Of a DNA stretch of 64,000 nucleotides, positions 1-64,000 are shown in pieces (the stretch's first letter is position 1; each line of letters begins with the position of its first letter). Source of the stretch: Bacteroides sp. ET71 (lineage in GTDB: Bacteria; Bacteroidota; Bacteroidia; Bacteroidales; Bacteroidaceae); assembly GCF_023336905.1 (NCBI RefSeq), contig NZ_JAMBLS010000007.1, forward strand, positions 1 to 64,000, written 5' to 3'. The position numbers and the translations under genes are program-made. Below the pieces are notes generated by a model. The model made no database searches, was not told the DNA's origin, and saw only the letters and a list, made by a program, of their open reading frames with translations.

Positions 1-37
1 AAATATTATATTATTTTCAGACGACTACAATATACTA

Positions 38-1543
38 TTATATCCTATCAAAGAATCCCTCGTACTCTTCATCAATAATCTTCCATTCTCCCATTTTGCG
101 TCCACCTACACGAGCTATCTTGTCTAATGCTTGAAGGCGTTTCAGATATTTCAGAACTTGACGTGTTGATAATCCCATTGAATCAGCCATTTGAACAGTG
201 CTGACTTTAGGATTCATGGATATCAGTTTATATATTTGGCGACTTGCTTTTATGAACTCTTTTGTGAACTCCATGGGTTCTTTTATGAACTCTTTTGTGA
301 ACTCTATCGGTTTTTTTATGAACTCCACTTCTTGAGATGCCTTGTCTGTGGTAGTATTATTGTCATTTCCTTCAAAATTTAAGTTCCATAGAGTCACGTG
401 AAATTCGGAAGCATTGGAGGTGAATTCTGGAGCGTGGTAGTCTGAAAGACGCTCATAACACCTATATGTGTTTATGATTTTCTTCATTCCGCTGCCACGA
501 CGTTCCATTAAGCCTAATCGACTGAAAAAATCAGCCAATAACGGGTTCCTTCTTTTGGATGGTACCGTAAGAGGGTTCAGATGCTGAATAAGTCTGCCGT
601 CCATCATGCCACCGGGAGAGTATATCTCCATCCGGTCGTCGTACATGTCAATATGTATCTCGCTTCCCATCTGCAAATAGTCACGATGGATGATTGCATT
701 TGCTATCGCTTCCGTCACAGCACGTTCGGGATAGTCTGGCAATTCTTCGCGGTGGTCACTCTCTTTCCACCATTTCTTCCGTGAATTGTTCCGCACAAAA
801 GACACAGCATCCTGTAACTGGCCGATTACACAACCCTCCAGTTCAACATCATCAATCGCTTCTCCTAAGCCACTGGTCATATCCAGACCGTTCCATCGAG
901 TACAGAATATACGGGATTGTCTTATCGGGGATTCATCCGCCAACAATGCTCCGGCATTTGTCAGATCGCCGTTTTCATCGATGATACCCCATGAAACAAA
1001 TTCGCTGTCATCAAACGAGCGTTGCAATCTTTTGTAATGGACAGATCTGAGTTTGGTAAAAGCCATATCCTCGAATCTGTAACTTGAAGGCAGGCTGTCA
1101 TAAGTTTTGCCGGCACCTTTCAGAACGAGACTTTTCAATTGAATACGATCTGCAACGACAGACTCATTACCGATACGGACGAAAGCAAGACGCTGTTTGT
1201 CGCCGATATAATAATATGGTGTTTCCTGTCCTGAATACACATGCAACAACACAAGTTTCTTCCCATCTGCCTCCTTGAGTTCAAGTCTGACTGCCGGAAT
1301 AGGGTCAAGTTTACTCTTTATCTCTTCACTGATTTTTTCAGCGTCACCTTCTGCATCAGCAAGACCTAATATTTGGTCATCATCACTGATACCGAATACC
1401 AGTATGCCGCCTTCGCCATTGGCAAAGGCTGAGACACTCTTAAGCCAACTTTTAGGCCGTCTGATTTCAAGCATCTGCTTCTTGTCGTAAGCCGTCGCTT
1501 CGCCTATCAATGATTTAATATCTAATTCCATTGTATTCGACAT
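38..1543 (-). CDS. AlbA_2/Schlafen-type ATP-binding protein with winged-helix tail
   Basis: This 501-residue protein has the layout of the RecG-like 'putative DNA-binding / ATP-binding' family. An N-terminal AlbA_2 (Schlafen-type) domain spans about residues 10-140, with the characteristic SVSAFANGEGG and GISDD segments. It is followed by a GHKL-type ATPase region (HATPase_c_4) containing AIANAIIHRDY and GSGMKKI. A C-terminal winged helix lies around residues 440-490. Family members act as regulators or nucleic-acid-binding proteins and are common in defence islands; the exact activity is unknown. The linker contains a degenerate 11-residue repeat (EFTKEFIKEPM, EFTKEFIKAS). It lies 41 bases downstream of the large restriction enzyme on the same strand and is probably cotranscribed. 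The family call is solid, the role in defence is inferred. Confidence 0.8.
   Translation of the reverse strand: MSNTMELDIKSLIGEATAYDKKQMLEIRRPKSWLKSVSAFANGEGGILVFGISDDDQILGLADAEGDAEKISEEIKSKLDPIPAVRLELKEADGKKLVLLHVYSGQETPYYYIGDKQRLAFVRIGNESVVADRIQLKSLVLKGAGKTYDSLPSSYRFEDMAFTKLRSVHYKRLQRSFDDSEFVSWGIIDENGDLTNAGALLADESPIRQSRIFCTRWNGLDMTSGLGEAIDDVELEGCVIGQLQDAVSFVRNNSRKKWWKESDHREELPDYPERAVTEAIANAIIHRDYLQMGSEIHIDMYDDRMEIYSPGGMMDGRLIQHLNPLTVPSKRRNPLLADFFSRLGLMERRGSGMKKIINTYRCYERLSDYHAPEFTSNASEFHVTLWNLNFEGNDNNTTTDKASQEVEFIKKPIEFTKEFIKEPMEFTKEFIKASRQIYKLISMNPKVSTVQMADSMGLSTRQVLKYLKRLQALDKIARVGGRKMGEWKIIDEEYEGFFDRI
247..327 (-). repeat. In-frame 33-bp tandem repeat in linker of the AlbA protein
   Basis: Two nearly identical 33-base units (247-279 and 280-312) and a partial third lie inside the gene. 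Being a multiple of three, a copy-number change would alter linker length by 11 residues without breaking the frame. Confidence 0.75.
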
Positions 1544-1584
1544 CTGTTCGCTAATTGTATTTTGAATTAGAATAGCATAACGGA

Positions 1585-4500
1585 TTATTCCATAGGTTTA
1601 ATTTTGGCCTCAATAAAGTCAATTTCTTCAGCTGTTAAACCATATTTTGCATAGAGTTCTGCATCTGTCCAAGATTTTGAAAAATCTTGCAGTGGAATGA
1701 ATCGGTAAGTCTTGCCTGTACCATGCTGACTTATCTTCGCCAAACTTAATAAAAATCGGGCAAATCGGGATCTCAGATAATCGGAGAGATGCGAGGCTTC
1801 ATCTTGTGTCAAGTTTAACTCCGCACCAACTACAAGATAAGTTTCTGTACAAATAGTTCCAGGAGCTCCAACAAATGAATTTTGATTGTCGTCATTCAAT
1901 TCTGTCCCAATATTATTGGATTCGGGTACATATACTTTCCACTTGTCAATCCATTCCGGATGAGACTGTACTTCTGTCCGTTCCACATAGCCGATTTTTC
2001 CTGCCCGGCCATAGCACTTTATCGCGTCTTGTAAATTGTCTGCTGAATTTTTGAATCTATTATCTTCAATAAAAAAGGTTCTAAAACCAAACGCCTTGGC
2101 AGCAGATATATAATTATTTATAGTATCTACATTCTCTTCTTTAAAGATCTTGTCTAAAATACTAATAGCCTGACTATCTCTTACAAAAATATCTAAATCA
2201 TCTGTTTTCAGAGGCCTTTGCGCAACATAAGAATGATTTTCATAATGGGTAACCACCTTTACTTTATGCTTGGTATTATCATAATTTGTATTTCGCACAA
2301 AATAGCAAACACCTCCACGATTGTTCGTATTGGGAAAAACGTCCTCGGGATGCATGAAATCGTGCAATTCAGCAATGTGTTTGTCATTCAACATTGCGTT
2401 TCGAAATTCATCCAGGCCTTTCCCGCCAGCCATCCAACGAGACGGCATAATAATACACAAATAGGTCGGGGCTATCTCTTTGGATACATTGACAAATTGA
2501 TTGTAAATAGGCTTGGCACTGGCTCCTGCCCCTCCATCTTCTTCCTGGTACGGCGGATTGCCAATAATCACGTCAAATCTCATATCTGTTAATTGCTTTA
2601 TTATCTCATTATTATTTTCGCCAATCAAATCATACGACGTAAAATCGGCATATATGTTTTCAACCGGCATCCCGAGCAAGGTGTAAACCTTGCGCGTAAA
2701 TTCGTAGGCCAAGGTCGAGGTCGCAATTGCATATAATCCCTGCTTGACCTTCTCGCCGAATCTTTGATACAACGCAACGGAGAACTCACCTTCTTTAGAG
2801 GCTATATCGAGAAATTTAGCATCAGCCTTCTCGTTCAACTCTTCGAAAGGCAGTATGGCAACCATCTCGTCGGCGACCTTCGCAGGGGTAACTATCTCCG
2901 ATTCCGACAAACGTCCGAACCTGCGCATGGCAATCTCGACCCGCTCCATGGGGCGCAGTGCGGCGTCACGGATCAGATCGTTGGTATTTTCAATCTTATA
3001 GTCGAGAGCCCGCAAGATAAACGGATTGCTCTTCTCTTGAATCACTTTCAGAAATCCTATGTCCAGACCGAGATGGTTGGCGATTCGCCGGTTATCCGTC
3101 GTCTCCGGGATAGCGGCAATCACCTCCTCCAACGATTTGACTGTCGAATCCGTTAGGAAAGCGAAGAAGAGAATACGCGCATAATAGGCGGCAAGCCGTT
3201 TGTCGAGTTTATCGTCTTCCTCTGCCGGCTTCGGCTGATCGGGCTGTTGATTGGGTCGATTGGTCGGTTCAGTATCTCTGTTTTCAGTTCCTTCCGGCCT
3301 ATCGGGTGTGTCCGGCATATCAAGGTCATCACCATCACCTTCTGTCGGTTTGATCTGGAGACCATTTTTGGCATCAATGGGAGCAATCTCCCGAATAACT
3401 TTGAGAATTTCGGTGTCTTCCAACAGAATGCTGTCGGTCGGAATCTCCGATGCTTCGTCCAATACGCTGCGGTTTCGAGAATATTCGCGAACCTCATCTG
3501 TAATATTGGTCGGAGTCGCTTCCTGCAACTTATTTTTGTTCAGTACGATGATAGGAGAGATTGCCAACTCTTTTGCGATACGGTCTCTCAAACTTGCATT
3601 ACCCTGAACCTCCGTATTGACATTGTAGAACTGCGATTTCAACTCTTGTAACCGGAACATGCGATTCGGATCGAAGTCTACCAATAATGTCTGCGGCTTC
3701 ATGTTGTACTTGATGATTCGGCCGTTTTCATCCTTGAAGGTGGTAACGTATTGATTCTGCAGACGGAATATTGCCTGATCGTATTCCTGCGGAGATGACG
3801 TTCCCTTGAGGTAAAGCATCGTGTCCCATTGCGGCACGGTTGTTCCAGTCAACATCCGGTTAACGGTCAACGTCAGTGTCTTGCGACCCTTCTCTTCGCA
3901 AGTTTTGATCTTCCCTTTGATAATATCCGTAGTCGAGTATTTACGCTCTTCGTCAAAGCCTGCAATGTTGATAACTTCGTAATCACATAGATTTTTGAAT
4001 CGTTCCTTTTCGCGTTGAATCAATGTAGCCATAGCATCGCAGGAGGCACGGAAAGGCAGCACAACAACAATATGGTGACACATCTTAGCGTCTTTGATTT
4101 TGGCGTAATCGAGAAAGCCGAGCAAATTCTCATCCTCTTTCGTGCCATCGATTACCTCCAGCAAATCCAGAATTTCTGCTTCGTGTAAGAACTGCCGATG
4201 GCTGCCGTCTGCTTTAGGCGTAATCGAATGGGACCGGAACAACTCAGTAAATGCATAGGTAATACCATTTTTACGCAGTTCCTCCATCTTTTTCACGGAA
4301 GAGACATTCGGATTGAACGCAAAGCGAATCATCTGTGGAAATCCATAATAAGGATTGTCCCATTCATTACAATCATCCTCTTTAAGATGCTCGTCATCCC
4401 ACTGCTTCTGCTCGTCGATAATATCCGTAAACTGTACAAAGGCAATGATGTCCTCCTTTTTGAATTCATCGCTCATCAAAATTCGGTATGGCGTACCGGA

Positions 4501-5535
4501 AAGATGTATGCGAATCTTTGTATCCAATGTTTTTACGGCTTCGTCCACCTGATCGAGTGTTTCAAAACCATCGATACTTTGTAGTTCCTTTTTAATTTGT
4601 GATTTGCTGAGATTATATTGCTGTAAGACCTTTCCATAGGAGGCACCACGAGCTCCAAAATGGGTTTCATCAACGATTAACAAATCAATTTGATGCTCAA
4701 AAACCTCTTTGTGCTTTGCCTTGATTTCTTTTCCTTGCAAATCTTGCAACGTCAAGAATAATGCGACCTTATCTCCGGCAGCGAGAGTATCGGAAATAAT
4801 GTTTTCATTGCTATTTAACGACGTACTGTCCAAAAACTTGTAGCCTGAAAAGTAAACATGGCTCTCAACCGTCTTTTTCCATTCTTGTTTTACATCGGCC
4901 TTTGCTGAGACGACGACCACAATTTTCGCATCCATCTCTTTGGCGCAGCACATCGCCGTGAAAGACTTGCCGAACCGCATTACAGCGTACAGCAACAGAT
5001 TGGTGCGTCCGGCAGCGACCGCATTTCTGAAGTTGTCAATGACCTGCTGCTGATTGGCTCGGGGAGGATAGCTATCCGTTCGTTCGTAGGTAAATGTTTG
5101 AGGTAGGCGATCCGGAGAATAAAATTGATATTTGCCGTTTTTATCCCGTGCGCTTTTATAGATGTCCGATATAGCCTCTTCCAGATCAGCGGTCGTTGCC
5201 CCTTCAAAAAACTCCTTTGAATAGTAAGGCAGATGCCCAAACGTATCTGGTAGCAACCGTGTTCTGCCTTTTTCCTGTTCCAGAAAAGTATGGACAGCAA
5301 AATCACGAAAAATAGTCTCATCGTCTATCTGTGCCGAATGTTCGTACTGCTGTACCAGATTAGGGAAAATCTTTCTCCATTCGTCCAGACGGACACGCAC
5401 TCCTCGGGCCGTGTCACCGACCTTCAAATAGTTGGGAACTGTTTCAGTCGAAAAAGCATAGATATGCGGCTCAACCCGCCCTACAATCAAGCCATCAAGA
5501 AGCGTCGTATCTATTTTTAAATTTGTGTCTGCCAT
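1585..5535 (-). CDS. GIY-YIG / SF2 helicase / Eco57I-like adenine methyltransferase fusion (restriction-modification)
   Basis: This 1316-residue protein carries three modules. Residues about 20-90 look like a T5orf172-type GIY-YIG nuclease: IYAF at 25-28, LKVGDT at 37-42, arginines near 48 and acidic residues near 86-88. An SF2 helicase follows, with Walker A-like MRFGKS (186-191), DETH box (289-292) and SGTPY (346-350), and a late QAIFRLQNQ motif. The C-terminal third is an N6-adenine methyltransferase: TPAKVADEM, a degenerate motif I LDIASKEGEF (909-918), catalytic NPPY (993-996), then an Eco57I-like target-recognition region. This suggests one chain that modifies, translocates and perhaps cuts DNA. 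It lies one base downstream of the 334-residue partner gene. The nuclease assignment is from motif reading only; the helicase and methylase calls are firm. Confidence 0.85.
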   Translation of the reverse strand: MADTNLKIDTTLLDGLIVGRVEPHIYAFSTETVPNYLKVGDTARGVRVRLDEWRKIFPNLVQQYEHSAQIDDETIFRDFAVHTFLEQEKGRTRLLPDTFGHLPYYSKEFFEGATTADLEEAISDIYKSARDKNGKYQFYSPDRLPQTFTYERTDSYPPRANQQQVIDNFRNAVAAGRTNLLLYAVMRFGKSFTAMCCAKEMDAKIVVVVSAKADVKQEWKKTVESHVYFSGYKFLDSTSLNSNENIISDTLAAGDKVALFLTLQDLQGKEIKAKHKEVFEHQIDLLIVDETHFGARGASYGKVLQQYNLSKSQIKKELQSIDGFETLDQVDEAVKTLDTKIRIHLSGTPYRILMSDEFKKEDIIAFVQFTDIIDEQKQWDDEHLKEDDCNEWDNPYYGFPQMIRFAFNPNVSSVKKMEELRKNGITYAFTELFRSHSITPKADGSHRQFLHEAEILDLLEVIDGTKEDENLLGFLDYAKIKDAKMCHHIVVVLPFRASCDAMATLIQREKERFKNLCDYEVINIAGFDEERKYSTTDIIKGKIKTCEEKGRKTLTLTVNRMLTGTTVPQWDTMLYLKGTSSPQEYDQAIFRLQNQYVTTFKDENGRIIKYNMKPQTLLVDFDPNRMFRLQELKSQFYNVNTEVQGNASLRDRIAKELAISPIIVLNKNKLQEATPTNITDEVREYSRNRSVLDEASEIPTDSILLEDTEILKVIREIAPIDAKNGLQIKPTEGDGDDLDMPDTPDRPEGTENRDTEPTNRPNQQPDQPKPAEEDDKLDKRLAAYYARILFFAFLTDSTVKSLEEVIAAIPETTDNRRIANHLGLDIGFLKVIQEKSNPFILRALDYKIENTNDLIRDAALRPMERVEIAMRRFGRLSESEIVTPAKVADEMVAILPFEELNEKADAKFLDIASKEGEFSVALYQRFGEKVKQGLYAIATSTLAYEFTRKVYTLLGMPVENIYADFTSYDLIGENNNEIIKQLTDMRFDVIIGNPPYQEEDGGAGASAKPIYNQFVNVSKEIAPTYLCIIMPSRWMAGGKGLDEFRNAMLNDKHIAELHDFMHPEDVFPNTNNRGGVCYFVRNTNYDNTKHKVKVVTHYENHSYVAQRPLKTDDLDIFVRDSQAISILDKIFKEENVDTINNYISAAKAFGFRTFFIEDNRFKNSADNLQDAIKCYGRAGKIGYVERTEVQSHPEWIDKWKVYVPESNNIGTELNDDNQNSFVGAPGTICTETYLVVGAELNLTQDEASHLSDYLRSRFARFLLSLAKISQHGTGKTYRFIPLQDFSKSWTDAELYAKYGLTAEEIDFIEAKIKPME

Positions 5536-5536
5536 A

Positions 5537-6541
5537 CTATTTCCCTTTCTTTAACAATGAGATAAAAGTCAGCGTTTTATTGCCACGCCAATCCTTAATC
5601 TTACAATAGGCTCCATTATGTTTGTGAATATTACCTTTCTGACAACCTTCACACTCTTGAACCGTTATATTCGAATCAAACAGGTTCTGGACTGTTTGTT
5701 GTACGCTATGGCAACTTTCCGGAATTACCCCTTTCAAACCGTCCATCTGCCAAATATTCCATGAGATGATGGAAGCAATATATTGCAACGATTTGAGTTG
5801 TGGCTTTTTACCAAATTTTGCTTTATAATAGTCGATGAAGGTGTACAAAAGAGACTCCCGGGCAAGAACAAGGTTGTCTCCCTGCCATTCGTAACCGTAA
5901 ACACTCATATAGGCCAATTGAGCTGCTTTTAGCCATTCGCTTGATGTCTGTGTATTTTCCCCGACGACGCGAAGTTTTCTATCAAGTAATCCTATCCTTC
6001 GTTCTATCGGTATCGGCTCACCTGTTACGGAATCATATCGGCTCACCAGATAGGGAGCCTCTCCACAGGTAATTTCAAGGCGATTTTCGTTGATGTAATC
6101 ATGCCAGGTTTTACCTTCAGGAAATACAATTTTCCCCTCTGTCGGAATCCACGAATGTGAACCGTCAGGATTATCTACCTCTACATTAAATACGTTTTCT
6201 CGCCCAAACCAAGCATTGTCAATCAGATTGTTTTGTTTATTACAAATCCATGACGGAGTGAAAACTTCGGCCATTTCACGGCTGCGTTGCTGTTGCATTT
6301 CAAGGCTTTTAACGGCCCGAGGCTTGATCACATCTCCATTTTTGCCAGTAATAGCCTCTAATGTAATTTGATCGCTATACTGATATCCAACCCCCAAATC
6401 GGCATAATTACTTGTCGCCCAGAAAATATTAACTTGACAATTTTCTGAACTTAAAGTGCGATCTATGAGCAACATTGATAGCAGCTTTGGGGATCGTTCA
6501 AAAATTTCATCTCCGTATATGTCTATCTGTAACAGATTCAT
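5537..6541 (-). CDS. Restriction-modification accessory protein with EVFTP motif
   Basis: This 334-residue protein carries REMAEVFTPSWICN near residue 90. That resembles the motif X region (VFTP) that precedes motif I in type IIG/type I adenine methyltransferases, but there is no NPPY catalytic motif. A second block, ITCGEAPYLVSRYD, is also conserved-looking. A C-terminal cluster of cysteines and histidines (CEGCQKGNIHKHNGAYC) could bind metal. Similar proteins are annotated 'restriction endonuclease subunit M'. It ends one base before the start of the large fusion enzyme, so the two are surely translated from one message and probably form a complex. Whether it completes the cofactor site of the partner or contributes to specificity cannot be told from sequence. 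Confidence 0.65.
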   Translation of the reverse strand: MNLLQIDIYGDEIFERSPKLLSMLLIDRTLSSENCQVNIFWATSNYADLGVGYQYSDQITLEAITGKNGDVIKPRAVKSLEMQQQRSREMAEVFTPSWICNKQNNLIDNAWFGRENVFNVEVDNPDGSHSWIPTEGKIVFPEGKTWHDYINENRLEITCGEAPYLVSRYDSVTGEPIPIERRIGLLDRKLRVVGENTQTSSEWLKAAQLAYMSVYGYEWQGDNLVLARESLLYTFIDYYKAKFGKKPQLKSLQYIASIISWNIWQMDGLKGVIPESCHSVQQTVQNLFDSNITVQECEGCQKGNIHKHNGAYCKIKDWRGNKTLTFISLLKKGK

Positions 6542-6606
6542 ATATGTTATATTATGCGTTTTATTACATTTTTAATTGCCGTTTCAGTACACCTCATAAC
6601 CAGTAA

Positions 6607-6831
6607 TTATTCTATATCATAATTAAAATCAGCCTCAATAAGATCTTTAATATCCACTTTAAGCAGTTGGGCAATCTCAACAAACTGGGCCATTGATGGC
6701 TGTACCTTATTAGTTTTCCATCGTGAAACAGTCATGTCTGTAACCCCCATCTGTTCTGCCAACCAGCGATTAGTTATTTCTTTTTCAGCCAAAATTACAC
6801 GCAACCGGTTTGAGCATTCTATTTTCGCCAT
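6607..6831 (-). CDS. XRE-family (Cro/C1-type) regulator
   Basis: This 74-residue protein is essentially one helix-turn-helix domain: NRWLAEQMGVTDMTVSRWKTNK is the helix-turn-helix core and a short acidic tail follows. It is the first gene of the leftward restriction-modification block. Such C-protein-like regulators often time the expression of restriction against methylation. Its own promoter (6857-6887) faces the rightward genes, so it could control both sides. The function as controller of the restriction operon is inferred from position. Confidence 0.85.
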   Translation of the reverse strand: MAKIECSNRLRVILAEKEITNRWLAEQMGVTDMTVSRWKTNKVQPSMAQFVEIAQLLKVDIKDLIEADFNYDIE

Positions 6832-6856
6832 ATTGTTTCATATTATATTAACAGTA

Positions 6857-6887
6857 CAAAGTTATACATAAAAAGATAATCATCAAA
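6857..6887 (-). promoter_or_regulatory. Promoter of the XRE/restriction block
   Basis: On the minus strand TTTG (6884-6887), a 19-base spacer and TAACTTTG (6857-6864) match the Bacteroidota housekeeping promoter. Three GATAAT-containing segments lie between here and 6935 and could be operator half-sites, which is a weak observation. Confidence 0.7.
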
Positions 6888-6925
6888 GTAATCTGATAAT
6901 AATATCATTCTACGAGATTCAATAA

Positions 6926-7387
6926 TTGATAATCTTTATCCTCATTATCTGTACCATCAGTGCGAGATTTCTTTTCGCACATTGGGATGATATGACTCAA
7001 GCTTCCGCAGGCGGATTTATCATCCTTACAGGTGTCTTATGCTGGGCTATGGCACCCAAGAAGTTCGTCTATTGTCTGCTTACACTTTTGTTTTTCGCTT
7101 TTCTTGACCTTATAATCATTGCAAACGACCCCGGAAACATTTGGGGGCTTCTGGTGCCGCCGCTTGTATTCGGCATCCTTGTAGCCATTTTTACCGCTAT
7201 CAACATGGACGAAGTCGTTTCGCGACGCATGCTCTATATCAACAGCAATACGAGTATGTTTGAACTGACATTGCTCTATGTAATCAATCGGTTCACCACA
7301 TCGTTTGCCGGACTGACAACAACGCTGATTGTTTGGTATTATATGGAAGACATCGTGCGCTTTTCCGCCAAGGCTTCTACGACATAA
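6926..7387 (+). CDS. Small multi-pass membrane protein, unknown
   Basis: The frame opens with TTG directly after an in-frame TAA and encodes 153 residues with four or five hydrophobic segments (about 2-20, 27-42, 46-66, 72-92 and 110-140). An alternative ATG is at 6992, but it would delete the first membrane segment. I do not recognise a family. It is followed 11 bases later by a PD-(D/E)XK nuclease gene and is divergent from the XRE/restriction block. Membrane protein plus nuclease pairs are seen in abortive defence systems, but that is only analogy here. Confidence 0.55.
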   Translation: MIIFILIICTISARFLFAHWDDMTQASAGGFIILTGVLCWAMAPKKFVYCLLTLLFFAFLDLIIIANDPGNIWGLLVPPLVFGILVAIFTAINMDEVVSRRMLYINSNTSMFELTLLYVINRFTTSFAGLTTTLIVWYYMEDIVRFSAKASTT

Positions 7388-7398
7388 CAATTGAAACT

Positions 7399-8301
7399 AT
7401 GGACGATACAGAAATACTCATAAACAAGAATACGCTTGACCGGTTTGCCCAAGAGCAGCAAAATGCGCAGAAAGAGAAAGAATCTTTACTTACGAGAATA
7501 TCCCAACTGCATAAAGAAAGCTCTTCAAACTTTATTCCCATTTGCACCAATATCTTAAATGAAATTTGTGCCCTGCGACAACAAAACGACAAGGCGCTTG
7601 TTAATGCTTGGCAAGAAAGCTTCAGCTTTATGCAAACCTTGTATAAATGGATAGAAACAGACCGAAAGTCTCACAAAGAAGACGGACACAACTTCAACGT
7701 TTTTTCTCTGCTGGATTTATGCGGCATCAGCATCGGAGAAACCAGCCACAGCCGGCTACTAAAGTTTCTGTTGGAGCCAAACGAACTACACGGACAAGGA
7801 AATTTATTTCTTTGCCTGTTCTTACAAAGGCTTGACATTAAGATAGCCAAACATATGGATGAAGAACATTGGAATATAGTTGCAGAACAGGGACGCATCG
7901 ACCTTTTGCTGGTACGTAACCATCCATTAAGCGTGGTCGTTATAGAAAATAAATCTAATTGGGCCATAGACCAACCCAACCAGCTATATCGTTACTGGCA
8001 CAATGCAATTTATAGCCGTACCAAACATTCAGAGGTTGCTTTCTATGAAAATCGTAAGGAACTGTTCCGCATCGTATATCTCACGCCCAATGAATACAAA
8101 ATTCCAACTTTTCAAACTTTGGAACGCCCGGAAAATTGGCCAACAGATTTACCGAAGCAGATGCCTATGAAACCAGACATCCGTACATTCAATGGCTTTA
8201 TCTGCCAATGGATAGAAGATTGCATACAAGCCCTACCCTCTGGCAACCATGCTTTGCGGGAATTCCTCAGACAATATCAAATGACATGTAAGAAACTTTA
8301 A
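7399..8301 (+). CDS. PD-(D/E)XK nuclease superfamily protein (PDDEXK_4-like)
   Basis: This is a 300-residue protein. I chose the ATG at 7399 because the frame upstream overlaps the preceding membrane-protein gene. An N-terminal coiled coil (residues about 10-40) precedes a nuclease core: SHSRLLKFLL, then RIDLLLV with the metal-binding Asp, VVVIENKSNW with the E-x-K pair, and DQPNQLYRYW. This arrangement is that of the PDDEXK_4 family, found in Bacteroidota accessory regions and often near phage-defence genes. It is probably cotranscribed with the membrane protein upstream and the unknown gene 12 bases downstream. Confidence 0.75.
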   Translation: MDDTEILINKNTLDRFAQEQQNAQKEKESLLTRISQLHKESSSNFIPICTNILNEICALRQQNDKALVNAWQESFSFMQTLYKWIETDRKSHKEDGHNFNVFSLLDLCGISIGETSHSRLLKFLLEPNELHGQGNLFLCLFLQRLDIKIAKHMDEEHWNIVAEQGRIDLLLVRNHPLSVVVIENKSNWAIDQPNQLYRYWHNAIYSRTKHSEVAFYENRKELFRIVYLTPNEYKIPTFQTLERPENWPTDLPKQMPMKPDIRTFNGFICQWIEDCIQALPSGNHALREFLRQYQMTCKKL

Positions 8302-8313
8302 AACGCAATAGTT

Positions 8314-8916
8314 ATGACTGAAGAAATGTTACAAAAATCGATGGGCATGTTTGATACGCCCGAGAAATGGAGCGCCTTTACAGAATTGGCCAACTCAAAA
8401 GAAGAAATACGCAATCGTTGGTATCAGAAGCTACAACGTGAACTCATGTCACTGACAAGCATTGATGCCAATCATACAGAATGGACATGCACAATCTGGA
8501 ACGCTTGGGACATCGAATGGAAACTCAAGGATTATCCCTCAAAGTTTCTTTCCCTTCACTCTTGGAGCGGCTATAACTGTCGGCTATGGATTAGAAACAC
8601 TGATGAAGAAACCTGCAAAAAAGTTTACGAACTAATGGATAAAAATCCCCTTTTCCGACAAATGCAGACTTGTTTCTCCATCCGCAACCTCAACCAGAAA
8701 CCTTTTGAAGTAATGTGGGATGCCCAGTTCAACCTCAACTGTGGTCAACTTTCACTCAGCAGTAACACCAACGAACTGCAATATCTCTTTGCATGGTATG
8801 CCGGTAACGACACCAATCGCCTCGCCCGTCAAATCATGGAGCAAGTAAACCGAATCCGCACACCTGAAATGACAGGACTGTTCCGGCAAGTGGACGAACT
8901 GATAAATAACGGCTAA
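8314..8916 (+). CDS. Unknown protein, partner of the PD-(D/E)XK nuclease gene
   Basis: A 200-residue soluble protein that I do not recognise. It is rich in Trp and aromatic residues (WTCTIWNAWDIEW, HSWSGYNCRLWIR) in its middle and has amphipathic helical ends. It has no signal peptide or membrane segment. It begins 12 bases after the nuclease gene and is followed by a clean terminator, so it is the last gene of this three-gene unit. A role as regulator, inhibitor or sensor of the nuclease is possible but unsupported by motifs. Confidence 0.7.
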   Translation: MTEEMLQKSMGMFDTPEKWSAFTELANSKEEIRNRWYQKLQRELMSLTSIDANHTEWTCTIWNAWDIEWKLKDYPSKFLSLHSWSGYNCRLWIRNTDEETCKKVYELMDKNPLFRQMQTCFSIRNLNQKPFEVMWDAQFNLNCGQLSLSSNTNELQYLFAWYAGNDTNRLARQIMEQVNRIRTPEMTGLFRQVDELINNG

Positions 8917-8938
8917 TACATTACTGATTATTTCAATG

Positions 8939-8977
8939 CACAGATAGTACTAACGCTCACTGTACTATCTGTGTTTT
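8939..8977 (+). terminator. Intrinsic terminator of the rightward island operon
   Basis: A perfect 12-bp stem (8939-8950 with 8962-8973), an 11-base loop and a following T4 tract. Confidence 0.85.
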
Positions 8978-9101
8978 CACCCATACCTCCAATCCGGCAC
9001 TTTTCACTCAAACCTTTCCCTGAAAATTTCATTCATACCATAATTTGTCAAAAAAGCAAAACTCCGAATTCCTATTCATTCGCTCCCCCAAACAAACAAT
9101 A

Positions 9102-9145
9102 TCAAAGTCCTACCAAAGTCGTTCCAAAGTCGTTCCAAGTTCGTC
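9102..9145. repeat. Four 11-bp tandem repeats (iterons)
   Basis: Units TCAAAGTCCTA, CCAAAGTCGTT, CCAAAGTCGTT and CCAAGTTCGTC follow without gaps. The reverse complement of the last two matches the first two units of the repeat at 47895-47938 in 20 of 22 positions. Confidence 0.85.
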
Positions 9146-9319
9146 TCCTTAGAAACGAACAAGAAACGAATTTGGAAGGAATTTATCCCATAAAAGCATC
9201 AGTCTTTTTTACCTGAGACACGTTGGCTGCCAAATGGCTCTTGACACGGCTAAAGAGGCACTTTAGCGCATTAAACATCGTGTTTATCCCATCCAACTGC
9301 CATCTTTTCCATTCTGTCC

Positions 9320-9350
9320 TTGGCAACTCTGTTTCCTTTGCGTATCTTTG
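9320..9350 (+). promoter_or_regulatory. Promoter of the S9 peptidase gene
   Basis: TTG (9320-9322), a 20-base spacer and TATCTTTG (9343-9350), ending 23 bases before the ATG at 9374. Confidence 0.75.
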
Positions 9351-9373
9351 CCCAGCAAAAAATATCAATCATC

Positions 9374-11593
9374 ATGAAACAGACCATTTCTACTCTTTTA
9401 TTTTTATGTCTTTGCTTGCCCATCCTGACGGTAGCCCAGACAAAGAGGCCTCTCACGCTGGAAGAAGTCGTAAACGGCACATTCCGTCCCGAAAATCTCT
9501 ACGGAATCACTCCCATCCCGGGCGAGGGCGAATATTATTCGCAAATGAATGACGAAGGGACGCAAATCATTAAATATTCTTTCCGGACAGGGGAACAAGT
9601 GGAAGTGCTGTTCGACGTGACCACGGTGCGCGAATGTCCTTTCAAGAATTTCGACAGTTACAGGTTCTCGCCGGATGGAAATACATTGCTCATTGCCACA
9701 GAAACCAAGCCCATTTACCGTCGTTCGTACACAGCCATCTACTATTTATACAGCCTCCGGCGCAACATGGAGGGGGAAATAGACAACAAAGTGGAACGTC
9801 TGTCGGACGGCGGGCCGCAGCAGGCTCCTGTTTTCTCACCGGACGGCACAATGGTAGCTTTCGTGCGCGACAACAATATTTTCTTGGTAAAACGCCTTTA
9901 TGGAAACAGCGAAAGCCAAGTGACGACAGACGGCAAGCGCAACGCTGTGTTGAACGGCATCCCCGACTGGGTATATGAAGAGGAATTTGCCTATAACCGT
10001 GCCTTGGAGTTCAGCGCCGACAGCAAAATGCTGGCTTATGTGCGCTGGGACGAGTCTGAAGTATCGTCTTTCTCCTTCCCGCTCTATGCCGGCGAAAAGC
10101 CACACGCGAAAGAATATGAGAAATACCCCGGTGCCTATGTGTACAAATATCCCAAAACCGGTGAAAGAAACTCGAAAGTAACAGTGCACACGTTTGACAT
10201 CAAAACAAAAGTGACGCGGCAAATGAGATTGCCTCTCGATGCCGATGGTTACATTCCCCGCATCCGCTTTACACAAGACCCCAATAAGCTGGCCATATTT
10301 ACGCTGAACCGTTATCAGAACCGATTCGACCTTTATCTGGGCGACCCACGAAGCACTGTCTGCAAACTGGCCTTGCGGGACGAAACAGATACTTACATCA
10401 AAGAAAGCACGTTCGACAATATTCGCTTCTACAAAGACCATTTCTCGTTCGTCAGCGAGCGCAGCGGTTTCAACCACTTGTATTGGTACGACATGAACGG
10501 AAATCTGAGCAAGCAAATCACCAAAGGGGAATTTGAAGTAAAAGACTTTTTAGGATACGACGAGAAGAACGGCACTTTCTATTATGCCAGCAACGAAGGC
10601 AGCCCTTTGCGTCAGGCTGTATGGAAAACAGACCGCAAAGGGAAAAAGACCAAGCTCTCTGCCGAAGAAGGCATCAATATGGCACTGTTCAGCACTGACT
10701 TCAAATATTTCCTGAACTGTTACACCAACCTGAATACGCCTTATGTCATCACCCTCAACGACAACACGGGCAAAACGCTTGCTACACTGGTAGACAACGC
10801 AGCACTGAAAAGCAAAATGGAGGAATATGACATGCCTCAGAAAGAGTTCTTCACGTTCCAGACCTCAGACGGCGTGACATTGAACGGCTGGATGATGAAA
10901 CCTGCGGACTTCGACGAAAACCAAAAATATCCTGTCATCATGTACCAATACAGCGGCCCCGGCTCGCAAGAGGTGCTCGATGACTTCAGCATCAGTTGGG
11001 AGACTTACATGGCTTCACAAGGATATCTCATCGTATGTGTAGACGGACGGGGTACCGGCGGACGCGGCGCTGCTTTCGAAAAATGCACATACATGAACCT
11101 GGGAGTCAAAGAAGCGCATGACCAGGTGGAAACGGCTGTCTACCTGGGTCTGCAGCCTTACGTAGACAAAGACCGCATCGGCATCTGGGGATGGAGCTTC
11201 GGAGGTTACATGACTCTGATGAGCATGAGCGAAGGAACTCCGGTATTCAAAGCGGGCGTGGCCGTGGCAGCCGTGACAGACTGGAACTATTACGACACCA
11301 TCTACGGCGAACGCTACATGCGCACTCCGCAAGAGAATGCCGACGGATATAAAGCCGCTTCTGCCTTTACGCGTGCAGACAAACTGCACGGCGACCTCTT
11401 GCTGGTGCACGGCACGGCCGACGACAACGTGCATTACCAGAACTGCGCCGAATATGCCGAACATCTGGTTCAATTGGGCAAGCAGTTCGACATGCAGATA
11501 TATACAAACCGCAACCACAGCATTTATGGCGGCAACACAAGAAAGCATCTGTACACCAAGTTGACGAATTTCTTCAACACGCACTTGAAATGA
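9374..11593 (+). CDS. S9 family peptidase, dipeptidyl peptidase IV-like
   Basis: This 739-residue exported prolyl peptidase starts at the ATG 9374, which gives a clean signal peptide (KQTISTLLFLCLCLPILTVAQ); upstream in-frame codons lie within the promoter. An N-terminal beta-propeller (DPPIV_N) covers about residues 90-470. A C-terminal alpha/beta hydrolase follows, with the nucleophile in GWSFGGYM, the acid in HGTADDNVH and the catalytic His in NRNHSIYGG. Length and layout fit S9B dipeptidyl peptidases, which remove X-Pro dipeptides from peptides in the periplasm. The lipA gene begins 4 bases before this gene ends, so the two are cotranscribed, although no functional link is evident. Confidence 0.92.
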   Translation: MKQTISTLLFLCLCLPILTVAQTKRPLTLEEVVNGTFRPENLYGITPIPGEGEYYSQMNDEGTQIIKYSFRTGEQVEVLFDVTTVRECPFKNFDSYRFSPDGNTLLIATETKPIYRRSYTAIYYLYSLRRNMEGEIDNKVERLSDGGPQQAPVFSPDGTMVAFVRDNNIFLVKRLYGNSESQVTTDGKRNAVLNGIPDWVYEEEFAYNRALEFSADSKMLAYVRWDESEVSSFSFPLYAGEKPHAKEYEKYPGAYVYKYPKTGERNSKVTVHTFDIKTKVTRQMRLPLDADGYIPRIRFTQDPNKLAIFTLNRYQNRFDLYLGDPRSTVCKLALRDETDTYIKESTFDNIRFYKDHFSFVSERSGFNHLYWYDMNGNLSKQITKGEFEVKDFLGYDEKNGTFYYASNEGSPLRQAVWKTDRKGKKTKLSAEEGINMALFSTDFKYFLNCYTNLNTPYVITLNDNTGKTLATLVDNAALKSKMEEYDMPQKEFFTFQTSDGVTLNGWMMKPADFDENQKYPVIMYQYSGPGSQEVLDDFSISWETYMASQGYLIVCVDGRGTGGRGAAFEKCTYMNLGVKEAHDQVETAVYLGLQPYVDKDRIGIWGWSFGGYMTLMSMSEGTPVFKAGVAVAAVTDWNYYDTIYGERYMRTPQENADGYKAASAFTRADKLHGDLLLVHGTADDNVHYQNCAEYAEHLVQLGKQFDMQIYTNRNHSIYGGNTRKHLYTKLTNFFNTHLK

Positions 11594-12453
11594 CGGATAG
11601 GGTACGCAAACCTGAATGGCTCAAGATAAGCATTGCAGCCAACGAAAGATATAGTGAAACAAAACGTATAGTGGAATCCCATTGCCTGCACACGATATGC
11701 AGCAGTGGCCGTTGCCCCAACATGGGAGAATGTTGGGGCCGCGGTACGGCCACCTTCATGATAGGTGGAGACATCTGTACACGCTGTTGTAAGTTCTGCA
11801 ATACCCGTACCGGAAAGCCCTTGCCGCTGGATGAAGGAGAGCCGGCACATGTAGCCCAATCTGTTGCCCTCATGAAACTGTCGCATGCGGTCATTACCTC
11901 GGTAGACCGTGATGACCTGCCGGATTTGGGAGCCGCACACTGGGCACGCACCATCGCAGCCATTAGAGAACAGAACCCGGATACCACCATCGAAGTGCTC
12001 ATTCCGGACTTTCAAGGCCGTAAGGAGCTGGTACAAATGGTTATCGACGCACAACCGGACATCATGTCGCACAACATGGAGACTGTGCGCCGCATCAGCC
12101 CTGTCGTGCGTAGTGCCGCCCGCTATGAAACGAGTCTGAGGGTTTTGCAACAAATAGCCGAAAGCGGCATCTGCTGCAAATCGGGTATTATGGTAGGGCT
12201 GGGGGAAACGCCTCAGGAAGTGGAAGAGTTGATAGATGATGTGAGAAACGCAGGATGCCGTATTCTTACCATCGGACAATACCTGCAACCTTCGCACAAG
12301 CACTATCCGGTGGCAGAATACGTCACCCCTGCCCAATTTGCCATCTATAAGGAAATGGGACTGCAAAAAGGATTCGACCAAGTGGAAAGCGGCCCATTGG
12401 TACGTTCATCTTATCATGCAGACAAAAGCAAGATGTTGGCCCAAAAACCGTGA
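11590..12453 (+). CDS. lipA: Lipoyl synthase
   Basis: This 287-residue radical SAM enzyme inserts two sulfur atoms into octanoyl groups on lipoate-dependent enzymes. The auxiliary-cluster motif is visible in CSSGRCPNMGEC and the radical SAM motif in CTRCCKFC. The sequence RSSYHADK near the C terminus is the usual LipA signature. The ATG overlaps the stop of the peptidase gene by four bases. Confidence 0.96.
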   Translation: MTDRVRKPEWLKISIAANERYSETKRIVESHCLHTICSSGRCPNMGECWGRGTATFMIGGDICTRCCKFCNTRTGKPLPLDEGEPAHVAQSVALMKLSHAVITSVDRDDLPDLGAAHWARTIAAIREQNPDTTIEVLIPDFQGRKELVQMVIDAQPDIMSHNMETVRRISPVVRSAARYETSLRVLQQIAESGICCKSGIMVGLGETPQEVEELIDDVRNAGCRILTIGQYLQPSHKHYPVAEYVTPAQFAIYKEMGLQKGFDQVESGPLVRSSYHADKSKMLAQKP

Positions 12454-12504
12454 ACATTTCCTGCCGAATGTATGTTAAGACGGAAAGGTCTAAACAATGC
12501 AGAG

Positions 12505-13584
12505 ATGAATCACACACAAGTCTTGTCGCCTAAATTCAACCTGTCATTGGGATTCCTGCCCGGAATAGTTGCCATGATTGCCGGTTTCTTTATAAAACCT
12601 GACATAGCTTTATACGCCGGGGCAGGATTAGGGCTGTTACTGTGCCTGTTCAGCCATCATCAGATGCTTCCGCTTTTATTGTACGGGACAACAGGCACGT
12701 TACTGCTTGCCATGTGGCTCCCGTTCTTTCAATCCAGCGATAAACTCCCGTTGCTTATAGAAGGCGCCATCGCCTGCCCTTCTCTGCTGCTGCTGTTATT
12801 CGGAGAAAAATGGGCAAACCACTTGTCCCATCCTTCAAATGAACGACGGCGCAAGTTCATTCAGAGCATCGAAGCTGCCATTGTATCGGCACGTATTCTG
12901 ATGGTTCTTGTCTTTTTGCACTTGATTCTTCTGTTAGCTGCGCATTTTTTTGTTTCCGACATCCCCCGATTTCACACGTTTCTTTTCGAGACAATACCTC
13001 TGGGCATATTCATTACCACCATACTGCTCAACCAAATAGGTCTATACTATTTCAACAAACGGTTAAGAAGAGTTTCTTTTGTCCCTGTGGTGAATACATT
13101 GGGCCATGTCATTGGCAAAAAGCCGTTGTTAGCAACCATCCTCCGTTCGGATAAGAAAGCAATCTTTCCGGTAGTGCGTATTGCCATAACTGCTTATAAT
13201 ATGCTCTATTTATTACCTCGTCCTCAAACCTGCTTTTGTGAAAAAGGGAAAAACGATTTGCCCCTGGAAGGATATCCGGTTTATGGAGAAAATATCGAAC
13301 AGGCAGCCAAAAGAATAGCAAGAGAACTGATGCCGAAAATTTCTTTGCGCAACCTCCGCTTTCACTTCCGATATTACTACCGCGACCATACAGCCAACCG
13401 GCTGGTTTATCTGTTCTCACTCGAATTGGACAACAGTATCCTCCCCCCCAAAGAGGGCAAGCTATGGACACTCCAACAGATAAAGCAAGACTTGGGGAAA
13501 CAATACTTCAGCAAATTCCTGGAGTATGAATACGAACCTTTACGGGAGATTATTTGTACAAGAGAAAAATACAAGGAATCTTAG
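12505..13584 (+). CDS. Membrane protein with degenerate Nudix-like C-terminal domain
   Basis: A 359-residue protein; I prefer the ATG at 12505 to an earlier one at 12472. About six hydrophobic segments lie in the first 190 residues (for example GFLPGIVAMIAGFF, PLLLYGTTGTLLLAMW and ILMVLVFLHLILLLA). The C-terminal part reads like a Nudix fold that has lost the full box: GENIEQAAKRIARELMP followed by strand-rich sequence. Its function is unknown. Its 3' end overlaps the convergent RsmI-like gene by 35 bases, leaving no room for a terminator between them. Confidence 0.7.
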   Translation: MNHTQVLSPKFNLSLGFLPGIVAMIAGFFIKPDIALYAGAGLGLLLCLFSHHQMLPLLLYGTTGTLLLAMWLPFFQSSDKLPLLIEGAIACPSLLLLLFGEKWANHLSHPSNERRRKFIQSIEAAIVSARILMVLVFLHLILLLAAHFFVSDIPRFHTFLFETIPLGIFITTILLNQIGLYYFNKRLRRVSFVPVVNTLGHVIGKKPLLATILRSDKKAIFPVVRIAITAYNMLYLLPRPQTCFCEKGKNDLPLEGYPVYGENIEQAAKRIARELMPKISLRNLRFHFRYYYRDHTANRLVYLFSLELDNSILPPKEGKLWTLQQIKQDLGKQYFSKFLEYEYEPLREIICTREKYKES

Positions 13585-14254
13585 TCAAATCAGGCAGATT
13601 TCCTTGCCAGTTTTTGACTGTCTTTGTCCGAATGAATTGCCCTTCGCACGTGATATTGGCAGCAATACAGAGTTTAGTCTGAGGACGGCAATTGTGCAAA
13701 ATGTCTTCCAACATTTTATTATTCCGATAAGGAGTCTCGATAAATAATTGGGTCTGATGCTCTGCGTAAACGCGCTGTTCCAATTGCTTGAGCTTTTTAG
13801 CCCGTTCCCCGGGTTCGATGGGAAGATAACCGTTGAAAGCAAAACTTTGCCCATTGAATCCAGAAGCCATTACGGATAAGATGATGGATGAAGGCCCCAC
13901 CAAAGGCACTACCTTTAAGTTCTTCTGTTGGGCAATGGCCACTACATCTGCGCCCGGATCAGCTACAGCCGGGCAACCGGCCTCGGAGATTACACCCATC
14001 GGATGACCTTCCAACAACGGTTGCAGATAGCCGGAAATATCGTTCGGAGAGGTATGTTTGTTCAGAGGATAGAAAGTCATGGAATCTATGTCTGCTTCAC
14101 GATCAACTTTCTTGAGGAAACGACGAGCTGAGCGTACATCTTCCACTATGAAATGACGTATATCTTTTATCACTTCTTTATTATAGGCAGGCAATACAGA
14201 ATCAACAGGCGTATCGCCTAAAGTTACCGGCAACAGATAAAGTGCAGATTCCAT
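13550..14254 (-). CDS. RsmI-like SAM-dependent methyltransferase (tetrapyrrole methylase fold)
   Basis: A 234-residue protein with the tetrapyrrole-methylase fold used by RsmI (16S rRNA 2'-O-methylation of C1402). Diagnostic blocks are VISEAGCPAVADPG, VPLVGPSSIILSVMASGF and FIETPYRNNKML. It is shorter than classical RsmI (about 280 residues) and differs at the N terminus, as does the second RsmI-like paralogue common in Bacteroidota, so the exact substrate is uncertain. The 3' end overlaps the convergent membrane-protein gene by 35 bases. Confidence 0.8.
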   Translation of the reverse strand: MESALYLLPVTLGDTPVDSVLPAYNKEVIKDIRHFIVEDVRSARRFLKKVDREADIDSMTFYPLNKHTSPNDISGYLQPLLEGHPMGVISEAGCPAVADPGADVVAIAQQKNLKVVPLVGPSSIILSVMASGFNGQSFAFNGYLPIEPGERAKKLKQLEQRVYAEHQTQLFIETPYRNNKMLEDILHNCRPQTKLCIAANITCEGQFIRTKTVKNWQGNLPDLTKIPCIFLLYK

Positions 14255-14278
14255 GGGTCATAAAAATAAATGTCAAAG

Positions 14279-14336
14279 GGCCAATGATTAATGGGTGAGC
14301 ACTGATTTTCCAGCCTTCTTCCATTCATCATTGGCC
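14279..14336. repeat. Imperfect inverted repeat between rsmI-like gene and fabI
   Basis: GGCCAATGATTAATGG and CCATTCATCATTGGCC form a 16-bp stem with one mismatch around a 26-base loop. There is no T-tract, so it is not a standard terminator. Confidence 0.55.
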
Positions 14337-14345
14337 ACTGCAAAG

Positions 14346-15203
14346 TTATCCGTAGATTACATTTCCGTTTTCGTCCATATAGTCATCCAATCCCTTCTGA
14401 TAGGTATTCATGGCACGAAGGCTCATGCCCATGCTGGAGAATCCTCCGTCATGATACAAATTTTGCATGGTAACCTTCCGGGTCAGGTCGGAAAACATCA
14501 CGATGCAATAGTCGGCACATTCGTCAGCGGAAGCATTGCCCAGAGGAGACATGCGGCTGGCGAAGTCGAAGAGTTTGTCCATGTCTTTCACGCCCGAACC
14601 GGCAGTGGTCATGGTAGGCGATTGGGAAATGGTGTTGACACGCACGTGGTGTTCGCGGCCATAGATGTATCCGAAGCTACGGGCGATGGACTCCAACAGA
14701 GCCTTGGCGTCGGCCATGTCGTTATAGCCGAAGAAAGTACGCTGGGCTGCTACATAGCTCAAAGCCAGGATAGAACCATATTCGGCAATAGCATTCAGCT
14801 TTTTAGCCGTCTGTATCATCTTGTGGAAAGAGAGAGCCGAAATGTCCAGGGTCTTTCCCAACATATCATAATCCAAATCATCGTAGGTACGTTTCTTGCG
14901 CACATTGGGCGACATTCCGATAGAGTGCAGCACGAAGTCAATCTGTCCGCCCAACACCTCCATAGAACGGCGAAAAACGTTCTCCAAATCAGGTACACTG
15001 GTAGCATCAGCAGGAATCACTTCGCAATGAAGCTTTTCTGCCAGGTCGGACACTTGCCCCATGCGCACGGCCACGGGCGTATTGGACAAGGTTATCGTCG
15101 CGCCTTCTTCAACGGCCTTCTCGGCCACCTTCCAGGCAATGGACTGTTCGTTCAAAGCACCGAAAATGATGCCCCTTTTTCCTTTCAACAAATTGTAACT
15201 CAT
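14346..15203 (-). CDS. fabI: Enoyl-ACP reductase (NADH)
   Basis: This 285-residue short-chain dehydrogenase-fold enzyme catalyses the last step of each fatty-acid elongation cycle. The FabI features are the N-terminal cofactor motif FGALNEQSIAW, SVAR-like variation typical of FabI, and the catalytic Y-x-x-M-x-x-x-K arrangement in YNDMADAK. It ends with a short Bacteroidota-type tail. A TATCTTTG -7 box on the minus strand (15230-15237) precedes it by about 26 bases. Confidence 0.94.
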   Translation of the reverse strand: MSYNLLKGKRGIIFGALNEQSIAWKVAEKAVEEGATITLSNTPVAVRMGQVSDLAEKLHCEVIPADATSVPDLENVFRRSMEVLGGQIDFVLHSIGMSPNVRKKRTYDDLDYDMLGKTLDISALSFHKMIQTAKKLNAIAEYGSILALSYVAAQRTFFGYNDMADAKALLESIARSFGYIYGREHHVRVNTISQSPTMTTAGSGVKDMDKLFDFASRMSPLGNASADECADYCIVMFSDLTRKVTMQNLYHDGGFSSMGMSLRAMNTYQKGLDDYMDENGNVIYG

Positions 15204-15400
15204 AGTCGTATTAACTTAAATTGAGGCTGCAAAGATAGGAAGAATCTGCATAAGTCGTATCTTTGTGCCTCAAAAAAGCCATCTTCCACCGAGGAAAAAG
15301 CGGGCGAACAAAAGCAAAAGTTGATAGGCCTCCTGCCTCGCATTGAAGTATTTTCCCCGGATTGACAGATTGATTTTTTTCTTTAAAGAAGTAGAAAGAT

Positions 15401-16048
15401 ATGAAGAAACTTGTCATTTTTGACCTGGACGGTACGCTGTTGAACACCATCGCCGACCTGGCACAAAGCACCAATCATGCCCTCCGGACATTGGGCTATC
15501 CCACACACGAACTTTCAGAATATCCCTTCATGGTGGGAAACGGTATCAATAAGCTTTTCGAACGGGCATTGCCCGAAGGCGAAAAGACGCCGGAAAATGT
15601 ACTGCGCATGCGCGCCGAGTTCATACCGTATTATAATATACATAATGCCGACATGAGCCAGCCTTATCCCGGCATACAGGCTTTGCTGAACCGCTTGCAA
15701 GCGCTCGGCATACAGTTGGCAGTGGCTTCCAACAAATACCAGGAAGCCACAACAAAACTCATCAGGCACTATTTCCCCAACATCCATTTTGCCGCTGTCT
15801 TGGGGCAACGAGAAGGCCTTCCCGTCAAGCCGGATCCATGCATCGTGCATGATATCTTACGGATAACGGCCGTCTCGCCCGCAGATGTGCTCTATGTAGG
15901 CGATTCAGGCGTAGACATGCTGACGGCCCGCAATGCTGGTGTAGAAGCCTGTGGAGTGACTTGGGGATTTCGTCCACGAACAGAACTGGAAGAATATACT
16001 CCCGCACACATCGTGGACAAAGCAGAAGATTTAGAAAAACTCTGCTAA
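15401..16048 (+). CDS. HAD-family phosphatase (phosphoglycolate phosphatase-like)
   Basis: A 215-residue haloacid dehalogenase-like hydrolase. The motif I aspartates lie in FDLDGTLLNT, motif II in VASNKYQ, the lysine in PVKPDP, and motif III in YVGDSGVDM. A helical cap occupies residues about 15-80. Gph-like enzymes clear 2-phosphoglycolate, but Bacteroidota HAD proteins of this type have varied substrates, so I leave the symbol open. It stands alone before the ilv operon; a TATCTTTG box at 15258-15265 may be its promoter, which would give a long 5' leader. Confidence 0.85.
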   Translation: MKKLVIFDLDGTLLNTIADLAQSTNHALRTLGYPTHELSEYPFMVGNGINKLFERALPEGEKTPENVLRMRAEFIPYYNIHNADMSQPYPGIQALLNRLQALGIQLAVASNKYQEATTKLIRHYFPNIHFAAVLGQREGLPVKPDPCIVHDILRITAVSPADVLYVGDSGVDMLTARNAGVEACGVTWGFRPRTELEEYTPAHIVDKAEDLEKLC

Positions 16049-16133
16049 ATGACGTCCATCTAATAAAATCATGCATTATCCGCCTGTTCTTCTTACGGAT
16101 AATCACTTTTTTATCACTTTTCTCTTCAAATTG

Positions 16134-16164
16134 TTTGTATATTATAAAAAACGCCTTACCTTTG
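16134..16164 (+). promoter_or_regulatory. Promoter of the ilv operon
   Basis: TTTG (16134-16137), exactly 19 bases, and TACCTTTG (16157-16164). Transcription should start near 16170, just before the leader peptide. Confidence 0.85.
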
Positions 16165-16194
16165 CACCAACATTAAGTAGAAATAACAACCGAT

Positions 16195-16272
16195 ATGATA
16201 AACCTACATACATCCAACCTATTGGCAGTCCTGCACATTATTCGCGTCGTGGTCATAGCATCAAGAGCGTGA
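16195..16272 (+). CDS. ilv leader peptide (attenuator)
   Basis: A 25-codon open frame starts 31 bases after the -7 box and reads MINLHTSNLLAVLHI then IRVVVIASRA. It has four Leu, four Ile and four Val codons, 12 of 25, including the run IIRVVVI at residues 15-21. Such density of the three end products of the downstream pathway is the hallmark of an attenuation leader peptide. Its stop codon (16270-16272) lies inside the 5' arm of the antiterminator, so the position of the translating ribosome decides the fold. The gene is too short for standard gene finders. Confidence 0.88.
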   Translation: MINLHTSNLLAVLHIIRVVVIASRA

Positions 16273-16344
16273 GAAAGGACGTGTATGTATATTTACATAT
16301 AGAAAAAATAAAGCCTTTCTCACTACCGTGGGAAAGGCTTTTTT
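16269..16344 (+). promoter_or_regulatory. ilv transcription attenuator (antiterminator / terminator)
   Basis: GTGAGAAAGG (16269-16278) is the perfect complement of CCTTTCTCAC (16314-16323) and can form an antiterminator. The competing terminator pairs 16311-16323 with 16328-16340 (13 pairs with one T-G wobble, 4-base loop TACC), followed by T6 to 16344. A small separate hairpin (16284-16289 with 16294-16299) sits in between. A ribosome stalled at the Ile/Val codons leaves 16269-16278 free to pair and prevents termination. A ribosome that reaches the stop codon covers it and allows termination. The structural ilvD gene starts 20 bases after the T-tract. Confidence 0.88.
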
Positions 16345-16364
16345 AATGAAAGGAACAAAAGAGA

Positions 16365-18164
16365 ATGAAACAGCAATTACGTAGTTCATCCAGTACACAG
16401 GGACGTCGCATGGCAGGAGCACGCGCTCTTTGGACAGCCAACGGCATGAAAAAAGAACAGATGGGTAAACCTATCATTGCCATAGTCAACTCATTTACTC
16501 AATTCGTCCCCGGACATGTGCACTTGCACGATATCGGACAATACATTAAAAAAGAAATTGAAAAACTGGGGTGTTTTGCAGCTGAATTCAACACGATAGC
16601 CATAGACGACGGCATCGCTATGGGGCATGACGGCATGCTTTATTCTTTGCCTTCACGAGACCTTATTGCAGATAGCGTAGAATATATGGTAAATGCCCAT
16701 AAGGCAGATGCCATGATATGTATCAGTAATTGCGACAAGATTACACCTGGAATGTTGATGGCCGCCATGCGCCTCAACATACCCACCGTATTCGTATCTG
16801 GCGGACCGATGGAAGCCGGCGAATGGAACGGACGGCATCTGGATCTGATAGATGCCATGATACAGTCGGCCGACAACAACGTGAGCGATGCAGATGTAGC
16901 TCAAATAGAACGACATGCCTGCCCTACATGCGGTTGTTGTTCGGGCATGTTTACAGCCAACTCGATGAACTGCCTGAATGAAGCCATCGGATTGGCTCTG
17001 CCGGGGAATGGCACCATTGTAGCTACGCATAAGAATCGCAAAAAGCTATTCAAGGACGCAGCAAGGCTCATTGTGGAAAATGCACGAAAGTATTACGAAG
17101 AAGGTGATGAAAGTATTCTTCCACGAAGCATTGCAACCCGACAAGCTTTCTTGAACGCCATGACATTGGATATTGCTATGGGAGGGTCAACAAACACCGT
17201 GTTGCACCTGTTGGCCATTGCTCATGAAGCGGAAGTAGATTTCTGCATGGATGACATTGATGCCTTGTCACGCCGCACCCCCTGCCTCTGTAAAGTAGCC
17301 CCCAATACACAAAAGTATCATATACAAGACGTGAATCGGGCAGGCGGCATCGTAGCAATCATGAGTGAACTAGCCAAAGGAGGACTGGTGGACACGAATG
17401 TGAAACGTGTGGATGGAATGACTTTAGGTGAAGAAATAGAAAAATATGACATCACCGGTTCAAACGTAAGTTCAAAAGCCCTAAAAAAATATGCTTCTGC
17501 TCCTGGCGGAAAGTTCAACCTGGAATTAGGTTCGCAAGAGACTTATTATAAAGAATTGGATACGGACCGTGCCAACGGTTGCATCCGCGATCTGGCACAT
17601 GCTTATAGCAAAGACGGAGGATTGGCAGTACTAAAGGGAAACATCGCTCAAGACGGTTGTGTAGTGAAGACAGCCGGCGTAGACGAAAGCATTTTACATT
17701 TTACTGGCCCTGCCCGTGTTTACGATTCACAAGAAGCCGCTTGTCAAGGGATTTTAGAAGGAGAAGTGCAAAGCGGAGATGTAGTTGTCATCATTTACGA
17801 AGGTCCGAAAGGAGGCCCTGGCATGCAAGAGATGCTCTATCCTACTTCTTATCTTAAATCACGCCACTTAGGCAAAGAATGTGCACTCATCACAGACGGA
17901 CGTTTCAGTGGAGGTACATCAGGATTAAGCATCGGACATATTTCACCGGAAGCAGCCGCAGGCGGTAATGTCGGCAAAATTCAGGATGGTGACATTATCG
18001 AAATAGACATCCCTCGCCGGAGTATCAACGTAAAGTTGTCAGACAAAGAGCTAAAAGAACGTCCGATGAGAACAATCACCAGACAAAGGAGTGTGTCGAA
18101 AGCACTTCAAGCGTATGCAGCTATGGTCAGCTCTGCCGATAAAGGTGGAGTAAGAATTATATAA
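16365..18164 (+). CDS. ilvD: Dihydroxy-acid dehydratase
   Basis: This 599-residue iron-sulfur enzyme dehydrates dihydroxy-isovalerate and dihydroxy-methylvalerate to the keto acids of valine/leucine and isoleucine. Cluster-binding and active-site signatures are [27 protein letters not shown] and [10 protein letters not shown]. The length is normal for the family. It is the first structural gene of the operon, directly behind the attenuator, and is followed after 50 bases by ilvB. Confidence 0.97.
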
Positions 18165-18214
18165 GAAATCAATCATCTTCCATTTGCCAGACAAACAATA
18201 TTTTCTATGCAATC

Positions 18215-19921
18215 ATGAGCAATGAAACAAAAAACTTTATAACTGGCGCAGAAGCTTTGATGCGCTCATTGGAAGCTCAAGGAGTAGATACTCTCTTTGG
18301 CTATCCGGGGGGAAGCATCATGCCCGTCTTCGACGCGCTTTACGACCATCGAGACAGACTGAAACACATATTGGTACGCCATGAACAAGGAGCCACCCAC
18401 GCTGCACAAGGTTATGCGCGTGTATCGGGCAAAGTAGGAGTTTGCCTTGTCACAAGTGGACCTGGTGCTACCAACACCATTACAGGCATTGCCGATGCCA
18501 TGATGGACAGCACGCCCGTTGTGGTCATTGCCGGGCAGGTCGGTACGGGATTCCTGGGCACGGATGCTTTCCAAGAGGTCGACCTCGTGGGCATCACCCA
18601 GCCCATCTCCAAGTGGAGCTATCAGATTCGGCGTGCTGAAGATGTGCCTTGGGCGGTGGCACGCGCCTTTTACATTGCCCGGAGCGGAAGGCCCGGTCCC
18701 GTCGTGTTGGATTTCGCCAAGAATGCGCAGACGGACAAGATGGCATATGCGCCCGTCAAGGTGGACTATATACGGAGCTATCTGCCCGTACCTGAGCCGG
18801 ATGAAGAAGCCATCCGTCAGGCGGCCGACCTTATCAATAACGCCCAGCGCCCCCTGGTATTGGTGGGACAGGGGGTAGAGTTGGGCAATGCACAAGCCGA
18901 ACTCCGTGCTTTCATAGAAAAAGCAGGACTGCCTGCCGCCCGTACCTTATTGGGACTCTCTGCTTTGCCTACCGCTCATCCGTTGAACAAAGGAATGTTG
19001 GGCATGCACGGCAATCTCGGGCCGAACATCAATACCAACAAGTGCGACGTGCTTATTGCCGTCGGCATGCGTTTTGACGACCGTGTGACTGGCAACGTAA
19101 ACACCTATGCCAAACAGGCTCAGATCATACACTTCGATATCGACCCAGCCGAGATAGATAAGAATATCAAGGCCGACGTGGCCGTGCTGGGCGACTGTAA
19201 ACAAACGTTGCCGGCTGTGACGGCTCTTTTAAAACCGGCCAAGCACGAGGACTGGCTTCAGAGCTTCCACACCTATGAAGAGGTGGAAACTGAAAAGGTG
19301 ATTCGTCCGGAGTTACAACCGTCAGGCGATATGCTGAGCATGGGAGAAGTGGTACGTGCCGTGAGCGATGCCACTCATGACGAGGCAATTCTGGTGACAG
19401 ACGTCGGCCAAAACCAAATGATGTCGGCCCGCTATTTCCGTTACAAGGAGCCGCGCAGCATCGTAACCTCGGGCGGACTGGGTACGATGGGCTTCGGTAT
19501 GCCGGCTGCCATCGGTGCAACCTTCGGAAGACCGGACCGTACTGTGTGCGTATTTATGGGTGACGGAGGTTTCCAAATGAACTTGCAAGAGCTGGGCACT
19601 ATCATGGAGCAACAGGCGCCGGTGAAGATGATTATGCTGAACAATAACTTCCTGGGCAACGTGCGCCAGTGGCAGGCCATGTTCTTCAACCGCCGCTATT
19701 CCTTCACCCCGATGCTTAATCCCGATTACCTTCAGATAGCGGCTGCTTATGGCATCCCCGCCCGTCGTGTCATGACGCGCGAAGAACTGCGGGAAGCCGT
19801 CAACGAGATGCTCTCCACCGACGGGCCGTTCTTGCTGGAAGCGTGCGTGGTAGAGGAAGGAAACGTATTGCCCATGACTCCCCCGGGAGGCTCGGTCAAT
19901 CAGATGTTGTTGGAATGTTGA
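18215..19921 (+). CDS. ilvB: Acetolactate synthase, large (catalytic) subunit
   Basis: This 568-residue thiamine-diphosphate enzyme condenses pyruvate with pyruvate or 2-ketobutyrate. The TPP-activating glutamate lies in RHEQGATHAAQGYAR. The TPP/Mg motif starts GDGGFQMN and ends in the NNN of MLNNNFLGN. The FAD-binding central domain is intact. It is followed after 15 bases by the regulatory subunit. Confidence 0.96.
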   Translation: MSNETKNFITGAEALMRSLEAQGVDTLFGYPGGSIMPVFDALYDHRDRLKHILVRHEQGATHAAQGYARVSGKVGVCLVTSGPGATNTITGIADAMMDSTPVVVIAGQVGTGFLGTDAFQEVDLVGITQPISKWSYQIRRAEDVPWAVARAFYIARSGRPGPVVLDFAKNAQTDKMAYAPVKVDYIRSYLPVPEPDEEAIRQAADLINNAQRPLVLVGQGVELGNAQAELRAFIEKAGLPAARTLLGLSALPTAHPLNKGMLGMHGNLGPNINTNKCDVLIAVGMRFDDRVTGNVNTYAKQAQIIHFDIDPAEIDKNIKADVAVLGDCKQTLPAVTALLKPAKHEDWLQSFHTYEEVETEKVIRPELQPSGDMLSMGEVVRAVSDATHDEAILVTDVGQNQMMSARYFRYKEPRSIVTSGGLGTMGFGMPAAIGATFGRPDRTVCVFMGDGGFQMNLQELGTIMEQQAPVKMIMLNNNFLGNVRQWQAMFFNRRYSFTPMLNPDYLQIAAAYGIPARRVMTREELREAVNEMLSTDGPFLLEACVVEEGNVLPMTPPGGSVNQMLLEC

Positions 19922-19936
19922 GTAAACTTGAAAGCT

Positions 19937-20497
19937 ATGGATAAGACATTATATACCATTATCGTCCATTCGGAGAACATTGCCGGACTGCTGAACCAGG
20001 TGACGGCCGTCTTCACGCGGAGGCAAATCAACATCGAGAGCCTCAATGTGTCGGCATCTTCCATTCAGGGCGTGCATAAATACACCATCACCGCATGGAC
20101 AGACAAAGACACGATTGAGAAGGTGGTGAAGCAAATATCGAAGAAGATAGACGTGCTGCAGGCGCATTATTTCACCGACAGCGAAATCTACCAGCACGAG
20201 ATTGCCCTCTACAAACTGACTACCCCGGTGCTGGAGAACAAACACGAGGTGTCGAAAGTCATCCGCCAGTTCCATGCCCGCATCGTCGAGGTGAACCCCG
20301 TATTCGCCATTGTGGAGATGAACGGCATGAGCGAAGAAATCACGCAGCTTTACCACGAGTTGCAGAAACTGGGTTGTGTGCTTCAGTTCGTGCGTTCGGG
20401 ACGGGTGGCCATCACCACCAGTTGCATCGAGCGGGTCAATGAATACCTGGCCGAGCGCGAAGCCAAATACCGTCAATCCAAAGAGCAGCAATCATGA
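19937..20497 (+). CDS. ilvN: Acetolactate synthase, small (regulatory) subunit
   Basis: 186 residues from the ATG at 19937; a TTG nine bases earlier is less likely. The N-terminal ACT domain (YTIIVHSENIAGLLNQVTAVF, residues about 5-75) binds valine for feedback inhibition and is followed by the usual C-terminal domain. The gene overlaps the thioesterase start by four bases (ATGA), indicating coupled translation. Confidence 0.94.
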   Translation: MDKTLYTIIVHSENIAGLLNQVTAVFTRRQINIESLNVSASSIQGVHKYTITAWTDKDTIEKVVKQISKKIDVLQAHYFTDSEIYQHEIALYKLTTPVLENKHEVSKVIRQFHARIVEVNPVFAIVEMNGMSEEITQLYHELQKLGCVLQFVRSGRVAITTSCIERVNEYLAEREAKYRQSKEQQS

Positions 20498-21261
20498 ATA
20501 CAGCCAATGAGAAGATAGGGACCTATCCGTTTGTGGTGGAACCGTTTCACGCAGACTTTACGGGACGGCTCACCTTGGGCGTGCTGGGCAACCACCTGCT
20601 GAACTGCGCTGGCTTCCACGCCGAGGAACGCGGCTTCGGCATGGCCACGCTGAACGAAGAGAACTACACCTGGGTGCTCTCGCGCCTGGCCATCGAGATG
20701 ACCGAGATGCCCTGCCAATACGAGCCGTTCTCGGTGCAGACATGGGTGGAGAATGTCTACCGCCTCTTCACCGACCGCAACTTCGCCATCTTGGACAAGG
20801 ACGGGCATCCCCTGGGCTATGCGCGCTCGGTGTGGGCCATGATAAACATGCACACCCGGCGGCCCATCGACCTGCTGGAAGTGAACGGGGGAAGCATCAC
20901 GGAGTACATCTGCGACGCGCCCTGCCCCATCGACAAGCCCTCGCGCATCAAGGTGCACGCCGAAGGGCCGTCCGCCTCTCTGCGGGCCAAATACAGCGAC
21001 ATCGACATCAATGGCCATGTGAACAGCATACGCTACATCGAGCACATCCTCGACCTGTTCCCGCTGGAACAGTACAGGCAGAAGCGCATCCGCCGCTTCG
21101 AGATGGCCTACGTGGCCGAGAGTTACTACGACGACCAGCTCGACTTCTACCTCGAGACCGAGGCGGGGGAAGACACCTGCAACGTGGAGATACGGAAGAA
21201 CGGCACCGAGACCGTGTGCCGCTCGAAGATAACGTTTGAAGAGAACCAAATACATGTATAA
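20494..21261 (+). CDS. Acyl-ACP thioesterase (FatA/FatB-type) inside the ilv operon
   Basis: A 255-residue double hotdog protein of the acyl-ACP thioesterase family, which releases fatty acids from acyl carrier protein. The second hotdog carries the catalytic-type block DIDINGHVNSIRYIEH (the N-x-H-x-N pattern of plant FatA/FatB). It is translationally coupled to ilvN by a four-base overlap and is followed 26 bases later by ilvC. It should therefore be under the branched-chain amino acid attenuator. The same gene order is known in other Bacteroides; why a fatty-acid enzyme is kept here is not established. The link to branched-chain keto-acid-primed fatty acids is my inference. Confidence 0.88.
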   Translation: MNTANEKIGTYPFVVEPFHADFTGRLTLGVLGNHLLNCAGFHAEERGFGMATLNEENYTWVLSRLAIEMTEMPCQYEPFSVQTWVENVYRLFTDRNFAILDKDGHPLGYARSVWAMINMHTRRPIDLLEVNGGSITEYICDAPCPIDKPSRIKVHAEGPSASLRAKYSDIDINGHVNSIRYIEHILDLFPLEQYRQKRIRRFEMAYVAESYYDDQLDFYLETEAGEDTCNVEIRKNGTETVCRSKITFEENQIHV

Positions 21262-21287
21262 TTAATGACTACTAAACACTGAAAACA

Positions 21288-22331
21288 ATGGCACAAATGA
21301 ATTTTGGCGGCGTAATGGAGAATGTGATTACCCGCGAAGAATTTCCTCTGGAGAAAGCACGTGAAATATTGAAAGACGAGACCATCGCCGTGCTGGGCTA
21401 CGGCGTGCAAGGCCCGGGACAGGCATGCAACCTGCGCGACAACGGATTCAACGTCATCGTTGGCCAGCGCGAGGGCAAGACGTATGACAAGGCCGTGGCC
21501 GACGGATGGGTGCCCGGCGAGACGCTCTTCTCCATCGAAGAGGCTGCGCAGCGCGGCACCATCGTGTGCATGCTGCTGAGCGATGCCGCGCAGATTGCCG
21601 TATGGCCCACCATCAAGCCTTACCTCACGGCAGGCAAGGCGCTGTACTTCAGCCATGGCTTCGGCATCACGTACAAGGAGCGCACGCACATCATCCCGCC
21701 TGCAGACATCGACGTCATCATGGTGGCGCCCAAGGGTTCGGGCACGTCGCTGCGCACGATGTTCCTCGAAGGCCGCGGGCTGAACAGCTCGTATGCCGTC
21801 TATCAGGATGCCACCGGCCGTGCTACCGACCGCACGCTGGCCTTCGGCATCGGCATCGGCTCGGGCTATCTGTTCGAGACTACCTTCAAGCGCGAGGTTT
21901 ACTCTGACCTGACCGGCGAGCGCGGCTCGCTGATGGGAGCCATACAGGGATTGCTGCTGGCCCAGTATGAGGTGCTGCGCGAAAATGGCCACACCCCGTC
22001 CGAGGCTTTCAACGAGACGGTGGAGGAGCTGACGCAGTCGCTCATGCCGCTGTTCGCGAAGAATGGCATGGACTGGATGTATGCCAACTGCTCGACCACG
22101 GCGCAGCGCGGCGCACTGGACTGGATGGGTCCCTTCCACGACGCCATCAAGCCCGTCATGCAGAAGCTCTATGAGAGTGTGAAGAGCGGCAACGAGGCGC
22201 AAATCTCCATCGACAGCAACTCGCAGCCGGACTACCGCGAGAAGCTGAACGCCGAGCTCAAGGCGCTGCGCGAAAGCGAAATGTGGCAGACGGCCGTGAC
22301 GGTGCGTAAGCTTCGCCCGGAGAACAATTAA
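21288..22331 (+). CDS. ilvC: Ketol-acid reductoisomerase
   Basis: This 347-residue class I enzyme isomerises and reduces acetolactate or acetohydroxybutyrate with NADPH. The Rossmann motif is GYGVQGPGQA and the cofactor loop contains GQREGKTYD. Metal and substrate residues lie in the C-terminal knotted domain (for example DLTGERGSLMG and EELTQSLMP). It is the last gene of the ilv operon and converges with the helicase gene across a terminator. Confidence 0.96.
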   Translation: MAQMNFGGVMENVITREEFPLEKAREILKDETIAVLGYGVQGPGQACNLRDNGFNVIVGQREGKTYDKAVADGWVPGETLFSIEEAAQRGTIVCMLLSDAAQIAVWPTIKPYLTAGKALYFSHGFGITYKERTHIIPPADIDVIMVAPKGSGTSLRTMFLEGRGLNSSYAVYQDATGRATDRTLAFGIGIGSGYLFETTFKREVYSDLTGERGSLMGAIQGLLLAQYEVLRENGHTPSEAFNETVEELTQSLMPLFAKNGMDWMYANCSTTAQRGALDWMGPFHDAIKPVMQKLYESVKSGNEAQISIDSNSQPDYREKLNAELKALRESEMWQTAVTVRKLRPENN

Positions 22332-22370
22332 CGTTCCTATATACATTATTATATATAGGTGAATCCCAGG

Positions 22371-22400
22371 AGGGGGGTACGGAAACGGCCGTGCCCCCCT
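22371..22400. terminator. Terminator between ilvC and the helicase gene
   Basis: Ten pairs (AGGGGGGTAC with GTGCCCCCCT, one wobble) around a 10-base loop, followed by TTCTGTTT. A smaller perfect hairpin, CCTATATA/TATATAGG, lies just upstream at 22336-22359. The position between convergent genes suggests two-way use. Confidence 0.8.
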
Positions 22401-22406
22401 TTCTGT

Positions 22407-24308
22407 TTACTCCGCTTCGTGCAGGCGGCGGATGTAGGCCAGCAGGTCGGCGTAGAAGGGATGGCGGGCCAGCGTGGCCGCTTCGCCCAGGATGACGAGC
22501 TTCATGCGGGCACGGGTGATGGCTACGTTCATGCGGCGCAGGTCGCCGAGGAATCCTATCTGCCCCTGGTCGTTGGCGCGGACGAGGGAGATGAAGATGA
22601 CGTCGCGCTCCTGCCCCTGGAAGCCGTCGACGGTGTTCGCCGCGAGCAGGTCTCGGATGGGGCGCAGGACGGCGCTCTGGCGGATGCGGCCGCGCAGGTA
22701 TTGCACCTGGGCACGGTAGGGCGAGATGATGCCGAAGTCGATGCGCTCGTCGAGGATGCGGTCGGTGCCGATGCGGGCGACGTAGGCTTCGAGGTGGCGG
22801 ATGAGCAGGTCGGCCTCGTCGCGGTTGATGCGTCCGAAGGTGTCGCCCACGAATTGCTCTTTGAAGTCGAGGCCTGTGGTGTCTATCCAGTCGATGGGTG
22901 TGTCGAGGTCGAGGATGCCGCGGTGGCGAACGGAGGGGTCGGCCTGGAGCATACCGTTGTAGAAGCGGCGGGAGGAGAACTGCATGATGGCTTCGTTCAT
23001 GCGGTATTGCACCCGGAGGAGGCTGACGGCCTCGGGCTTGGTCTGCGCCAGGCGCTGCATGAGGGTGCGTTCCAGTCCGCTGCGGGCGGCTTCGGGGCAC
23101 TTGATGGTGGGGGGCAGTTGCTGGTGGTCGCCGGCCAGGACGACGCGGTCGGCGCGGCGGATGGCTATCCAGCAGGCGGCCTCGAGGGCTTGGGCGGCCT
23201 CGTCGATGAAGAGGGTGCCGAAGCGCCGTCCGTGCAGCAGGCGGTGGTTGGCGCCGACGAGGGTGGAGGCGATGACGTGCGCCGAGTCGAAGAGGTCGGC
23301 ATTTATCTGCACCTCGAGGGCGGTGGCGCGGTCGCGCAGGCGGCTGAGGCGGTTGCGCAGGGCCTCGCGTCCGGCATAGTCCGGGCGGCGGGCGCGGCTC
23401 TGGAGGGCACGAAGCTCGCGGCGGATGGCCCAGAGCTCGGGATAGGCGGGGTGTGCCTCGAAGCGGCGTTCGTAGGTGAAGGACAGCATCTTGTCGTCGA
23501 CGCGCGTGGGGTTGCCGATGCGCAGGACGGAGAGGCCGCGGTCGACGAGGCGCTCCGATATCCAGTCGACGGCGGTGTTGCTCTGCGCGCAGACCAGCAC
23601 TTGGGGTTCGCGGTGGAGGGTCTCGTAGATGGCCTCGACCAGCGTCGTGGTCTTGCCCGTGCCGGGAGGGCCGTGGACGATGGCCACGTCGCGGGCGCAG
23701 AGCACGCGGTTGACGGCGGCCTCTTGCGTGGGGTTGAGCCAGGGCAGGCGCACGGGGTAGAGCTGGCGGAAGCCGGGCTTCTGCGTGCCCAGCAGCAGGT
23801 CGCGCAGCTCGGCCAGGCGGTTGCCACGGGCGCGGGCCACGTCGGCCAGGGCTTCGAACATGGTGCGGTAGGAGGTCTCGTCGAAGAACAGTTGCACACC
23901 CGGGGCGTCGGCACCCTGCACGTCGAGCACGGCGTTCATGCCGGGCATGACGAGGACCATGCGCGTGTCGTCGGCGTAGGACACGGTGGCCTGGAAGGGG
24001 TAGTAGGATACCTGCCCGTCGGCCGACTGGCGGAAGAATACGACGGGGCGGCCGAACTCGAAGCTGTGCTCGATGTCGGTGTCGCGCGTGCGCTCGACCT
24101 CCAGCACCAGTTGGTTGAGCGAGTTGTAGTAGTTGCGCCCCACGCCGACGGGCCACCAGCACAGGCCGCGCTTCACCTGGCGTGCCACGCCCATCGTCTC
24201 GGTCTGCCGCTGGAACTCGGCCTTCTCGTACTCATACTCCATGCGCAGGAGCAACTGCTGGCGCTCGATGTGCGCAGCGGGGCTTTGGATGTCTGCTTGC
24301 GGTTTCAT
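22407..24308 (-). CDS. Superfamily I helicase, Upf1/DNA2 (IGHMBP2-like) type
   Basis: A 633-residue protein. An N-terminal beta-barrel region precedes the ATPase: Walker A GPPGTGKTTT, Walker B FIDEAAQALEAA, motif III LAGDHQQLPP, motif IV QYRMNEAIMQF, motif V VDGFQGQERDVIF and motif VI NVAITRARMK. This is the Upf1-like group that unwinds RNA or DNA 5' to 3'. A TAACTTTG -7 box lies only four bases before the ATG, so if that promoter is used the message is leaderless or translation starts at the next Met (residue 23). The gene is GC-rich. Confidence 0.92.
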   Translation of the reverse strand: MKPQADIQSPAAHIERQQLLLRMEYEYEKAEFQRQTETMGVARQVKRGLCWWPVGVGRNYYNSLNQLVLEVERTRDTDIEHSFEFGRPVVFFRQSADGQVSYYPFQATVSYADDTRMVLVMPGMNAVLDVQGADAPGVQLFFDETSYRTMFEALADVARARGNRLAELRDLLLGTQKPGFRQLYPVRLPWLNPTQEAAVNRVLCARDVAIVHGPPGTGKTTTLVEAIYETLHREPQVLVCAQSNTAVDWISERLVDRGLSVLRIGNPTRVDDKMLSFTYERRFEAHPAYPELWAIRRELRALQSRARRPDYAGREALRNRLSRLRDRATALEVQINADLFDSAHVIASTLVGANHRLLHGRRFGTLFIDEAAQALEAACWIAIRRADRVVLAGDHQQLPPTIKCPEAARSGLERTLMQRLAQTKPEAVSLLRVQYRMNEAIMQFSSRRFYNGMLQADPSVRHRGILDLDTPIDWIDTTGLDFKEQFVGDTFGRINRDEADLLIRHLEAYVARIGTDRILDERIDFGIISPYRAQVQYLRGRIRQSAVLRPIRDLLAANTVDGFQGQERDVIFISLVRANDQGQIGFLGDLRRMNVAITRARMKLVILGEAATLARHPFYADLLAYIRRLHEAE

Positions 24309-24351
24309 GCGGCAAAGTTACGAATATCCGCGAAGATTCTGCCCCACCCGC

Positions 24352-24381
24352 TTGCATATTCCGGAAGAATGTGTATCTTTG
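24352..24381 (+). promoter_or_regulatory. Promoter of the HU-like gene
   Basis: TTG (24352-24354), 19 bases, TATCTTTG (24374-24381). The start codon is over 200 bases further on, so the message would carry the whole 22-bp repeat array in its 5' leader. Confidence 0.7.
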
Positions 24382-24404
24382 CGCTTGTTGACTCGGTGGA
24401 AAAT

Positions 24405-24536
24405 GCGACAAGGCGCGGTTAAAAATGCGTCAAGGCGGAGTTGAAAACGCGCCAAGGCGGAGTTAAAAACGCGTCAAGGCGCATTTTTAACGACAATATA
24501 GCGTATTTTTAACGACACTATGGCGCGTTTTATTCC
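24405..24536. repeat. 22-bp tandem repeat array, about six units
   Basis: Units begin at 24405, 24427, 24449, 24471, 24492 and 24514. The first three are close copies of GCGTCAAGGCGGAGTTAAAAAC. The last three drift to a GACAATATAGCGTATTTTTAAC form. The fourth unit is 21 bases. The array lies between the promoter and the gene of the HU-like protein. Confidence 0.85.
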
Positions 24537-24590
24537 GAGTAAAAAAGATTGAATTAACCGATTATTTACCCTTTAAAACACATTACCGTT

Positions 24591-25118
24591 ATGTCTTTCA
24601 AGTACAAGTTTGCCAAGAAGAGAAAGAACCCCACGAAACCGTTAGAAGGCGATGAATGGCACGCCATCCCCACCATCACCAACCGCCTGACGACCCGTTC
24701 CGTCTGCAAAGTCGTGACACGCAACACGACGACCGCCCCCACCGAAGCCGAATCGACGTTCAACCTCGTGTGCGACGGCATCGTCCACGAACTGCAGCAG
24801 GGCAACAGCGTCCAACTGGGCGAATTGGGCTGGCTGCGCCTCTCCTTCGGCAGCGAGGGGGTGGAAGACCTCACCCAGTTCGACGCCGCCACGATGATTA
24901 AGAACGTCAAAATCGTATTCACCCCGTCGAAGGCCCTTATGGCCGAAATCCGCAAAGACCTGGTGTTTGAAAACGCCGGCGTGGTCGAAGAAGGCTTCAC
25001 CTTCCCCACCACCAAAGCCTACCTGGACTATAAGCAGACGGGACAGTTGCCCACCCCGGGCGGCAGCGGCACCGGCGGCAGCGACGACGACGACAGCGGC
25101 CAAGGCACCTTCGGCTGA
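24591..25118 (+). CDS. HU-like DNA-binding protein with acidic C-terminal tail
   Basis: A 175-residue member of the Bacteroidota HU-related family (DNA-binding domain of the HU/IHF fold). It has the usual start (KYKFAKKRKNPTKP) and the helical/arm blocks TRNTTTAPTEAE, GNSVQLGELGWLRLSF and IKNVKIVFTPSKAL, residues about 1-130. The tail from about residue 150 is Gly/Ser/Asp-rich and ends SDDDDSGQGTFG. An unrelated DUF6266 protein at 57946 ends in nearly the same way. A 22-bp repeat array precedes the gene, and a terminator follows. The role is probably nucleoid or phage-like DNA binding; no target is known. Confidence 0.85.
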   Translation: MSFKYKFAKKRKNPTKPLEGDEWHAIPTITNRLTTRSVCKVVTRNTTTAPTEAESTFNLVCDGIVHELQQGNSVQLGELGWLRLSFGSEGVEDLTQFDAATMIKNVKIVFTPSKALMAEIRKDLVFENAGVVEEGFTFPTTKAYLDYKQTGQLPTPGGSGTGGSDDDDSGQGTFG

Positions 25119-25149
25119 CCCCACAGGCGCCAAGCGGGACACTTTCAAC

Positions 25150-25184
25150 GGGATGCAGGCCTTCCGCCCGCATCCCCTTTTTTT
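25150..25184 (+). terminator. Terminator after the HU-like gene
   Basis: GGGATGC (25150-25156) pairs with GCATCCC (25170-25176), followed by T7. Confidence 0.85.
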
Positions 25185-25245
25185 GCCCCGGCGGCGCGGA
25201 TATTCGCCAGGATTTCCGTATCTTTGCGCGTTCAAAATCAAGACC

Positions 25246-26013
25246 ATGAGCCAAGAAAACTTCCACATCCTCCTCTGGGCCATGTCGGCCACGGCCCTCG
25301 CCGTCTTCATCGCCCTCTACTTCGTCCGCGCCGGCTACGGCATCTTCCGCACCGCGCAATGGGGTCCCTCCGTGCCCAACCGCCTGGGCTGGCTGCTGAT
25401 GGAAGCCCCCGTTTTCATCCTGATGTTCATCCTCTGGGCCCGCAGCGGCACCGGGTTCGCCATGCCCGCCTACCTGTTCTTCCTGCTGTTCCAGCTCCAC
25501 TACCTGCAACGCTCCTTCATCTTCCCCCTGCTGCTGAAAGGCCGGAGCCGCATGCCCCTGTCCATCCTGCTGATGGGCGTCGTGTTCAACCTGCTCAACG
25601 GCGTGATGCAGGCCGGCGGCCTCTTCTGGTACCCCACCGTACCGCCCGACGCAGGCTGGAGCTACCTGCTCGAACCCCGCGCCATCGGCGGACTGCTGCT
25701 CTTCTTCACCGGCATGGGCATCAACCTGCACTCCGACCACGTCATCCGCCACCTCCGCCGCCCCGGCGACACACGCCACTACCTGCCCGCCCGCGGCCTC
25801 TACCGCTACGTCACCTCGGCCAACTACTTCGGCGAACTGGTCGAATGGACAGGCTTCGCCATCCTCACCGCCTCGCCCGCCGCCTGGGTCTTCGTCTGGT
25901 GGACAGCCGCCAACCTCGTGCCCCGCGCCCACGCCATCCACCAGAAGTACATAGAAGAGTTCGGCGCCCAGGCCGTCGGACGACGGAAACGAATCATACC
26001 CTACATATATTAA
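25246..26013 (+). CDS. 3-oxo-5-alpha-steroid 4-dehydrogenase family (SRD5A-like) membrane reductase
   Basis: 255 residues from the ATG at 25246, 20 bases after a TATCTTTG promoter box (25219-25226). The protein is almost entirely hydrophobic with six or seven membrane segments. The C-terminal steroid dehydrogenase signature covers GMGINLHSDHVIRHLR, then YLPARGLYRYVTSANYFGELVEW and the final basic KRIIPYIY, as in eukaryotic SRD5A. It reduces the delta-4 double bond of 3-oxo-steroids to the 5-alpha configuration in that family. It stands before an Old Yellow Enzyme homologue and an SDR, a trio reported in gut Bacteroidota that make allo-bile acids (isoalloLCA). Substrate here is inferred. Confidence 0.85.
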   Translation: MSQENFHILLWAMSATALAVFIALYFVRAGYGIFRTAQWGPSVPNRLGWLLMEAPVFILMFILWARSGTGFAMPAYLFFLLFQLHYLQRSFIFPLLLKGRSRMPLSILLMGVVFNLLNGVMQAGGLFWYPTVPPDAGWSYLLEPRAIGGLLLFFTGMGINLHSDHVIRHLRRPGDTRHYLPARGLYRYVTSANYFGELVEWTGFAILTASPAAWVFVWWTAANLVPRAHAIHQKYIEEFGAQAVGRRKRIIPYIY

Positions 26014-26113
26014 TATAGAATGAAGAATGAAAAATGAAGAACTGCGCAGCCCCCATCGGAACGAAGCCGCGCCCCCCCATTCTTCATTTTCAATTTTTAA
26101 TTTTCAATTCATC

Positions 26114-27352
26114 ATGAGCAAACTATTCACCCCCGTCACCCTCGGCCCGCTGACCCTGCGCAACCGCACCATCCGCTCGGCCGCCTTCGAGAGCATGTGC
26201 CCCGGCAACAAGCCCTCGCAACAACTCCTCGACTACCACCGCTCCGTCGCCGCCGGCGGCGTGGGCATGACCACCGTAGCCTACGCAGCCGTCACCCGCA
26301 GCGGCCTCTCCTTCGACCGCCAACTCTGGATGCGCCCCGAGATAATCCCCGGCCTCCGCCAACTGACCGACGCCGTCCACGCCGAAGGCGCCGCCGCCGG
26401 CATCCAACTGGGCCACTGCGGAAACATGTCGCATCGCAGCATCTGCGGCTGCACACCCGTAGGCGCCTCCACCGGCTTCAACCTCTACTCACCCACCTTC
26501 GTGCGCGGCCTCCGCGCCGACGAGCTGCCCGAAATGGCCCGCGCCTACGGCCGCTCCGTCCGACTGGCCCGCGAAGCCGGGTTCGATGCCGTCGAGATAC
26601 ACGCCGGCCACGGCTACCTCATCAGCCAGTTTCTCTCCCCCGCCACCAACCACCGGCACGACCTCTTCGGCGGCTCGCTGGAGAACCGCATGCGCTTCAT
26701 GGACATGGTGATGCAGGAAGTCATGCAAGCCGCCGGCACCGACATGGCCGTCATCGTCAAGATGAACATGCGCGACGGCTTCCGCGGCGGCATGGAGCTG
26801 GACGAGACCCTGCAAGTGGCCCATCGCCTGGAGCAGAGCGGCGCCCATGCCCTCGTGCTCAGCGGCGGCTTCGTCAGCAAAGCACCGATGTACGTCATGC
26901 GCGGCGAGATGCCCATACGCACCATGACCCACTACATGACCACGTGGTGGCTGAAATACGGCGTCCGCCTGGTGGGCAAATGGATGATACCCACCGTGCC
27001 CTTCCGGGAAGCCTATTTCCTGGACGACGCCCTGAAGTTCCGCAAAGAAATCAAGATGCCACTCATCTATGTGGGCGGGCTCGTCTCCCGCAGCAAGATA
27101 GACGAAGTGCTGGACCACGGCTTCGAGGCCGTACAGATGGCTCGCGCCCTGCTCAACGAGCCCGGCTTCGTCAACCGCATGAAGGCCGAAGAAGACGCGC
27201 GCTGCCAATGCCGCCACAGCAACTACTGCATCGCACGCATGTACACCATCGACATGGCCTGCCACCAGCACCTCAACGAACCGCTGCCCCCCTGCCTGCA
27301 AAAAGAAATCGAACAGATAGAAAAACGACAAGCCGCCCATGGAAAGCAATAA
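26114..27352 (+). CDS. Old Yellow Enzyme-family NADH:flavin oxidoreductase, candidate steroid 5-beta-reductase
   Basis: 412 residues from the ATG at 26114, just behind an AT-rich block of GAATGAAGAATG-like inverted sequence. The FMN-binding TIM barrel shows PLTLRNRTIRSAAFE, GIQLGHCG, the H-x-G-H pattern in EIHAGHGYLISQFLSP and GGSLENRMRF. A cysteine cluster near the C terminus (CQCRHSNYCIARMY) suggests a 4Fe-4S site, as in the BaiCD/BaiH branch, but the long C-terminal NAD(P) domain of those enzymes is missing. BaiCD-like enzymes reduce 3-oxo-delta-4 bile acids. The SDR start overlaps the end of this gene by 14 bases. Confidence 0.82.
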   Translation: MSKLFTPVTLGPLTLRNRTIRSAAFESMCPGNKPSQQLLDYHRSVAAGGVGMTTVAYAAVTRSGLSFDRQLWMRPEIIPGLRQLTDAVHAEGAAAGIQLGHCGNMSHRSICGCTPVGASTGFNLYSPTFVRGLRADELPEMARAYGRSVRLAREAGFDAVEIHAGHGYLISQFLSPATNHRHDLFGGSLENRMRFMDMVMQEVMQAAGTDMAVIVKMNMRDGFRGGMELDETLQVAHRLEQSGAHALVLSGGFVSKAPMYVMRGEMPIRTMTHYMTTWWLKYGVRLVGKWMIPTVPFREAYFLDDALKFRKEIKMPLIYVGGLVSRSKIDEVLDHGFEAVQMARALLNEPGFVNRMKAEEDARCQCRHSNYCIARMYTIDMACHQHLNEPLPPCLQKEIEQIEKRQAAHGKQ

Positions 27353-28208
27353 GAAGGAAAGCAGCCGGCAGAAACTGGCCGTCATCACCGGAGCCGACGG
27401 AGGCATGGGCACCGAAATCACCCGTGCCGTGGCCCAGGCGGGCTACCGCGTCATCATGGCCTCGTGCCGCAAGCAGAAGGCCGAAGCCGTGCGCCGCACC
27501 CTCCTGCACGACCACCGGGATTTACAGATAGAAGTACGCAAACTCGACCTGGCTTCTCTGGCATCGGTCGCCGAGTTCGCCAACATTCTCTTGGAGGAAA
27601 GTTACCCCATCACCTTGCTTATGAACTGTGCAGGCACGATGGAGACAGGCCTGCACATCACTGAAGACGGACTGGAGCGCACGGTCAGCGTCAACTACGT
27701 AGGCCCCTACCTGCTGACCCGCAAGCTGCTCCCGCTGATGCACGCCGGCAGCCGCGTGGTCAACATGGTGTCGTGCACCTACGCCATCGGCCATCTGGAT
27801 TTCCCTGACTTCTTCACCCGCGGACGGCGGGGCGGCTTCTGGCGCATCCCCATTTACAGCAACACCAAGCTGGCGCTGACCCTCTTCACCATCGACCTGG
27901 CCGAGCGCGTCCGCGACCGGGGCATCGTGGTCAACGCGGCCGACCCGGGCATTGTCTCGACGGACATCATCACCATGCACATGTGGTTTGACCCGCTGAC
28001 CGACCTGCTCTTCCGCCCCTTCATCCGCACGCCCCGCCAGGGTGCCGACACGGCCATCCGCCTGCTGCTGGACGAAGATGCCGGACAGCGCACGGGCACG
28101 TTCAACGTCAGCGGGCACGCCAAGCCTCTGTCGGAGAAATACACGCGCCATGTGCAGATGCAGGAGCTTTGGCAGCGCACGGAGAAGATTGTGGAACAAT
28201 GGTTGTAG
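27339..28208 (+). CDS. Short-chain dehydrogenase, candidate hydroxysteroid dehydrogenase
   Basis: A 289-residue classical SDR. The cofactor motif is TGADGGMG, the structural motif NCAGTM, and the catalytic Ser/Tyr/Lys are in MVSCTY and YSNTK. It starts inside the preceding OYE gene (14-base overlap), so it is cotranscribed. In the corresponding gut Bacteroidota clusters the SDR is a 3-beta-hydroxysteroid dehydrogenase. Here the stereochemistry and substrate cannot be read from sequence. Confidence 0.82.
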   Translation: MESNKKESSRQKLAVITGADGGMGTEITRAVAQAGYRVIMASCRKQKAEAVRRTLLHDHRDLQIEVRKLDLASLASVAEFANILLEESYPITLLMNCAGTMETGLHITEDGLERTVSVNYVGPYLLTRKLLPLMHAGSRVVNMVSCTYAIGHLDFPDFFTRGRRGGFWRIPIYSNTKLALTLFTIDLAERVRDRGIVVNAADPGIVSTDIITMHMWFDPLTDLLFRPFIRTPRQGADTAIRLLLDEDAGQRTGTFNVSGHAKPLSEKYTRHVQMQELWQRTEKIVEQWL

Positions 28209-28248
28209 AATCCGTAATTCATATACCTATTCTTCCCGTGCCACTCCC

Positions 28249-28256
28249 TACCTTTG
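28249..28256 (+). promoter_or_regulatory. -7 box of the acetyltransferase gene
   Basis: TACCTTTG, 16 bases before the ATG; the -33 element is not clear. It separates this gene from the steroid-type trio. Confidence 0.55.
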
Positions 28257-28272
28257 CCGGAAAAAGAAGGAT

Positions 28273-28839
28273 ATGACTATGACATTAGAACGTTTTCTGG
28301 ATTATGTAAAGACAGGGCAAGCCCTGAGCAGTGACGAAATACACCAATTCATGGACGCCATGAGCGGCGAAGCACGGCGCATCACTTTCCGGCTGAACAC
28401 AGCTTACTGCGAACCGGCCGAAGTGCGTGCGCTCCTGTCCGAATTGTTCGGCTATACCGTCCCCGAAACCTTTCGCGTCTTCCCGCCTTTCTACACCGAC
28501 TTCGGCAAGAATATCCGGGTGAGCGAAAACGTCTTCATCAACGCCTGCTGCCATTTCCAGGACCACGGCGGAGTGACCTTGGGCGAGGGTTGCCAGATAG
28601 GCCACAACGTGGTCTTCGCCACCCTGAACCACGGCATAGAGCCTGAAGACCGCCTGCATACCTACCCTGCCCCTATCGTGTTGGGAAAAGGCGTGTGGGT
28701 AGGCTCCAACTCCACTATCCTGCAAGGCGTAACCATAGGTGACTATGCGATAGTGGCCGCCGGTGCCGTGGTGACGAAAGACGTGCCCGCCCGCACCGTA
28801 GTGGGTGGCGTCCCGGCCCGGGTCATCAAGCAATTCTGA
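28273..28839 (+). CDS. Maltose/galactoside-type O-acetyltransferase (left-handed beta-helix)
   Basis: 188 residues from the ATG at 28273. The C-terminal two thirds are hexapeptide repeats (left-handed beta helix) with the catalytic His in FATLNHG. The pattern GVWVGSNSTILQGVTIGD and AAGAVVTKDVPARTVVGGVPARVI is that of LacA/Maa/NodL acetyl-CoA-dependent sugar acetyltransferases. A short helical N-terminal region replaces the usual Mac domain in part. The acceptor is unknown. Confidence 0.88.
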   Translation: MTMTLERFLDYVKTGQALSSDEIHQFMDAMSGEARRITFRLNTAYCEPAEVRALLSELFGYTVPETFRVFPPFYTDFGKNIRVSENVFINACCHFQDHGGVTLGEGCQIGHNVVFATLNHGIEPEDRLHTYPAPIVLGKGVWVGSNSTILQGVTIGDYAIVAAGAVVTKDVPARTVVGGVPARVIKQF

Positions 28840-28861
28840 AGCACCCGTCTCGTAACAGGCT

Positions 28862-28918
28862 GGTTGCCGGTGTCGCAACTAGTCGGTTGCCGGTGTCGCA
28901 ACTAGCCGGTTGTTTGCC
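28862..28918. repeat. 23-bp tandem repeat, two full copies plus a partial
   Basis: Copies 28862-28884 and 28885-28907 of GGTTGCCGGTGTCGCAACTA plus TSC differ in one base, and a decayed third start follows at 28908. Confidence 0.8.
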
Positions 28919-28925
28919 TAAAAAA

Positions 28926-28961
28926 GTGGAGGCCGCTCCGAACAGCTCGGGCAGCCTCCAC
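28926..28961 (-). terminator. Terminator of the fumarase gene
   Basis: GTGGAGGC (28926-28933) pairs with GCCTCCAC (28954-28961). On the minus strand the stem is followed by T6. Confidence 0.85.
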
Positions 28962-28997
28962 ATCTTCTTATTTATCAACGAGCCTTCCGGCCTGTCA

Positions 28998-30641
28998 TCA
29001 GCACTTACCGCCGTTCCACGGCTTCAGTTGCTTGAAGAAATCGTTGCCTTTGTCGTCCACCAGGATGAAGGCGGGGAAGTCTACCACGTCAATCTTCCAG
29101 ATGGCTTCCATGCCCAATTCCGGATATTCCACACATTCGATGCTCTTGATGCTGTTCATCGACAGTACGGCAGCCGGGCCGCCAATGCTGCCCAGGTAGA
29201 AACCGCCGTGCTTCTGGCAAGCATCCGTCACCACCTGCGTGCGGTTGCCCTTGGCAATCATCACCATCGAGCCGCCGTGGTCTTGGAACTCATCCACATA
29301 GGGGTCCATGCGGTTGGCCGTCGTCGGGCCCATCGAACCGCAAGGCATGCCCGCAGGCGTTTTGGCCGGACCGGCATAGAGCACGGGATGGTCTTTGAAA
29401 TACTGCGGCAGGTCCTCGCCGGCATCCAAACGGGCTTTCAGCTTGGCGTGTGCAATGTCACGGGCCACGATGATGGTGCCGTTCAGGCTGACACGCGTGG
29501 CTACGGGATATTGTGACAGAATCTTGCAGATTTCGCTCATCGGCTGGTTCAGGTCGATGCGCACGGCACCTCCTTCGCCTGCGTTGCGCAGTTCGGCAGG
29601 AATCAGTTCGCCGGGATTGTCGTCCAGCTTCTCAATCCAGACGCCGTCCTTGTTGATTTTCGCCTTGATGTTGCGGTCGGCCGAACAGCTCACTCCCAAG
29701 CCGATGGGGCAAGAAGCACCGTGACGCGGCAGACGGATGACGCGGATGTCGTGGGCAAAATATTTGCCGCCAAACTGGGCGCCGAAACCAATCTTGTGGG
29801 CTTCTTCCAGCAGTTGCTTCTCCAGCTCCACGTCGCGGAAGGCACGTCCTGTCTCGTCGCCAGTCGTAGGCAGGTTGTCGTAGTAGTGCGTAGAGGCCAG
29901 TTTGACGGTCAGCAAGTTCTTTTCGGCCGAAGTACCGCCGATGACGAAAGCAATGTGATAGGGAGGACAAGCGGCCGTGCCCAGCGTCTTCATCTTCTCC
30001 ACCAGGAAGGGCACCAGCGTACCCGGGTTCTGGATACGGGCTTTCGTCTCCTGATAGAAATAAGTCTTGTTGGCCGAGCCTCCGCCTTTCACCACGCAAA
30101 GGAACTTGTACTCGTCGCCTTCCGTAGCCTCGATGTCAATCTGGGCAGGCAGGTTGCAACGGGTGTTGACTTCTTCGTACATGGTGAGCGGTGCGTTCTG
30201 CGAGTAGCGCAGGTTCTCTTCCGTGTAGGTCTTGTAGACACCTTTCGACAGAGCCTCTTCGTCACAGAAACCGGTCCAGACCTGCTGGCCTTTTTCACCG
30301 TGGATGATAGCCGTGCCGGTGTCTTGGCAGAACGGGAGCTGGCCTTTGCTGGCCACCTCGGCATTGCGGAGGAAGGTCAGGGCCACGTACTTGTCGTTTT
30401 CACTGGCTTCGGGGTCGGTCAAAATCTTAGCCACCTGTTCGTTGTGCGAACGGCGTAACAGGAAGTTGACGTCGCGGAAAGCGGCATTGGCCAACATCGT
30501 CAGTGCTTCGGGGCTTACTTTCAGGATAGGTTTCCCCTCAAATTCGCTTACCGACACACCGTCTTTGGTGAGCAGGTAATACTCAGTGTCGTCTTTGCCC
30601 AACTGGAACATGGGCGCATACTTGAATTCTGGTGTTGCCAT
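28998..30641 (-). CDS. fum: Fumarate hydratase, class I (iron-sulfur)
   Basis: This 547-residue enzyme interconverts fumarate and malate, here in the reductive branch that leads to succinate in Bacteroidota. N-terminal (catalytic, iron-sulfur) and C-terminal domains are both present. Blocks include [51 protein letters not shown] and [23 protein letters not shown] box lies upstream on the minus strand (30684-30691) and a terminator follows the gene. Confidence 0.95.
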
Positions 30642-30752
30642 AATTACTATATGTTTTTAGAATCGATTGGTTGTTCGTATGCGCAAAGGTAAGAAGTATT
30701 ATCGAAAATTCCTTTTTCCGAGGCCGCTTTTCTTACACAAAAGAACAGAAAA

Positions 30753-30788
30753 ACGCCGGGACAGCTTTTGCAGAAACTGTCCCGGCGT
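30753..30788 (-). terminator. Terminator of tmRNA
   Basis: ACGCCGGGACAG (30753-30764) and CTGTCCCGGCGT (30777-30788) form a perfect 12-bp stem, followed by T5 in the minus direction. Confidence 0.9.
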
Positions 30789-30801
30789 CTCTCTTACTTC
30801 G

Positions 30802-31198
30802 TGGACCTGGAGGGAGTCGAACCCTCGTCCAAACGAGGAAATCATAAGCTTTCTACATGCTTATCTTTGCCTAAGTTTTCGTGCTGCGGCAGAACCAAAG
30901 CCATCAACCGCAACCTTATCCTCTAAAGATTTCGCCGACGCCGCGAGGCCGATGCCGACTATCTCCGATATGACTGCACCACTGAACCGGAATGCTTCGG
31001 AGCCACAGCTTCCGAGTGATGTCTCGTTCCAGCACCTGGTGCCGGAATTAAGCTCTAATCTACTGTACTTCGATTACGCAGCGAGAGCGTAGTTGTTTTC
31101 GCCAGATAAATTTTCGAGGACTGAGATTTAAGTGCCAGCCAACGAAGCACTGCATGCTTACCTACCATTTCTGCCCGCTGTCAAATCCAGTCAAGCCC
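30802..31198 (-). ncRNA. ssrA: tmRNA
   Basis: About 397 bases. The 5' end GGGCTTGAC pairs with 3' CAGGTCC (two wobbles) to make the acceptor stem, followed by discriminator A; the CCA is not encoded in full. The T-arm GAGGGTTCGACTCCCTC sits next to the 3' end. The tag frame (31074-31103, minus strand) reads GGC GAA AAC AAC TAC GCT CTC GCT GCG TAA, i.e. GENNYALAA. tmRNA rescues stalled ribosomes and marks their products for proteolysis. The precursor probably starts near a TACCTTTG box at 31245-31252, about 47 bases upstream of the mature end. Confidence 0.97.
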
Positions 31199-31244
31199 AT
31201 GAGTCGGTCGTCCGTAAAAGACGATGCGTTTTTGATTTTCACCG

Positions 31245-31252
31245 CAAAGGTA
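31245..31252 (-). promoter_or_regulatory. -7 box of the tmRNA promoter
   Basis: TACCTTTG on the minus strand, 47 bases before the mature 5' end, which implies a processed leader. A -33 element was not clear. Confidence 0.55.
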
Positions 31253-31332
31253 CGCATTATTTTTGATTTTCCATCCCAAACGGCCCGGAAAATATCTCGT
31301 CCGCCCGGAGGAAGGAAGAAACGATTACCTGT

Positions 31333-31398
31333 CCCGGACAAGAACCGTGCCCGTTCCGAACAAGAGGCGCGCCCGTTCCGAACAAGAGCCAAGGCTTC
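31333..31398. repeat. 22-bp tandem repeat, three units (copy 1 of a dispersed family)
   Basis: Units start at 31333, 31355 and 31377, consensus TCCGAACAAGARNCNNGNCC plus GT. The same repeat occurs at 40994-41059. Here it lies about 50 bases upstream of the -7 box of the lactonase gene. Confidence 0.85.
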
Positions 31399-31446
31399 TG
31401 TGTGGCGGAAAGAAAGATTTCCGGAGAGTTTTTCCGCAGATTTACG

Positions 31447-31454
31447 TACCTTTG
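31447..31454 (+). promoter_or_regulatory. -7 box of the lactonase gene
   Basis: TACCTTTG, 26 bases before the ATG at 31481. Confidence 0.6.
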
Positions 31455-31480
31455 TCCGCACGAACATTCAACTTGTAAAG

Positions 31481-32593
31481 ATGAGAACACTGCCATTCCT
31501 TCTGCTTGCATGCTGCATGGGGGCATGCACTTCCCGCCCTTCGAGTGGCGGCGCTGACGGACTGACCCTGCTGGTGGGCACTTACACCAACGGGAACAGC
31601 CACGGTATCTACACCTTCCGTTTCAACGGGAACACGGGAGAAAGCCGCCTGCTGGACTCCATCGCCCTGCCCAATCCGTCGTTCCTGACCGTATCTGCCG
31701 ACCTGAAACACGTCTATGCCGTCAGCGAGATGAACGACAGCAGTGCCATGCTCAACCTGCTGGCGTTCGACCCGGCCGGGGGAAAGCTGCGTTTGCTTGA
31801 CCGCCATCCTACTTTCGGCACCGACCCCTGTCATGTAGCCACGGACGGGCACATGGTCCTGACGGCCAATTACAGCGGTGGAAGCATATCCGTATTCCCT
31901 TTGCATGCCGACGGCACAACGGCTCCTGCCGACACGCTGTTCCACGGCATGGCCAATGGCCTCGACAGCGTCCGGCAAAACGAGCCGCACGTGCACTGCA
32001 CCGCCTTCTCGCCGGACGGGAGATATGTCTTTGCCACAGATTTCAGCGCCGACCGCCTGTTGCGGTTCGACGTGACAGAAAACGGCCTGAGCCCTTCGCC
32101 CGACTCCACCATCGTCTCCGTCAATCCCGATTCAGGCCCCCGGCACCTGACGTTCTCGCCGGACGGACGTCACGCCTACCTCATCGGCGAACTGTCCGGG
32201 TGCGTCACAGCCTTCGCCTACGAAGCCGGACGGCTGACCCCGATACAAACCATCGCAGCCGATACCACGGGAGCACGCGGCAGTGCCGACATACACGTCA
32301 GTCCGGACGGACAATTCCTCTATGCCAGCAACCGCTTGCAAAACGACGGCATAGCCATCTTCGCCATCCACCCGCAAAAAGGTACGCTGACGCCCGCAGG
32401 CTACCAACCGACAGGCAAACATCCTCGCAACTTCGGCATCACCCCCGACGGGAAATACCTGCTGGCTGCCTGCCGCGACGACAACGTCATCCAAGTGTAC
32501 CGACGTGACAACCGGACGGGATTGCTGAACGACACACATCAAGACATACACGTAGACAAGCCCGTGTGCATCGTATTCGTTAATAAACCATAA
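31481..32593 (+). CDS. Lactonase family lipoprotein (6-phosphogluconolactonase-like beta-propeller)
   Basis: 370 residues from the ATG at 31481, which gives a lipoprotein signal (LPFLLLACCMGAC). The mature part is a seven-bladed propeller of the YbhE/Pgl type with repeated FSPDGRYVF and VSPDGQFLYASNR-like blade motifs and the conserved NEPHVHCT and GPRHLTFSPDG blocks. Cytosolic Pgl hydrolyses 6-phosphogluconolactone. This copy appears exported and lipid-anchored, so its substrate is probably another lactone or it is a binding protein. It is monocistronic. Confidence 0.85.
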   Translation: MRTLPFLLLACCMGACTSRPSSGGADGLTLLVGTYTNGNSHGIYTFRFNGNTGESRLLDSIALPNPSFLTVSADLKHVYAVSEMNDSSAMLNLLAFDPAGGKLRLLDRHPTFGTDPCHVATDGHMVLTANYSGGSISVFPLHADGTTAPADTLFHGMANGLDSVRQNEPHVHCTAFSPDGRYVFATDFSADRLLRFDVTENGLSPSPDSTIVSVNPDSGPRHLTFSPDGRHAYLIGELSGCVTAFAYEAGRLTPIQTIAADTTGARGSADIHVSPDGQFLYASNRLQNDGIAIFAIHPQKGTLTPAGYQPTGKHPRNFGITPDGKYLLAACRDDNVIQVYRRDNRTGLLNDTHQDIHVDKPVCIVFVNKP

Positions 32594-32622
32594 ACGGAAA
32601 CACGTGCAAACAGGAAGTTGAC

Positions 32623-32630
32623 TAACTTTG
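32623..32630 (+). promoter_or_regulatory. -7 box of the DUF4831 gene
   Basis: TAACTTTG, 37 bases before the start codon. Confidence 0.5.
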
Positions 32631-32667
32631 TCTTTATACAAGATATAAACCTAATAAACAAAAGACA

Positions 32668-33747
32668 ATGAACCGAAAGAACAGTCTGATAGCCACAGCA
32701 TTTCTCATGCTCACCGCCCTCCCGGCCGTGGCACAAACCGAAGTCACCATAGGCGTGATGCGCGGCAAAGACTACGGCGTCACCTACATGCTGCCCAAAA
32801 CCGAAATCATCTTCAGCCTGGAAGTGACCAAGCACACCTATACTCCCGGCAAGCTTTGCCAATACGCCGGACAATACCTGCAACTGAACGACATATCGGG
32901 CACGAAAACCGAATATTGGACACTGGACAACATACAAATGCAAACCGCAGGCGTGCCGGACAAAGACAACGTCTACTTCGTGAAACTGAAAGACAAAACC
33001 GTCGCTCCCCTGATGGAACTGACGGAAGACGGCATCGTACGCTCCATCAACAGACCCCTCAGCGGCAAAAAAAACCAACAGGCCGAAGAACCCGTACCCA
33101 ACAAGAAAAAACAGTTGCCCGACCCTAAACGCTTCCTGACTGAAGAAATGCTGCTGGCCAACTCCACCGCCAAACAGGCAGAACTGATAGCCAAAGAAAT
33201 CTACAACATACGGGAAAGCCGCAATGCACTGCTGCGCGGCGAGGCGGAAAACACACCGCAAGACGGAGAACAACTGAAACTGATGCTGGACAACCTGGAG
33301 CTGCAAGAACGCTCGCTGGCAGAAATGTTCACCGGACATACGGTCGAAGAGACCAAGACCATCCACATCAAAACAACTCCCGAAGAAATGAAAGACAAAG
33401 TCATCTTCCGCTTCTCGCGCAAACTGGGGCTGCTGGATTGGGACGACCTGGCCGGAGAACCTTATTACCTCGACATCACCAACCTGAACCCGCTGCCAGA
33501 ACCCGTCGTCGAACCTGAAGGAAAGAAAAAGAAGAAAGAAGAAAGCCTGGAAGGCATCGCATACAGAGTTCCAGGCCGCGCACGAATCATCCTGCGCCAA
33601 GGCAACAACACCCTGCTGAAGACAGAAGTGCCCGTCACCCAATTCGGAACCATCGAATACCTGGCACCCGTGCTGTTCAATAAAAACTCCACCATCCAGG
33701 TACTGTTCGATACCACCACAGGCGGACTGATAAAAGTAGAACGATAG
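32668..33747 (+). CDS. DUF4831 family exported protein
   Basis: A 359-residue protein with signal peptide NRKNSLIATAFLMLTALPAVAQ. It matches the DUF4831 layout: an N-terminal strand-rich domain (GVMRGKDYGVTYMLPKTEI), a central helical segment with TAKQAELIAKEIYNIRESRNALLRGE, and a C-terminal domain beginning near GIAYRVPGRARIIL. A KKKKKEE stretch forms a charged linker. The family is confined to Bacteroidota and has no established function; an envelope role is likely from the signal peptide. Confidence 0.85.
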   Translation: MNRKNSLIATAFLMLTALPAVAQTEVTIGVMRGKDYGVTYMLPKTEIIFSLEVTKHTYTPGKLCQYAGQYLQLNDISGTKTEYWTLDNIQMQTAGVPDKDNVYFVKLKDKTVAPLMELTEDGIVRSINRPLSGKKNQQAEEPVPNKKKQLPDPKRFLTEEMLLANSTAKQAELIAKEIYNIRESRNALLRGEAENTPQDGEQLKLMLDNLELQERSLAEMFTGHTVEETKTIHIKTTPEEMKDKVIFRFSRKLGLLDWDDLAGEPYYLDITNLNPLPEPVVEPEGKKKKKEESLEGIAYRVPGRARIILRQGNNTLLKTEVPVTQFGTIEYLAPVLFNKNSTIQVLFDTTTGGLIKVER

Positions 33748-33770
33748 CCAACAAAAAAAAGAAAAAGCTA

Positions 33771-33823
33771 AAGAGGCACATTACGCGTCCCAAATCCCTC
33801 TTGAGAACGCTCATGTGCCTCTT
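33771..33823. terminator. Bidirectional hairpin between convergent genes
   Basis: AAGAGGCACAT (33771-33781) pairs with ATGTGCCTCTT (33813-33823) around a 31-base loop. A- and T-rich tracts flank both sides. Confidence 0.7.
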
Positions 33824-33848
33824 AAAAAAACAAACCTTCCCCCGCCCG

Positions 33849-34199
33849 TCAGGCCGGAAGAGCAAGCAGACGGATAAAGCCGTCTCTCTGCAACTGCATC
33901 AGATAAGTAGTGACACGGGAAGCATAACCCGCCTCTCCCCCAAAATGTTCCGACAGCAACCACACGATTTCACTCACCCTACGCCGGCCGTCTATCAGAT
34001 TCCAGACAGCCGTCCCATGCTCTTCCAAACGGACACGGATAAAGGGTGACATCCCCTTGGGCAAGAAAAAACGGCGCACCCATGCCCGCTTGAAACGAGG
34101 GTAAGCCAAAACAGCACACTCACCCTCCCACTCCGTCACCACATGCGCACTACGCACAGGAACAGCGTCAAGCAGATTATATTTCGCAGAACGACTCAT
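33849..34199 (-). CDS. PqqD-like protein
   Basis: A 116-residue protein whose C-terminal half reads as the PqqD fold: a strand-rich start followed by HGTAVWNLIDGRRRVSEIVWLLSEHF and a last helix ending in LQRDGFI. PqqD domains bind leader peptides of ribosomally made, modified peptides, but Bacteroidota encode many stand-alone copies near no maturase. Here the neighbours are a MFS transporter and DUF4831, so the role is open. The nearest radical SAM maturase gene in this window is 17 kb away. Confidence 0.7.
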   Translation of the reverse strand: MSRSAKYNLLDAVPVRSAHVVTEWEGECAVLAYPRFKRAWVRRFFLPKGMSPFIRVRLEEHGTAVWNLIDGRRRVSEIVWLLSEHFGGEAGYASRVTTYLMQLQRDGFIRLLALPA

Positions 34200-34223
34200 C
34201 TCACCCGCAGGACATCTGCCAAC

Positions 34224-35612
34224 TCAATGAATATTAGGTTCTTCCAACTGATAGCCATACTTCTTGTCGGCCCGTTTCAGCAGGAAAGCCACCAGAAGCG
34301 ACAAACAGGCAATGCCCGTGAAGATACACATAGGAATGGTATAATCATAGATATTCCCCCCTTTCTCATCCTGGCCTACGATGCAATACACATCGAGCAC
34401 CTTGCCTATCAGCGTAGGGATTCCCCACAGCCCAATGTTCTGTATAAAGAAAATCAACGAATAAGCCGTCCCCAGTTGGTTCAAAGGGAATATCTTGGCC
34501 ACAGCCGGCCACATGGCCGAAGGAACCAACGAAAAGGCAATGCCCAAAACTATCATCAACACAATAGCCACCAGCCAATAGCTGATGCCCGGCAAAGCAT
34601 AGATGAAGTGCACCCCTATCAGCATGGCCGACCCCAGCAACATAATGGAAGCGGCCTTACCGCGCTTGTCGATATACCCTCCGAAAATAGGAGTCAGAAA
34701 CAGAGCACCCAAAGCAGGCAGACCGGCTATGGTACCGGCCACATTCTCATTGATGCCATACTTCAGCACCATGAACTCGGAAGCGAACTTCTGGAAAGGG
34801 AACACACAGGAATAGAAAAACACACACAGCAAAGCTATCAGCCAGAAACCCGGATTGCACAAGATGTTTTTTACATCTTTAAAGGAGAATTTCTCCGCCG
34901 GGTCTGCTTCTCCGGAAGCCACAGCTTCGGCCTCCAGTTGCTTGTCAAGCTTCCGGTCCATGATTGCGAAGACAAAGAAAGCAATCAATCCGCCCACCAA
35001 CAACAGCAATCCCACCATAACCGGCGTCGTGATTTGGAAAGCACGTGCCAAAGGTATGGCCACAGCATATCCGGCCTGCGAACCGATGCGGGCCAAAGCC
35101 ACTTGCAGTCCCATAGCCGTAGCCAGTTCCTTTCCATGAAACCACTTAGCAATAATCTTGGTCACCGTAATGCCGGCCACCTCAGCACCTACTCCAAAAA
35201 TGGAATACCCCAAGAAAGCGGTGAACACACCTATTTGATAGCCAAACATCTCAGAACAGCCGAACAATTCAGCCTCCGGTCCCACCAGACCGGTCATGGC
35301 GTAATACTCAAGAGCCGTACCAACCACCATCAGTATAGCAGCCAGTTTGCCCGTAAAGCGGATGCCGAAACGGTCCAGAATCAAGCCGCCCCAAATCAGC
35401 ATTAAAAAGAATACATTCAAGAAACTATAACCGCCCGTATAGAAACCGTAATCGGAGCTTGACCACCCCAACTCTACTTCCAGCATCGACTTCAACGGCG
35501 CAACCACATCGTTCACATAATACGCAGCCATCATGGTAAAAGCCACAATGGCCAGCGCTCCCCAACGAGTAGCTTTCGAATCATTCAACTTTTGTTTCAA
35601 TTGTTCTGTCAT
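34224..35612 (-). CDS. MFS transporter
   Basis: A 462-residue major facilitator protein with about 12 membrane segments. A long cytoplasmic loop (residues about 215-245, DRKLDKQLEAEAVASGEADPA) separates the halves. WGGLILDRFGIRF is the motif A-like loop between segments 2 and 3, and GGYIDKRGK is its counterpart in the second half. Bacteroidota members of this branch often sit near secG. The substrate is unknown; sugar phosphates or organic acids are the usual guesses. Confidence 0.85.
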   Translation of the reverse strand: MTEQLKQKLNDSKATRWGALAIVAFTMMAAYYVNDVVAPLKSMLEVELGWSSSDYGFYTGGYSFLNVFFLMLIWGGLILDRFGIRFTGKLAAILMVVGTALEYYAMTGLVGPEAELFGCSEMFGYQIGVFTAFLGYSIFGVGAEVAGITVTKIIAKWFHGKELATAMGLQVALARIGSQAGYAVAIPLARAFQITTPVMVGLLLLVGGLIAFFVFAIMDRKLDKQLEAEAVASGEADPAEKFSFKDVKNILCNPGFWLIALLCVFFYSCVFPFQKFASEFMVLKYGINENVAGTIAGLPALGALFLTPIFGGYIDKRGKAASIMLLGSAMLIGVHFIYALPGISYWLVAIVLMIVLGIAFSLVPSAMWPAVAKIFPLNQLGTAYSLIFFIQNIGLWGIPTLIGKVLDVYCIVGQDEKGGNIYDYTIPMCIFTGIACLSLLVAFLLKRADKKYGYQLEEPNIH

Positions 35613-35648
35613 TTTCTTCTATACTTAAAAATTTGCATATACAACAAA

Positions 35649-35678
35649 AGGGTTGATGCCAACACCGACATCAACCCT
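35649..35678 (-). terminator. Terminator-like hairpin after secG
   Basis: AGGGTTGATG (35649-35658) and CATCAACCCT (35669-35678) form a perfect 10-bp stem. In the minus direction it is followed by TTTTGTTG. Confidence 0.75.
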
Positions 35679-35714
35679 CTCTATTTTTTCAACCAAAGAC
35701 AACACGCCTTCGTC

Positions 35715-36083
35715 TTAATTAGCAGCATTGGAATCTGCCGGTGCGGCTGTCTCTGCCGGCACTTCAGTCTGAGGTGCATTCGTGCCCAGAGGCATGTTAT
35801 AAGGATTCGTGCTCTCTTCTTGTTGGGCCTGCTCCAAAATGACATCTCCTTTTTGCGGCCCCGTAGGCAATACATAAGCAGAGGCAATGCTTATCACTAC
35901 CATGAAAGCAGCCAGTCCCCAAGTAGTCTTCTCCAAGAAATCGGTAGTCTTGCGCACGCCCATAATCTGATTGGACGAAGAAAAACTCGAAGCCAGACCT
36001 CCCCCTTTGGAGTTTTGAATCAATACGATGAAGCACATCAGCACTGCTGCAATCAGCATTAAGATAACTAATAATACGTACAT
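35715..36083 (-). CDS. secG: Preprotein translocase subunit SecG
   Basis: 122 residues: two membrane helices (2-22 and 52-74) flank the conserved NSKGGGLASSFSSSNQIMGVRKTTDFLEK segment. A Bacteroidota-type acidic/Ala-rich C-terminal extension follows. SecG assists SecYE in protein export. It starts 5 bases after the TPR gene in the operon that also carries lptE. Confidence 0.93.
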   Translation of the reverse strand: MYVLLVILMLIAAVLMCFIVLIQNSKGGGLASSFSSSNQIMGVRKTTDFLEKTTWGLAAFMVVISIASAYVLPTGPQKGDVILEQAQQEESTNPYNMPLGTNAPQTEVPAETAAPADSNAAN

Positions 36084-36088
36084 TTTTG

Positions 36089-36859
36089 TTATTTTGATTT
36101 AGCGTTAATAATCAATTTCTCCAAGAATCTGATTTGGTCTGCAAAGTAAGCGTTTTTTTTTGGATAATTCAAACTTAACTTTTTAATAATTTCAAGAGCC
36201 TTTTCATATCTGTGCTGTTTAATATAGATTTTAGCCAATGTTTCCGTAAAATAGCTCTCGTCTAAGGCTTCATCCGAATCTTCTCCAGCCACCCAACCAG
36301 GTCCGGATACCTTCTCGTCCTTTGCATTTTCTTTCATTTCGGAAAAGCCTTCTGCCTTTTGCTGAATAAAGTCATCTATCAATTCATGCCCGCGCAACTG
36401 TGGCACTTCTGTGTCCGCACCTTCTGCAGCCGCATCGGCATCTTCTTGCAACAAATAAGCAGTATAATCCACTGTATAATCCAAATCCATTGGCTGTTGC
36501 ACAGTCCTCTGCTCCTCTGGCGAGTTAGCCAGAAATGCATCTATCAGAGCCAATGTCCGGTCGACGCTTGGCTCCTCCATCTTATCTGACAGGGTCGAGG
36601 CAGATGTGCGCGAGTGTAACGCATAACTTTCTCCTGCTGTCAAATGAAACAATATCCGGCGGTCGGCAACACATAACGCAGCCTTACGCAATTCTTCACC
36701 CCAGCTTGCATCGTGCAGCAGATAAAGATTCTTCAAGTATAACAAACGTGCTGACTGGAAATAAGGATAACGGTCTACAAGTTCACGCAATCCCGACAGC
36801 GTCTCCTTATTCAACAGCTCCGGATGTTCCATCCATTGTTGCAAAAGAACCAAAGCCAT
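36089..36859 (-). CDS. Tetratricopeptide-like protein between lptE and secG
   Basis: A 256-residue soluble protein. The N-terminal part has helical repeats (LRELVDRYPYFQSARLLYLKNLYL). The middle is acidic and low in complexity. The C-terminal TPR reads TLAKIYIKQHRYEKALEIIKKLSLNYPKKNAYFADQIRFLEKL. There is no signal peptide. It shares TAATG with the lptE stop codon (one-base overlap) and precedes secG. This position is typical in Bacteroides, which suggests an envelope-assembly link, but no function is established. Confidence 0.8.
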   Translation of the reverse strand: MALVLLQQWMEHPELLNKETLSGLRELVDRYPYFQSARLLYLKNLYLLHDASWGEELRKAALCVADRRILFHLTAGESYALHSRTSASTLSDKMEEPSVDRTLALIDAFLANSPEEQRTVQQPMDLDYTVDYTAYLLQEDADAAAEGADTEVPQLRGHELIDDFIQQKAEGFSEMKENAKDEKVSGPGWVAGEDSDEALDESYFTETLAKIYIKQHRYEKALEIIKKLSLNYPKKNAYFADQIRFLEKLIINAKSK

Positions 36860-37386
36860 TACCAGTTTGCTACCGTCGAGTTAAAAATCTGTTCCGTAAT
36901 ATCTTTTACCATCAACGTAATCAGTTCGTCCTGCACAGCCGTCAACAACTGATTAGCTTCATAGGTCTGGAAAGCCGAAAACTGTTGTTCAAAGTCTTCC
37001 TCGTGGTTAGTATTATTAACATAACGCACATTGACGGTCAGCGTCAGCTTCACTTCCGAAGAATATCCGCTGGCATCTACTCCCTGGTTGTACTGATTGT
37101 AGCCTGTGATTTCACCGTCCAGTTCCAGGTCTCCTCCCGAATTGACCAATTGCAGGCGAGTCTGTTGGATGAACATATCCTTCAGGCGTTGGTTGAACTC
37201 GATAGCCAAAGGTGCATAAACATACTCCGCATGATTCTGGAACTCTGCTATGGAGATAGTCTTCACTTTCGAATAATCAATAGAGCTGATGGGCGCAAGG
37301 CCAATCTGCACCTTACACGAAGTCACCAGAAAAGGCAACATCCCTAAAGCGACAACCGGTATTATTATCTTTTTAATCCAAACCAT
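36859..37386 (-). CDS. lptE: LptE family lipoprotein
   Basis: 175 residues with a lipoprotein signal (PVVALGMLPFLVTSC). The fold is LptE-like: ISIAEFQNHA, then PLAIEFNQRLKDMFIQQTRLQLVNSGGDLELDGEITGY. LptE plugs the LptD barrel that delivers lipopolysaccharide to the outer leaflet. Its start overlaps the end of the sigma-54 activator gene by 14 bases. Confidence 0.88.
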   Translation of the reverse strand: MVWIKKIIIPVVALGMLPFLVTSCKVQIGLAPISSIDYSKVKTISIAEFQNHAEYVYAPLAIEFNQRLKDMFIQQTRLQLVNSGGDLELDGEITGYNQYNQGVDASGYSSEVKLTLTVNVRYVNNTNHEEDFEQQFSAFQTYEANQLLTAVQDELITLMVKDITEQIFNSTVANW

Positions 37387-38611
37387 ATTCTTTAATCTTT
37401 CTGTACAACGTACGCTCGGATATATTCAAGTCCTGAGCAGCATTTTTGCGCTTCCCATGATGTTTCTCAAGCGCTTTTCGTATCATTTCTTTCTCTACGT
37501 CATCCAGTGACAAGGATTCTTCCACGTATTCTTCCGTATCCTGGATATCATCGTCTTCGGCAGGCGAAGGCTTGGCAGGCTGCCGTATGATGGTGGGTAC
37601 ATTTGCTTCCAACGAGGGGGGAACGACAGTGGGAGAAGGGGTGTAATAAGCCGATTTGCTGTTCACACCCGCGGAGGCTTCCCGTTCGGCCATGATGCTG
37701 TGCACCAGTTTCTTCAGTTCTGTCACATCTTGCCGCATATCAAACAAGACTTGATACAGGATTTCCCGTTCACTTTCAAAGCTTTTCTCACGTTTTCCCG
37801 ACAGAGCCGGCAAATGCTGCTCTTGTTCGGGCAGGTAGTTTTTCAGAATAGCTGCTGTGATATCCCGGTTGGTCTCTATGATGGAAATTTGTTCTGTAAT
37901 GTTCTTCAACTGACGCACATTACCCGGCCATGTATAGGACAGGAGCATCTGTTTGGCATCGTCTGTCAACTGAATGGCCGGCATGTGGTATTTCTCTGCA
38001 AAGTCGGAAGCAAACTTACGGAACAGCAGGACGACGTCTTCGCCACGTTCACGCAGGGGAGGAATCTGGATAGGCACTGTGTTCAACCGATAATACAAAT
38101 CTTCCCTGAAACGCCCTTCAGCAATAGCTTGCCTTAAGTTGACATTGGTAGCGGCTACAATACGTACATCGGTCTTCTCTACTTTGGACGAACCGACCTT
38201 GATAAATTCGCCACTCTCCAGCACACGAAGCAGGCGGGCCTGCGTAGGCAACGGCAACTCACCGACTTCATCCAAGAAGATGGTCCCCCCGTTGGCCTCG
38301 CCGAAATAGCCTTTACGCTCGCCGATAGCTCCGGTGAAAGCTCCTTTTTCGTGTCCAAATAGTTCAGAGTCTATGGTCCCCTCCGGGATGGCTCCGCAGT
38401 TGACAGCGATGTATTGCCCATGTTTACGCCGGCTGTATTGGTGGATGATTTGGGGAAAACTTTCCTTACCCACACCACTTTCACCGGTAATCAACACGGA
38501 CAAATCTGTCGGAGCTACCTGAATGGCAATGTCTATGGCACGCATCAGGCTTTCGTTGTTGCCGATGATGCCAAATCGCAATTTGACCTGTTGTATTTCA
38601 GCTTTTGTCAT
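37373..38611 (-). CDS. Sigma-54-dependent transcriptional activator
   Basis: A 412-residue AAA+ activator with no receiver domain. Walker A is GESGVGKESF, the sigma-54 contact loop is GAFTGA, and Walker B is GGTIFLDEVGELP. The linker (residues about 265-345) is Pro-rich, and the Fis-type HTH ends the protein (GKRKNAAQDLNISERTLYRKI). It activates RpoN promoters, possibly those of envelope genes. Its operon with lptE and secG is conserved in Bacteroides. The signal that drives it is not visible, since it lacks a sensor domain. Confidence 0.93.
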   Translation of the reverse strand: MTKAEIQQVKLRFGIIGNNESLMRAIDIAIQVAPTDLSVLITGESGVGKESFPQIIHQYSRRKHGQYIAVNCGAIPEGTIDSELFGHEKGAFTGAIGERKGYFGEANGGTIFLDEVGELPLPTQARLLRVLESGEFIKVGSSKVEKTDVRIVAATNVNLRQAIAEGRFREDLYYRLNTVPIQIPPLRERGEDVVLLFRKFASDFAEKYHMPAIQLTDDAKQMLLSYTWPGNVRQLKNITEQISIIETNRDITAAILKNYLPEQEQHLPALSGKREKSFESEREILYQVLFDMRQDVTELKKLVHSIMAEREASAGVNSKSAYYTPSPTVVPPSLEANVPTIIRQPAKPSPAEDDDIQDTEEYVEESLSLDDVEKEMIRKALEKHHGKRKNAAQDLNISERTLYRKIKEYGLD

Positions 38612-38616
38612 AGTTA

Positions 38617-39714
38617 TCAGTCTTTTTCCGCGTCAAGTTTCAGCTTGTCACTGTCATCCCGCTTCTCATAATACTGTTTACGCAGCGGATTGGAAGAAGC
38701 GGCTTTCTCGCGTTGCCTGTTACGGAAGACATCGATAGCCACGTATATAGCCTGACGGAACGAGTCTTCCGAAGCTATGCCTTTACCGGCTATATCGTAA
38801 GCAGTCCCATGTGCCGGCGAGGTGCGGACCACGGGCAAACCGGCGGTGAAATTCACACCGGCATCCATAGCCAATGCTTTGAACGGAGCGAGCCCTTGGT
38901 CATGGTACATGGCCAGGATGCCATCAAAATGGATGAAGTTGCCCGAGCCCATAAAGCCATCGGCCGGATAAGGGCCATAGCACAACACACCCTGAGCGTT
39001 CATCTCCTTTAAGGCGGGAATGATGATTTCTTCTTCCTCCGTGCCCAGCAGACCGCCGTCTCCCGCATGGGGATTCAGCGAGAAGACGGCAATGCGGGGG
39101 GCACTGATGCCGAAATCTTGCTTCAGAGAACGGTTGAATATGGTCAGCTTCTCTTTTATCAGGTCTTTGGTAAGCGTGGGAGCTATTTGGCTGACTGGGA
39201 TGTGGCCCGTCACCAAAGCAACCCGGAAATCGTCTTTCATCAATATCATCAAAGCTTTCCCGCCGTCTCCTAACCGCTGCTCGATGTATTCCGTATGGCC
39301 CGGGAAGGCAAATTGCTCTGAATGGATGGTGTGTTTGTTGATAGGAGCTGTGACGATGACATCCACCAGACCATTCCGATATTCTTCTATCGCTTTTTCC
39401 AGCGCATCCAGGGCTGCTTTCCCTGCTTCCGCATCGGCTTTCGAAAATTCTACTTTTACTTCATCGTTCGTGCAATTGACCACATTCAGCCGCCCATCGG
39501 CAGCTTCGGTTGCAGAAGACACGATGCTGAAGTTGGTCGACAAGTCAAGCGACTTGCGGTGGTAAGCAGCAACCTTGGGGGAACCGTAGACAATCGGGGT
39601 ACACAGGTCGAACATGAGCGGATCTGCAAATGTCTTCAGAATGACTTCATATCCGACTCCGTTTATATCGCCTTGTGTTATTCCTATTCTTATTTTATTC
39701 TCTTCCATCTCCAC
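38617..39714 (-). CDS. pdxA: 4-hydroxythreonine-4-phosphate dehydrogenase
   Basis: A 365-residue NAD-dependent enzyme of pyridoxal phosphate synthesis. The start GITQGDINGVGYEV and the metal-binding histidines in TGHIPVSQ and MYHDQGLAPFKA are as expected. A Met at residue 3 is an alternative start. It is followed after 5 bases by the sigma-54 activator. The C-terminal charged extension (after RNRQREKA) is longer than in E. coli PdxA. Confidence 0.94.
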   Translation of the reverse strand: MEMEENKIRIGITQGDINGVGYEVILKTFADPLMFDLCTPIVYGSPKVAAYHRKSLDLSTNFSIVSSATEAADGRLNVVNCTNDEVKVEFSKADAEAGKAALDALEKAIEEYRNGLVDVIVTAPINKHTIHSEQFAFPGHTEYIEQRLGDGGKALMILMKDDFRVALVTGHIPVSQIAPTLTKDLIKEKLTIFNRSLKQDFGISAPRIAVFSLNPHAGDGGLLGTEEEEIIIPALKEMNAQGVLCYGPYPADGFMGSGNFIHFDGILAMYHDQGLAPFKALAMDAGVNFTAGLPVVRTSPAHGTAYDIAGKGIASEDSFRQAIYVAIDVFRNRQREKAASSNPLRKQYYEKRDDSDKLKLDAEKD

Positions 39715-39865
39715 TTATTTTAGTTGTTGTAACATCATTTTCCTCACCTGGCAAGCGCTGTACATAGGAGCTGCACAACGGCTTTCCCTGGTCATTGCTT
39801 CGTCTTTATTCTGACAAAACTACGAAGAATGTGGTATATCTGCCACTATGAGGTGATAATTTATA

Positions 39866-40900
39866 TTAAATTCTTCCTTTTTCCTCCATTTTGGCCGTAG
39901 ACAACATGCCGCACGCAGCAAATATATCTTCTCCTCGCGAGGCACGTATGGTGGTGAACAGTCCATGCGAAGTCAGGTAGTCGCGGAATGTGGTCATCGC
40001 CTCCATGCTGCACCCTTCCAGGTCGACGCCCGGTATGGCATGGAAACGAATCAGATTGACGCGGCAGTCAAGGCCGCGCAACAGTTTCAGCAGTTCCTTG
40101 GCATGGGCCATCGAATCGTTGACACCTTTGAACAGGATGTATTCAAACGACAAGCGGCGTTGCTTGCTGAAATCGTAGTTGCGCAGTTCGTCCACCAGGT
40201 CGACGATAGAAAAGGCCTTTTCGGCCGGCATCAGCCCGGCACGCTGTTGCGGCAGGGGGGAATGTAGGCTGACAGCCAGATGGCAATCGGTCTCCAGCAG
40301 AAAACGGCGCAGGTTCTTGCGCAGCCCCACTGTCGACAAGGTGATGCGCTTGGGACTCCACGCAAAGCCGTAAGGGGCTGTCATAATCTCCAAGGCTTTC
40401 TGCACGGCGTCCCAGTTGTCCAAGGGCTCTCCCATGCCCATCATGACGACATTGGTCAGGCGTTCACATTCGGGCAAGGAAACAATCTGGTTAATGATTT
40501 GTCCGGCTGTCAGATTCATGGAGAAACCTTGCTTGCCTGTCATGCAGAACTTGCAGTGCATCTTACAGCCCACTTGCGAGGAGACACAGAGCGTGGCGCG
40601 GTCATCGTCCGGGATATAGACCGACTCGACGAAATGGTTTTCTCCCACTCCGTAGAGATATTTCACGGTGCCATCCACCGAACGCATGGCATCAACCGGA
40701 GCTGCCGCCCCCACGTCAAAGCGCTCTTTCAGCAAAGAGCGCGATTTCAACGACAGGTTGGTCATCTCGTCAATCGAGGTCACTCTCTTGACATAAAGCC
40801 ACGACGCGATTTGCCCGGCGGAAAAGCTTGGCATGCCCAGTTCCTTCACCAATGCCTGCAATTCGGCAAGCGTCAAACCTAAAAGGGATTGTTTCTGCAT
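39866..40900 (-). CDS. rlmN: Dual-specificity 23S rRNA/tRNA adenine-C2 methyltransferase
   Basis: 344 residues from the ATG at 40898-40900. The in-frame extension upstream to 41053 covers the promoter and the 22-bp repeat and is not credible protein. The radical SAM motif is CKMHCKFC, followed by MTGKQGF, GMGEPLDN and the catalytic C-terminal cysteine in RGEDIFAACGML. RlmN methylates A2503 of 23S rRNA and A37 of some tRNAs. A TACCTTTG box lies at 40933-40940 on the minus strand. Confidence 0.95.
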   Translation of the reverse strand: MQKQSLLGLTLAELQALVKELGMPSFSAGQIASWLYVKRVTSIDEMTNLSLKSRSLLKERFDVGAAAPVDAMRSVDGTVKYLYGVGENHFVESVYIPDDDRATLCVSSQVGCKMHCKFCMTGKQGFSMNLTAGQIINQIVSLPECERLTNVVMMGMGEPLDNWDAVQKALEIMTAPYGFAWSPKRITLSTVGLRKNLRRFLLETDCHLAVSLHSPLPQQRAGLMPAEKAFSIVDLVDELRNYDFSKQRRLSFEYILFKGVNDSMAHAKELLKLLRGLDCRVNLIRFHAIPGVDLEGCSMEAMTTFRDYLTSHGLFTTIRASRGEDIFAACGMLSTAKMEEKGRI

Positions 40901-40932
40901 GTTCGTCCGATATTTCCTGTTATAACAAGATG

Positions 40933-40940
40933 CAAAGGTA
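40933..40940 (-). promoter_or_regulatory. -7 box of rlmN
   Basis: TACCTTTG on the minus strand, 32 bases before the ATG. The 22-bp repeat begins about 54 bases further upstream. Confidence 0.6.
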
Positions 40941-40993
40941 GGAATAAAGATAGAAATTCCGGCCACTCCGGGACGAAAATCTCCCCTGTTTCT

Positions 40994-41059
40994 TCCGGAC
41001 AAAAGACGTGGCCGTTCCGAACAAGAAACACGGCCGTTCCGAATAAAAGGCACAACCCC
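40994..41059. repeat. 22-bp tandem repeat, three units (copy 2 of a dispersed family)
   Basis: Units start at 40994, 41016 and 41038. They share TCCGRACAARA-x7-GGCCGT-like sequence with the array at 31333-31398. It lies between the divergent-upstream side of rlmN and the end of the SIMPL gene. Confidence 0.85.
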
Positions 41060-41071
41060 TCTGCTCCACGC

Positions 41072-41761
41072 CTAATCGGCAATCGCGAAACGCACCAGCA
41101 TGGAATATTTCTTCTTAATGGTGCGGAAGCTCTCGAAAGAGGCGGCATCGGAAGACATCACATTGCTCTGTGACAACGAAAAGGAGTTTCCGCTCCCCTC
41201 TTCCACAATGCGGAGCACACCGCCCAACTTCTTGCCCAATGCCTCAACCAGATAAGCAGCCTTCCGTTGGGCCGCCTTCAACGCCTCAATCTTCCCCTTC
41301 TGATGATATGCCAGCATGTCTTTGTTTTCCAGCTCGCCGATACGCATGGTATTGACCCCTCGCGTGTCTATGCGCTTGACAATCTCGTTTATCTGGTTGA
41401 AATCGGTCAACGTAACGTCCAGACGCTTCGCTATCAGAAAATCCTGTCCCTGCTGCCGCCAATAGTCGCCAACCTCTTCCGTACGGATGGCATCCTGCGG
41501 GACGGCTGCTTCAGCCAACGCCTTCCGTACCCCCTGCTCAATCTCCGACAGAGGCACTTTGGTGCGATACTCTTCGGGCTTTGACTTCCCGTCAAACTCC
41601 TCCACAAAATATTCACGGATTTCAATCAAATAATGAATCTTGTCGGGCACAATCTCTATTTCCGACGTACCCGTCACCTCGATGTAGCGGTCATTGGTTT
41701 GCGCATACGACACGAACGCACCCCAAAGGGCCAATAGCGACAATAAAACTTTCATTTTCAT
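41072..41761 (-). CDS. SIMPL (DUF541) domain exported protein
   Basis: A 229-residue protein with signal peptide MKVLLSLLALWGAFVSYAQ. The SIMPL/YggE-like domain shows ITVTGTSEIEIVPDKI-type sequence (here IEVTGTSEIEIVPDKIHYLIEI starts it), then alternating beta/alpha segments ending with a Tyr- and Met-rich strand. E. coli YggE lowers oxidative stress in the periplasm, but the biochemical role of the family is unclear. Confidence 0.85.
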   Translation of the reverse strand: MKMKVLLSLLALWGAFVSYAQTNDRYIEVTGTSEIEIVPDKIHYLIEIREYFVEEFDGKSKPEEYRTKVPLSEIEQGVRKALAEAAVPQDAIRTEEVGDYWRQQGQDFLIAKRLDVTLTDFNQINEIVKRIDTRGVNTMRIGELENKDMLAYHQKGKIEALKAAQRKAAYLVEALGKKLGGVLRIVEEGSGNSFSLSQSNVMSSDAASFESFRTIKKKYSMLVRFAIAD

Positions 41762-42073
41762 ACCACAAAATATTACAAACGTTTATACTCTGAAACACCT
41801 TCCACCGGGCAATCTCCAGGCAAATCGAGCTGGAAAGAACATCCCGTCGACAGTTAGACGACACCTTTCTCCCCAAGGTTTAAAAAGCTTAACCTTTATT
41901 ACCTGATGCCCCCGACGCCTTCTCGGTTTTCGCATACCCTCGGGCAACAGCATACGTCAGCCTCCTGGTTCTTCCTTCCATCAGCCGACAAAGACAAACA
42001 GCCTGCCCATAAAAAGAAGCCGACTGACAAATGTCAGCCGGCTTCTCAATAAAATCTATAAACCAAAAGATTA
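41762..42073. other. Intergenic region
   Basis: I see no gene. It ends with the terminator of the SurA-like gene; the rest has no recognised element. Confidence 0.6.
42016..42045 (-). terminator. Terminator of the SurA-like gene
   Basis: GAAGCCG-A-CTGACA and TGTCAG-C-CGGCTTC form a nearly perfect stem with a 2-base loop. T5 follows in the minus direction. Confidence 0.9.
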
Positions 42074-44212
42074 TTAGAAGAAAAGATAACGCATATCCTT
42101 CACTTCTGCCTTCAAATACAAATCATTGATGAACTGCATAGCCATACGGGCATGCATGGAAGCCTGAGTCTCCTGCTCTGTTTTCTCATTAAACTCCTCG
42201 TTCTGCTTCTCCTCTGCATAAGGTTGCAACACGAACACCCCGCCATTACCCTTAATCGGCTGGCTCAACTGGTTGGGTTCAGCCACAGAAGCATAAGCGC
42301 TCACCAACGGCTCACTGCTTCTCAAGGCAGCCACGTATGCCGGCGCACCAAAGCTTACGTGCTTCACAGAATCGCTCACAGCATCTTTCAAGTTCTTATA
42401 TTGTTCGAAAGAAGAGGCACCGGCGGCTTTCATGTCGGCCATAATCTTCTCAGCCTTCTTATCGCGCAACAATTCGAAACGCAACTGATTCTGAACCAAA
42501 GACAAGGGACGATAGCCTTCAGGCACAATGCCGGACAAGCCAACCATCAGCATGTGGTCATTATCACCGCACTCGAACAAGCCTGAAACCTCACCGGGCT
42601 TAGCATTAAACGCCCATCTCAAAGCCTCCTTCGTGTCTCTGATACTACCGATGCCATGTTCAGAACTACGCAAATCGTTCCGTTCCAACAGTCTGTAACC
42701 TGCATCTTCAGCATTGGCCACCATTTTCTCCAGCGTATTATTGGTAGCGATGAACTGGCTGAAATCATTGTAAGCCTTGCTATATGTTTCCTTACTGAAC
42801 TCAACCACACGCTTCACGACAGCCACTTTATACTTCTCTTTCACAGCTTTCTTATCTGTAACCTGCAAAATCACATTGGCCTGTCCCAACGCAAGGTTCT
42901 TCAACTCATCCTTTTTGCCCATTGTGATAGCCTCGATATACTTCAAGTTATCACCATCAATTTGCGCGCCTTCATAGTTAACCGAAGATATCCATGTCGG
43001 CTCACCCGTCTGTCCATACTTCTTGGCCACTTCTGCGAAGTCAGCTCCTCCCTTGATGGCATCATAAATACTGTCGGCCAGAGTCTTAGTTCTCGCGGCA
43101 TTTTCGCCAACGACTTGTATCTGACGAAATTCCACAGAGTCAGGCATAGAAGCAACAGCCAGTTTCTTAAAGGCATTCAGCGTATTGTCTGAAGCATTGT
43201 AATAAGGACCGAAGACATCTCCCGTAGATACTGAATCCAAACGAGCTACCACATCACCCGGCAACGCACGAGTGGTATAGAACAGGTCCACATAAGGCAC
43301 ATCCGAACCAGCCGAACGTACGAACGTCGTATAGTCCGTTACGTTGCCGGCAAGTTGAGTCGTATATTCTTCCATTTCTTCCTGCAAAGCAGCCTTGTCT
43401 TCGGCACTGGCAGTCACCTGTACATCAATGAAACGGATGTTTCGCGTCTCTACATATTGTCTGAATTGCTCCTTCTTCTTGTCATAAGCAGCTTTCAAAT
43501 CAGCTTCAGAGACCGTCACCGTAGAATCTGATACAGAAGAATAAGGAACAGCAGCCAACAGCAAATCCGACTGAGCTACACGGGCATCATAAGCATTTTG
43601 AGCCTCAACAGGATTTGAAATCAGTGCATTGCCAATCAGAGACATGTATTTCTCGCGCAAACGCGTCTGTACCAACGTTTTTTCGATGAATTGCCAATAC
43701 GTGTACATCTTCTGATAATATTCTGCATACTCGGCAGGCATCTGTGCTTGATTCATCTGAGCGTAATCAGCCAGGAATTTGTTCAACATATCCTTATCGA
43801 ACAATCCGGTTTGCGGATTACGGAAAGGTGTGTTTTGCAACAAGCGGTGCGTACCCGTATTAATGATAGACAGAAGCTCGGCATCAGAAACCTCCAAACC
43901 CATCTTCTTGGCTTCATTCTCTATCAGCTTATTCTCAACATAAGTCTGCCAAACCTCGTCTTGAAGCCGGCTGACTTCTTCATCCGTCAAAGAATTTACG
44001 TTTCTCGCAATCTTTACGACTTCCGTATATTCTTCAACCATCTTTTGATAATCTTGGGCAGATATTGACTCCCCATTCACTTCTCCTACATCTTGCGATT
44101 GGTGTGGACGCATCACTTGCCATGCATCACCTGCAATGAAAGCAAACAATGCCAAACCGACCACAATCACCACTAACGGTCCTCTAGACCTAATCTTTTG
44201 TAATGTTGCCAT
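42074..44212 (-). CDS. SurA/PpiD-type peptidylprolyl isomerase, membrane-anchored
   Basis: A 712-residue chaperone. A single N-terminal membrane helix (GPLVVIVVGLALFAFIAG) is followed by a SurA_N-like helical domain with GEVNGESISAQDYQKMVEEYT. A parvulin rotamase domain lies around residues 345-450 (VGENAARTKTLADSIYDAIKGGADFAEVAKKYGQ). A long C-terminal helical region follows. PpiD-type proteins help newly exported proteins fold near the Sec translocon. The neighbours lptC and the OMP-like gene fit an envelope-biogenesis operon. Confidence 0.9.
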   Translation of the reverse strand: MATLQKIRSRGPLVVIVVGLALFAFIAGDAWQVMRPHQSQDVGEVNGESISAQDYQKMVEEYTEVVKIARNVNSLTDEEVSRLQDEVWQTYVENKLIENEAKKMGLEVSDAELLSIINTGTHRLLQNTPFRNPQTGLFDKDMLNKFLADYAQMNQAQMPAEYAEYYQKMYTYWQFIEKTLVQTRLREKYMSLIGNALISNPVEAQNAYDARVAQSDLLLAAVPYSSVSDSTVTVSEADLKAAYDKKKEQFRQYVETRNIRFIDVQVTASAEDKAALQEEMEEYTTQLAGNVTDYTTFVRSAGSDVPYVDLFYTTRALPGDVVARLDSVSTGDVFGPYYNASDNTLNAFKKLAVASMPDSVEFRQIQVVGENAARTKTLADSIYDAIKGGADFAEVAKKYGQTGEPTWISSVNYEGAQIDGDNLKYIEAITMGKKDELKNLALGQANVILQVTDKKAVKEKYKVAVVKRVVEFSKETYSKAYNDFSQFIATNNTLEKMVANAEDAGYRLLERNDLRSSEHGIGSIRDTKEALRWAFNAKPGEVSGLFECGDNDHMLMVGLSGIVPEGYRPLSLVQNQLRFELLRDKKAEKIMADMKAAGASSFEQYKNLKDAVSDSVKHVSFGAPAYVAALRSSEPLVSAYASVAEPNQLSQPIKGNGGVFVLQPYAEEKQNEEFNEKTEQETQASMHARMAMQFINDLYLKAEVKDMRYLFF

Positions 44213-44334
44213 TTTTACGTTAATACAATTATATTATTTATTACTTATTTCTTCTATTTCCGTTTTAGCGCACGAAGATACGAAAAATGCCAATAAGCAT
44301 CTACTTATTTGCCCAAAAATTACGTTTAAAAGAT

Positions 44335-45591
44335 TCATTCGCTCACTTTTAAGCGGACAAGTTCTATTTTTGTAGCAGTCAACCGCAATATTTTAAACTG
44401 AAACTTGCCTATCGTAACGACCTCATGCTGTTTCGGAAAATTCTGGTAACAACTCAATATAAGTCCACCAACCGTCTGATAGTCATCCGACTCAGGCAAA
44501 TCCAAATCAAATGTCTCATTAACTTTCTCAATCTCCAGACGGGCAGAAAGCACATATTCATGCTCACCGACTTGTTTGCATACATAACTTGTGTTATCAT
44601 GTTCGTCTTCAATGTCTCCGAAAATCTCTTCCACCAAATCTTCCAATGAGACGATGCCCGACGTTCCTCCGAACTCATCGACAACCACTGCTATCGTTTT
44701 TTTCTGCTGCATAAAGAGTTTCATCAGCTTATGCGCCGGCATTGTCTCTGGTACAATCGGAATTGGTTTGACGCAATTACGCCAATCCGAAGAAGTCCGA
44801 AACATCTCTGACGAATGAATATAACCTATCACATTATCAATATTCCCGTCATAAACAATAATCTTCGACAGTCCCGATTCTACAAACAAGCTCTTAAGTT
44901 CTTCCAGCGTTTCTGTTACATCCACAGCTACGACTTCTGTACGCGGAACGATACAATCACGGATTCGAATGTTCGAAAAGTCCAAAGCGTTCTGGAAAAT
45001 TTTCACATCATCATCCAAATCCTCTTCGTCAGCAACACCCTCCAAACTGTTTTGTACATACTGGTCCAAATCAACTTTACCTAAAGCCTTATTGGTGTTC
45101 TCTTTATTCATCTTAACCCCTGTCATCCAGAATAACAAGCGAGCTCCGCCAAGCAGGCACTTAGCAATCGGGCATAAAAAGACATAACATAACAGTATGG
45201 GAAGAGCAAAGAAACATAATACGAAATCCGGATTGATTTTAAACAACGTTTTCGGCAAAAGTTCACCGAAGACAAGAACGGCAACCCACACCACAAGCAC
45301 CTGCAACAGCAACAGAAAAGCAGGATAAGGCATGAACTTCTCCGGTATAGATTGTTCCAGAAAGACAGCCGACAGAATAACACAAATAATCAATGCAACA
45401 TAGTTCCCCACCAACATAGAGGAGTGGAAACTTGCCGTATGGCGCAGGAAAAGAGAAATCACCCAAGAATTCCAACGTGATTGTTTCGCCAACTCAAGGC
45501 GCATCTTATCCATGGATGAAAAGGCTGCTTCCACGCCGGAAAAGAAAACGAGGCAAGCCACGGCTATCAACAAATATCCCCAAGTATCCAT
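44335..45591 (-). CDS. CNNM/CorC (hemolysin C) family membrane protein
   Basis: 418 residues: DUF21/CNNM transmembrane domain (about 1-180, four helices). Then a pair of CBS domains starts at RDCIVPRTEVVAVDV and includes VDEFGGTSGIVSLEDLVEEIFGDIEDE. The last part is a CorC_HlyC domain. Family members transport or sense Mg2+ and related cations; the Bacteroidota gliding protein GldE is a relative. It follows lptC by one base on the same strand. Confidence 0.9.
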   Translation of the reverse strand: MDTWGYLLIAVACLVFFSGVEAAFSSMDKMRLELAKQSRWNSWVISLFLRHTASFHSSMLVGNYVALIICVILSAVFLEQSIPEKFMPYPAFLLLLQVLVVWVAVLVFGELLPKTLFKINPDFVLCFFALPILLCYVFLCPIAKCLLGGARLLFWMTGVKMNKENTNKALGKVDLDQYVQNSLEGVADEEDLDDDVKIFQNALDFSNIRIRDCIVPRTEVVAVDVTETLEELKSLFVESGLSKIIVYDGNIDNVIGYIHSSEMFRTSSDWRNCVKPIPIVPETMPAHKLMKLFMQQKKTIAVVVDEFGGTSGIVSLEDLVEEIFGDIEDEHDNTSYVCKQVGEHEYVLSARLEIEKVNETFDLDLPESDDYQTVGGLILSCYQNFPKQHEVVTIGKFQFKILRLTATKIELVRLKVSE

Positions 45592-46224
45592 TTACTTCTT
45601 CTGTAATGTATCGGCCTGCAAGCTATCAGGAGGCGCCGTCGCAGTGTCATCCACATAAAAAATACCTTCAGGCTTATGAATAGTATAGATTGTCATTTGC
45701 TGGTTCGACTCAAAGCCACGTCCTATGATAACCCTGTCCGGCTGCTCTATGCGTATGCGATGATCTGAATACACCCGTTGTTTCTTCTGGTCCCAATACA
45801 ACAAATCCGTATCAAACTTCTCACCCTTAAGATTCTGAATATGGACATTACTTACCAACTTCCATAACTCTTCTTTGTTATAAAAATATGCCGTATCGGC
45901 TTCAATACTGGCTTCTACCTGAAACAATGTATCAAACTTTTCCAAGTAAACACCTTGCTCAAAAGCCCAATAAGGAGGAACTTTACGGTCGAAAACCTTC
46001 CATTCTTCCGTATTAATGCGGTAACGTATCATACCAGAATCGGATATCAGCGTCGTCACTCCCCGGGTATCCATCACGGGCAAAGAATCACGTTCAGTGA
46101 TGGCTTCCCCCATAGCTTTCTGGTTCCCCGAACAAGAAAAGCATGAAAGGAGTATCCCCCCTATCATGCCCCATGCCAAAGCCCCGCAAGGCCTACACCA
46201 TTTCTTTGCCGATACCTGTCTCAC
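45592..46224 (-). CDS. lptC: LPS export periplasmic protein LptC
   Basis: 210 residues with a lipoprotein-like signal (GMIGGILLSCFSC). The LptC core is visible in GMIRYRINTEEWKVFD, WAFEQGVYLEKFD, ADTAYFYNKEELWKLVSNVHIQN and TDLLYWDQKKQRVYSDHRIRI. LptC bridges the inner-membrane LptBFG transporter and LptA. The gene is separated by only three bases from the barrel-like gene and abuts the CNNM gene. Confidence 0.88.
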   Translation of the reverse strand: MRQVSAKKWCRPCGALAWGMIGGILLSCFSCSGNQKAMGEAITERDSLPVMDTRGVTTLISDSGMIRYRINTEEWKVFDRKVPPYWAFEQGVYLEKFDTLFQVEASIEADTAYFYNKEELWKLVSNVHIQNLKGEKFDTDLLYWDQKKQRVYSDHRIRIEQPDRVIIGRGFESNQQMTIYTIHKPEGIFYVDDTATAPPDSLQADTLQKK

Positions 46225-46227
46225 TGT

Positions 46228-47487
46228 TTAATCAACCTTACGTTTAAAGAACCAGCGCTCGTTGAAGGTTATGCCGATACATATCCTCAAGGTATTTTCA
46301 TCCAAGAATGTCGCTCTCTCGCCTTGAGTATGCACATACTGGGCTGAAACACTGACCATTGAACGAGTTCTCGGTATAGGCAATCCAAAGCCCGCACTGA
46401 CTCCATATTCCTTGGCAGCACGCACTCCATCTATTTTATAATAAGGAAGAGAATAATAAGCACCTGCACGGTATTTAATGCGAGCCAGATAATTACGGCC
46501 TATCGGATTCGGAATCATTTCTGCACCAAACGAATAACGGGTCCGTTTACAGAAGACATTCTTCTCGCCCATGTAAGCGACTTCGTCCCAGTTCTGCATC
46601 ATAACATCAGCAGCAACAGTCAAACGTTGGTCATACACATAAGCCAATCCCCCACCCCATGTAGTAGGGATTCCGAAATCTCCTTCCAATTCAGTTTGGC
46701 TCAACGATGCATTTGCATCCGTTCCCGTCTGGCGATACTCGACAGCATCACTTTTTAAGTTATGTCCCGGAGAGAAAACCAAGCCCAACGTCAAAGCATG
46801 TTTTTTACCTATTTGTTGCGTATACTGGGCACCGAAATCCAGTTTATAGCTCTTTACATCAACCTCTCTGCTGATGATAGTAGAAAACAAATCACTGTTA
46901 TAAGGGAAAATCAGCGTATTGCTGCGCGATACATCTCCCCATAAGTAAGAGACATTCGCACCTACCGACAGATTCTTTAATATCTTAAATCCCGCACCTA
47001 TATACAATTGATGCAGGCCACCGGTCCCACTATATTGCACAGAACTGGACGCCGTCTCCGAGTCTTGATTCTCACGAAACTCGCCGATGTTATAACCAAT
47101 ATTGGCATAAGGAATCAAGCCCAGACTGACAGCCGCCCATTTTGCAGCCCGGAATTGCATGGTAACATAATCAAAACTTGAATTTTTGGCGTTTTGCTTC
47201 AACACGCCATTACTAAAATTCGTATTTTGTAATGAGATTCCTCCATCAAAAATAAAAGTCAATGAATCCACCACTGTATAAGAAGCCGGATTGGCAAAAT
47301 TGACCAAAGACCTGTCCCGCAAAGCATATGCGACACCGCCCATAGCCTTACTATTAGCAGACCCTTGATCTGTCAACTGACCGTATCCATAACGTGTATA
47401 AGGCGAATTTGTATTGTTTTGAGCAAAAGCCACTTCTGACAACATCATGAGCAAAAGCGCCCAAAACACATGTCTATACTTTATCAT
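46228..47487 (-). CDS. Outer-membrane beta-barrel protein, FadL/PorV-like
   Basis: 419 residues with signal peptide YRHVFWALLLMMLSEVAFAQ. The mature start NNTNSPYTRYGYGQLTDQGS and GGVAYALRDRSLVNFANPASY is typical of Bacteroidota OMP P1/FadL-like proteins. Alternating aromatic beta-strands run to the C-terminal phenylalanine-rich end. It is the first gene of the lptC-CNNM-surA operon. Its promoter region borders the accessory island at 47488. The transported substrate is unknown. Confidence 0.8.
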   Translation of the reverse strand: MIKYRHVFWALLLMMLSEVAFAQNNTNSPYTRYGYGQLTDQGSANSKAMGGVAYALRDRSLVNFANPASYTVVDSLTFIFDGGISLQNTNFSNGVLKQNAKNSSFDYVTMQFRAAKWAAVSLGLIPYANIGYNIGEFRENQDSETASSSVQYSGTGGLHQLYIGAGFKILKNLSVGANVSYLWGDVSRSNTLIFPYNSDLFSTIISREVDVKSYKLDFGAQYTQQIGKKHALTLGLVFSPGHNLKSDAVEYRQTGTDANASLSQTELEGDFGIPTTWGGGLAYVYDQRLTVAADVMMQNWDEVAYMGEKNVFCKRTRYSFGAEMIPNPIGRNYLARIKYRAGAYYSLPYYKIDGVRAAKEYGVSAGFGLPIPRTRSMVSVSAQYVHTQGERATFLDENTLRICIGITFNERWFFKRKVD

Positions 47488-47622
47488 TCTTTATTTTATA
47501 TCTATTTTAATCCTTCCTAAATATAGAAAACTGCCTGCAAAGATGAGATTTTTTATGTTTGTATCAAAAGAAAAAATCCCGTGTGACCGTTAAAAAACAT
47601 AAAACATCCATTTATTTAGAGT

Positions 47623-47731
47623 GTTTAAAATTCATTTTCCTGTTATCCCGAGCGTAGTCGGGGGATCTCACTATGCGCTGAAAAGTGTCTGTCATTCTGA
47701 GCGAAGCCCGCAGGGCGTAGTCGAAGAATCT
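47623..47731 (+). repeat. Dispersed two-part intergenic repeat, copy 1
   Basis: Part A starts GTTTAAAATTCATTTTCCTG. Part B (47685-47731) contains GTCATTCTGAGCGAAGCCC and GGGCGTAGTCGAAGAATCT. The same two parts, in the same order on the other strand, occur at 58781-58928; part B differs there by one base in 47. Confidence 0.85.
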
Positions 47732-47894
47732 CTCTAAGGGCTCTGTCCGTCTGGCAGCGCAAGAATGAAGCCTGACCCGTTCAGGCTTTTTTATGCCCTT
47801 CGACATTCAGAATGGGGGATATACTAAAGCAATCAGTAAAAAAACAGGAAAAGAAAACCTTCTAAAGACGCTCCTGGTTCGTGTCTATACACTC

Positions 47895-47938
47895 GAACTT
47901 GGTACGACTTTGGTACGAACCGGGTACGAGCCGGGTCG
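47895..47938. repeat. Four 11-bp tandem repeats (iterons), second locus
   Basis: GAACTTGGTAC, GACTTTGGTAC, GAACCGGGTAC and GAGCCGGGTCG in direct series. The family is the same as at 9102-9145, in inverted orientation. Confidence 0.85.
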
Positions 47939-48122
47939 GTCGGGTGGCCGGAGAGGCACTTATGGTAAAAAATACTGACCCTTTGCGCGTAAGCCAATCT
48001 TCGGCGGGTGAAAGCGTCTTTCCCGAGTGGTGCGCATTTTTATCGTATAGGTTTTAGAGGCTGTTCAAGATTCGCTTTTGTCTGGTTGAGCGTTGTTACT
48101 CCCCGTTATCGGAGGAGAACAA

Positions 48123-48152
48123 CTCGGGATGACAGAGAGAATGAGTTTAAAC
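48123..48152 (-). repeat. Inverted copy of repeat part A
   Basis: The reverse complement matches 47623-47652 in about 22 of 30 positions, with both ends (GTTTAAA and CCCGAG) conserved. It makes the 530-base interval look like an element with terminal inverted repeats. Confidence 0.65.
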
Positions 48153-48199
48153 GCTCTTATTCTTTTTCGATAAAACAGCTATTGTATAGCAAAAAGATG

Positions 48200-48207
48200 T
48201 AACTTTG
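48200..48207 (+). promoter_or_regulatory. -7 box of the TPR-HTH regulator gene
   Basis: TAACTTTG, about 107 bases before the ATG at 48315; no clear -33 element. Confidence 0.45.
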
Positions 48208-48314
48208 CTGTGGGTTAAGTGGACTTAGTGCAAGTGCATTAATTGGGAGGCAAACTGCTTAGCAGGCATTGCATTATGGATTAAACTTGACTTTGCAAGA
48301 AAATTCGATTGAGC

Positions 48315-49994
48315 ATGAAGCAGACTATTCATTTATTCGGCATTGCGGCACTTTTGTTCATTTGGGGGATGGGTGGGTGTAGCCATTCAAATCCGACATT
48401 GACTTCTGTCGAACAACTTATGGACGAAAGACCTGACTCTGCTCTTGCTATACTGCAAGGAATGGATACGCTGACGCTTAAATCGTCGGAAGAAAAAGCG
48501 CTTTATTCATTGTTGTCTGTGCAAACTCGATATAAGAATCATGTTGATGTGCAAGATACTGCTCAGATACAGGCGGCTGTCGATTTTTATGCGGACAGCA
48601 AAGATGATTATCACAAGATGTTGGCCTATTATTACTTGGCTCGTGTGGAAGAAAATAGGCACAAATATTCCATGGCCATTGTCAATCTGCTGAAAGCCGA
48701 AACAGCGGCGAAGAAGATTCCTGATTATTTTTATTTGGGGATGATATATCGGTCTTTTTCTGATATTTACAATTGCATTTTCAATGGTGTGGAGGGGGTG
48801 AAGTATGCCCAAAAAGCCTACGAATGTTTCCAAAAGTCGGGGCATACCCTTCATGCCGACTGGGGGCTGTTGGATATAGGCCGCTCGTTTCATAATGGCG
48901 AAGATTATGACAACAGCGTTGAAGTCTTGCAAAAAGTAGCGGATATTGCTTCGGCCAAACAAGATACCGTTTTGTGGTGCGAAGCCCTGAAGCTTCTGGC
49001 AACTTCAGGCATAGGAAAGAGAGACTACGGATTGACTCGAAGATGTTATGGCCGTATTATAAAGCTTGATGCCGGGCGGATGACGTTGGACGATTATCGC
49101 AATCTCGGGATAGCTTATCTGAAAACCGGCCAAATGGATAGTGCCCAATATTATATGGATAGGTTGGCTTCGGCCGATAGCACCCAGGGATGGCTGCCTT
49201 ACTTGTGGAACAAACGCCAGGGAAACTACCAAGAAGCCTTGCTCGCTTTGGAAAAAGAAAATTCGTACAATAACAAAGTGCTGCATGAGGTCATCAACCA
49301 GAATGTGACAGAGGCGGTTTCCAACTACCACCACTATGAAATGCAGGAGCAAAAGCAGGAATTGATGCGCATAAAGCGCAATGTTGCTGTGTTTTTCATC
49401 ATTTTGTTGTTGATTGCCATTATTGTGATGCAACACATCAGTTCCCAGAAGAAGAAAATAGAAAACAATATGTTGCTTGCATCTGACTTGCGCAATCTGC
49501 TGACGCTAAAGGAAACGGAAGCCCGGGAAATGCGGGATGCGATTAGCAGGAGGTTGGAAAATCAACAAATGGAGCACGAAGCTTTGCAAAAGGCAATTAA
49601 CAATCTATTTGAACAACATTTTGCCACTGTTGACAAGCTGAGCAGTGCGTATTACGAATATCAGGGAACCGCCAACGAAAAGCATAAGATTTATGCGGAT
49701 GTCATGAAGCTTGTTTCCGGACTTGGCTCGGACAAGCAAACGCTCGAAGAGTTGGAACGTTTTGTCAATACTTACAGGAACAATCTGATGTCACGCTTCA
49801 GAGAGGCTTTTCCCGATATGAAAGAGTCCGATAGCCTCCTCTACCTTTATTCCGTTGCAGGGTTTTCGCCGCGTGCCATCAGTATCTTTATCGGCGAAAA
49901 GTTGGAGGTGGTCTATAACAGGAAATCTCGCCTGAAGCAGAAAATCAATCGTAGCCTATCACCGGAAAAAGAGTCTTTTTTGCAGTACATGTAG
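48315..49994 (+). CDS. Membrane-spanning TPR - coiled-coil - HTH regulator
   Basis: 559 residues from the ATG at 48315 (a TTG six bases earlier is less likely). The N terminus is a lipoprotein-like signal ending at Cys22 (WGMGGC). Residues 30-350 are TPR helices that should be periplasmic. One membrane helix follows at about 357-373, then a coiled coil (375-450). The C terminus (about 505-550) resembles a LuxR/sigma-4-type HTH: DSLLYLYSVAGFSPRAISIFIGEKLEVVYNRKSRL. Bacteroidota have many such one-chain sensors. It starts the peptide-maturation region and is the natural candidate for its regulator, which is inference. Confidence 0.78.
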   Translation: MKQTIHLFGIAALLFIWGMGGCSHSNPTLTSVEQLMDERPDSALAILQGMDTLTLKSSEEKALYSLLSVQTRYKNHVDVQDTAQIQAAVDFYADSKDDYHKMLAYYYLARVEENRHKYSMAIVNLLKAETAAKKIPDYFYLGMIYRSFSDIYNCIFNGVEGVKYAQKAYECFQKSGHTLHADWGLLDIGRSFHNGEDYDNSVEVLQKVADIASAKQDTVLWCEALKLLATSGIGKRDYGLTRRCYGRIIKLDAGRMTLDDYRNLGIAYLKTGQMDSAQYYMDRLASADSTQGWLPYLWNKRQGNYQEALLALEKENSYNNKVLHEVINQNVTEAVSNYHHYEMQEQKQELMRIKRNVAVFFIILLLIAIIVMQHISSQKKKIENNMLLASDLRNLLTLKETEAREMRDAISRRLENQQMEHEALQKAINNLFEQHFATVDKLSSAYYEYQGTANEKHKIYADVMKLVSGLGSDKQTLEELERFVNTYRNNLMSRFREAFPDMKESDSLLYLYSVAGFSPRAISIFIGEKLEVVYNRKSRLKQKINRSLSPEKESFLQYM

Positions 49995-50201
49995 TTAACC
50001 TATTGATTACCAATTACCTATTTTACTTCTTTATGTTTAATTGACGTATCTTGCTGGCAATCAGCGTAATATGATCAAAGTTTGAGGGAGGATAGAAAAT
50101 GAAAACTATCTTCCTTTTATTTTATTGATAATCAGCAATATATTAATTTGCATGGATAGATTATTTGAGCTTAAAAATGATAATATTTTGTTTTTGTCGC
50201 T

Positions 50202-50209
50202 TAATTTTG
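50202..50209 (+). promoter_or_regulatory. -7 box before the small secreted protein
   Basis: TAATTTTG followed by C, 30 bases before the ATG at 50239. Confidence 0.5.
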
Positions 50210-50238
50210 CATGAGTGATTAAACAACATTTATGAGCT

Positions 50239-50613
50239 ATGAGAAAATTATTGTATTGCTTAATCCTTATGAGTGCCGTTGCAAATTCCGGCTTGTTTGT
50301 ACCAATGTTGGCGGCAACAAATAATGGAGAGTCATCGTCGCGTTTGCATAGTTCTGCATCTACAGATCGCCCAGAATCAGGTGTTCCTTTATGGATTGAC
50401 TGTCATTATAATTCCGGAGAAATGCGTTTTGATGCTCCTGAGACGTTTAACGATGTCGAGGTTGTCATCACGGAACTGAATACAGGCTGTAGCTTTACAT
50501 ATTATCTGACAAATGGGGAAGCATCGTTGTTTGTCGAACTGAACTCCGGCGCATATAGCATTCTCTATATAACAGAAAAGGGGGTATATGAGGGATGTTT
50601 AGATATTCCATGA
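50239..50613 (+). CDS. Small secreted protein, DUF3244-like
   Basis: 124 residues with a signal peptide (RKLLYCLILMSAVANSGLFVPMLAA). The mature domain, about 80 residues, is all-beta: PLWIDCHYNSGEMRFDAP, FNDVEVVITELNTGC and ASLFVELNSGAYSILYIT. This resembles the DUF3244 family of small Bacteroidota exported proteins that are often encoded near TPR-HTH regulators. No activity is known. It is between the regulator and the precursor peptide gene and could be an immunity or sensor partner, which I cannot show. Confidence 0.65.
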   Translation: MRKLLYCLILMSAVANSGLFVPMLAATNNGESSSRLHSSASTDRPESGVPLWIDCHYNSGEMRFDAPETFNDVEVVITELNTGCSFTYYLTNGEASLFVELNSGAYSILYITEKGVYEGCLDIP

Positions 50614-50731
50614 CAAGATTATAGTTAGAAATAATGTACCGGTATAATTAGGATACAGACCAACCTGTCCAAAGGAGCGGTTGCCGAAAAGCTGTTAAAG
50701 AGTAGGTGTAATAAATGGAAATCATAATAGC

Positions 50732-50923
50732 ATGAAACAAATTGTGACATTACAAGACATTCCTGAAACATTGGATATGCAGGAACTGATGGAAGTGAAA
50801 GGTGGAACTTCGGGTAAAAAAATAATTTGCATTTTTCGTTCGGCTGTTACTATTAAATGCGCACCGGGCGTTAGTGCAGTTGTTCAAGAACCGGAAGATC
50901 CTATTGATGACCTCCGAGATTAG
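50732..50923 (+). CDS. Putative RiPP precursor with double-glycine leader
   Basis: A 63-residue peptide. The leader QDIPETLDMQELMEVKGG ends in a double-glycine (residues 24-25) with the spacing L-x3-EL-x2-V-x-GG used by C39 peptidases and by the 'GG-Bacteroidales' natural product precursors. The predicted 38-residue core has two cysteines (33 and 43), an aromatic/basic start and an acidic end (EPEDPIDDLRD). A radical SAM maturase gene and a C39-peptidase exporter gene lie downstream, so the assignment rests on both motif and context. The modification and activity are unknown. Confidence 0.82.
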   Translation: MKQIVTLQDIPETLDMQELMEVKGGTSGKKIICIFRSAVTIKCAPGVSAVVQEPEDPIDDLRD

Positions 50924-50939
50924 CTTTCGTAGCTAATGC

Positions 50940-51012
50940 AAGACTGTATGAGAATGAGAATCTCCATTGTTGTGTAGAACACATGTGAAACTTTCTCATA
51001 CAGTCTTTTTTG
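50940..51012 (+). terminator. Terminator/attenuator between precursor and maturase
   Basis: A perfect 15-bp stem (50940-50954 with 50993-51007) with a 38-base partly self-pairing loop and a T7 tract. It lies 17 bases after the precursor stop and 29 bases before the maturase start, so it should set a high precursor-to-enzyme ratio. Confidence 0.88.
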
Positions 51013-51040
51013 AATAAATGTTTCAAATAGATAGCTTGTC

Positions 51041-52540
51041 ATGAATAAAGACGGAATAGTAGTACTGAACCCGGATTATCATTTCAAGAATGACAGAGAC
51101 CGGATTGTCATGTATTCAAAGCGAAAGGTATCTTTCGATAGTTCTGCGGAATGGGTAAGTTATATTCATCCCATGCAGGCTATGATTTTAGGATTGTTTA
51201 CCGTGCCGAAATCTTTGAAATTGCACTGTAAAGCCATAGAGAAACATTTCCGCCTGACTCCGGAGGAAGTGGAAACTTTGATAATGCCTTATGTCAATAA
51301 TCCTACTCCTGTATATACCGAAATAGGAAGTGAGAAGGTGTTATTTCCGAAAAATGTGCTTATTCCGTACAGTGAAATCGATGACAACTGTTTAATGAGG
51401 TATGACTTCACAATGGAAGATTTGAAGTGCGATACCGTATGTCTTTCTCAAGATCGTATGCATAAGGCTCCTCATACTCTGTTGTTCATGCTTACCAATA
51501 AGTGCGTCACTCAATGTAAGTATTGCTATGCAGACCGTAAGACGGCATACATACCTTTGACAACTAAACAAATCTTGCAATTCATAGACAACGCACATGC
51601 GTTGAAAGTGTTGTATGTCGATGTGATTGGTGGTGAGGTGTTTTGCCGGAAAGATTGGGATGCTATTCTGTCGCGGTTGGTCGAGTATGATATGACACCC
51701 AGCTATATTTCGACGAAAGTGCCTGTCACCCGGAATATAGTTGAGAAGCTGTATCAGACGGGATATAATGATGTGGTACAATTGTCGTTGGACTCTCTGG
51801 ATGAAAGTATCCTGAAGGAAATGATAGGATGTAAAAGCGGTTATGTCGAAAAAATACGAAACGGGATAGAATGGTTGCAGTCGTATGGATATTTGCTGGA
51901 AATAGATACCGTTTTAACCCGCTTAAATGCGACTAAAAAGCAACTGCAGGAGTTGTATTCATTTCTGAAAGGGGTCAAGAACCTGAGATATTGGGAGATC
52001 AGGATTCCAGAAGTGTCTATTTATACACCAGAGGAGTTTGCTTCGATAAAAGCCGACAGGGAGCAGTTGAATGAAATTTGCAGATTTGTAAAAGAAGAAA
52101 TAATCCCCGATTCTAGGTTTCGGATTTATCTGAGTTCGGAGGCATTGGAAGAAAAATTCCATGCCGGCAAAGCGGATGACGAGTATTTTAACGGGGGAAC
52201 TTGCGGGATTTTGAACGATCGGTTGTTTATTTTGCCTGATGGAAAGGTAGGCGTCTGCGAACAGTTATATTGGCATCCTCAATTTGTTATAGGAGATTTG
52301 AAAAAACAGTCGTTAGAAGAGATTTGGAGTTCTGATAAAGCCCTCGAATTGTTCCATTTGCATCGTAATTTGTTTGAAACGGGTAGTCCGTGTACGGAAT
52401 GTAAAATTCTGGATTCGTGTAACCAGCGGCATAGACGATGTTTTGTGAAAACGGTGAAGGCATATGGAATCAATAAATGGAATTATCCAGATCCTCGTTG
52501 TCAATTTGCTCCGGTATTCAATTCAAATTTGAGGTATTAA
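51041..52540 (+). CDS. Radical SAM/SPASM peptide maturase
   Basis: A 499-residue enzyme. The N-terminal 90 residues resemble the PqqD-like leader-binding region of peptide maturases (HPMQAMILGLFTVPKSLKLH). The radical SAM cysteines are C155, C159 and C162 (CVTQCKYC). The C-terminal SPASM domain for auxiliary iron-sulfur clusters starts at NGGTCGILNDRLFILPDGKVG and includes CTECKILDSCNQRHRRC and a last CQF. This build is that of RiPP maturases forming thioether or C-C links. The nearest substrate is the double-glycine peptide at 50732. Confidence 0.9.
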   Translation: MNKDGIVVLNPDYHFKNDRDRIVMYSKRKVSFDSSAEWVSYIHPMQAMILGLFTVPKSLKLHCKAIEKHFRLTPEEVETLIMPYVNNPTPVYTEIGSEKVLFPKNVLIPYSEIDDNCLMRYDFTMEDLKCDTVCLSQDRMHKAPHTLLFMLTNKCVTQCKYCYADRKTAYIPLTTKQILQFIDNAHALKVLYVDVIGGEVFCRKDWDAILSRLVEYDMTPSYISTKVPVTRNIVEKLYQTGYNDVVQLSLDSLDESILKEMIGCKSGYVEKIRNGIEWLQSYGYLLEIDTVLTRLNATKKQLQELYSFLKGVKNLRYWEIRIPEVSIYTPEEFASIKADREQLNEICRFVKEEIIPDSRFRIYLSSEALEEKFHAGKADDEYFNGGTCGILNDRLFILPDGKVGVCEQLYWHPQFVIGDLKKQSLEEIWSSDKALELFHLHRNLFETGSPCTECKILDSCNQRHRRCFVKTVKAYGINKWNYPDPRCQFAPVFNSNLRY

Positions 52541-52980
52541 GCATTTCAATCTAAGTAGATGTTGAAAATTAGTTTATACCACGATTTTTGTGTAGCTTTG
52601 CATGTACACATAAGTATGTGTGCAAAATTAAATGACACTTTAGCGGTAGGAGGTGCCGCATCCTTGCGGCATACCATCATATTGTTTCTGAACGCTTGTA
52701 GTATACTGCAAAGTAAATGTGCCGCAGGATGCGGCACCTCCTGTAACCTTCTATTTATTGTATAAACCAAATATCAACATTTACTTAATTTGGATATTTG
52801 AATTTGTGTAAAATTAAATGATAATTTATAGGAATTGAGCACAGATGATGCGGATAAGTACAGATTTTTAAGCAGTTGAATTACCCGTGATAATCCTTAC
52901 AATCTGTGTCATCTATGGTTCTAATTTTCATTTATAGAATAAATAAATATCAATATCTACTTAAAATAAAGATACATACA
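52541..52980. other. Intergenic region with nested inverted repeats
   Basis: 440 bases with no gene. It contains a palindromic element (52553-52788), a TAGCTTTG box inside it (52595-52602), and a third AATATCAATATCTACTTAA-like copy at 52943-52963 just before the barrel gene. Confidence 0.7.
52553..52788. repeat. Nested palindromic element (MITE-like)
   Basis: Outer arms of about 26 bp (52553-52578 and 52763-52788) match in about 22 positions. The inner arms (52648-52671 and 52720-52742, starting AGGAGGTGCCGCATCC) are identical apart from one indel. No transposase and no clear target duplication were found. Confidence 0.7.
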
Positions 52981-55281
52981 ATGTTTAGAGGTTTTGTCAT
53001 ATGGGTTGCACTGTTGGCATGTTTTGTTCAACCCTTTTTTGCTCAAAGTATCACCGGGAAAGTGGTGAATCAAGAACTGACTCCTATTCCTTATGTGAGT
53101 TGCGTGCTGCTGAAGCTGCCGGATTCGACATTTGTTGCCGGTGCGACAAGCAGCATGGACGGATGTTTTGAATTGGCTGTCCCGGAGGGAAGCTATGTGC
53201 TCAAATTGTCGTATATCGGTTATAAGGCGAAGGAACTGGAATGTTCGTCAGGCGATTTAGGGACGATTGTCCTTGAAGAAGATGTTCGGGTGCTGGACGA
53301 AGTGGTGGTCAAAGGGGAGGCTCCATTGGTCACCATGGAAAACAACCGTTTGACTTATCATGTGGAGCCTATCATGCAACAGAAGATTGTGGGCAATGCC
53401 CATGAACTTTTAAAGGAATTGCCTTCTGTCATCAGTTTGGACGGGAATACGTTGTCTCTTGTAGGCGCTTCAAGCACGACCATTTGCATTTCTGGAAAGA
53501 AATCGCATTTGAACATGGAGCAATTGACAGATTACTTGAAATCCCTGCCTGTCGAAGAGGTGAAGAAGGTTGAAGTGCTTTACAATGCTCCCCCGCAATG
53601 GCATGTAAAAGGGGCGGTAATCAATGTCGTTTTGAAAAAGAAAAAGAACTATACCCTGAACGGGCAGATACGGGGGGAGTGGGCTAACCAGCACAGAAAC
53701 TCATTGAACGCCAGCGGTACGGTCATTGCATCGACGCCCAAATGGGACTTGGATGTAATCTATAGGTTTGCCGACCAGCAAAGTGTAGATAAGACAGAAA
53801 TGAGCGGGATTCATACGGTGAAGAATGTTGCTTATGAGATTTCTTCTACCACAAAGAACTATAACAAGGGGAATAAACACTCCATTTATGCAAGTGTCAG
53901 GTATAAGATTGATGAAGAACAATCAGTGGATTTCTCTTACAACGGGCAGATTTCGCCTGAGATGACCAGTAAGTCATACAGCCGGAATACCTTGTTCAGC
54001 GATGCAAACTCCATCAACGTGCGTGATAATAATCTTCATAATCTCGCATTGTCCTATACTTCCCAAAAAGGGATTTCGGCAGGCGTTGAATATACGAATT
54101 ATGCCGATGCGGGCACGCAAGACATGGAAGTCTATAGCGGCGATTCTTTTCAACAAGCGTTCTCCTATTGGAGAAAGCAATATATAGACAGGGTCACGGC
54201 TTATCTGGATATGAGCCATAATTTGAAGCATAATTGGGTATTTAATTATGGCGCGAACTATAATTATGTGAACAACCGGAACGAGCAGAGAAATGAGGAC
54301 TTGGCAGGTTCGGGCGAAAATGATTATACAAGAACACTGGAAATAGACGAGCACACGGCTGTGGCGTATGTGGGCTTCCTGAAGTCTTTTTGGGAAGGCA
54401 AACTTTCGCTCGACGCCTCGTTGTCCGGAGAGCTGTATAAATATGGCGAGTATGAGAAAAATGCCTTGCTACCGAATGTGGGGGTGACATTTGTTCCTTC
54501 GCAGAAACATGTTTTCCAGTTGGGCTACCATACATTGCGTACTTATCCCACCTATTGGCAAAAGCAGGATTATACTTCTTATGCGGACGAATACACCGTA
54601 TATATGGGCAATCCGCTGTTGAAGCCAGCCCGTACTTCCAATGTAGATTTGACTTATGTTCTGAAAAACAAATATGTGTTCCAAGTGTCGTATTATCGTG
54701 TAAATGATTTCTTTATCGACCAGAGTTATCAAATGCCGGACGAACTGAGGTTGTTGTACAAGTCGTTCAACATCGATTATACTTCCAGCTTGAATTTCAC
54801 CTCCGTTGTGCCGGTACGCATAGGGAAATGGTTTAGCTCGAACTTGATTTTCAGTGCATACAATGAAAAGTATAAGAGCAATGATTGGTATGGATACCAA
54901 TATGACCGGAGCAAATGGACAGGGACGGCTATGGCAAACAGCACTTTCATTGTCTCACGAAAGCCCCGGTTATCTGTCAACCTTATGGTGTTCTATCGGA
55001 CACCTACGATACAAGGTATTTGGGACTTGGAAAGCAATTGGGGGATTAATGCAGGCATCCGTTATTCGTTCTTGAAAAACTGCGCTATATTGAGCTTGCA
55101 ATGCAACGACCTGTTTGAAACAATCTATCCCAAAACCAAAGTGCGTTTTGAAAGCCAGTATCAGGATGTGAATGAAAGTGCATACAGAAGAAGTGTTACG
55201 CTGAGTTTCACTTATAAATTCAAGGGGTATAAAAACAAGCAATATAAGGAAGTGGATACTTCACGTTTCGGCATACAGTAA
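52981..55281 (+). CDS. TonB-dependent receptor-like outer-membrane beta-barrel
   Basis: 766 residues from the ATG at 52981, which gives the signal FRGFVIWVALLACFVQPFFAQ. A CarboxypepD_reg-like domain (ITGKVVNQELTPIPYVSCVLLK) is followed by a plug-like domain from LDEVVVKGEAPLVTMENNRLTY to INVVLKKKK. A barrel of the OMP_b-brl_3 type follows, ending with aromatic strands. Related barrels are encoded beside GG-type peptide systems in Bacteroidota. Here it could carry the peptide across the outer membrane or act as its receptor. It lies 10 bases upstream of the exporter gene. Confidence 0.85.
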   Translation: MFRGFVIWVALLACFVQPFFAQSITGKVVNQELTPIPYVSCVLLKLPDSTFVAGATSSMDGCFELAVPEGSYVLKLSYIGYKAKELECSSGDLGTIVLEEDVRVLDEVVVKGEAPLVTMENNRLTYHVEPIMQQKIVGNAHELLKELPSVISLDGNTLSLVGASSTTICISGKKSHLNMEQLTDYLKSLPVEEVKKVEVLYNAPPQWHVKGAVINVVLKKKKNYTLNGQIRGEWANQHRNSLNASGTVIASTPKWDLDVIYRFADQQSVDKTEMSGIHTVKNVAYEISSTTKNYNKGNKHSIYASVRYKIDEEQSVDFSYNGQISPEMTSKSYSRNTLFSDANSINVRDNNLHNLALSYTSQKGISAGVEYTNYADAGTQDMEVYSGDSFQQAFSYWRKQYIDRVTAYLDMSHNLKHNWVFNYGANYNYVNNRNEQRNEDLAGSGENDYTRTLEIDEHTAVAYVGFLKSFWEGKLSLDASLSGELYKYGEYEKNALLPNVGVTFVPSQKHVFQLGYHTLRTYPTYWQKQDYTSYADEYTVYMGNPLLKPARTSNVDLTYVLKNKYVFQVSYYRVNDFFIDQSYQMPDELRLLYKSFNIDYTSSLNFTSVVPVRIGKWFSSNLIFSAYNEKYKSNDWYGYQYDRSKWTGTAMANSTFIVSRKPRLSVNLMVFYRTPTIQGIWDLESNWGINAGIRYSFLKNCAILSLQCNDLFETIYPKTKVRFESQYQDVNESAYRRSVTLSFTYKFKGYKNKQYKEVDTSRFGIQ

Positions 55282-55290
55282 TAAACTGTT

Positions 55291-57477
55291 ATGAAGAAAT
55301 TCAAATTCTACGGGCAATATGATGCCATGCAATGTGGCATTGCATGTTTGAGAATGGTGTGTGCTTATTATGGCCGGGAGTATTCTTCGGACTTTATATC
55401 CAAATATTGCCATGCAACGACAGAAGGGGTTTCGTTGCTTGGCATCATGGAGGCTGCGACGAAGTTAGGCTTTCAAACGGTCTGCAATCGCTTGACATTG
55501 GAGCAGTTGCGCGAGAAAAACTTGCCGTGTGTGCTTCATTGGAATCAGAACCATTTTGTCGTTCTGTACAAAATTAAAAAACAAAAGTATTACATTGCTG
55601 ATCCCGGGAAAGGGAAGGTGGTATATGGCAGAGATGATTTTGAGGCGAAATGGTCTCAGTGCGTTGATAATGCAGCTAAAAAAGGCATAGCCTTGTTCTT
55701 AACTCCGTCTGCTTCATTCGATGTAATTCGTGAGGAAATGCCGGAGCAGAAAAAGAATTTAAGTGTTTTGCTGAAATATTTAAGGCCTTATAGGCAACAC
55801 CTTGGAATTGTTATTTTAGGCTTGCTTCTTGGCTGCTTATTGCAGCTTATTCTGCCTTTTCTGACGCAAGCGATCGTCGATATTGGCATAGAACAGCGTG
55901 ATATAAATATTATATGGCTCATTCTGTTGGGGCAGTTGGTTCTTACGATTAGCAGAACATCTGTCGATTTCATCAGGCGATGGCTACTTCTGCACATTAG
56001 TCTGCGTGTAAACATAGCTTTGCTAAGCGATTTTTTCATTAAATTGTTGAATCTCCCCATGGCTTATTTTGAGACTAAACAGATGGGAGATTTGTTAGAA
56101 AGAATGCATGACCATAGTCGTGTTGAGCAATTTCTGACAACACAGTTGCTGAGCATATCGTTCTCTTTGTTGACTTTTGTGGTCTATTCCGTTATTGTGG
56201 GCGTATATGATTGGCTGATTTTGTGTATATTTCTTTTTGGGAGCGTCTTATATGGGGTGTGGATATTGTCATTTCTTCATAAGCGCAAGAATCTGGATTA
56301 TGAGTTGTTTGAAAAACAAGCTCAAAACAACAGTTATACTTATCAATTGCTGACTTCGTTGCAAGAGATAAAACTTCAAAATTGTGAAAAACGGAGGCGT
56401 TGGGAATGGGAGGATGTTCAAGCCGATTTGTCGCTTGTACGTATGAAATCACTAAAGTTGCAACAAACTCAAGAGGCGGGAAGCATTTTTATTAATGAAA
56501 TCAAGAATATCATTATCACCATATTCTCGGCTACGGCTGTGATAAAAGGAAATATGTCGTTAGGTATGATGCTGGCTGTGCAGTATATTATTGGGCAATT
56601 AAACAGCCCGATAGAGCAGTTGATGCATTTCATTTATTCTCTGCAAGATGTGAAGCTCAGTTTGGCGCGGATCAACGAGATTCATTCGAAAGAGGATGAA
56701 GACAATGAGATGCGGAATGTGGTCGTGGATGATTGTTGTCAAGGCATTTGTTTCTTCCATGTCGATTTCAAATATGATTTGCACAATCCTCATAATACGA
56801 TAGAAAATATTACTTTTACAATACCTGAAGGCAAAATTACTGCCATTGTCGGTGCTTCCGGAAGCGGAAAAACAACTTTGATAAAACTGATGTTGGGTTA
56901 TTATCCGGTAGGTGGCGGAAGTTTGCATATTGGAAATGTTGACATAAATGATATAAACTTGAAATGGTGGCGCAGGCAATGTGGGGTGGTTATGCAAGAC
57001 GGAGTGATTTTTTCGGAATCAATAGAAAGGAACATTGCAGTAGATGATGGTGAAATAGACAGAGAGCGGCTTGTTAAAGCGGTAGAAATTGCAAACATAA
57101 AAGATTATATTCTAAGTTTGCCGCTAAAGTATAATACAAAAATCGGCAGGGATGGAATAGGGCTGAGTCAAGGGCAAAAGCAACGAATACTTATAGCACG
57201 TGCGGTATATAAGAATCCATCTTTCATCTTCCTGGATGAAGCTACCAATGCCTTGGATGCCAAGAATGAAAAAGTGATTGTGGAGAACCTGAATGAGTTT
57301 TATAAAGGACGTACAGTCATCGTTGTTGCCCATCGGCTTTCAACAGTGAAAAACGCTGATCAAATAGTCGTACTTGATGAAGGCAGAGTTGCAGAAATCG
57401 GGAATCATACTTCTCTTATAGAGAGACAGGGCGTGTATTATAATCTGGTAAAGAATCAACTGGAGTTAGGTAATTGA
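55291..57477 (+). CDS. C39 peptidase-containing ABC exporter (PCAT)
   Basis: A 728-residue protein with three parts. The N-terminal C39 peptidase has Cys15 (DAMQCGIACL), His88 (NQNHFVVLY) and Asp104 (IADPGKG), all intact. Six membrane helices span about 165-430. The ATPase has Walker A GASGSGKTTL, signature LSQGQKQR, Walker B FIFLDEATNALD and the H-loop VVAHRL. Such exporters cut leaders after a double glycine and export the core. The precursor at 50732 has exactly such a leader. It is followed one base later by the HlyD stub. Confidence 0.94.
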   Translation: MKKFKFYGQYDAMQCGIACLRMVCAYYGREYSSDFISKYCHATTEGVSLLGIMEAATKLGFQTVCNRLTLEQLREKNLPCVLHWNQNHFVVLYKIKKQKYYIADPGKGKVVYGRDDFEAKWSQCVDNAAKKGIALFLTPSASFDVIREEMPEQKKNLSVLLKYLRPYRQHLGIVILGLLLGCLLQLILPFLTQAIVDIGIEQRDINIIWLILLGQLVLTISRTSVDFIRRWLLLHISLRVNIALLSDFFIKLLNLPMAYFETKQMGDLLERMHDHSRVEQFLTTQLLSISFSLLTFVVYSVIVGVYDWLILCIFLFGSVLYGVWILSFLHKRKNLDYELFEKQAQNNSYTYQLLTSLQEIKLQNCEKRRRWEWEDVQADLSLVRMKSLKLQQTQEAGSIFINEIKNIIITIFSATAVIKGNMSLGMMLAVQYIIGQLNSPIEQLMHFIYSLQDVKLSLARINEIHSKEDEDNEMRNVVVDDCCQGICFFHVDFKYDLHNPHNTIENITFTIPEGKITAIVGASGSGKTTLIKLMLGYYPVGGGSLHIGNVDINDINLKWWRRQCGVVMQDGVIFSESIERNIAVDDGEIDRERLVKAVEIANIKDYILSLPLKYNTKIGRDGIGLSQGQKQRILIARAVYKNPSFIFLDEATNALDAKNEKVIVENLNEFYKGRTVIVVAHRLSTVKNADQIVVLDEGRVAEIGNHTSLIERQGVYYNLVKNQLELGN

Positions 57478-57478
57478 T

Positions 57479-57688
57479 ATGGAAGTAAAAAAAGGTAGTG
57501 CCTCTGACCGAATGGAACTCCGTTCGGAAAAGGTGCGTAATATCATAGGCACGATTCCTCCGGCATTGGTGTGTTGGAGCATAGTCGTGATTGCAATCAT
57601 TTTCGTTGGGCTTTTATTAGTGTTGTTTTTTGTTCCTTATCCGTATGAAGAGGGTGAAACGTTTTTTCAGCATTGGTTTCTTTCGTAA
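57479..57688 (+). CDS. HlyD-like N-terminal stub (truncated or stand-alone)
   Basis: 69 residues. The start MELRSEKVRNIIGTIPPALV followed by one membrane helix (about 33-53) and PYPYEEG matches the beginning of Bacteroidota HlyD-type adaptors that work with PCAT exporters. Full-length adaptors have over 400 residues; here the frame ends soon after the membrane segment. I see no continuation in other frames of the next 250 bases. It may be a decayed adaptor or a genuine small accessory protein of the exporter. Confidence 0.65.
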   Translation: MEVKKGSASDRMELRSEKVRNIIGTIPPALVCWSIVVIAIIFVGLLLVLFFVPYPYEEGETFFQHWFLS

Positions 57689-57812
57689 ATTTGCGAAAAT
57701 GTGTATGCTTCATCTGCTTTAGTTAGTGCTGATTGGCAGGTGATTGCAAACTTTTTCTCATTTTGTGGAACGGTTTCCCTTTTTTTGACCGATTGATTAA
57801 AAAAATCCTCTT

Positions 57813-57820
57813 TATTTTTG
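57813..57820 (+). promoter_or_regulatory. -7 box of the DUF6266 gene
   Basis: TATTTTTG, 125 bases before the start codon; the -33 element is not well spaced. Confidence 0.4.
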
Positions 57821-57945
57821 CACACGAAACAGAAACGATAGAAGTTTCTGATATGTGAAATCTTGCGAAGGATTGCTGCAGAAATCATTCGGAAGAGGAC
57901 GCTGGAGTAAACCAAATCTTTAACCTTTTAATTTTTGATTTTAAC

Positions 57946-58653
57946 ATGGGAACAATTACCAAGGGTATTCTCGGGGGATTTTCCGGGAAAGTCGGGACTG
58001 TGGTAGGCAGTTCGTGGAACTCTATCAGTTACATGCGTTCGTTGGCAGATGGTTATACTGACCCAAAGACGGAGAAACAGGTGTGTCAACGGGGGCGTTT
58101 TGCGGAAGTTGTCCGTTTCTTGAAAACAATGGTGCCTTATTTGCGCATCGGTTACAAGGAACATCCGGCCGGGCAATCGGCTTATAGTTCGGCTATGTCT
58201 TACGTGTTGAAAAACGCGGTGGAGGGTTGCGGCGCTGATGCGACCGTTGATTTCCGGAAAGCCATGATCAGCCGCGGCTGTCTGGTAGTGCCTGGAGATG
58301 CGGCAGTAGAAGCAGCCGGCGGAAAGTTGACGTTCACGTGGACGGACAACAGTGGCAATGGTAATGCGGCTGCCGACGATGTGGCAATGGTGCTGGTCTA
58401 TAATAAGGTGAAGGCGGAAGCGGTCTATGACCTGGGGGCTGGTGCAAGGGCCGATGGCACGGCAGAGTTGACGTTGCCGGGCAGTTGGGGCGATGAGGCG
58501 TTGGCTGTCTATCTGAGCTTTCGGAATGCGCAGGGGCAGAGTGTATCGAACAGCCTGTGTTTGCAGGATGATGAGGTTATTTCTTCGCCCGACGGTGGTG
58601 CCGACGGGGAAGAGGGCTCGGATGATGACAGTGGCCAAGGCACATTTGGCTGA
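57946..58653 (+). CDS. DUF6266 family protein with SDDDSGQGTFG tail
   Basis: A 235-residue protein of the Bacteroidota-specific DUF6266 family. The start GTITKGILGGFSGKVGTVVGSSWN is the family signature, followed by SYMRSLADGYTDPKTEKQ and a beta-rich second half. It has no signal peptide. The C-terminal 20 residues are acidic and end GSDDDSGQGTFG, as does the HU-like protein at 24591. DUF6266 has no known function; its architecture recalls structural proteins, but that is impression only. Confidence 0.85.
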   Translation: MGTITKGILGGFSGKVGTVVGSSWNSISYMRSLADGYTDPKTEKQVCQRGRFAEVVRFLKTMVPYLRIGYKEHPAGQSAYSSAMSYVLKNAVEGCGADATVDFRKAMISRGCLVVPGDAAVEAAGGKLTFTWTDNSGNGNAAADDVAMVLVYNKVKAEAVYDLGAGARADGTAELTLPGSWGDEALAVYLSFRNAQGQSVSNSLCLQDDEVISSPDGGADGEEGSDDDSGQGTFG

Positions 58654-58682
58654 TAAGGGCGTCGGCCTTGTCTGAAGGCGTG

Positions 58683-58732
58683 GAGGTGTGCTCGTGGTGT
58701 GTAATTGCGGTTGCATATCGCTGGCGCACCTC
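58683..58732 (+). terminator. Hairpin after DUF6266 gene
   Basis: GAGGTGTGC (58683-58691) pairs with GCGCACCTC (58724-58732, one wobble), followed by TTGTTT. Confidence 0.55.
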
Positions 58733-58780
58733 TTGTTTAAGATTAGGTGATAAGTTACCGGGGTTGGCTGCAGATGGCAC

Positions 58781-58928
58781 AGATTCTTCGACTACGCCCT
58801 GTGGGCTTCGCTCAGAATGACAGACACATCGATAGTATGAACTAAAAAACTGTCGGTCAAAATCAATCTCAAAATAAGAGTCTGTCGTTTAAAAATCGCT
58901 CAACATGACAGGAAAATGAATTTTAAAC
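58781..58928 (-). repeat. Dispersed two-part intergenic repeat, copy 2
   Basis: Part B occupies 58781-58827 and part A is at 58907-58928 (21 of 21 bases identical to 47623-47643 in reverse complement). The distance between the parts is larger here than in copy 1. Confidence 0.85.
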
Positions 58929-58973
58929 AGGATCTAAGACTTATAACAACTCATTTCTATGCAATCATCATCA

Positions 58974-59004
58974 TTTGCCAGATCAGTATAAAAGACTATC
59001 TTTG
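58974..59004 (+). promoter_or_regulatory. Promoter of the PP-loop gene
   Basis: TTTG (58974-58977), 19 bases, TATCTTTG (58997-59004); the ATG follows at 59081. Confidence 0.8.
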
Positions 59005-59080
59005 CAAACAACAAGAATGTAATTGACTGTTGGAGACTGTCAACATTGTTTCTTTTTAATTCAATCTTTTCTTCATATAT

Positions 59081-59917
59081 ATGTGTAACGTAAATAAAGG
59101 AATTGACCCGGAAAAGACCTTAATGAAACGGATAGAACGGAGGTTTATGAAGGGCATCATGGAATATGGGTTAATAGAAGATGGTGACCGTATTCTTGTA
59201 GGTTTATCTGGAGGTAAGGATTCACTTGCGCTTACCGAATTACTGGCCCGCCGTTCTCAGGTTTGGAAACCACGATTTGAAGTGGCAGCAGCATATATCT
59301 CAATAACAAATATGGGTTATCAAAGCGATGTGGAATGGTTAGCAGGCTTTTGCAAAGAACTGAAGATTCCGTTTTACGTGCGGGAATCTTCATTCGACCT
59401 GTCGACTGACAAGCGGAAATCGCCTTGCTTCCTTTGTTCATGGAACCGGCGAAAAGCCCTCTTTACTTTAGCGCATGAATTGAAATGTAACAAAATTGCC
59501 TTAGGCCATCACATGGAAGATATTCTACAAACACTGTTGATGAATCTTACTTTCCAAGGGACTTTTTCGACCATGCCTCCTAAACTATTGATGAGAAAAT
59601 TTCAAATGACTCTTATCCGTCCACTTTGTTTAGTACATGAGGACGATTTAATGGAATTAAGTGCCTTGCGCAAGTGGCCTCATCAGATTAAAAATTGTCC
59701 TTATGAGAATTTGTCCGGACGTACACAGATAAAAAGCATCCTCAAACAATTGGAACAATTGAATCCGGAAGCACGTTACAGCATGTGGGGAGCCATGAGC
59801 AATGTACAAAAAGAGCTGTTGCCACAAAAAGCAGAGATTGAATCTACCAAGGATATCCTTAAATCAAATACGGACGACGACCGCAATCAAGAGCCATCAG
59901 TTGGCACGACGAAATGA
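59081..59917 (+). CDS. TtcA-like PP-loop ATPase (tRNA 2-thiolation family)
   Basis: 278 residues. The ATP-pyrophosphatase loop is VGLSGGKDSLAL; a CxxC pair occurs in SPCFLCSWNRR and GHHMEDILQTLLMN is the second family block. TtcA thiolates cytidine 32 of tRNA using an iron-sulfur cluster. In E. coli TtcA there are two CxxC motifs; here the second is represented by a single Cys near NCPYENLSG. The last 35 residues are an extra polar tail. TtcA-like proteins of Bacteroidota have this compact form. Confidence 0.82.
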   Translation: MCNVNKGIDPEKTLMKRIERRFMKGIMEYGLIEDGDRILVGLSGGKDSLALTELLARRSQVWKPRFEVAAAYISITNMGYQSDVEWLAGFCKELKIPFYVRESSFDLSTDKRKSPCFLCSWNRRKALFTLAHELKCNKIALGHHMEDILQTLLMNLTFQGTFSTMPPKLLMRKFQMTLIRPLCLVHEDDLMELSALRKWPHQIKNCPYENLSGRTQIKSILKQLEQLNPEARYSMWGAMSNVQKELLPQKAEIESTKDILKSNTDDDRNQEPSVGTTK

Positions 59918-59958
59918 TTACTAAAATCATTATCACGAGCAACAAGTTGCGATATAGA

Positions 59959-60027
59959 TACCCCACGAGTGGGGTCTGATGATACCTCACGAGTGGGGTC
60001 TGATGACACCTCACGAGTGGGAGTGAC
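59959..60027. repeat. Three 24-bp tandem repeats each holding a palindrome
   Basis: Units start at 59959, 59983 and 60007. The first contains the perfect palindrome CCCCAC-GA-GTGGGG; the second and third have one or two changes. They lie between convergent genes, so they may act as tandem hairpins in RNA. Confidence 0.85.
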
Positions 60028-60048
60028 AGCAAGATAATATATAAGAAA

Positions 60049-60078
60049 AGAGCGGCATCCGGATACAGAGGCCGCTCT
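60049..60078 (-). terminator. Terminator of the caspase-like gene
   Basis: AGAGCGGC (60049-60056) and GCCGCTCT (60071-60078); T-rich sequence follows in the minus direction. Confidence 0.8.
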
Positions 60079-60104
60079 TCTCTCATTATATATCTCCCTC
60101 GAAG

Positions 60105-62324
60105 TCAGTTGGCAGTAACCGTAGGTTCGGTAGAAAGTTCCTCCGGAAGCGGTGTCCATAATTGGACATCCTCCCAGCCGGTCCAAGTGGGAGAAACCAT
60201 GTATTGCGGCTCTTGCATCTTGCCAATCAAAGCCGTAGCTTGCTTGACATCGGCATTGGTCTTCTCGAACAGTTGTTTCATCGTAATGTTTCCCTTAGCA
60301 TCTTTAATGGCCTTAATCAAATAATAAGTGTAATAACCCTGCTGCTTGTCGTGAAACACACTGGAGGTCTGGTCGCCGCTACTGGATGAGAAACTCAGCG
60401 TATGCCCTTGAGGCACACCCATCCGGGGCACTACACGCACACCTTTCTGTGCTATCAACGGCGCGTTGCTCTTATACCCACCGCTGAAGCAGGCATCCAA
60501 GAACACGTAAGCCCCCTTGACGGGATACTGGGACAAACGCTTGTACAAATCTGCCAACGAAATGCCCAAATGAATGTTCTTACCCGTGATATCTACGGGC
60601 AACAAGTAAGGCTCTTTCGTAGCCTCATCATTGTTACCATGTCCTGAATAATAGAAAATCAGTTCGGCTTCCGGGTCTGCACTCGCCATGTTCATCAGCC
60701 AGTCCAGTTGTTCATGCATCATACCCGCCGTCGCATTGGGCACGATATGAACCTGACTTTCAGGCACACCGAAAGTACGTACACAATATTCGCGGAACAA
60801 CATGGCATCGTTTACGGCAAAAGGCACGTTGATTTCCGCATTGGCACCTGTCATGCTGTAATCCTCGTTACCAATCACCAAAGCATAGCGATGAGGATTA
60901 ACGGCACCCACCGGCACATCTTCCATCAATTCACTGTTATAAGTAGAAATCGTATATTTCCCCACCTCTTGACGAGCTCTCATATTGCCTTGAATCTTGA
61001 TTGTATTGGAAGATGTCAGATACTCACCCAGCTTGACCTTGTATGCCTCGTTCAAATAGGAAGAATGAGAATCCTCGCTCACGCTTACCATGACAGCAAC
61101 CGAATCGCCGTCGAAACGTTTATTTACCAGGAAATCATAATCCACGGTAGCCACCTCACCGGCAGGAATACTGTCGACTGTCATTTCCGGCACTTCTGTA
61201 TTGAACACATTTCTCGGCAATTTAAAACTCAATTTCACATTACGGGCAGTCTTCGCACCGAAGTTCTGGATAGCCAGAATCAATTTCCCGTTTTTACCCA
61301 ATGTGATAGAAGAACCATCAGCCGCCAGGAACTGATGGTCTGCCACACGCAGACGAGGCATGGCATATTCCTGTGTATTGACAACCAGCTCTGCCGGATC
61401 CGCATCAAAACCATTGGCCTCAAAAGCATAAATATTAATCTTAGCCAACGCGGTAGGCATGTCTTTTTTCACCAGATAACGGAACGTATATTGTTTAGAA
61501 GTCCCAGCCAGAATATTACCTCCATCCAATTCACGCGGTCCATCGAAAAACTCATCATAACCCTGTTGTTCCGAGAAACGAAGACGGATATTATAAGCAT
61601 CTCCCTTGCCCTGGTTCTCTATCGTAAACTGAATAGCAAAACTTTCACCGGCATCAATCACCTTATTGGCATTGCCATCTATGAAGCTGTCTACGCGAAT
61701 CACCAGCATAGCCGGTTCCACAGGCACTGGAATCGGTTCATTGGTAGTTGTTTCCGGTTTGGTTTGTTTCAAAGCCTCATTATAGGCAAGCAAACGCGAT
61801 GGGAAAGAAGTATAAGAAGCTCCATCTGCTATAATCTTGGACAATACTTCATACTCTGGTTTCATATCCATATACTGATATACACCAGCCAACCCTTGCA
61901 TATATAATTGGGAGGTAGGTTCCTTCTCCAAGATTTTCAAAAACAAATCTTTGGCTTCCAACAAGTAACCGGATGCCCGTTGACGTATCAAAGCATATTC
62001 TGCATCATCGGCCACCGTCAATCCACTGTTCACAATCTCTGTTGCAACATTGAAATTGGCACGGGCAAGCCCCGTCAACAGCTCAAAACTGTCAGGTGAC
62101 AAAGCATACATACGTTTATATATATCAAGAGCCTCCATATTCTTCCCCTGGCGTTCCAGAATACGTGCTTTTATAGGAAGCACCTGCACATTGTTAGGAT
62201 CCACCTTCAGTATACGGTCAATGGCACTCAACAATTTTGGCATGTTATTGGTTGCAATATGCACATTCACCAGATTGTACAAGAAGTCAAGTGACACCGG
62301 ATATTTAGTAATGGCTTCCTCCAA
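60105..62324 (-). CDS. Caspase-like (peptidase C14) protein with TPR and CARDB domains, N-terminally truncated
   Basis: 739 residues from a TTG. N-terminal TPR helices (about 1-170) are followed by two CARDB/Ig-like beta domains (about 205-420). A C14 caspase domain (about 475-720) follows, with the dyad His562 (YYSGHGNND) and Cys612 (FLDACFSGG) intact. No signal peptide and no ATG precede the TPRs. The frame stays open upstream to a TAA at 62403-62405, and the residues there (LNLIYLSQKNYAEQE) continue a TPR. A homologue would be expected to have a signal and more repeats, so the gene looks cut at its 5' end. An A8 tract (62380-62387) lies at the break. Confidence 0.75.
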   Translation of the reverse strand: MEEAITKYPVSLDFLYNLVNVHIATNNMPKLLSAIDRILKVDPNNVQVLPIKARILERQGKNMEALDIYKRMYALSPDSFELLTGLARANFNVATEIVNSGLTVADDAEYALIRQRASGYLLEAKDLFLKILEKEPTSQLYMQGLAGVYQYMDMKPEYEVLSKIIADGASYTSFPSRLLAYNEALKQTKPETTTNEPIPVPVEPAMLVIRVDSFIDGNANKVIDAGESFAIQFTIENQGKGDAYNIRLRFSEQQGYDEFFDGPRELDGGNILAGTSKQYTFRYLVKKDMPTALAKINIYAFEANGFDADPAELVVNTQEYAMPRLRVADHQFLAADGSSITLGKNGKLILAIQNFGAKTARNVKLSFKLPRNVFNTEVPEMTVDSIPAGEVATVDYDFLVNKRFDGDSVAVMVSVSEDSHSSYLNEAYKVKLGEYLTSSNTIKIQGNMRARQEVGKYTISTYNSELMEDVPVGAVNPHRYALVIGNEDYSMTGANAEINVPFAVNDAMLFREYCVRTFGVPESQVHIVPNATAGMMHEQLDWLMNMASADPEAELIFYYSGHGNNDEATKEPYLLPVDITGKNIHLGISLADLYKRLSQYPVKGAYVFLDACFSGGYKSNAPLIAQKGVRVVPRMGVPQGHTLSFSSSSGDQTSSVFHDKQQGYYTYYLIKAIKDAKGNITMKQLFEKTNADVKQATALIGKMQEPQYMVSPTWTGWEDVQLWTPLPEELSTEPTVTAN

Positions 62325-62424
62325 TATTTTTTCTTGCTCAGCGTAGTTCTTCTGCGACAGATAAATCAGGTTTAAATTTAAAAAAAATAATAAGCCAAGC
62401 GTTTATTCCATCTGAATCTACGGA

Positions 62425-62571
62425 TTAATGGCAGTATCGTTGTATACTACGTTTAAATCCGCTCCAAAATCCTTCTATTGCAGTGTAAGCATTAGCACAT
62501 GCATATTGTCCTTTGCCGTAGTCAACACTTTCGTATATTTTGACGAATATATCATAATCACAACCATTCAT
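62425..62571 (-). CDS. Candidate 48-residue small protein
   Basis: An ATG frame of 48 codons: it begins MNGCDYDIFVKIYESVDYGK, has a GQYACANAYTAIEGF stretch in the middle and ends RSIQRYCH. The composition (Gly, Ala, aromatic and three Cys) is not random-looking, and it sits in the space behind the truncated caspase-like gene. There is no recognised family or clear promoter, so it may be a chance frame. Confidence 0.3.
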   Translation of the reverse strand: MNGCDYDIFVKIYESVDYGKGQYACANAYTAIEGFWSGFKRSIQRYCH

Positions 62572-63031
62572 CGGTAATAACCTTCGGTGTGTTTAACCGT
62601 TCTGAATATCGGAATAATAAGATATTTCTTGGAGGTGCTTTCGGCTACACAGTAAAACGACCTAACCACCTCTTTGTAGGTTACACGTGGCATATGCTTA
62701 CTATTCTCATGGTAGAAATTTTGAGGATAAGACATCTGTATGGATATGGTACCTTATTCCTATTTCCTTTGCTTATACTTTTTTTGATTGGCTATTAACC
62801 ATATAGCCATAAACCACTTGCGCAAAAAGTGCTCAAGATAACTCAAGCAATTCTCTTATGTCGGAAAAACTTGCGATAAACTGAAAAGTGAAGTAAATTT
62901 AGCAAAACATACACCAACAATAATGCGTTTGATATATATTGACAAGAAAAATCCTTTGTTATGAAAGTTTTTCCCGCCAAAGTTTTGTTAGGCATTAATG
63001 TGTATAATTCAATTTGTTTAAATCATTCAAT

Positions 63032-63051
63032 TATATTTGCACGCAAATATA
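63032..63051. promoter_or_regulatory. Palindrome with facing -7 boxes
   Basis: A perfect 20-base palindrome that includes TATATTTG on both strands. Neither side has a -33 element at the normal 19-base spacing, so promoter activity is doubtful; it could be an operator. Confidence 0.3.
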
Positions 63052-63164
63052 AAGATTATTTTTTGACACGATTAAACAAAAAGAAGCAGTTTACCTTCTA
63101 TCCGTCATTCTTTAGGTATTAAGCATACAAAAATAAGGATTAAACAGCACAAGAGGTTCTAATT

Positions 63165-64000
63165 TTATTCCACCTTATCCAATCCCATTTTCTTGGCACG
63201 CTGCAACATGAATTCGTAAGCGGCGTCGTGTTCATTGGGAATGACCCCATCCAGAATAGCGTCTTTAATGGCACTCTTCAACGAGCCAACCTTTGGGCAG
63301 GGAGGGAGGTTGAAAACCTTCATGATTTCTTCCCCACTTACGGGAGGTTGGAAATTGCGGATGCGGTCGCGTTCTTCCAAATCTTTCAGTTTGCGGCGCA
63401 CCAGTTGGAAATTGTTCAGAAAACGTTCCTTACGCTCACGGTTCTTCGAGGTTATGTCTGCTTCGCACAATAGCATCAAGTCGTCGATATCGTCTCCGGC
63501 TTCAAACAACAGACGGCGCACGGCAGAGTCTGTCACTTCTTCGTCGGCTATGACAATGGGACGCATGTGCAGTCCTACCAGTTTCTGCACATACTTCATT
63601 TTTTCATTCATGGGCAACTTCATCTTCCGGAAAATATCGGGCACCATCTTGGCGCCGACGAAGTTATGGTTATGAAATGTCCAGCCGATACGCGGTTCCC
63701 AGCGTTTGGTCACAGGTTTAGCGATGTCGTGCAGCAGCGCCGCCCAACGCAGCCACAGGTTATCGGTCTGCTTGCTGATGTTGTCCAACACCTCCAGCGT
63801 GTGATAGAAATTGTCTTTATGCCCCTTTCCGTTCCGGGTTTCCACGCCTTGCAGCTTCACCAGTTCCGGGAAAATCAGTTCCAGCAGACCGCAACGGTCC
63901 AAGTCTATAAAGCCCCTGGAGGGTACGGGCGACAGTATGATTTTGTTCAACTCGTCGGCTATGCGCTCGCGCGAGATGATGGAAATCCGTTCGCGGTTAC
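63165..64000 (-). CDS. CCA-adding enzyme / polynucleotide adenylyltransferase with HD domain (partial, 5' end outside window)
   Basis: The frame continues to the right edge of the window ([19 protein letters not shown] precedes an internal Met), so the catalytic nucleotidyltransferase head is outside. Visible are the neck ([30 protein letters not shown]) and an HD domain with HLEVLDN-like HTLEVLDN and LLHDIAKP. The C-terminal tail contains [20 protein letters not shown]. This is the class II CCA-adding enzyme with HD domain (phosphohydrolase) usual in Bacteroidota, which builds or repairs the CCA end of tRNAs. That fits with the tmRNA here lacking an encoded CCA. Confidence 0.9.

Follow-up and report, generated by a model that had tools for sequence, protein, structure and literature searches.

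Peptidase-containing ABC transporters (PCATs) cut peptides after a double-glycine (GG) motif and transport them across the inner membrane. How the peptides of gut Bacteroidales pass the outer membrane is an unsettled question. In the passages of Fernandez-Cantos et al. 2023 on clusters BGC6-9, a PCAT and an outer membrane protein (OMP) are described without a membrane fusion protein (MFP), and the authors ask whether transport is different or an MFP was undetected (PMC10352776). In the account of the bacteroidetocins, passages on gene content and release report a thiol oxidoreductase and a multi-helix TM protein for most or all bacteroidetocin regions, and the authors state that release by lysis could not be ruled out (PMC6671954). 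A 2022 survey of graspetides, in its part on clusters with PF14905 barrels, predicts that OMPs related to TonB-dependent receptors act as graspetide exporters (PMC8939145).

Here, we describe a cassette from Bacteroides sp. ET71 that bears on this question (Table 1). Judging from its genes, it probably makes a small modified peptide (RiPP) from a GG precursor via a radical SAM/SPASM maturase. The window is the whole stretch of 64,000 nucleotides that was analyzed. The initial annotation had listed a regulator, a small secreted protein, a precursor, a maturase, a barrel and a C39 exporter in one direction, and our reading of the ORFs confirms that all six are open and co-oriented where it had placed them. 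The catalytic residues that it had called intact, i.e., C155, C159 and C162 of the maturase and C15, H88 and D104 of the exporter, are all present. Its end coordinate, 57688, is the end of a seventh gene (57479-57688) that it did not list.

Table 1. Features of the cassette.
Feature	Position	Strand	Description	Basis
Whole cassette	48315-57688	+	six named genes and a seventh, short last gene	
Regulator	48315-49994	+	lipobox-like N-terminus, TPR repeats, membrane helix at about residues 357-375, HTH-like C-terminal end	Pfam, by eye
Small secreted protein	50239-50613	+	124 aa, signal-peptide-like N-terminus	sequence
Precursor peptide	50732-50923	+	63 aa; leader 25 aa ending MEVKGG; core 38 aa with Cys33 and Cys43	
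Hairpin	50940-51007	+	runs into a T run; gap between precursor and maturase	
Maturase	51041-52540	+	radical SAM/SPASM peptide maturase, 499 aa	Pfam, cysteine motifs, alignment
Outer-membrane barrel	52981-55281	+	CarboxypepD_reg_2, TonB-box-like LDEVVV (by eye), plug, OMP_b-brl_3	Pfam, profile
PCAT	55291-57477	+	C39 peptidase-containing ABC transporter, 728 aa	Pfam, residues
Mini-MFP	57479-57688	+	69 aa; N-terminus MELRSEKVRNIIG..PP, one membrane helix, PYPY..GE....H tail	alignment

Relatives of the cassette were found by an alignment-based scan of genome contigs; a single maturase query gave no match. The first set of 81 loci consists of the window plus 80 others, the best among 176 relatives. 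Other species keep the arrangement of precursor, maturase, barrel, PCAT and short last gene, e.g., in loci L060 (Phocaeicola faecalis), L061, L107 and L122 (B. ihuae). As to the membership of the cassette proposed initially, the order of precursor, maturase, barrel and PCAT is thus kept in relatives, but the regulator and the secreted protein fall outside the conserved core, and neither lies beside the cassette in the nearest relative, L060, where the opposite strand instead encodes a histidine kinase and what looks by eye like a response regulator. From these comparisons, the two proteins are predicted to be accessory to the cassette. All TPR repeats of the regulator are below the Pfam cut-off, its lipobox-like N-terminus and HTH-like C-terminal end were recognized by eye, and a hydrophobic stretch lies at residue 357. 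No curated NCBIfam family matched the regulator (BT3442 family, 69 of 940 bits), and the rest of the genome gave one weak match only (31% over 85 residues). The small secreted protein had no match in Pfam, and DUF3244 (PF11589) was not reached (hhalign probability 38% over 24 columns). The same slot is occupied by DUF3244 proteins in L117, L122 and L128, not in L063 and L107, and across the genus, 72 of 158 genomes have matches for DUF3244-like secreted proteins. The G+C content is 0.39-0.44 across 47500-58000, below much of the flank, and gives no clear island signal there. A Bacteroidota promoter pair (TTTG/TAnnTTTG) at the usual spacing was not found in 47601-57700, which holds -7-like words only, among them TAATTTTG at 50202.

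Several lines of evidence support the idea of a radical-SAM RiPP system with a GG leader and a PCAT, as initially proposed. Of 74 loci, 56 carry a GG-leader ORF that begins the search range of ≤700 bp upstream of the maturase or lies within it, compared with 2/74 on the opposite strand and 90/1600 random windows from those loci, and these controls rule out a chance GG motif; the 74 are those that remained after dropping loci with no + strand maturase ORF >430 aa or with the maturase within the first 450 bases, and 18 of them have no GG ORF by the search pattern. The neighborhood comparison around maturase homologs that the initial annotation had suggested, in which lack of the precursor would speak against the system, thus came out in its favor. 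The window precursor and its six nearest relatives have in common the leader and both core Cys residues; in these seven aligned sequences, the invariant core residues are the two Cys and one Pro, and several precursors contain CxxxGxG-like repeats. In Pfam, the precursor has only a sub-cut-off match to the Bacteriocin_IIc leader (E 0.0045; 17.4 of 27.1 bits), and in NCBIfam TIGR03949 is the sole match at E up to 1, also below cut-off. TIGR04149 does not match the precursor, and neither it nor TIGR04148, which we take to be the maturase partner model of this GG-Bacteroidales precursor model, is among the 17 NCBIfam matches of the window maturase at E up to 1e-10, on the assumption that both models are present in the library. 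The hairpin downstream of the precursor has z = −3.4, and among 14 precursor/maturase gaps chosen from the 56 loci with a GG ORF, z is ≤ −3.3 in 11 (the others being L064, L098 and L117). This hairpin is likely a partial terminator setting the precursor:enzyme ratio.

The maturase matches Radical_SAM (9e-16) and SPASM (6e-12) in Pfam and contains the CxxxCxxC cluster motif as well as the SPASM cysteines; the 10 radical SAM and SPASM cysteines checked are invariant across a 26-row alignment. Its N-terminal domain of ~110 aa is conserved and stands where a RiPP recognition element (RRE) would sit. Pfam RRE or PqqD did not match this domain in the 6 members scanned, and the one comparison made with the N-terminus of another maturase was negative.

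The exporter is a PCAT by sequence in that it combines the Cys-His-Asp residues of a C39 peptidase with ABC membrane and ATPase domains (Peptidase_C39, 4e-34; ABC_membrane; ABC_tran), including Walker A and the ABC signature. It is the sole C39 match in the genome. The alignments identify the 69-aa product of the seventh gene as a putative stub of an HlyD-type MFP. This mini-MFP has no lipoyl domain or hairpin and no Pfam family, and the short forms tested reach no Pfam HlyD family. Among 15 mini-MFP sequences from 15 loci, the relatives are 29-49% identical to that of the window; the window and six others have 62-71 aa, one has 82 and seven have 159-181. Eight forms of ~160 aa can be aligned with five full-length MFPs at either end. 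Relative to a full-length reference of 435 aa, they retain residues 3-71 and 332-429 and lack the ~260 middle residues in which the lipoyl domain and the TolC-docking hairpin reside. The tails of six of these eight match a profile of the full-length C-terminus at E 5e-7 or better, and among shuffled control tails 0/160 did better than E 0.26; the tails of L122 and L127 had no significant match to it. The 69-aa form of the window is alignable to MFPs through its N-terminus and membrane helix only. By comparison, full-length MFPs behind other PCATs pass the Pfam HlyD_3 cut-off (5/5), have sub-cut-off lipoyl matches near residues 66-101 (5/5) and give TIGR01843 matches of 2e-26 or better that stay below the cut-off (4/4). 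Hairpin-less MFPs of 62-82 aa and ~160 aa with conserved residues recur across Bacteroidota in many genera. Searched against the PDB, the mini-MFP profile hit membrane proteins only, and these resemble chance helix matches (best E 0.018), and our literature search found no description of a hairpin-less MFP or of its PCAT clade. Beside the PCAT, the operon encodes no full-length MFP that carries a lipoyl domain and an alpha-hairpin, and it contains no TolC-type gene. Because the operon has no full-length MFP and no second protein like the 69-aa mini-MFP was found in the genome, it is doubtful whether the system is complete in the usual sense.

The barrel gene that had been noted is present, but its likely start is ATG 52981 rather than GTG 52906; our analyses of the protein run from 52978, one codon ahead. 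Pfam finds OMP_b-brl_3 (1e-48) and CarbopepD_reg_2, and the plug region and the TonB-box-like motif (box by eye) are kept along a 16-row alignment. The barrel profile matches the colicin I receptor (2e-18, profile positions 130-361) and, further, ferric enterobactin receptors, BtuB and, weakly (3e-5), a PQQ transporter, presumably an importer of another radical-SAM-made product. By its predicted plug, barrel and TonB box, the protein is built as a TonB-dependent receptor. In L062, L111 and L133, the reading frame of the barrel overlaps that of the PCAT or almost reaches it, which suggests, and does not prove, joint function.

One PCAT clade (26 rows, SH-aLRT 100) includes several maturase types; the mini-MFP is present in 26/26 of its rows, and the barrel lies directly upstream in 20/25. 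Of the 59 PCATs classed for MFP and barrel in the first set, those with a barrel have 14 mini and 0 full-length MFPs, and those without have 9 mini and 12 full-length MFPs (Fisher p 6e-4). Outside this test are, with uncut upstream side, one barrel locus without MFP by the rule used (L065) and two at contig ends, as well as 11 barrel-less loci without MFP by that rule, three with an MFP of middle length and one at a contig end; the rule missed the short ORFs of L113 and L114, and the classes of L098 and L113 were assigned by hand. In a second set of loci picked by MFP alone, the barrel lies directly upstream of the PCAT in 9/16 mini loci vs. 0/17 full-length loci (Fisher p 3e-4). This set was hand-picked: 18 short forms with end-to-end matches (of 19 among the matches listed, B. 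ihuae being left out as already represented) and 20 full-length MFPs near the top of the matches listed, not a random sample; L226 and L247 have no usable PCAT, and L218, L235 and L243 lie so close to a contig end that they could not be assessed. It is not fully independent, since two of its contigs, L216 and L219, are by their length already in the first set as L102 and L111; minus these two, 7/14 mini loci have the upstream barrel. According to the PCAT trees, both Fisher tests are confounded by common descent, and we therefore reject them as proof of the association and claim a clade-wide module rather than repeated independent gain. The first PCAT tree holds 3 independent pairs, none differing in barrel/mini state, and the joint tree 5-6, of which 1-2 follow the association and 0 run counter to it (p 0.5-1). 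The joint tree excludes L102, L111, L065, L085, L123, L124, L134 and C39-like ORFs >900 aa, as well as loci whose MFP was classed as neither mini nor full-length (L066, L069, L103, L104, L106, L110, L114, L115, L129, L131 and L136). The link between barrel and mini-MFP is thus largely that of one clade, with too few independent pairs for significance. Mini-MFPs also occur without a barrel directly upstream of the PCAT, in 10 rows outside the clade and 5 inside, e.g., in L080, which is inside the clade and has two other genes, no barrel, between maturase and PCAT.

On balance, we favor a model whereby the locus is a RiPP export cassette with a modified core, release by a mini-MFP PCAT and another route across the outer membrane, and we hold this model with reasonable though far from full confidence. 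The maturase would modify the 38-residue core, most likely joining the cysteines into S-C (thioether) crosslinks, and the product may serve in antagonism, as a signal or in metal scavenging. The PCAT would cleave after GG and carry the product across the inner membrane. As its sequence shows, the single-helix MFP remnant beside it has kept the inner-membrane-proximal end and lost the parts that would build a tunnel to TolC. Because the mini-MFP lacks these tunnel parts, the product would most likely enter the periplasm or be handed over rather than pass a continuous PCAT-MFP-TolC channel. The outer membrane would then be crossed in some other way; here the TonB-type barrel encoded in the cassette is, on weaker grounds, the leading candidate. 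Only tentatively do we suggest a dedicated Bacteroidota module for export of GG peptides, in which mini-MFP and PCAT combine with various maturases and the TonB-type barrel leads outward in place of TolC.

The barrel may instead be a TonB-dependent receptor for re-uptake or sensing of the finished peptide or its metal complex, with export via a generic TolC route and an MFP encoded elsewhere. This has a substantial chance, if well short of even: the plug and the TonB-box-like motif seen by eye are conserved along the alignment, the nearest solved relatives of the barrel are importers or receptors, and 13 matches to the general HlyD_D23 family in this genome could serve in trans. However, it leaves the loss of the MFP middle beside the barrel unexplained in all 26 clade rows, and the overlapping or nearly touching frames of barrel and PCAT count against it. 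That the 69-aa gene is instead a broken MFP gene in a dying cassette is scarcely credible. Most of the MFP is indeed missing and Pfam assigns no family; yet short forms whose residues are conserved are found in many genera, the window shows no remnant of an MFP reading frame behind the gene, and the neighboring genes are open with their named catalytic residues intact. We reject decay as largely refuted by this recurrence and conservation.

Regarding the product, the maturase could form C-C or other crosslinks and leave the cysteines to disulfides or metal binding. Among solved structures, its best relatives divide between SkfB (6efn, E 4e-17) and the 5v1q family (5e-17), with 5wgg at 7e-6; we take SkfB to be the sporulation killing factor maturase of the sactipeptide type, 5v1q to be SuiB, which forms C-C bonds, and 5wgg to be CteB. 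The invariance of two Cys besides one Pro in the seven cores and the CxxxGxG-like repeats argue against this alternative, which we consider rather unlikely. Far less probable is that the peptide is simply a class II bacteriocin like the bacteroidetocins and that the radical SAM gene is unrelated to it. The GG leader, PCAT, Cys-containing core and Bacteroidales host would fit, but maturase and GG precursor occur together in 56 of the 74 loci, and the operon proteins include neither a thiol oxidoreductase nor a multi-helix TM protein.

If the export model is correct, a PCAT with an MFP shrunk to a membrane stub hints at an unfamiliar exit of peptides from a double-membraned cell. The recurrence beside the barrel of an MFP without its tunnel-forming middle implies that a missing MFP may exist and be too short for annotation. 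A PCAT with a membrane protein of 60-190 aa and the pattern ELRSEKVRxIxG...PP encoded behind it may serve as a marker for further peptide clusters with any maturase.

The cassette resembles PCAT-MFP-TolC microcin exporters of the colicin V type in its C39 PCAT for cleavage of a GG leader, but differs from them in an MFP without lipoyl domain and hairpin and in a TonB-type barrel with no TolC-type gene in the operon. The maturase shares the radical SAM core and SPASM cysteines with sactipeptide and ranthipeptide maturases (SkfB, 6efn; 5wgg); unlike these, it reaches the cut-off of no maturase model among the NCBIfam matches listed. With the bacteroidetocins (class IIf; Coyne et al. 2019), it shares the Bacteroidales host, GG leader, PCAT and core Cys, but the description of their regions has a TM protein, usually a thiol oxidoreductase, and mentions no maturase (PMC6671954). 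The graspetide clusters, as far as the survey describes them, differ in having an ATP-grasp maturase and HlyD-family MFPs, of which no shortened form is mentioned (PMC8939145). Also close are the predicted Bacteroidales RiPP clusters that combine a radical SAM enzyme, a GG precursor and a PCAT, some of which have OMP and TPR genes as well; from these, as their description stands, the present cassette is set apart by its mini-MFP, none being mentioned there (PMC10352776).

The six genes named in the initial annotation are present at the place it gave, on the same strand, and the catalytic residues that it named in the maturase and the peptidase all occur in the window sequences. The same interval of this 3.6-Mb genome contains a seventh gene, on which the initial annotation was silent, encoding a membrane protein of 69 aa.

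Coordinates of the cassette and of other features in the window and in homologous loci of relatives' genomes
Sequence	Feature	Position	Strand	Remark
Window	Regulator, small secreted protein, double-glycine (GG) precursor, maturase, outer-membrane barrel, C39 peptidase-containing ABC transporter (PCAT), 69-aa membrane protein	48315-57688	+	seven-gene row
Window	69-aa membrane protein	57479-57688	+	seventh gene
Window	DUF6266 protein	starts 57946		next gene, 257 bases 3' of cassette
Window	tmRNA gene	30801-31198	-	tag GENNYALAA
Window	PqqD-family (PF05402) match	33873-34034	-	within 124-aa open frame, away from cassette
Window	Radical SAM domain	11764-12240	+	additional to maturase
Window	Radical SAM domain	40106-40582	-	additional to maturase
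L062	GG precursor	729-908		5' of regulator gene, ~1.9 kb from maturase
L064 (L040)	Barrel gene	~11515-13826		apparently split by frameshift; metagenome-assembled relative
L080	647-aa protein, by eye a secreted trypsin-like peptidase, and 287-aa glycosyltransferase-like protein	2972-5775		in barrel's place

Several lines of evidence support the reading of the cassette as a RiPP system. A profile scan of the genome contigs collection gave 176 maturase relatives, of which the best 80 were used (by title, 76 Bacteroidota, and 4 labelled Lachnospiraceae). Among these and the window, 56 of 74 usable loci carry a 35-110-aa ORF whose leader is of GG type on the same strand within 700 bp 5' of the maturase, compared to 2/74 on the opposite strand and 90/1600 in random windows from the same loci. 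Thus, the precursor is not missing from all homologous loci, and the putative radical-SAM RiPP system of the initial annotation is supported. L062 was scored as a miss because its precursor lies beyond the 700-bp limit. The window's precursor and six near relatives share the aligned leader consensus MKxIVxLSDxPxxLDVxELMxVKGG and invariant Cys33 and Cys43 (window peptide numbering); several cores carry CxxxGSG-form repeats, which in the window core are degenerate at best. Of 14 precursor-maturase gaps tried, 11 gave a more stable fold than 60 dinucleotide shuffles (z -3.3 or below; window z -3.4) and three fell short (z -1.7 to -2.0); in the window, the hairpin leads into a T run. This hairpin is likely a partial terminator, which would allow an excess of precursor to be produced.

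The maturase has radical SAM and SPASM domains, and all ten cluster cysteines that were checked are conserved without exception across 26 aligned sequences. Among the NCBIfam matches listed for the window protein, only the general SPASM domain model reached its cut-off, while no maturase model did (best 81.5 of 265 bits). By profile comparison, the closest solved relatives are SkfB and the 5v1q family, which favour neither thioether nor C-C chemistry over the other. No RRE was detected by a Pfam scan of six members or by one comparison with another maturase's N-terminus. Within the genus, relatives at E < 1e-50 occur in 21 of 158 genomes, own genome counted, and matches at E 0.001 in 38, many being generic radical SAM proteins only.

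The initial annotation also counted the regulator and the small secreted protein as part of the system. In L060 of Phocaeicola faecalis, which is the nearest relative (56% identity), the cassette runs precursor, maturase, barrel, PCAT, short protein; the opposite strand carries genes for a histidine kinase and for a protein resembling a response regulator, and neither a regulator nor a secreted protein like the window's is found next to the cassette. A regulator and a small secreted protein occur together at five loci (L063, L064, L107, L117, L122). Within the genus, 72 of 158 genomes have matches to DUF3244-like proteins, which are, therefore, not specific to the cassette. From the window's protein, neither family search nor profile comparison reached DUF3244. 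Neither gene is thus retained as part of the conserved system.

The sequence of the 69-aa protein is similar to the beginning of a 434-aa protein encoded 3' of a PCAT in locus L043. Five of five such full-length proteins tested exceed the Pfam cut-off for HlyD_3 at ~residues 283-390, and lipoyl matches near residues 66-101 and TIGR01843 matches along the length (4/4) lie below cut-off; as judged from these profiles, they are HlyD-type membrane fusion proteins (MFPs). Short relatives follow the PCAT in 15 aligned loci, with longest ORFs of 62-71 aa in the window and six others, 82 aa in one (L064, with a diverged tail) and 159-181 aa in seven. Aligned with five full-length MFPs, eight ~160-aa forms cover residues 3-71 and 332-429 of a 435-aa reference but have nothing in between. 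In MFPs, the missing stretch holds the lipoyl domain and the TolC-docking alpha-hairpin, and the position of the full-length lipoyl matches is consistent with this. A profile of full-length C-termini matched six of the eight ~160-aa tails at E 5e-7 or better (L122 and L127 gave no match), whereas none of 160 shuffled tails scored better than 0.26. Most of the shortest forms, including the window's, end in a short PYPY..GE....H tail. Altogether, the alignments show the short forms to be MFPs without their middle. No Pfam family covers the 15. The window's genome has one C39 match, no further protein resembling the 69-aa one was found there, and of its 13 general HlyD_D23 matches, two share a frame and one scores below cut-off. 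The MFP-like proteins that follow the PCATs of L177, L178 and L179 are 214-257 aa long, between the short and the full-length forms.

A search with the short-form alignment matched 68 of 396 genomes of the class, mostly via the N-terminus of full-length proteins, and an end-to-end alignment matched 219 of 393 genomes of the order; among the matches listed for the latter, most are full-length and at least 19 are short forms, 158-223 aa long, that align from end to end. In a second set of loci chosen via the MFP alone (18 short, 20 full-length), a PCAT of usable length lies 5' within ~0.5 kb in 17 of 18 short loci; the remaining locus has a PCAT fragment at the contig end. The barrel stands directly 5' of the PCAT in 9/16 short versus 0/17 full-length loci that could be judged (7/14 short loci once two contigs shared with the first set are removed). 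The first set, found via the maturase, has 14 short and 0 full-length loci with the barrel, and 9 and 12 without it. Short MFPs also accompany other radical SAM enzymes of 418-447 aa (L172, L217, L223, L229, L231, L233); of these, L231 and L233 have no barrel immediately 5' of the PCAT. In L217, a different radical SAM enzyme (436 aa) is encoded together with a barrel, a PCAT, a short MFP and four or more GG precursors whose cores are of CxC type. In another architecture, the PCAT is followed by a full-length MFP (~380 aa; split in L069) and then the maturase; this order occurs in L067, L069-L076, L078, L079, L086 and L091, frequently with a CGLGCF/Y core in the precursor; Phocaeicola vulgatus ATCC 8482 (L076) has it, and the pattern used found no GG ORF there.

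In a 75-row PCAT tree, the short/full-length trait changes six times, at least four of these forced by well-supported branches. A 26-row clade (SH-aLRT 100 by a quick method) has the short MFP in 26/26 and the barrel upstream in 20 of 25 judgeable rows; L080 is one of the five others and has no barrel but two other genes at that place. Beyond this clade, an adjacent barrel accompanies the short form in one row (L229) and is lacking in ten. Repeated co-evolution of barrel and short MFP was set aside because independent pairs on the PCAT trees are too few to show joint evolution; the sound claim is that of a conserved clade-wide module.

PCATs cut GG leaders, and MFP hairpins extend to TolC. Gene order, conservation, homology and the missing MFP middle are direct observations. 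We suggest that the product bypasses the PCAT-MFP-TolC tunnel and is instead released into, or handed over in, the periplasm, with the barrel as the best candidate for the outer-membrane step. That the barrel is a receptor for the product and not its exit is nearly as likely, because it retains a plug and a TonB-box-like motif, and the solved proteins related to it act as importers or receptors.

Bacteroidales rSAM/PCAT clusters were predicted earlier, and the absence of an MFP from BGC6-9 was raised there as an open question (PMC10352776). Graspetide export by TonB-dependent-receptor-related OMPs was predicted (PMC8939145) and the bacteroidetocin secretion route is unresolved (PMC6671954). 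A search of open-licence papers revealed no account of an MFP without its hairpin alongside a PCAT. What stands out in the cassette is the reduced MFP, which is paired with a TonB-type barrel across a clade.
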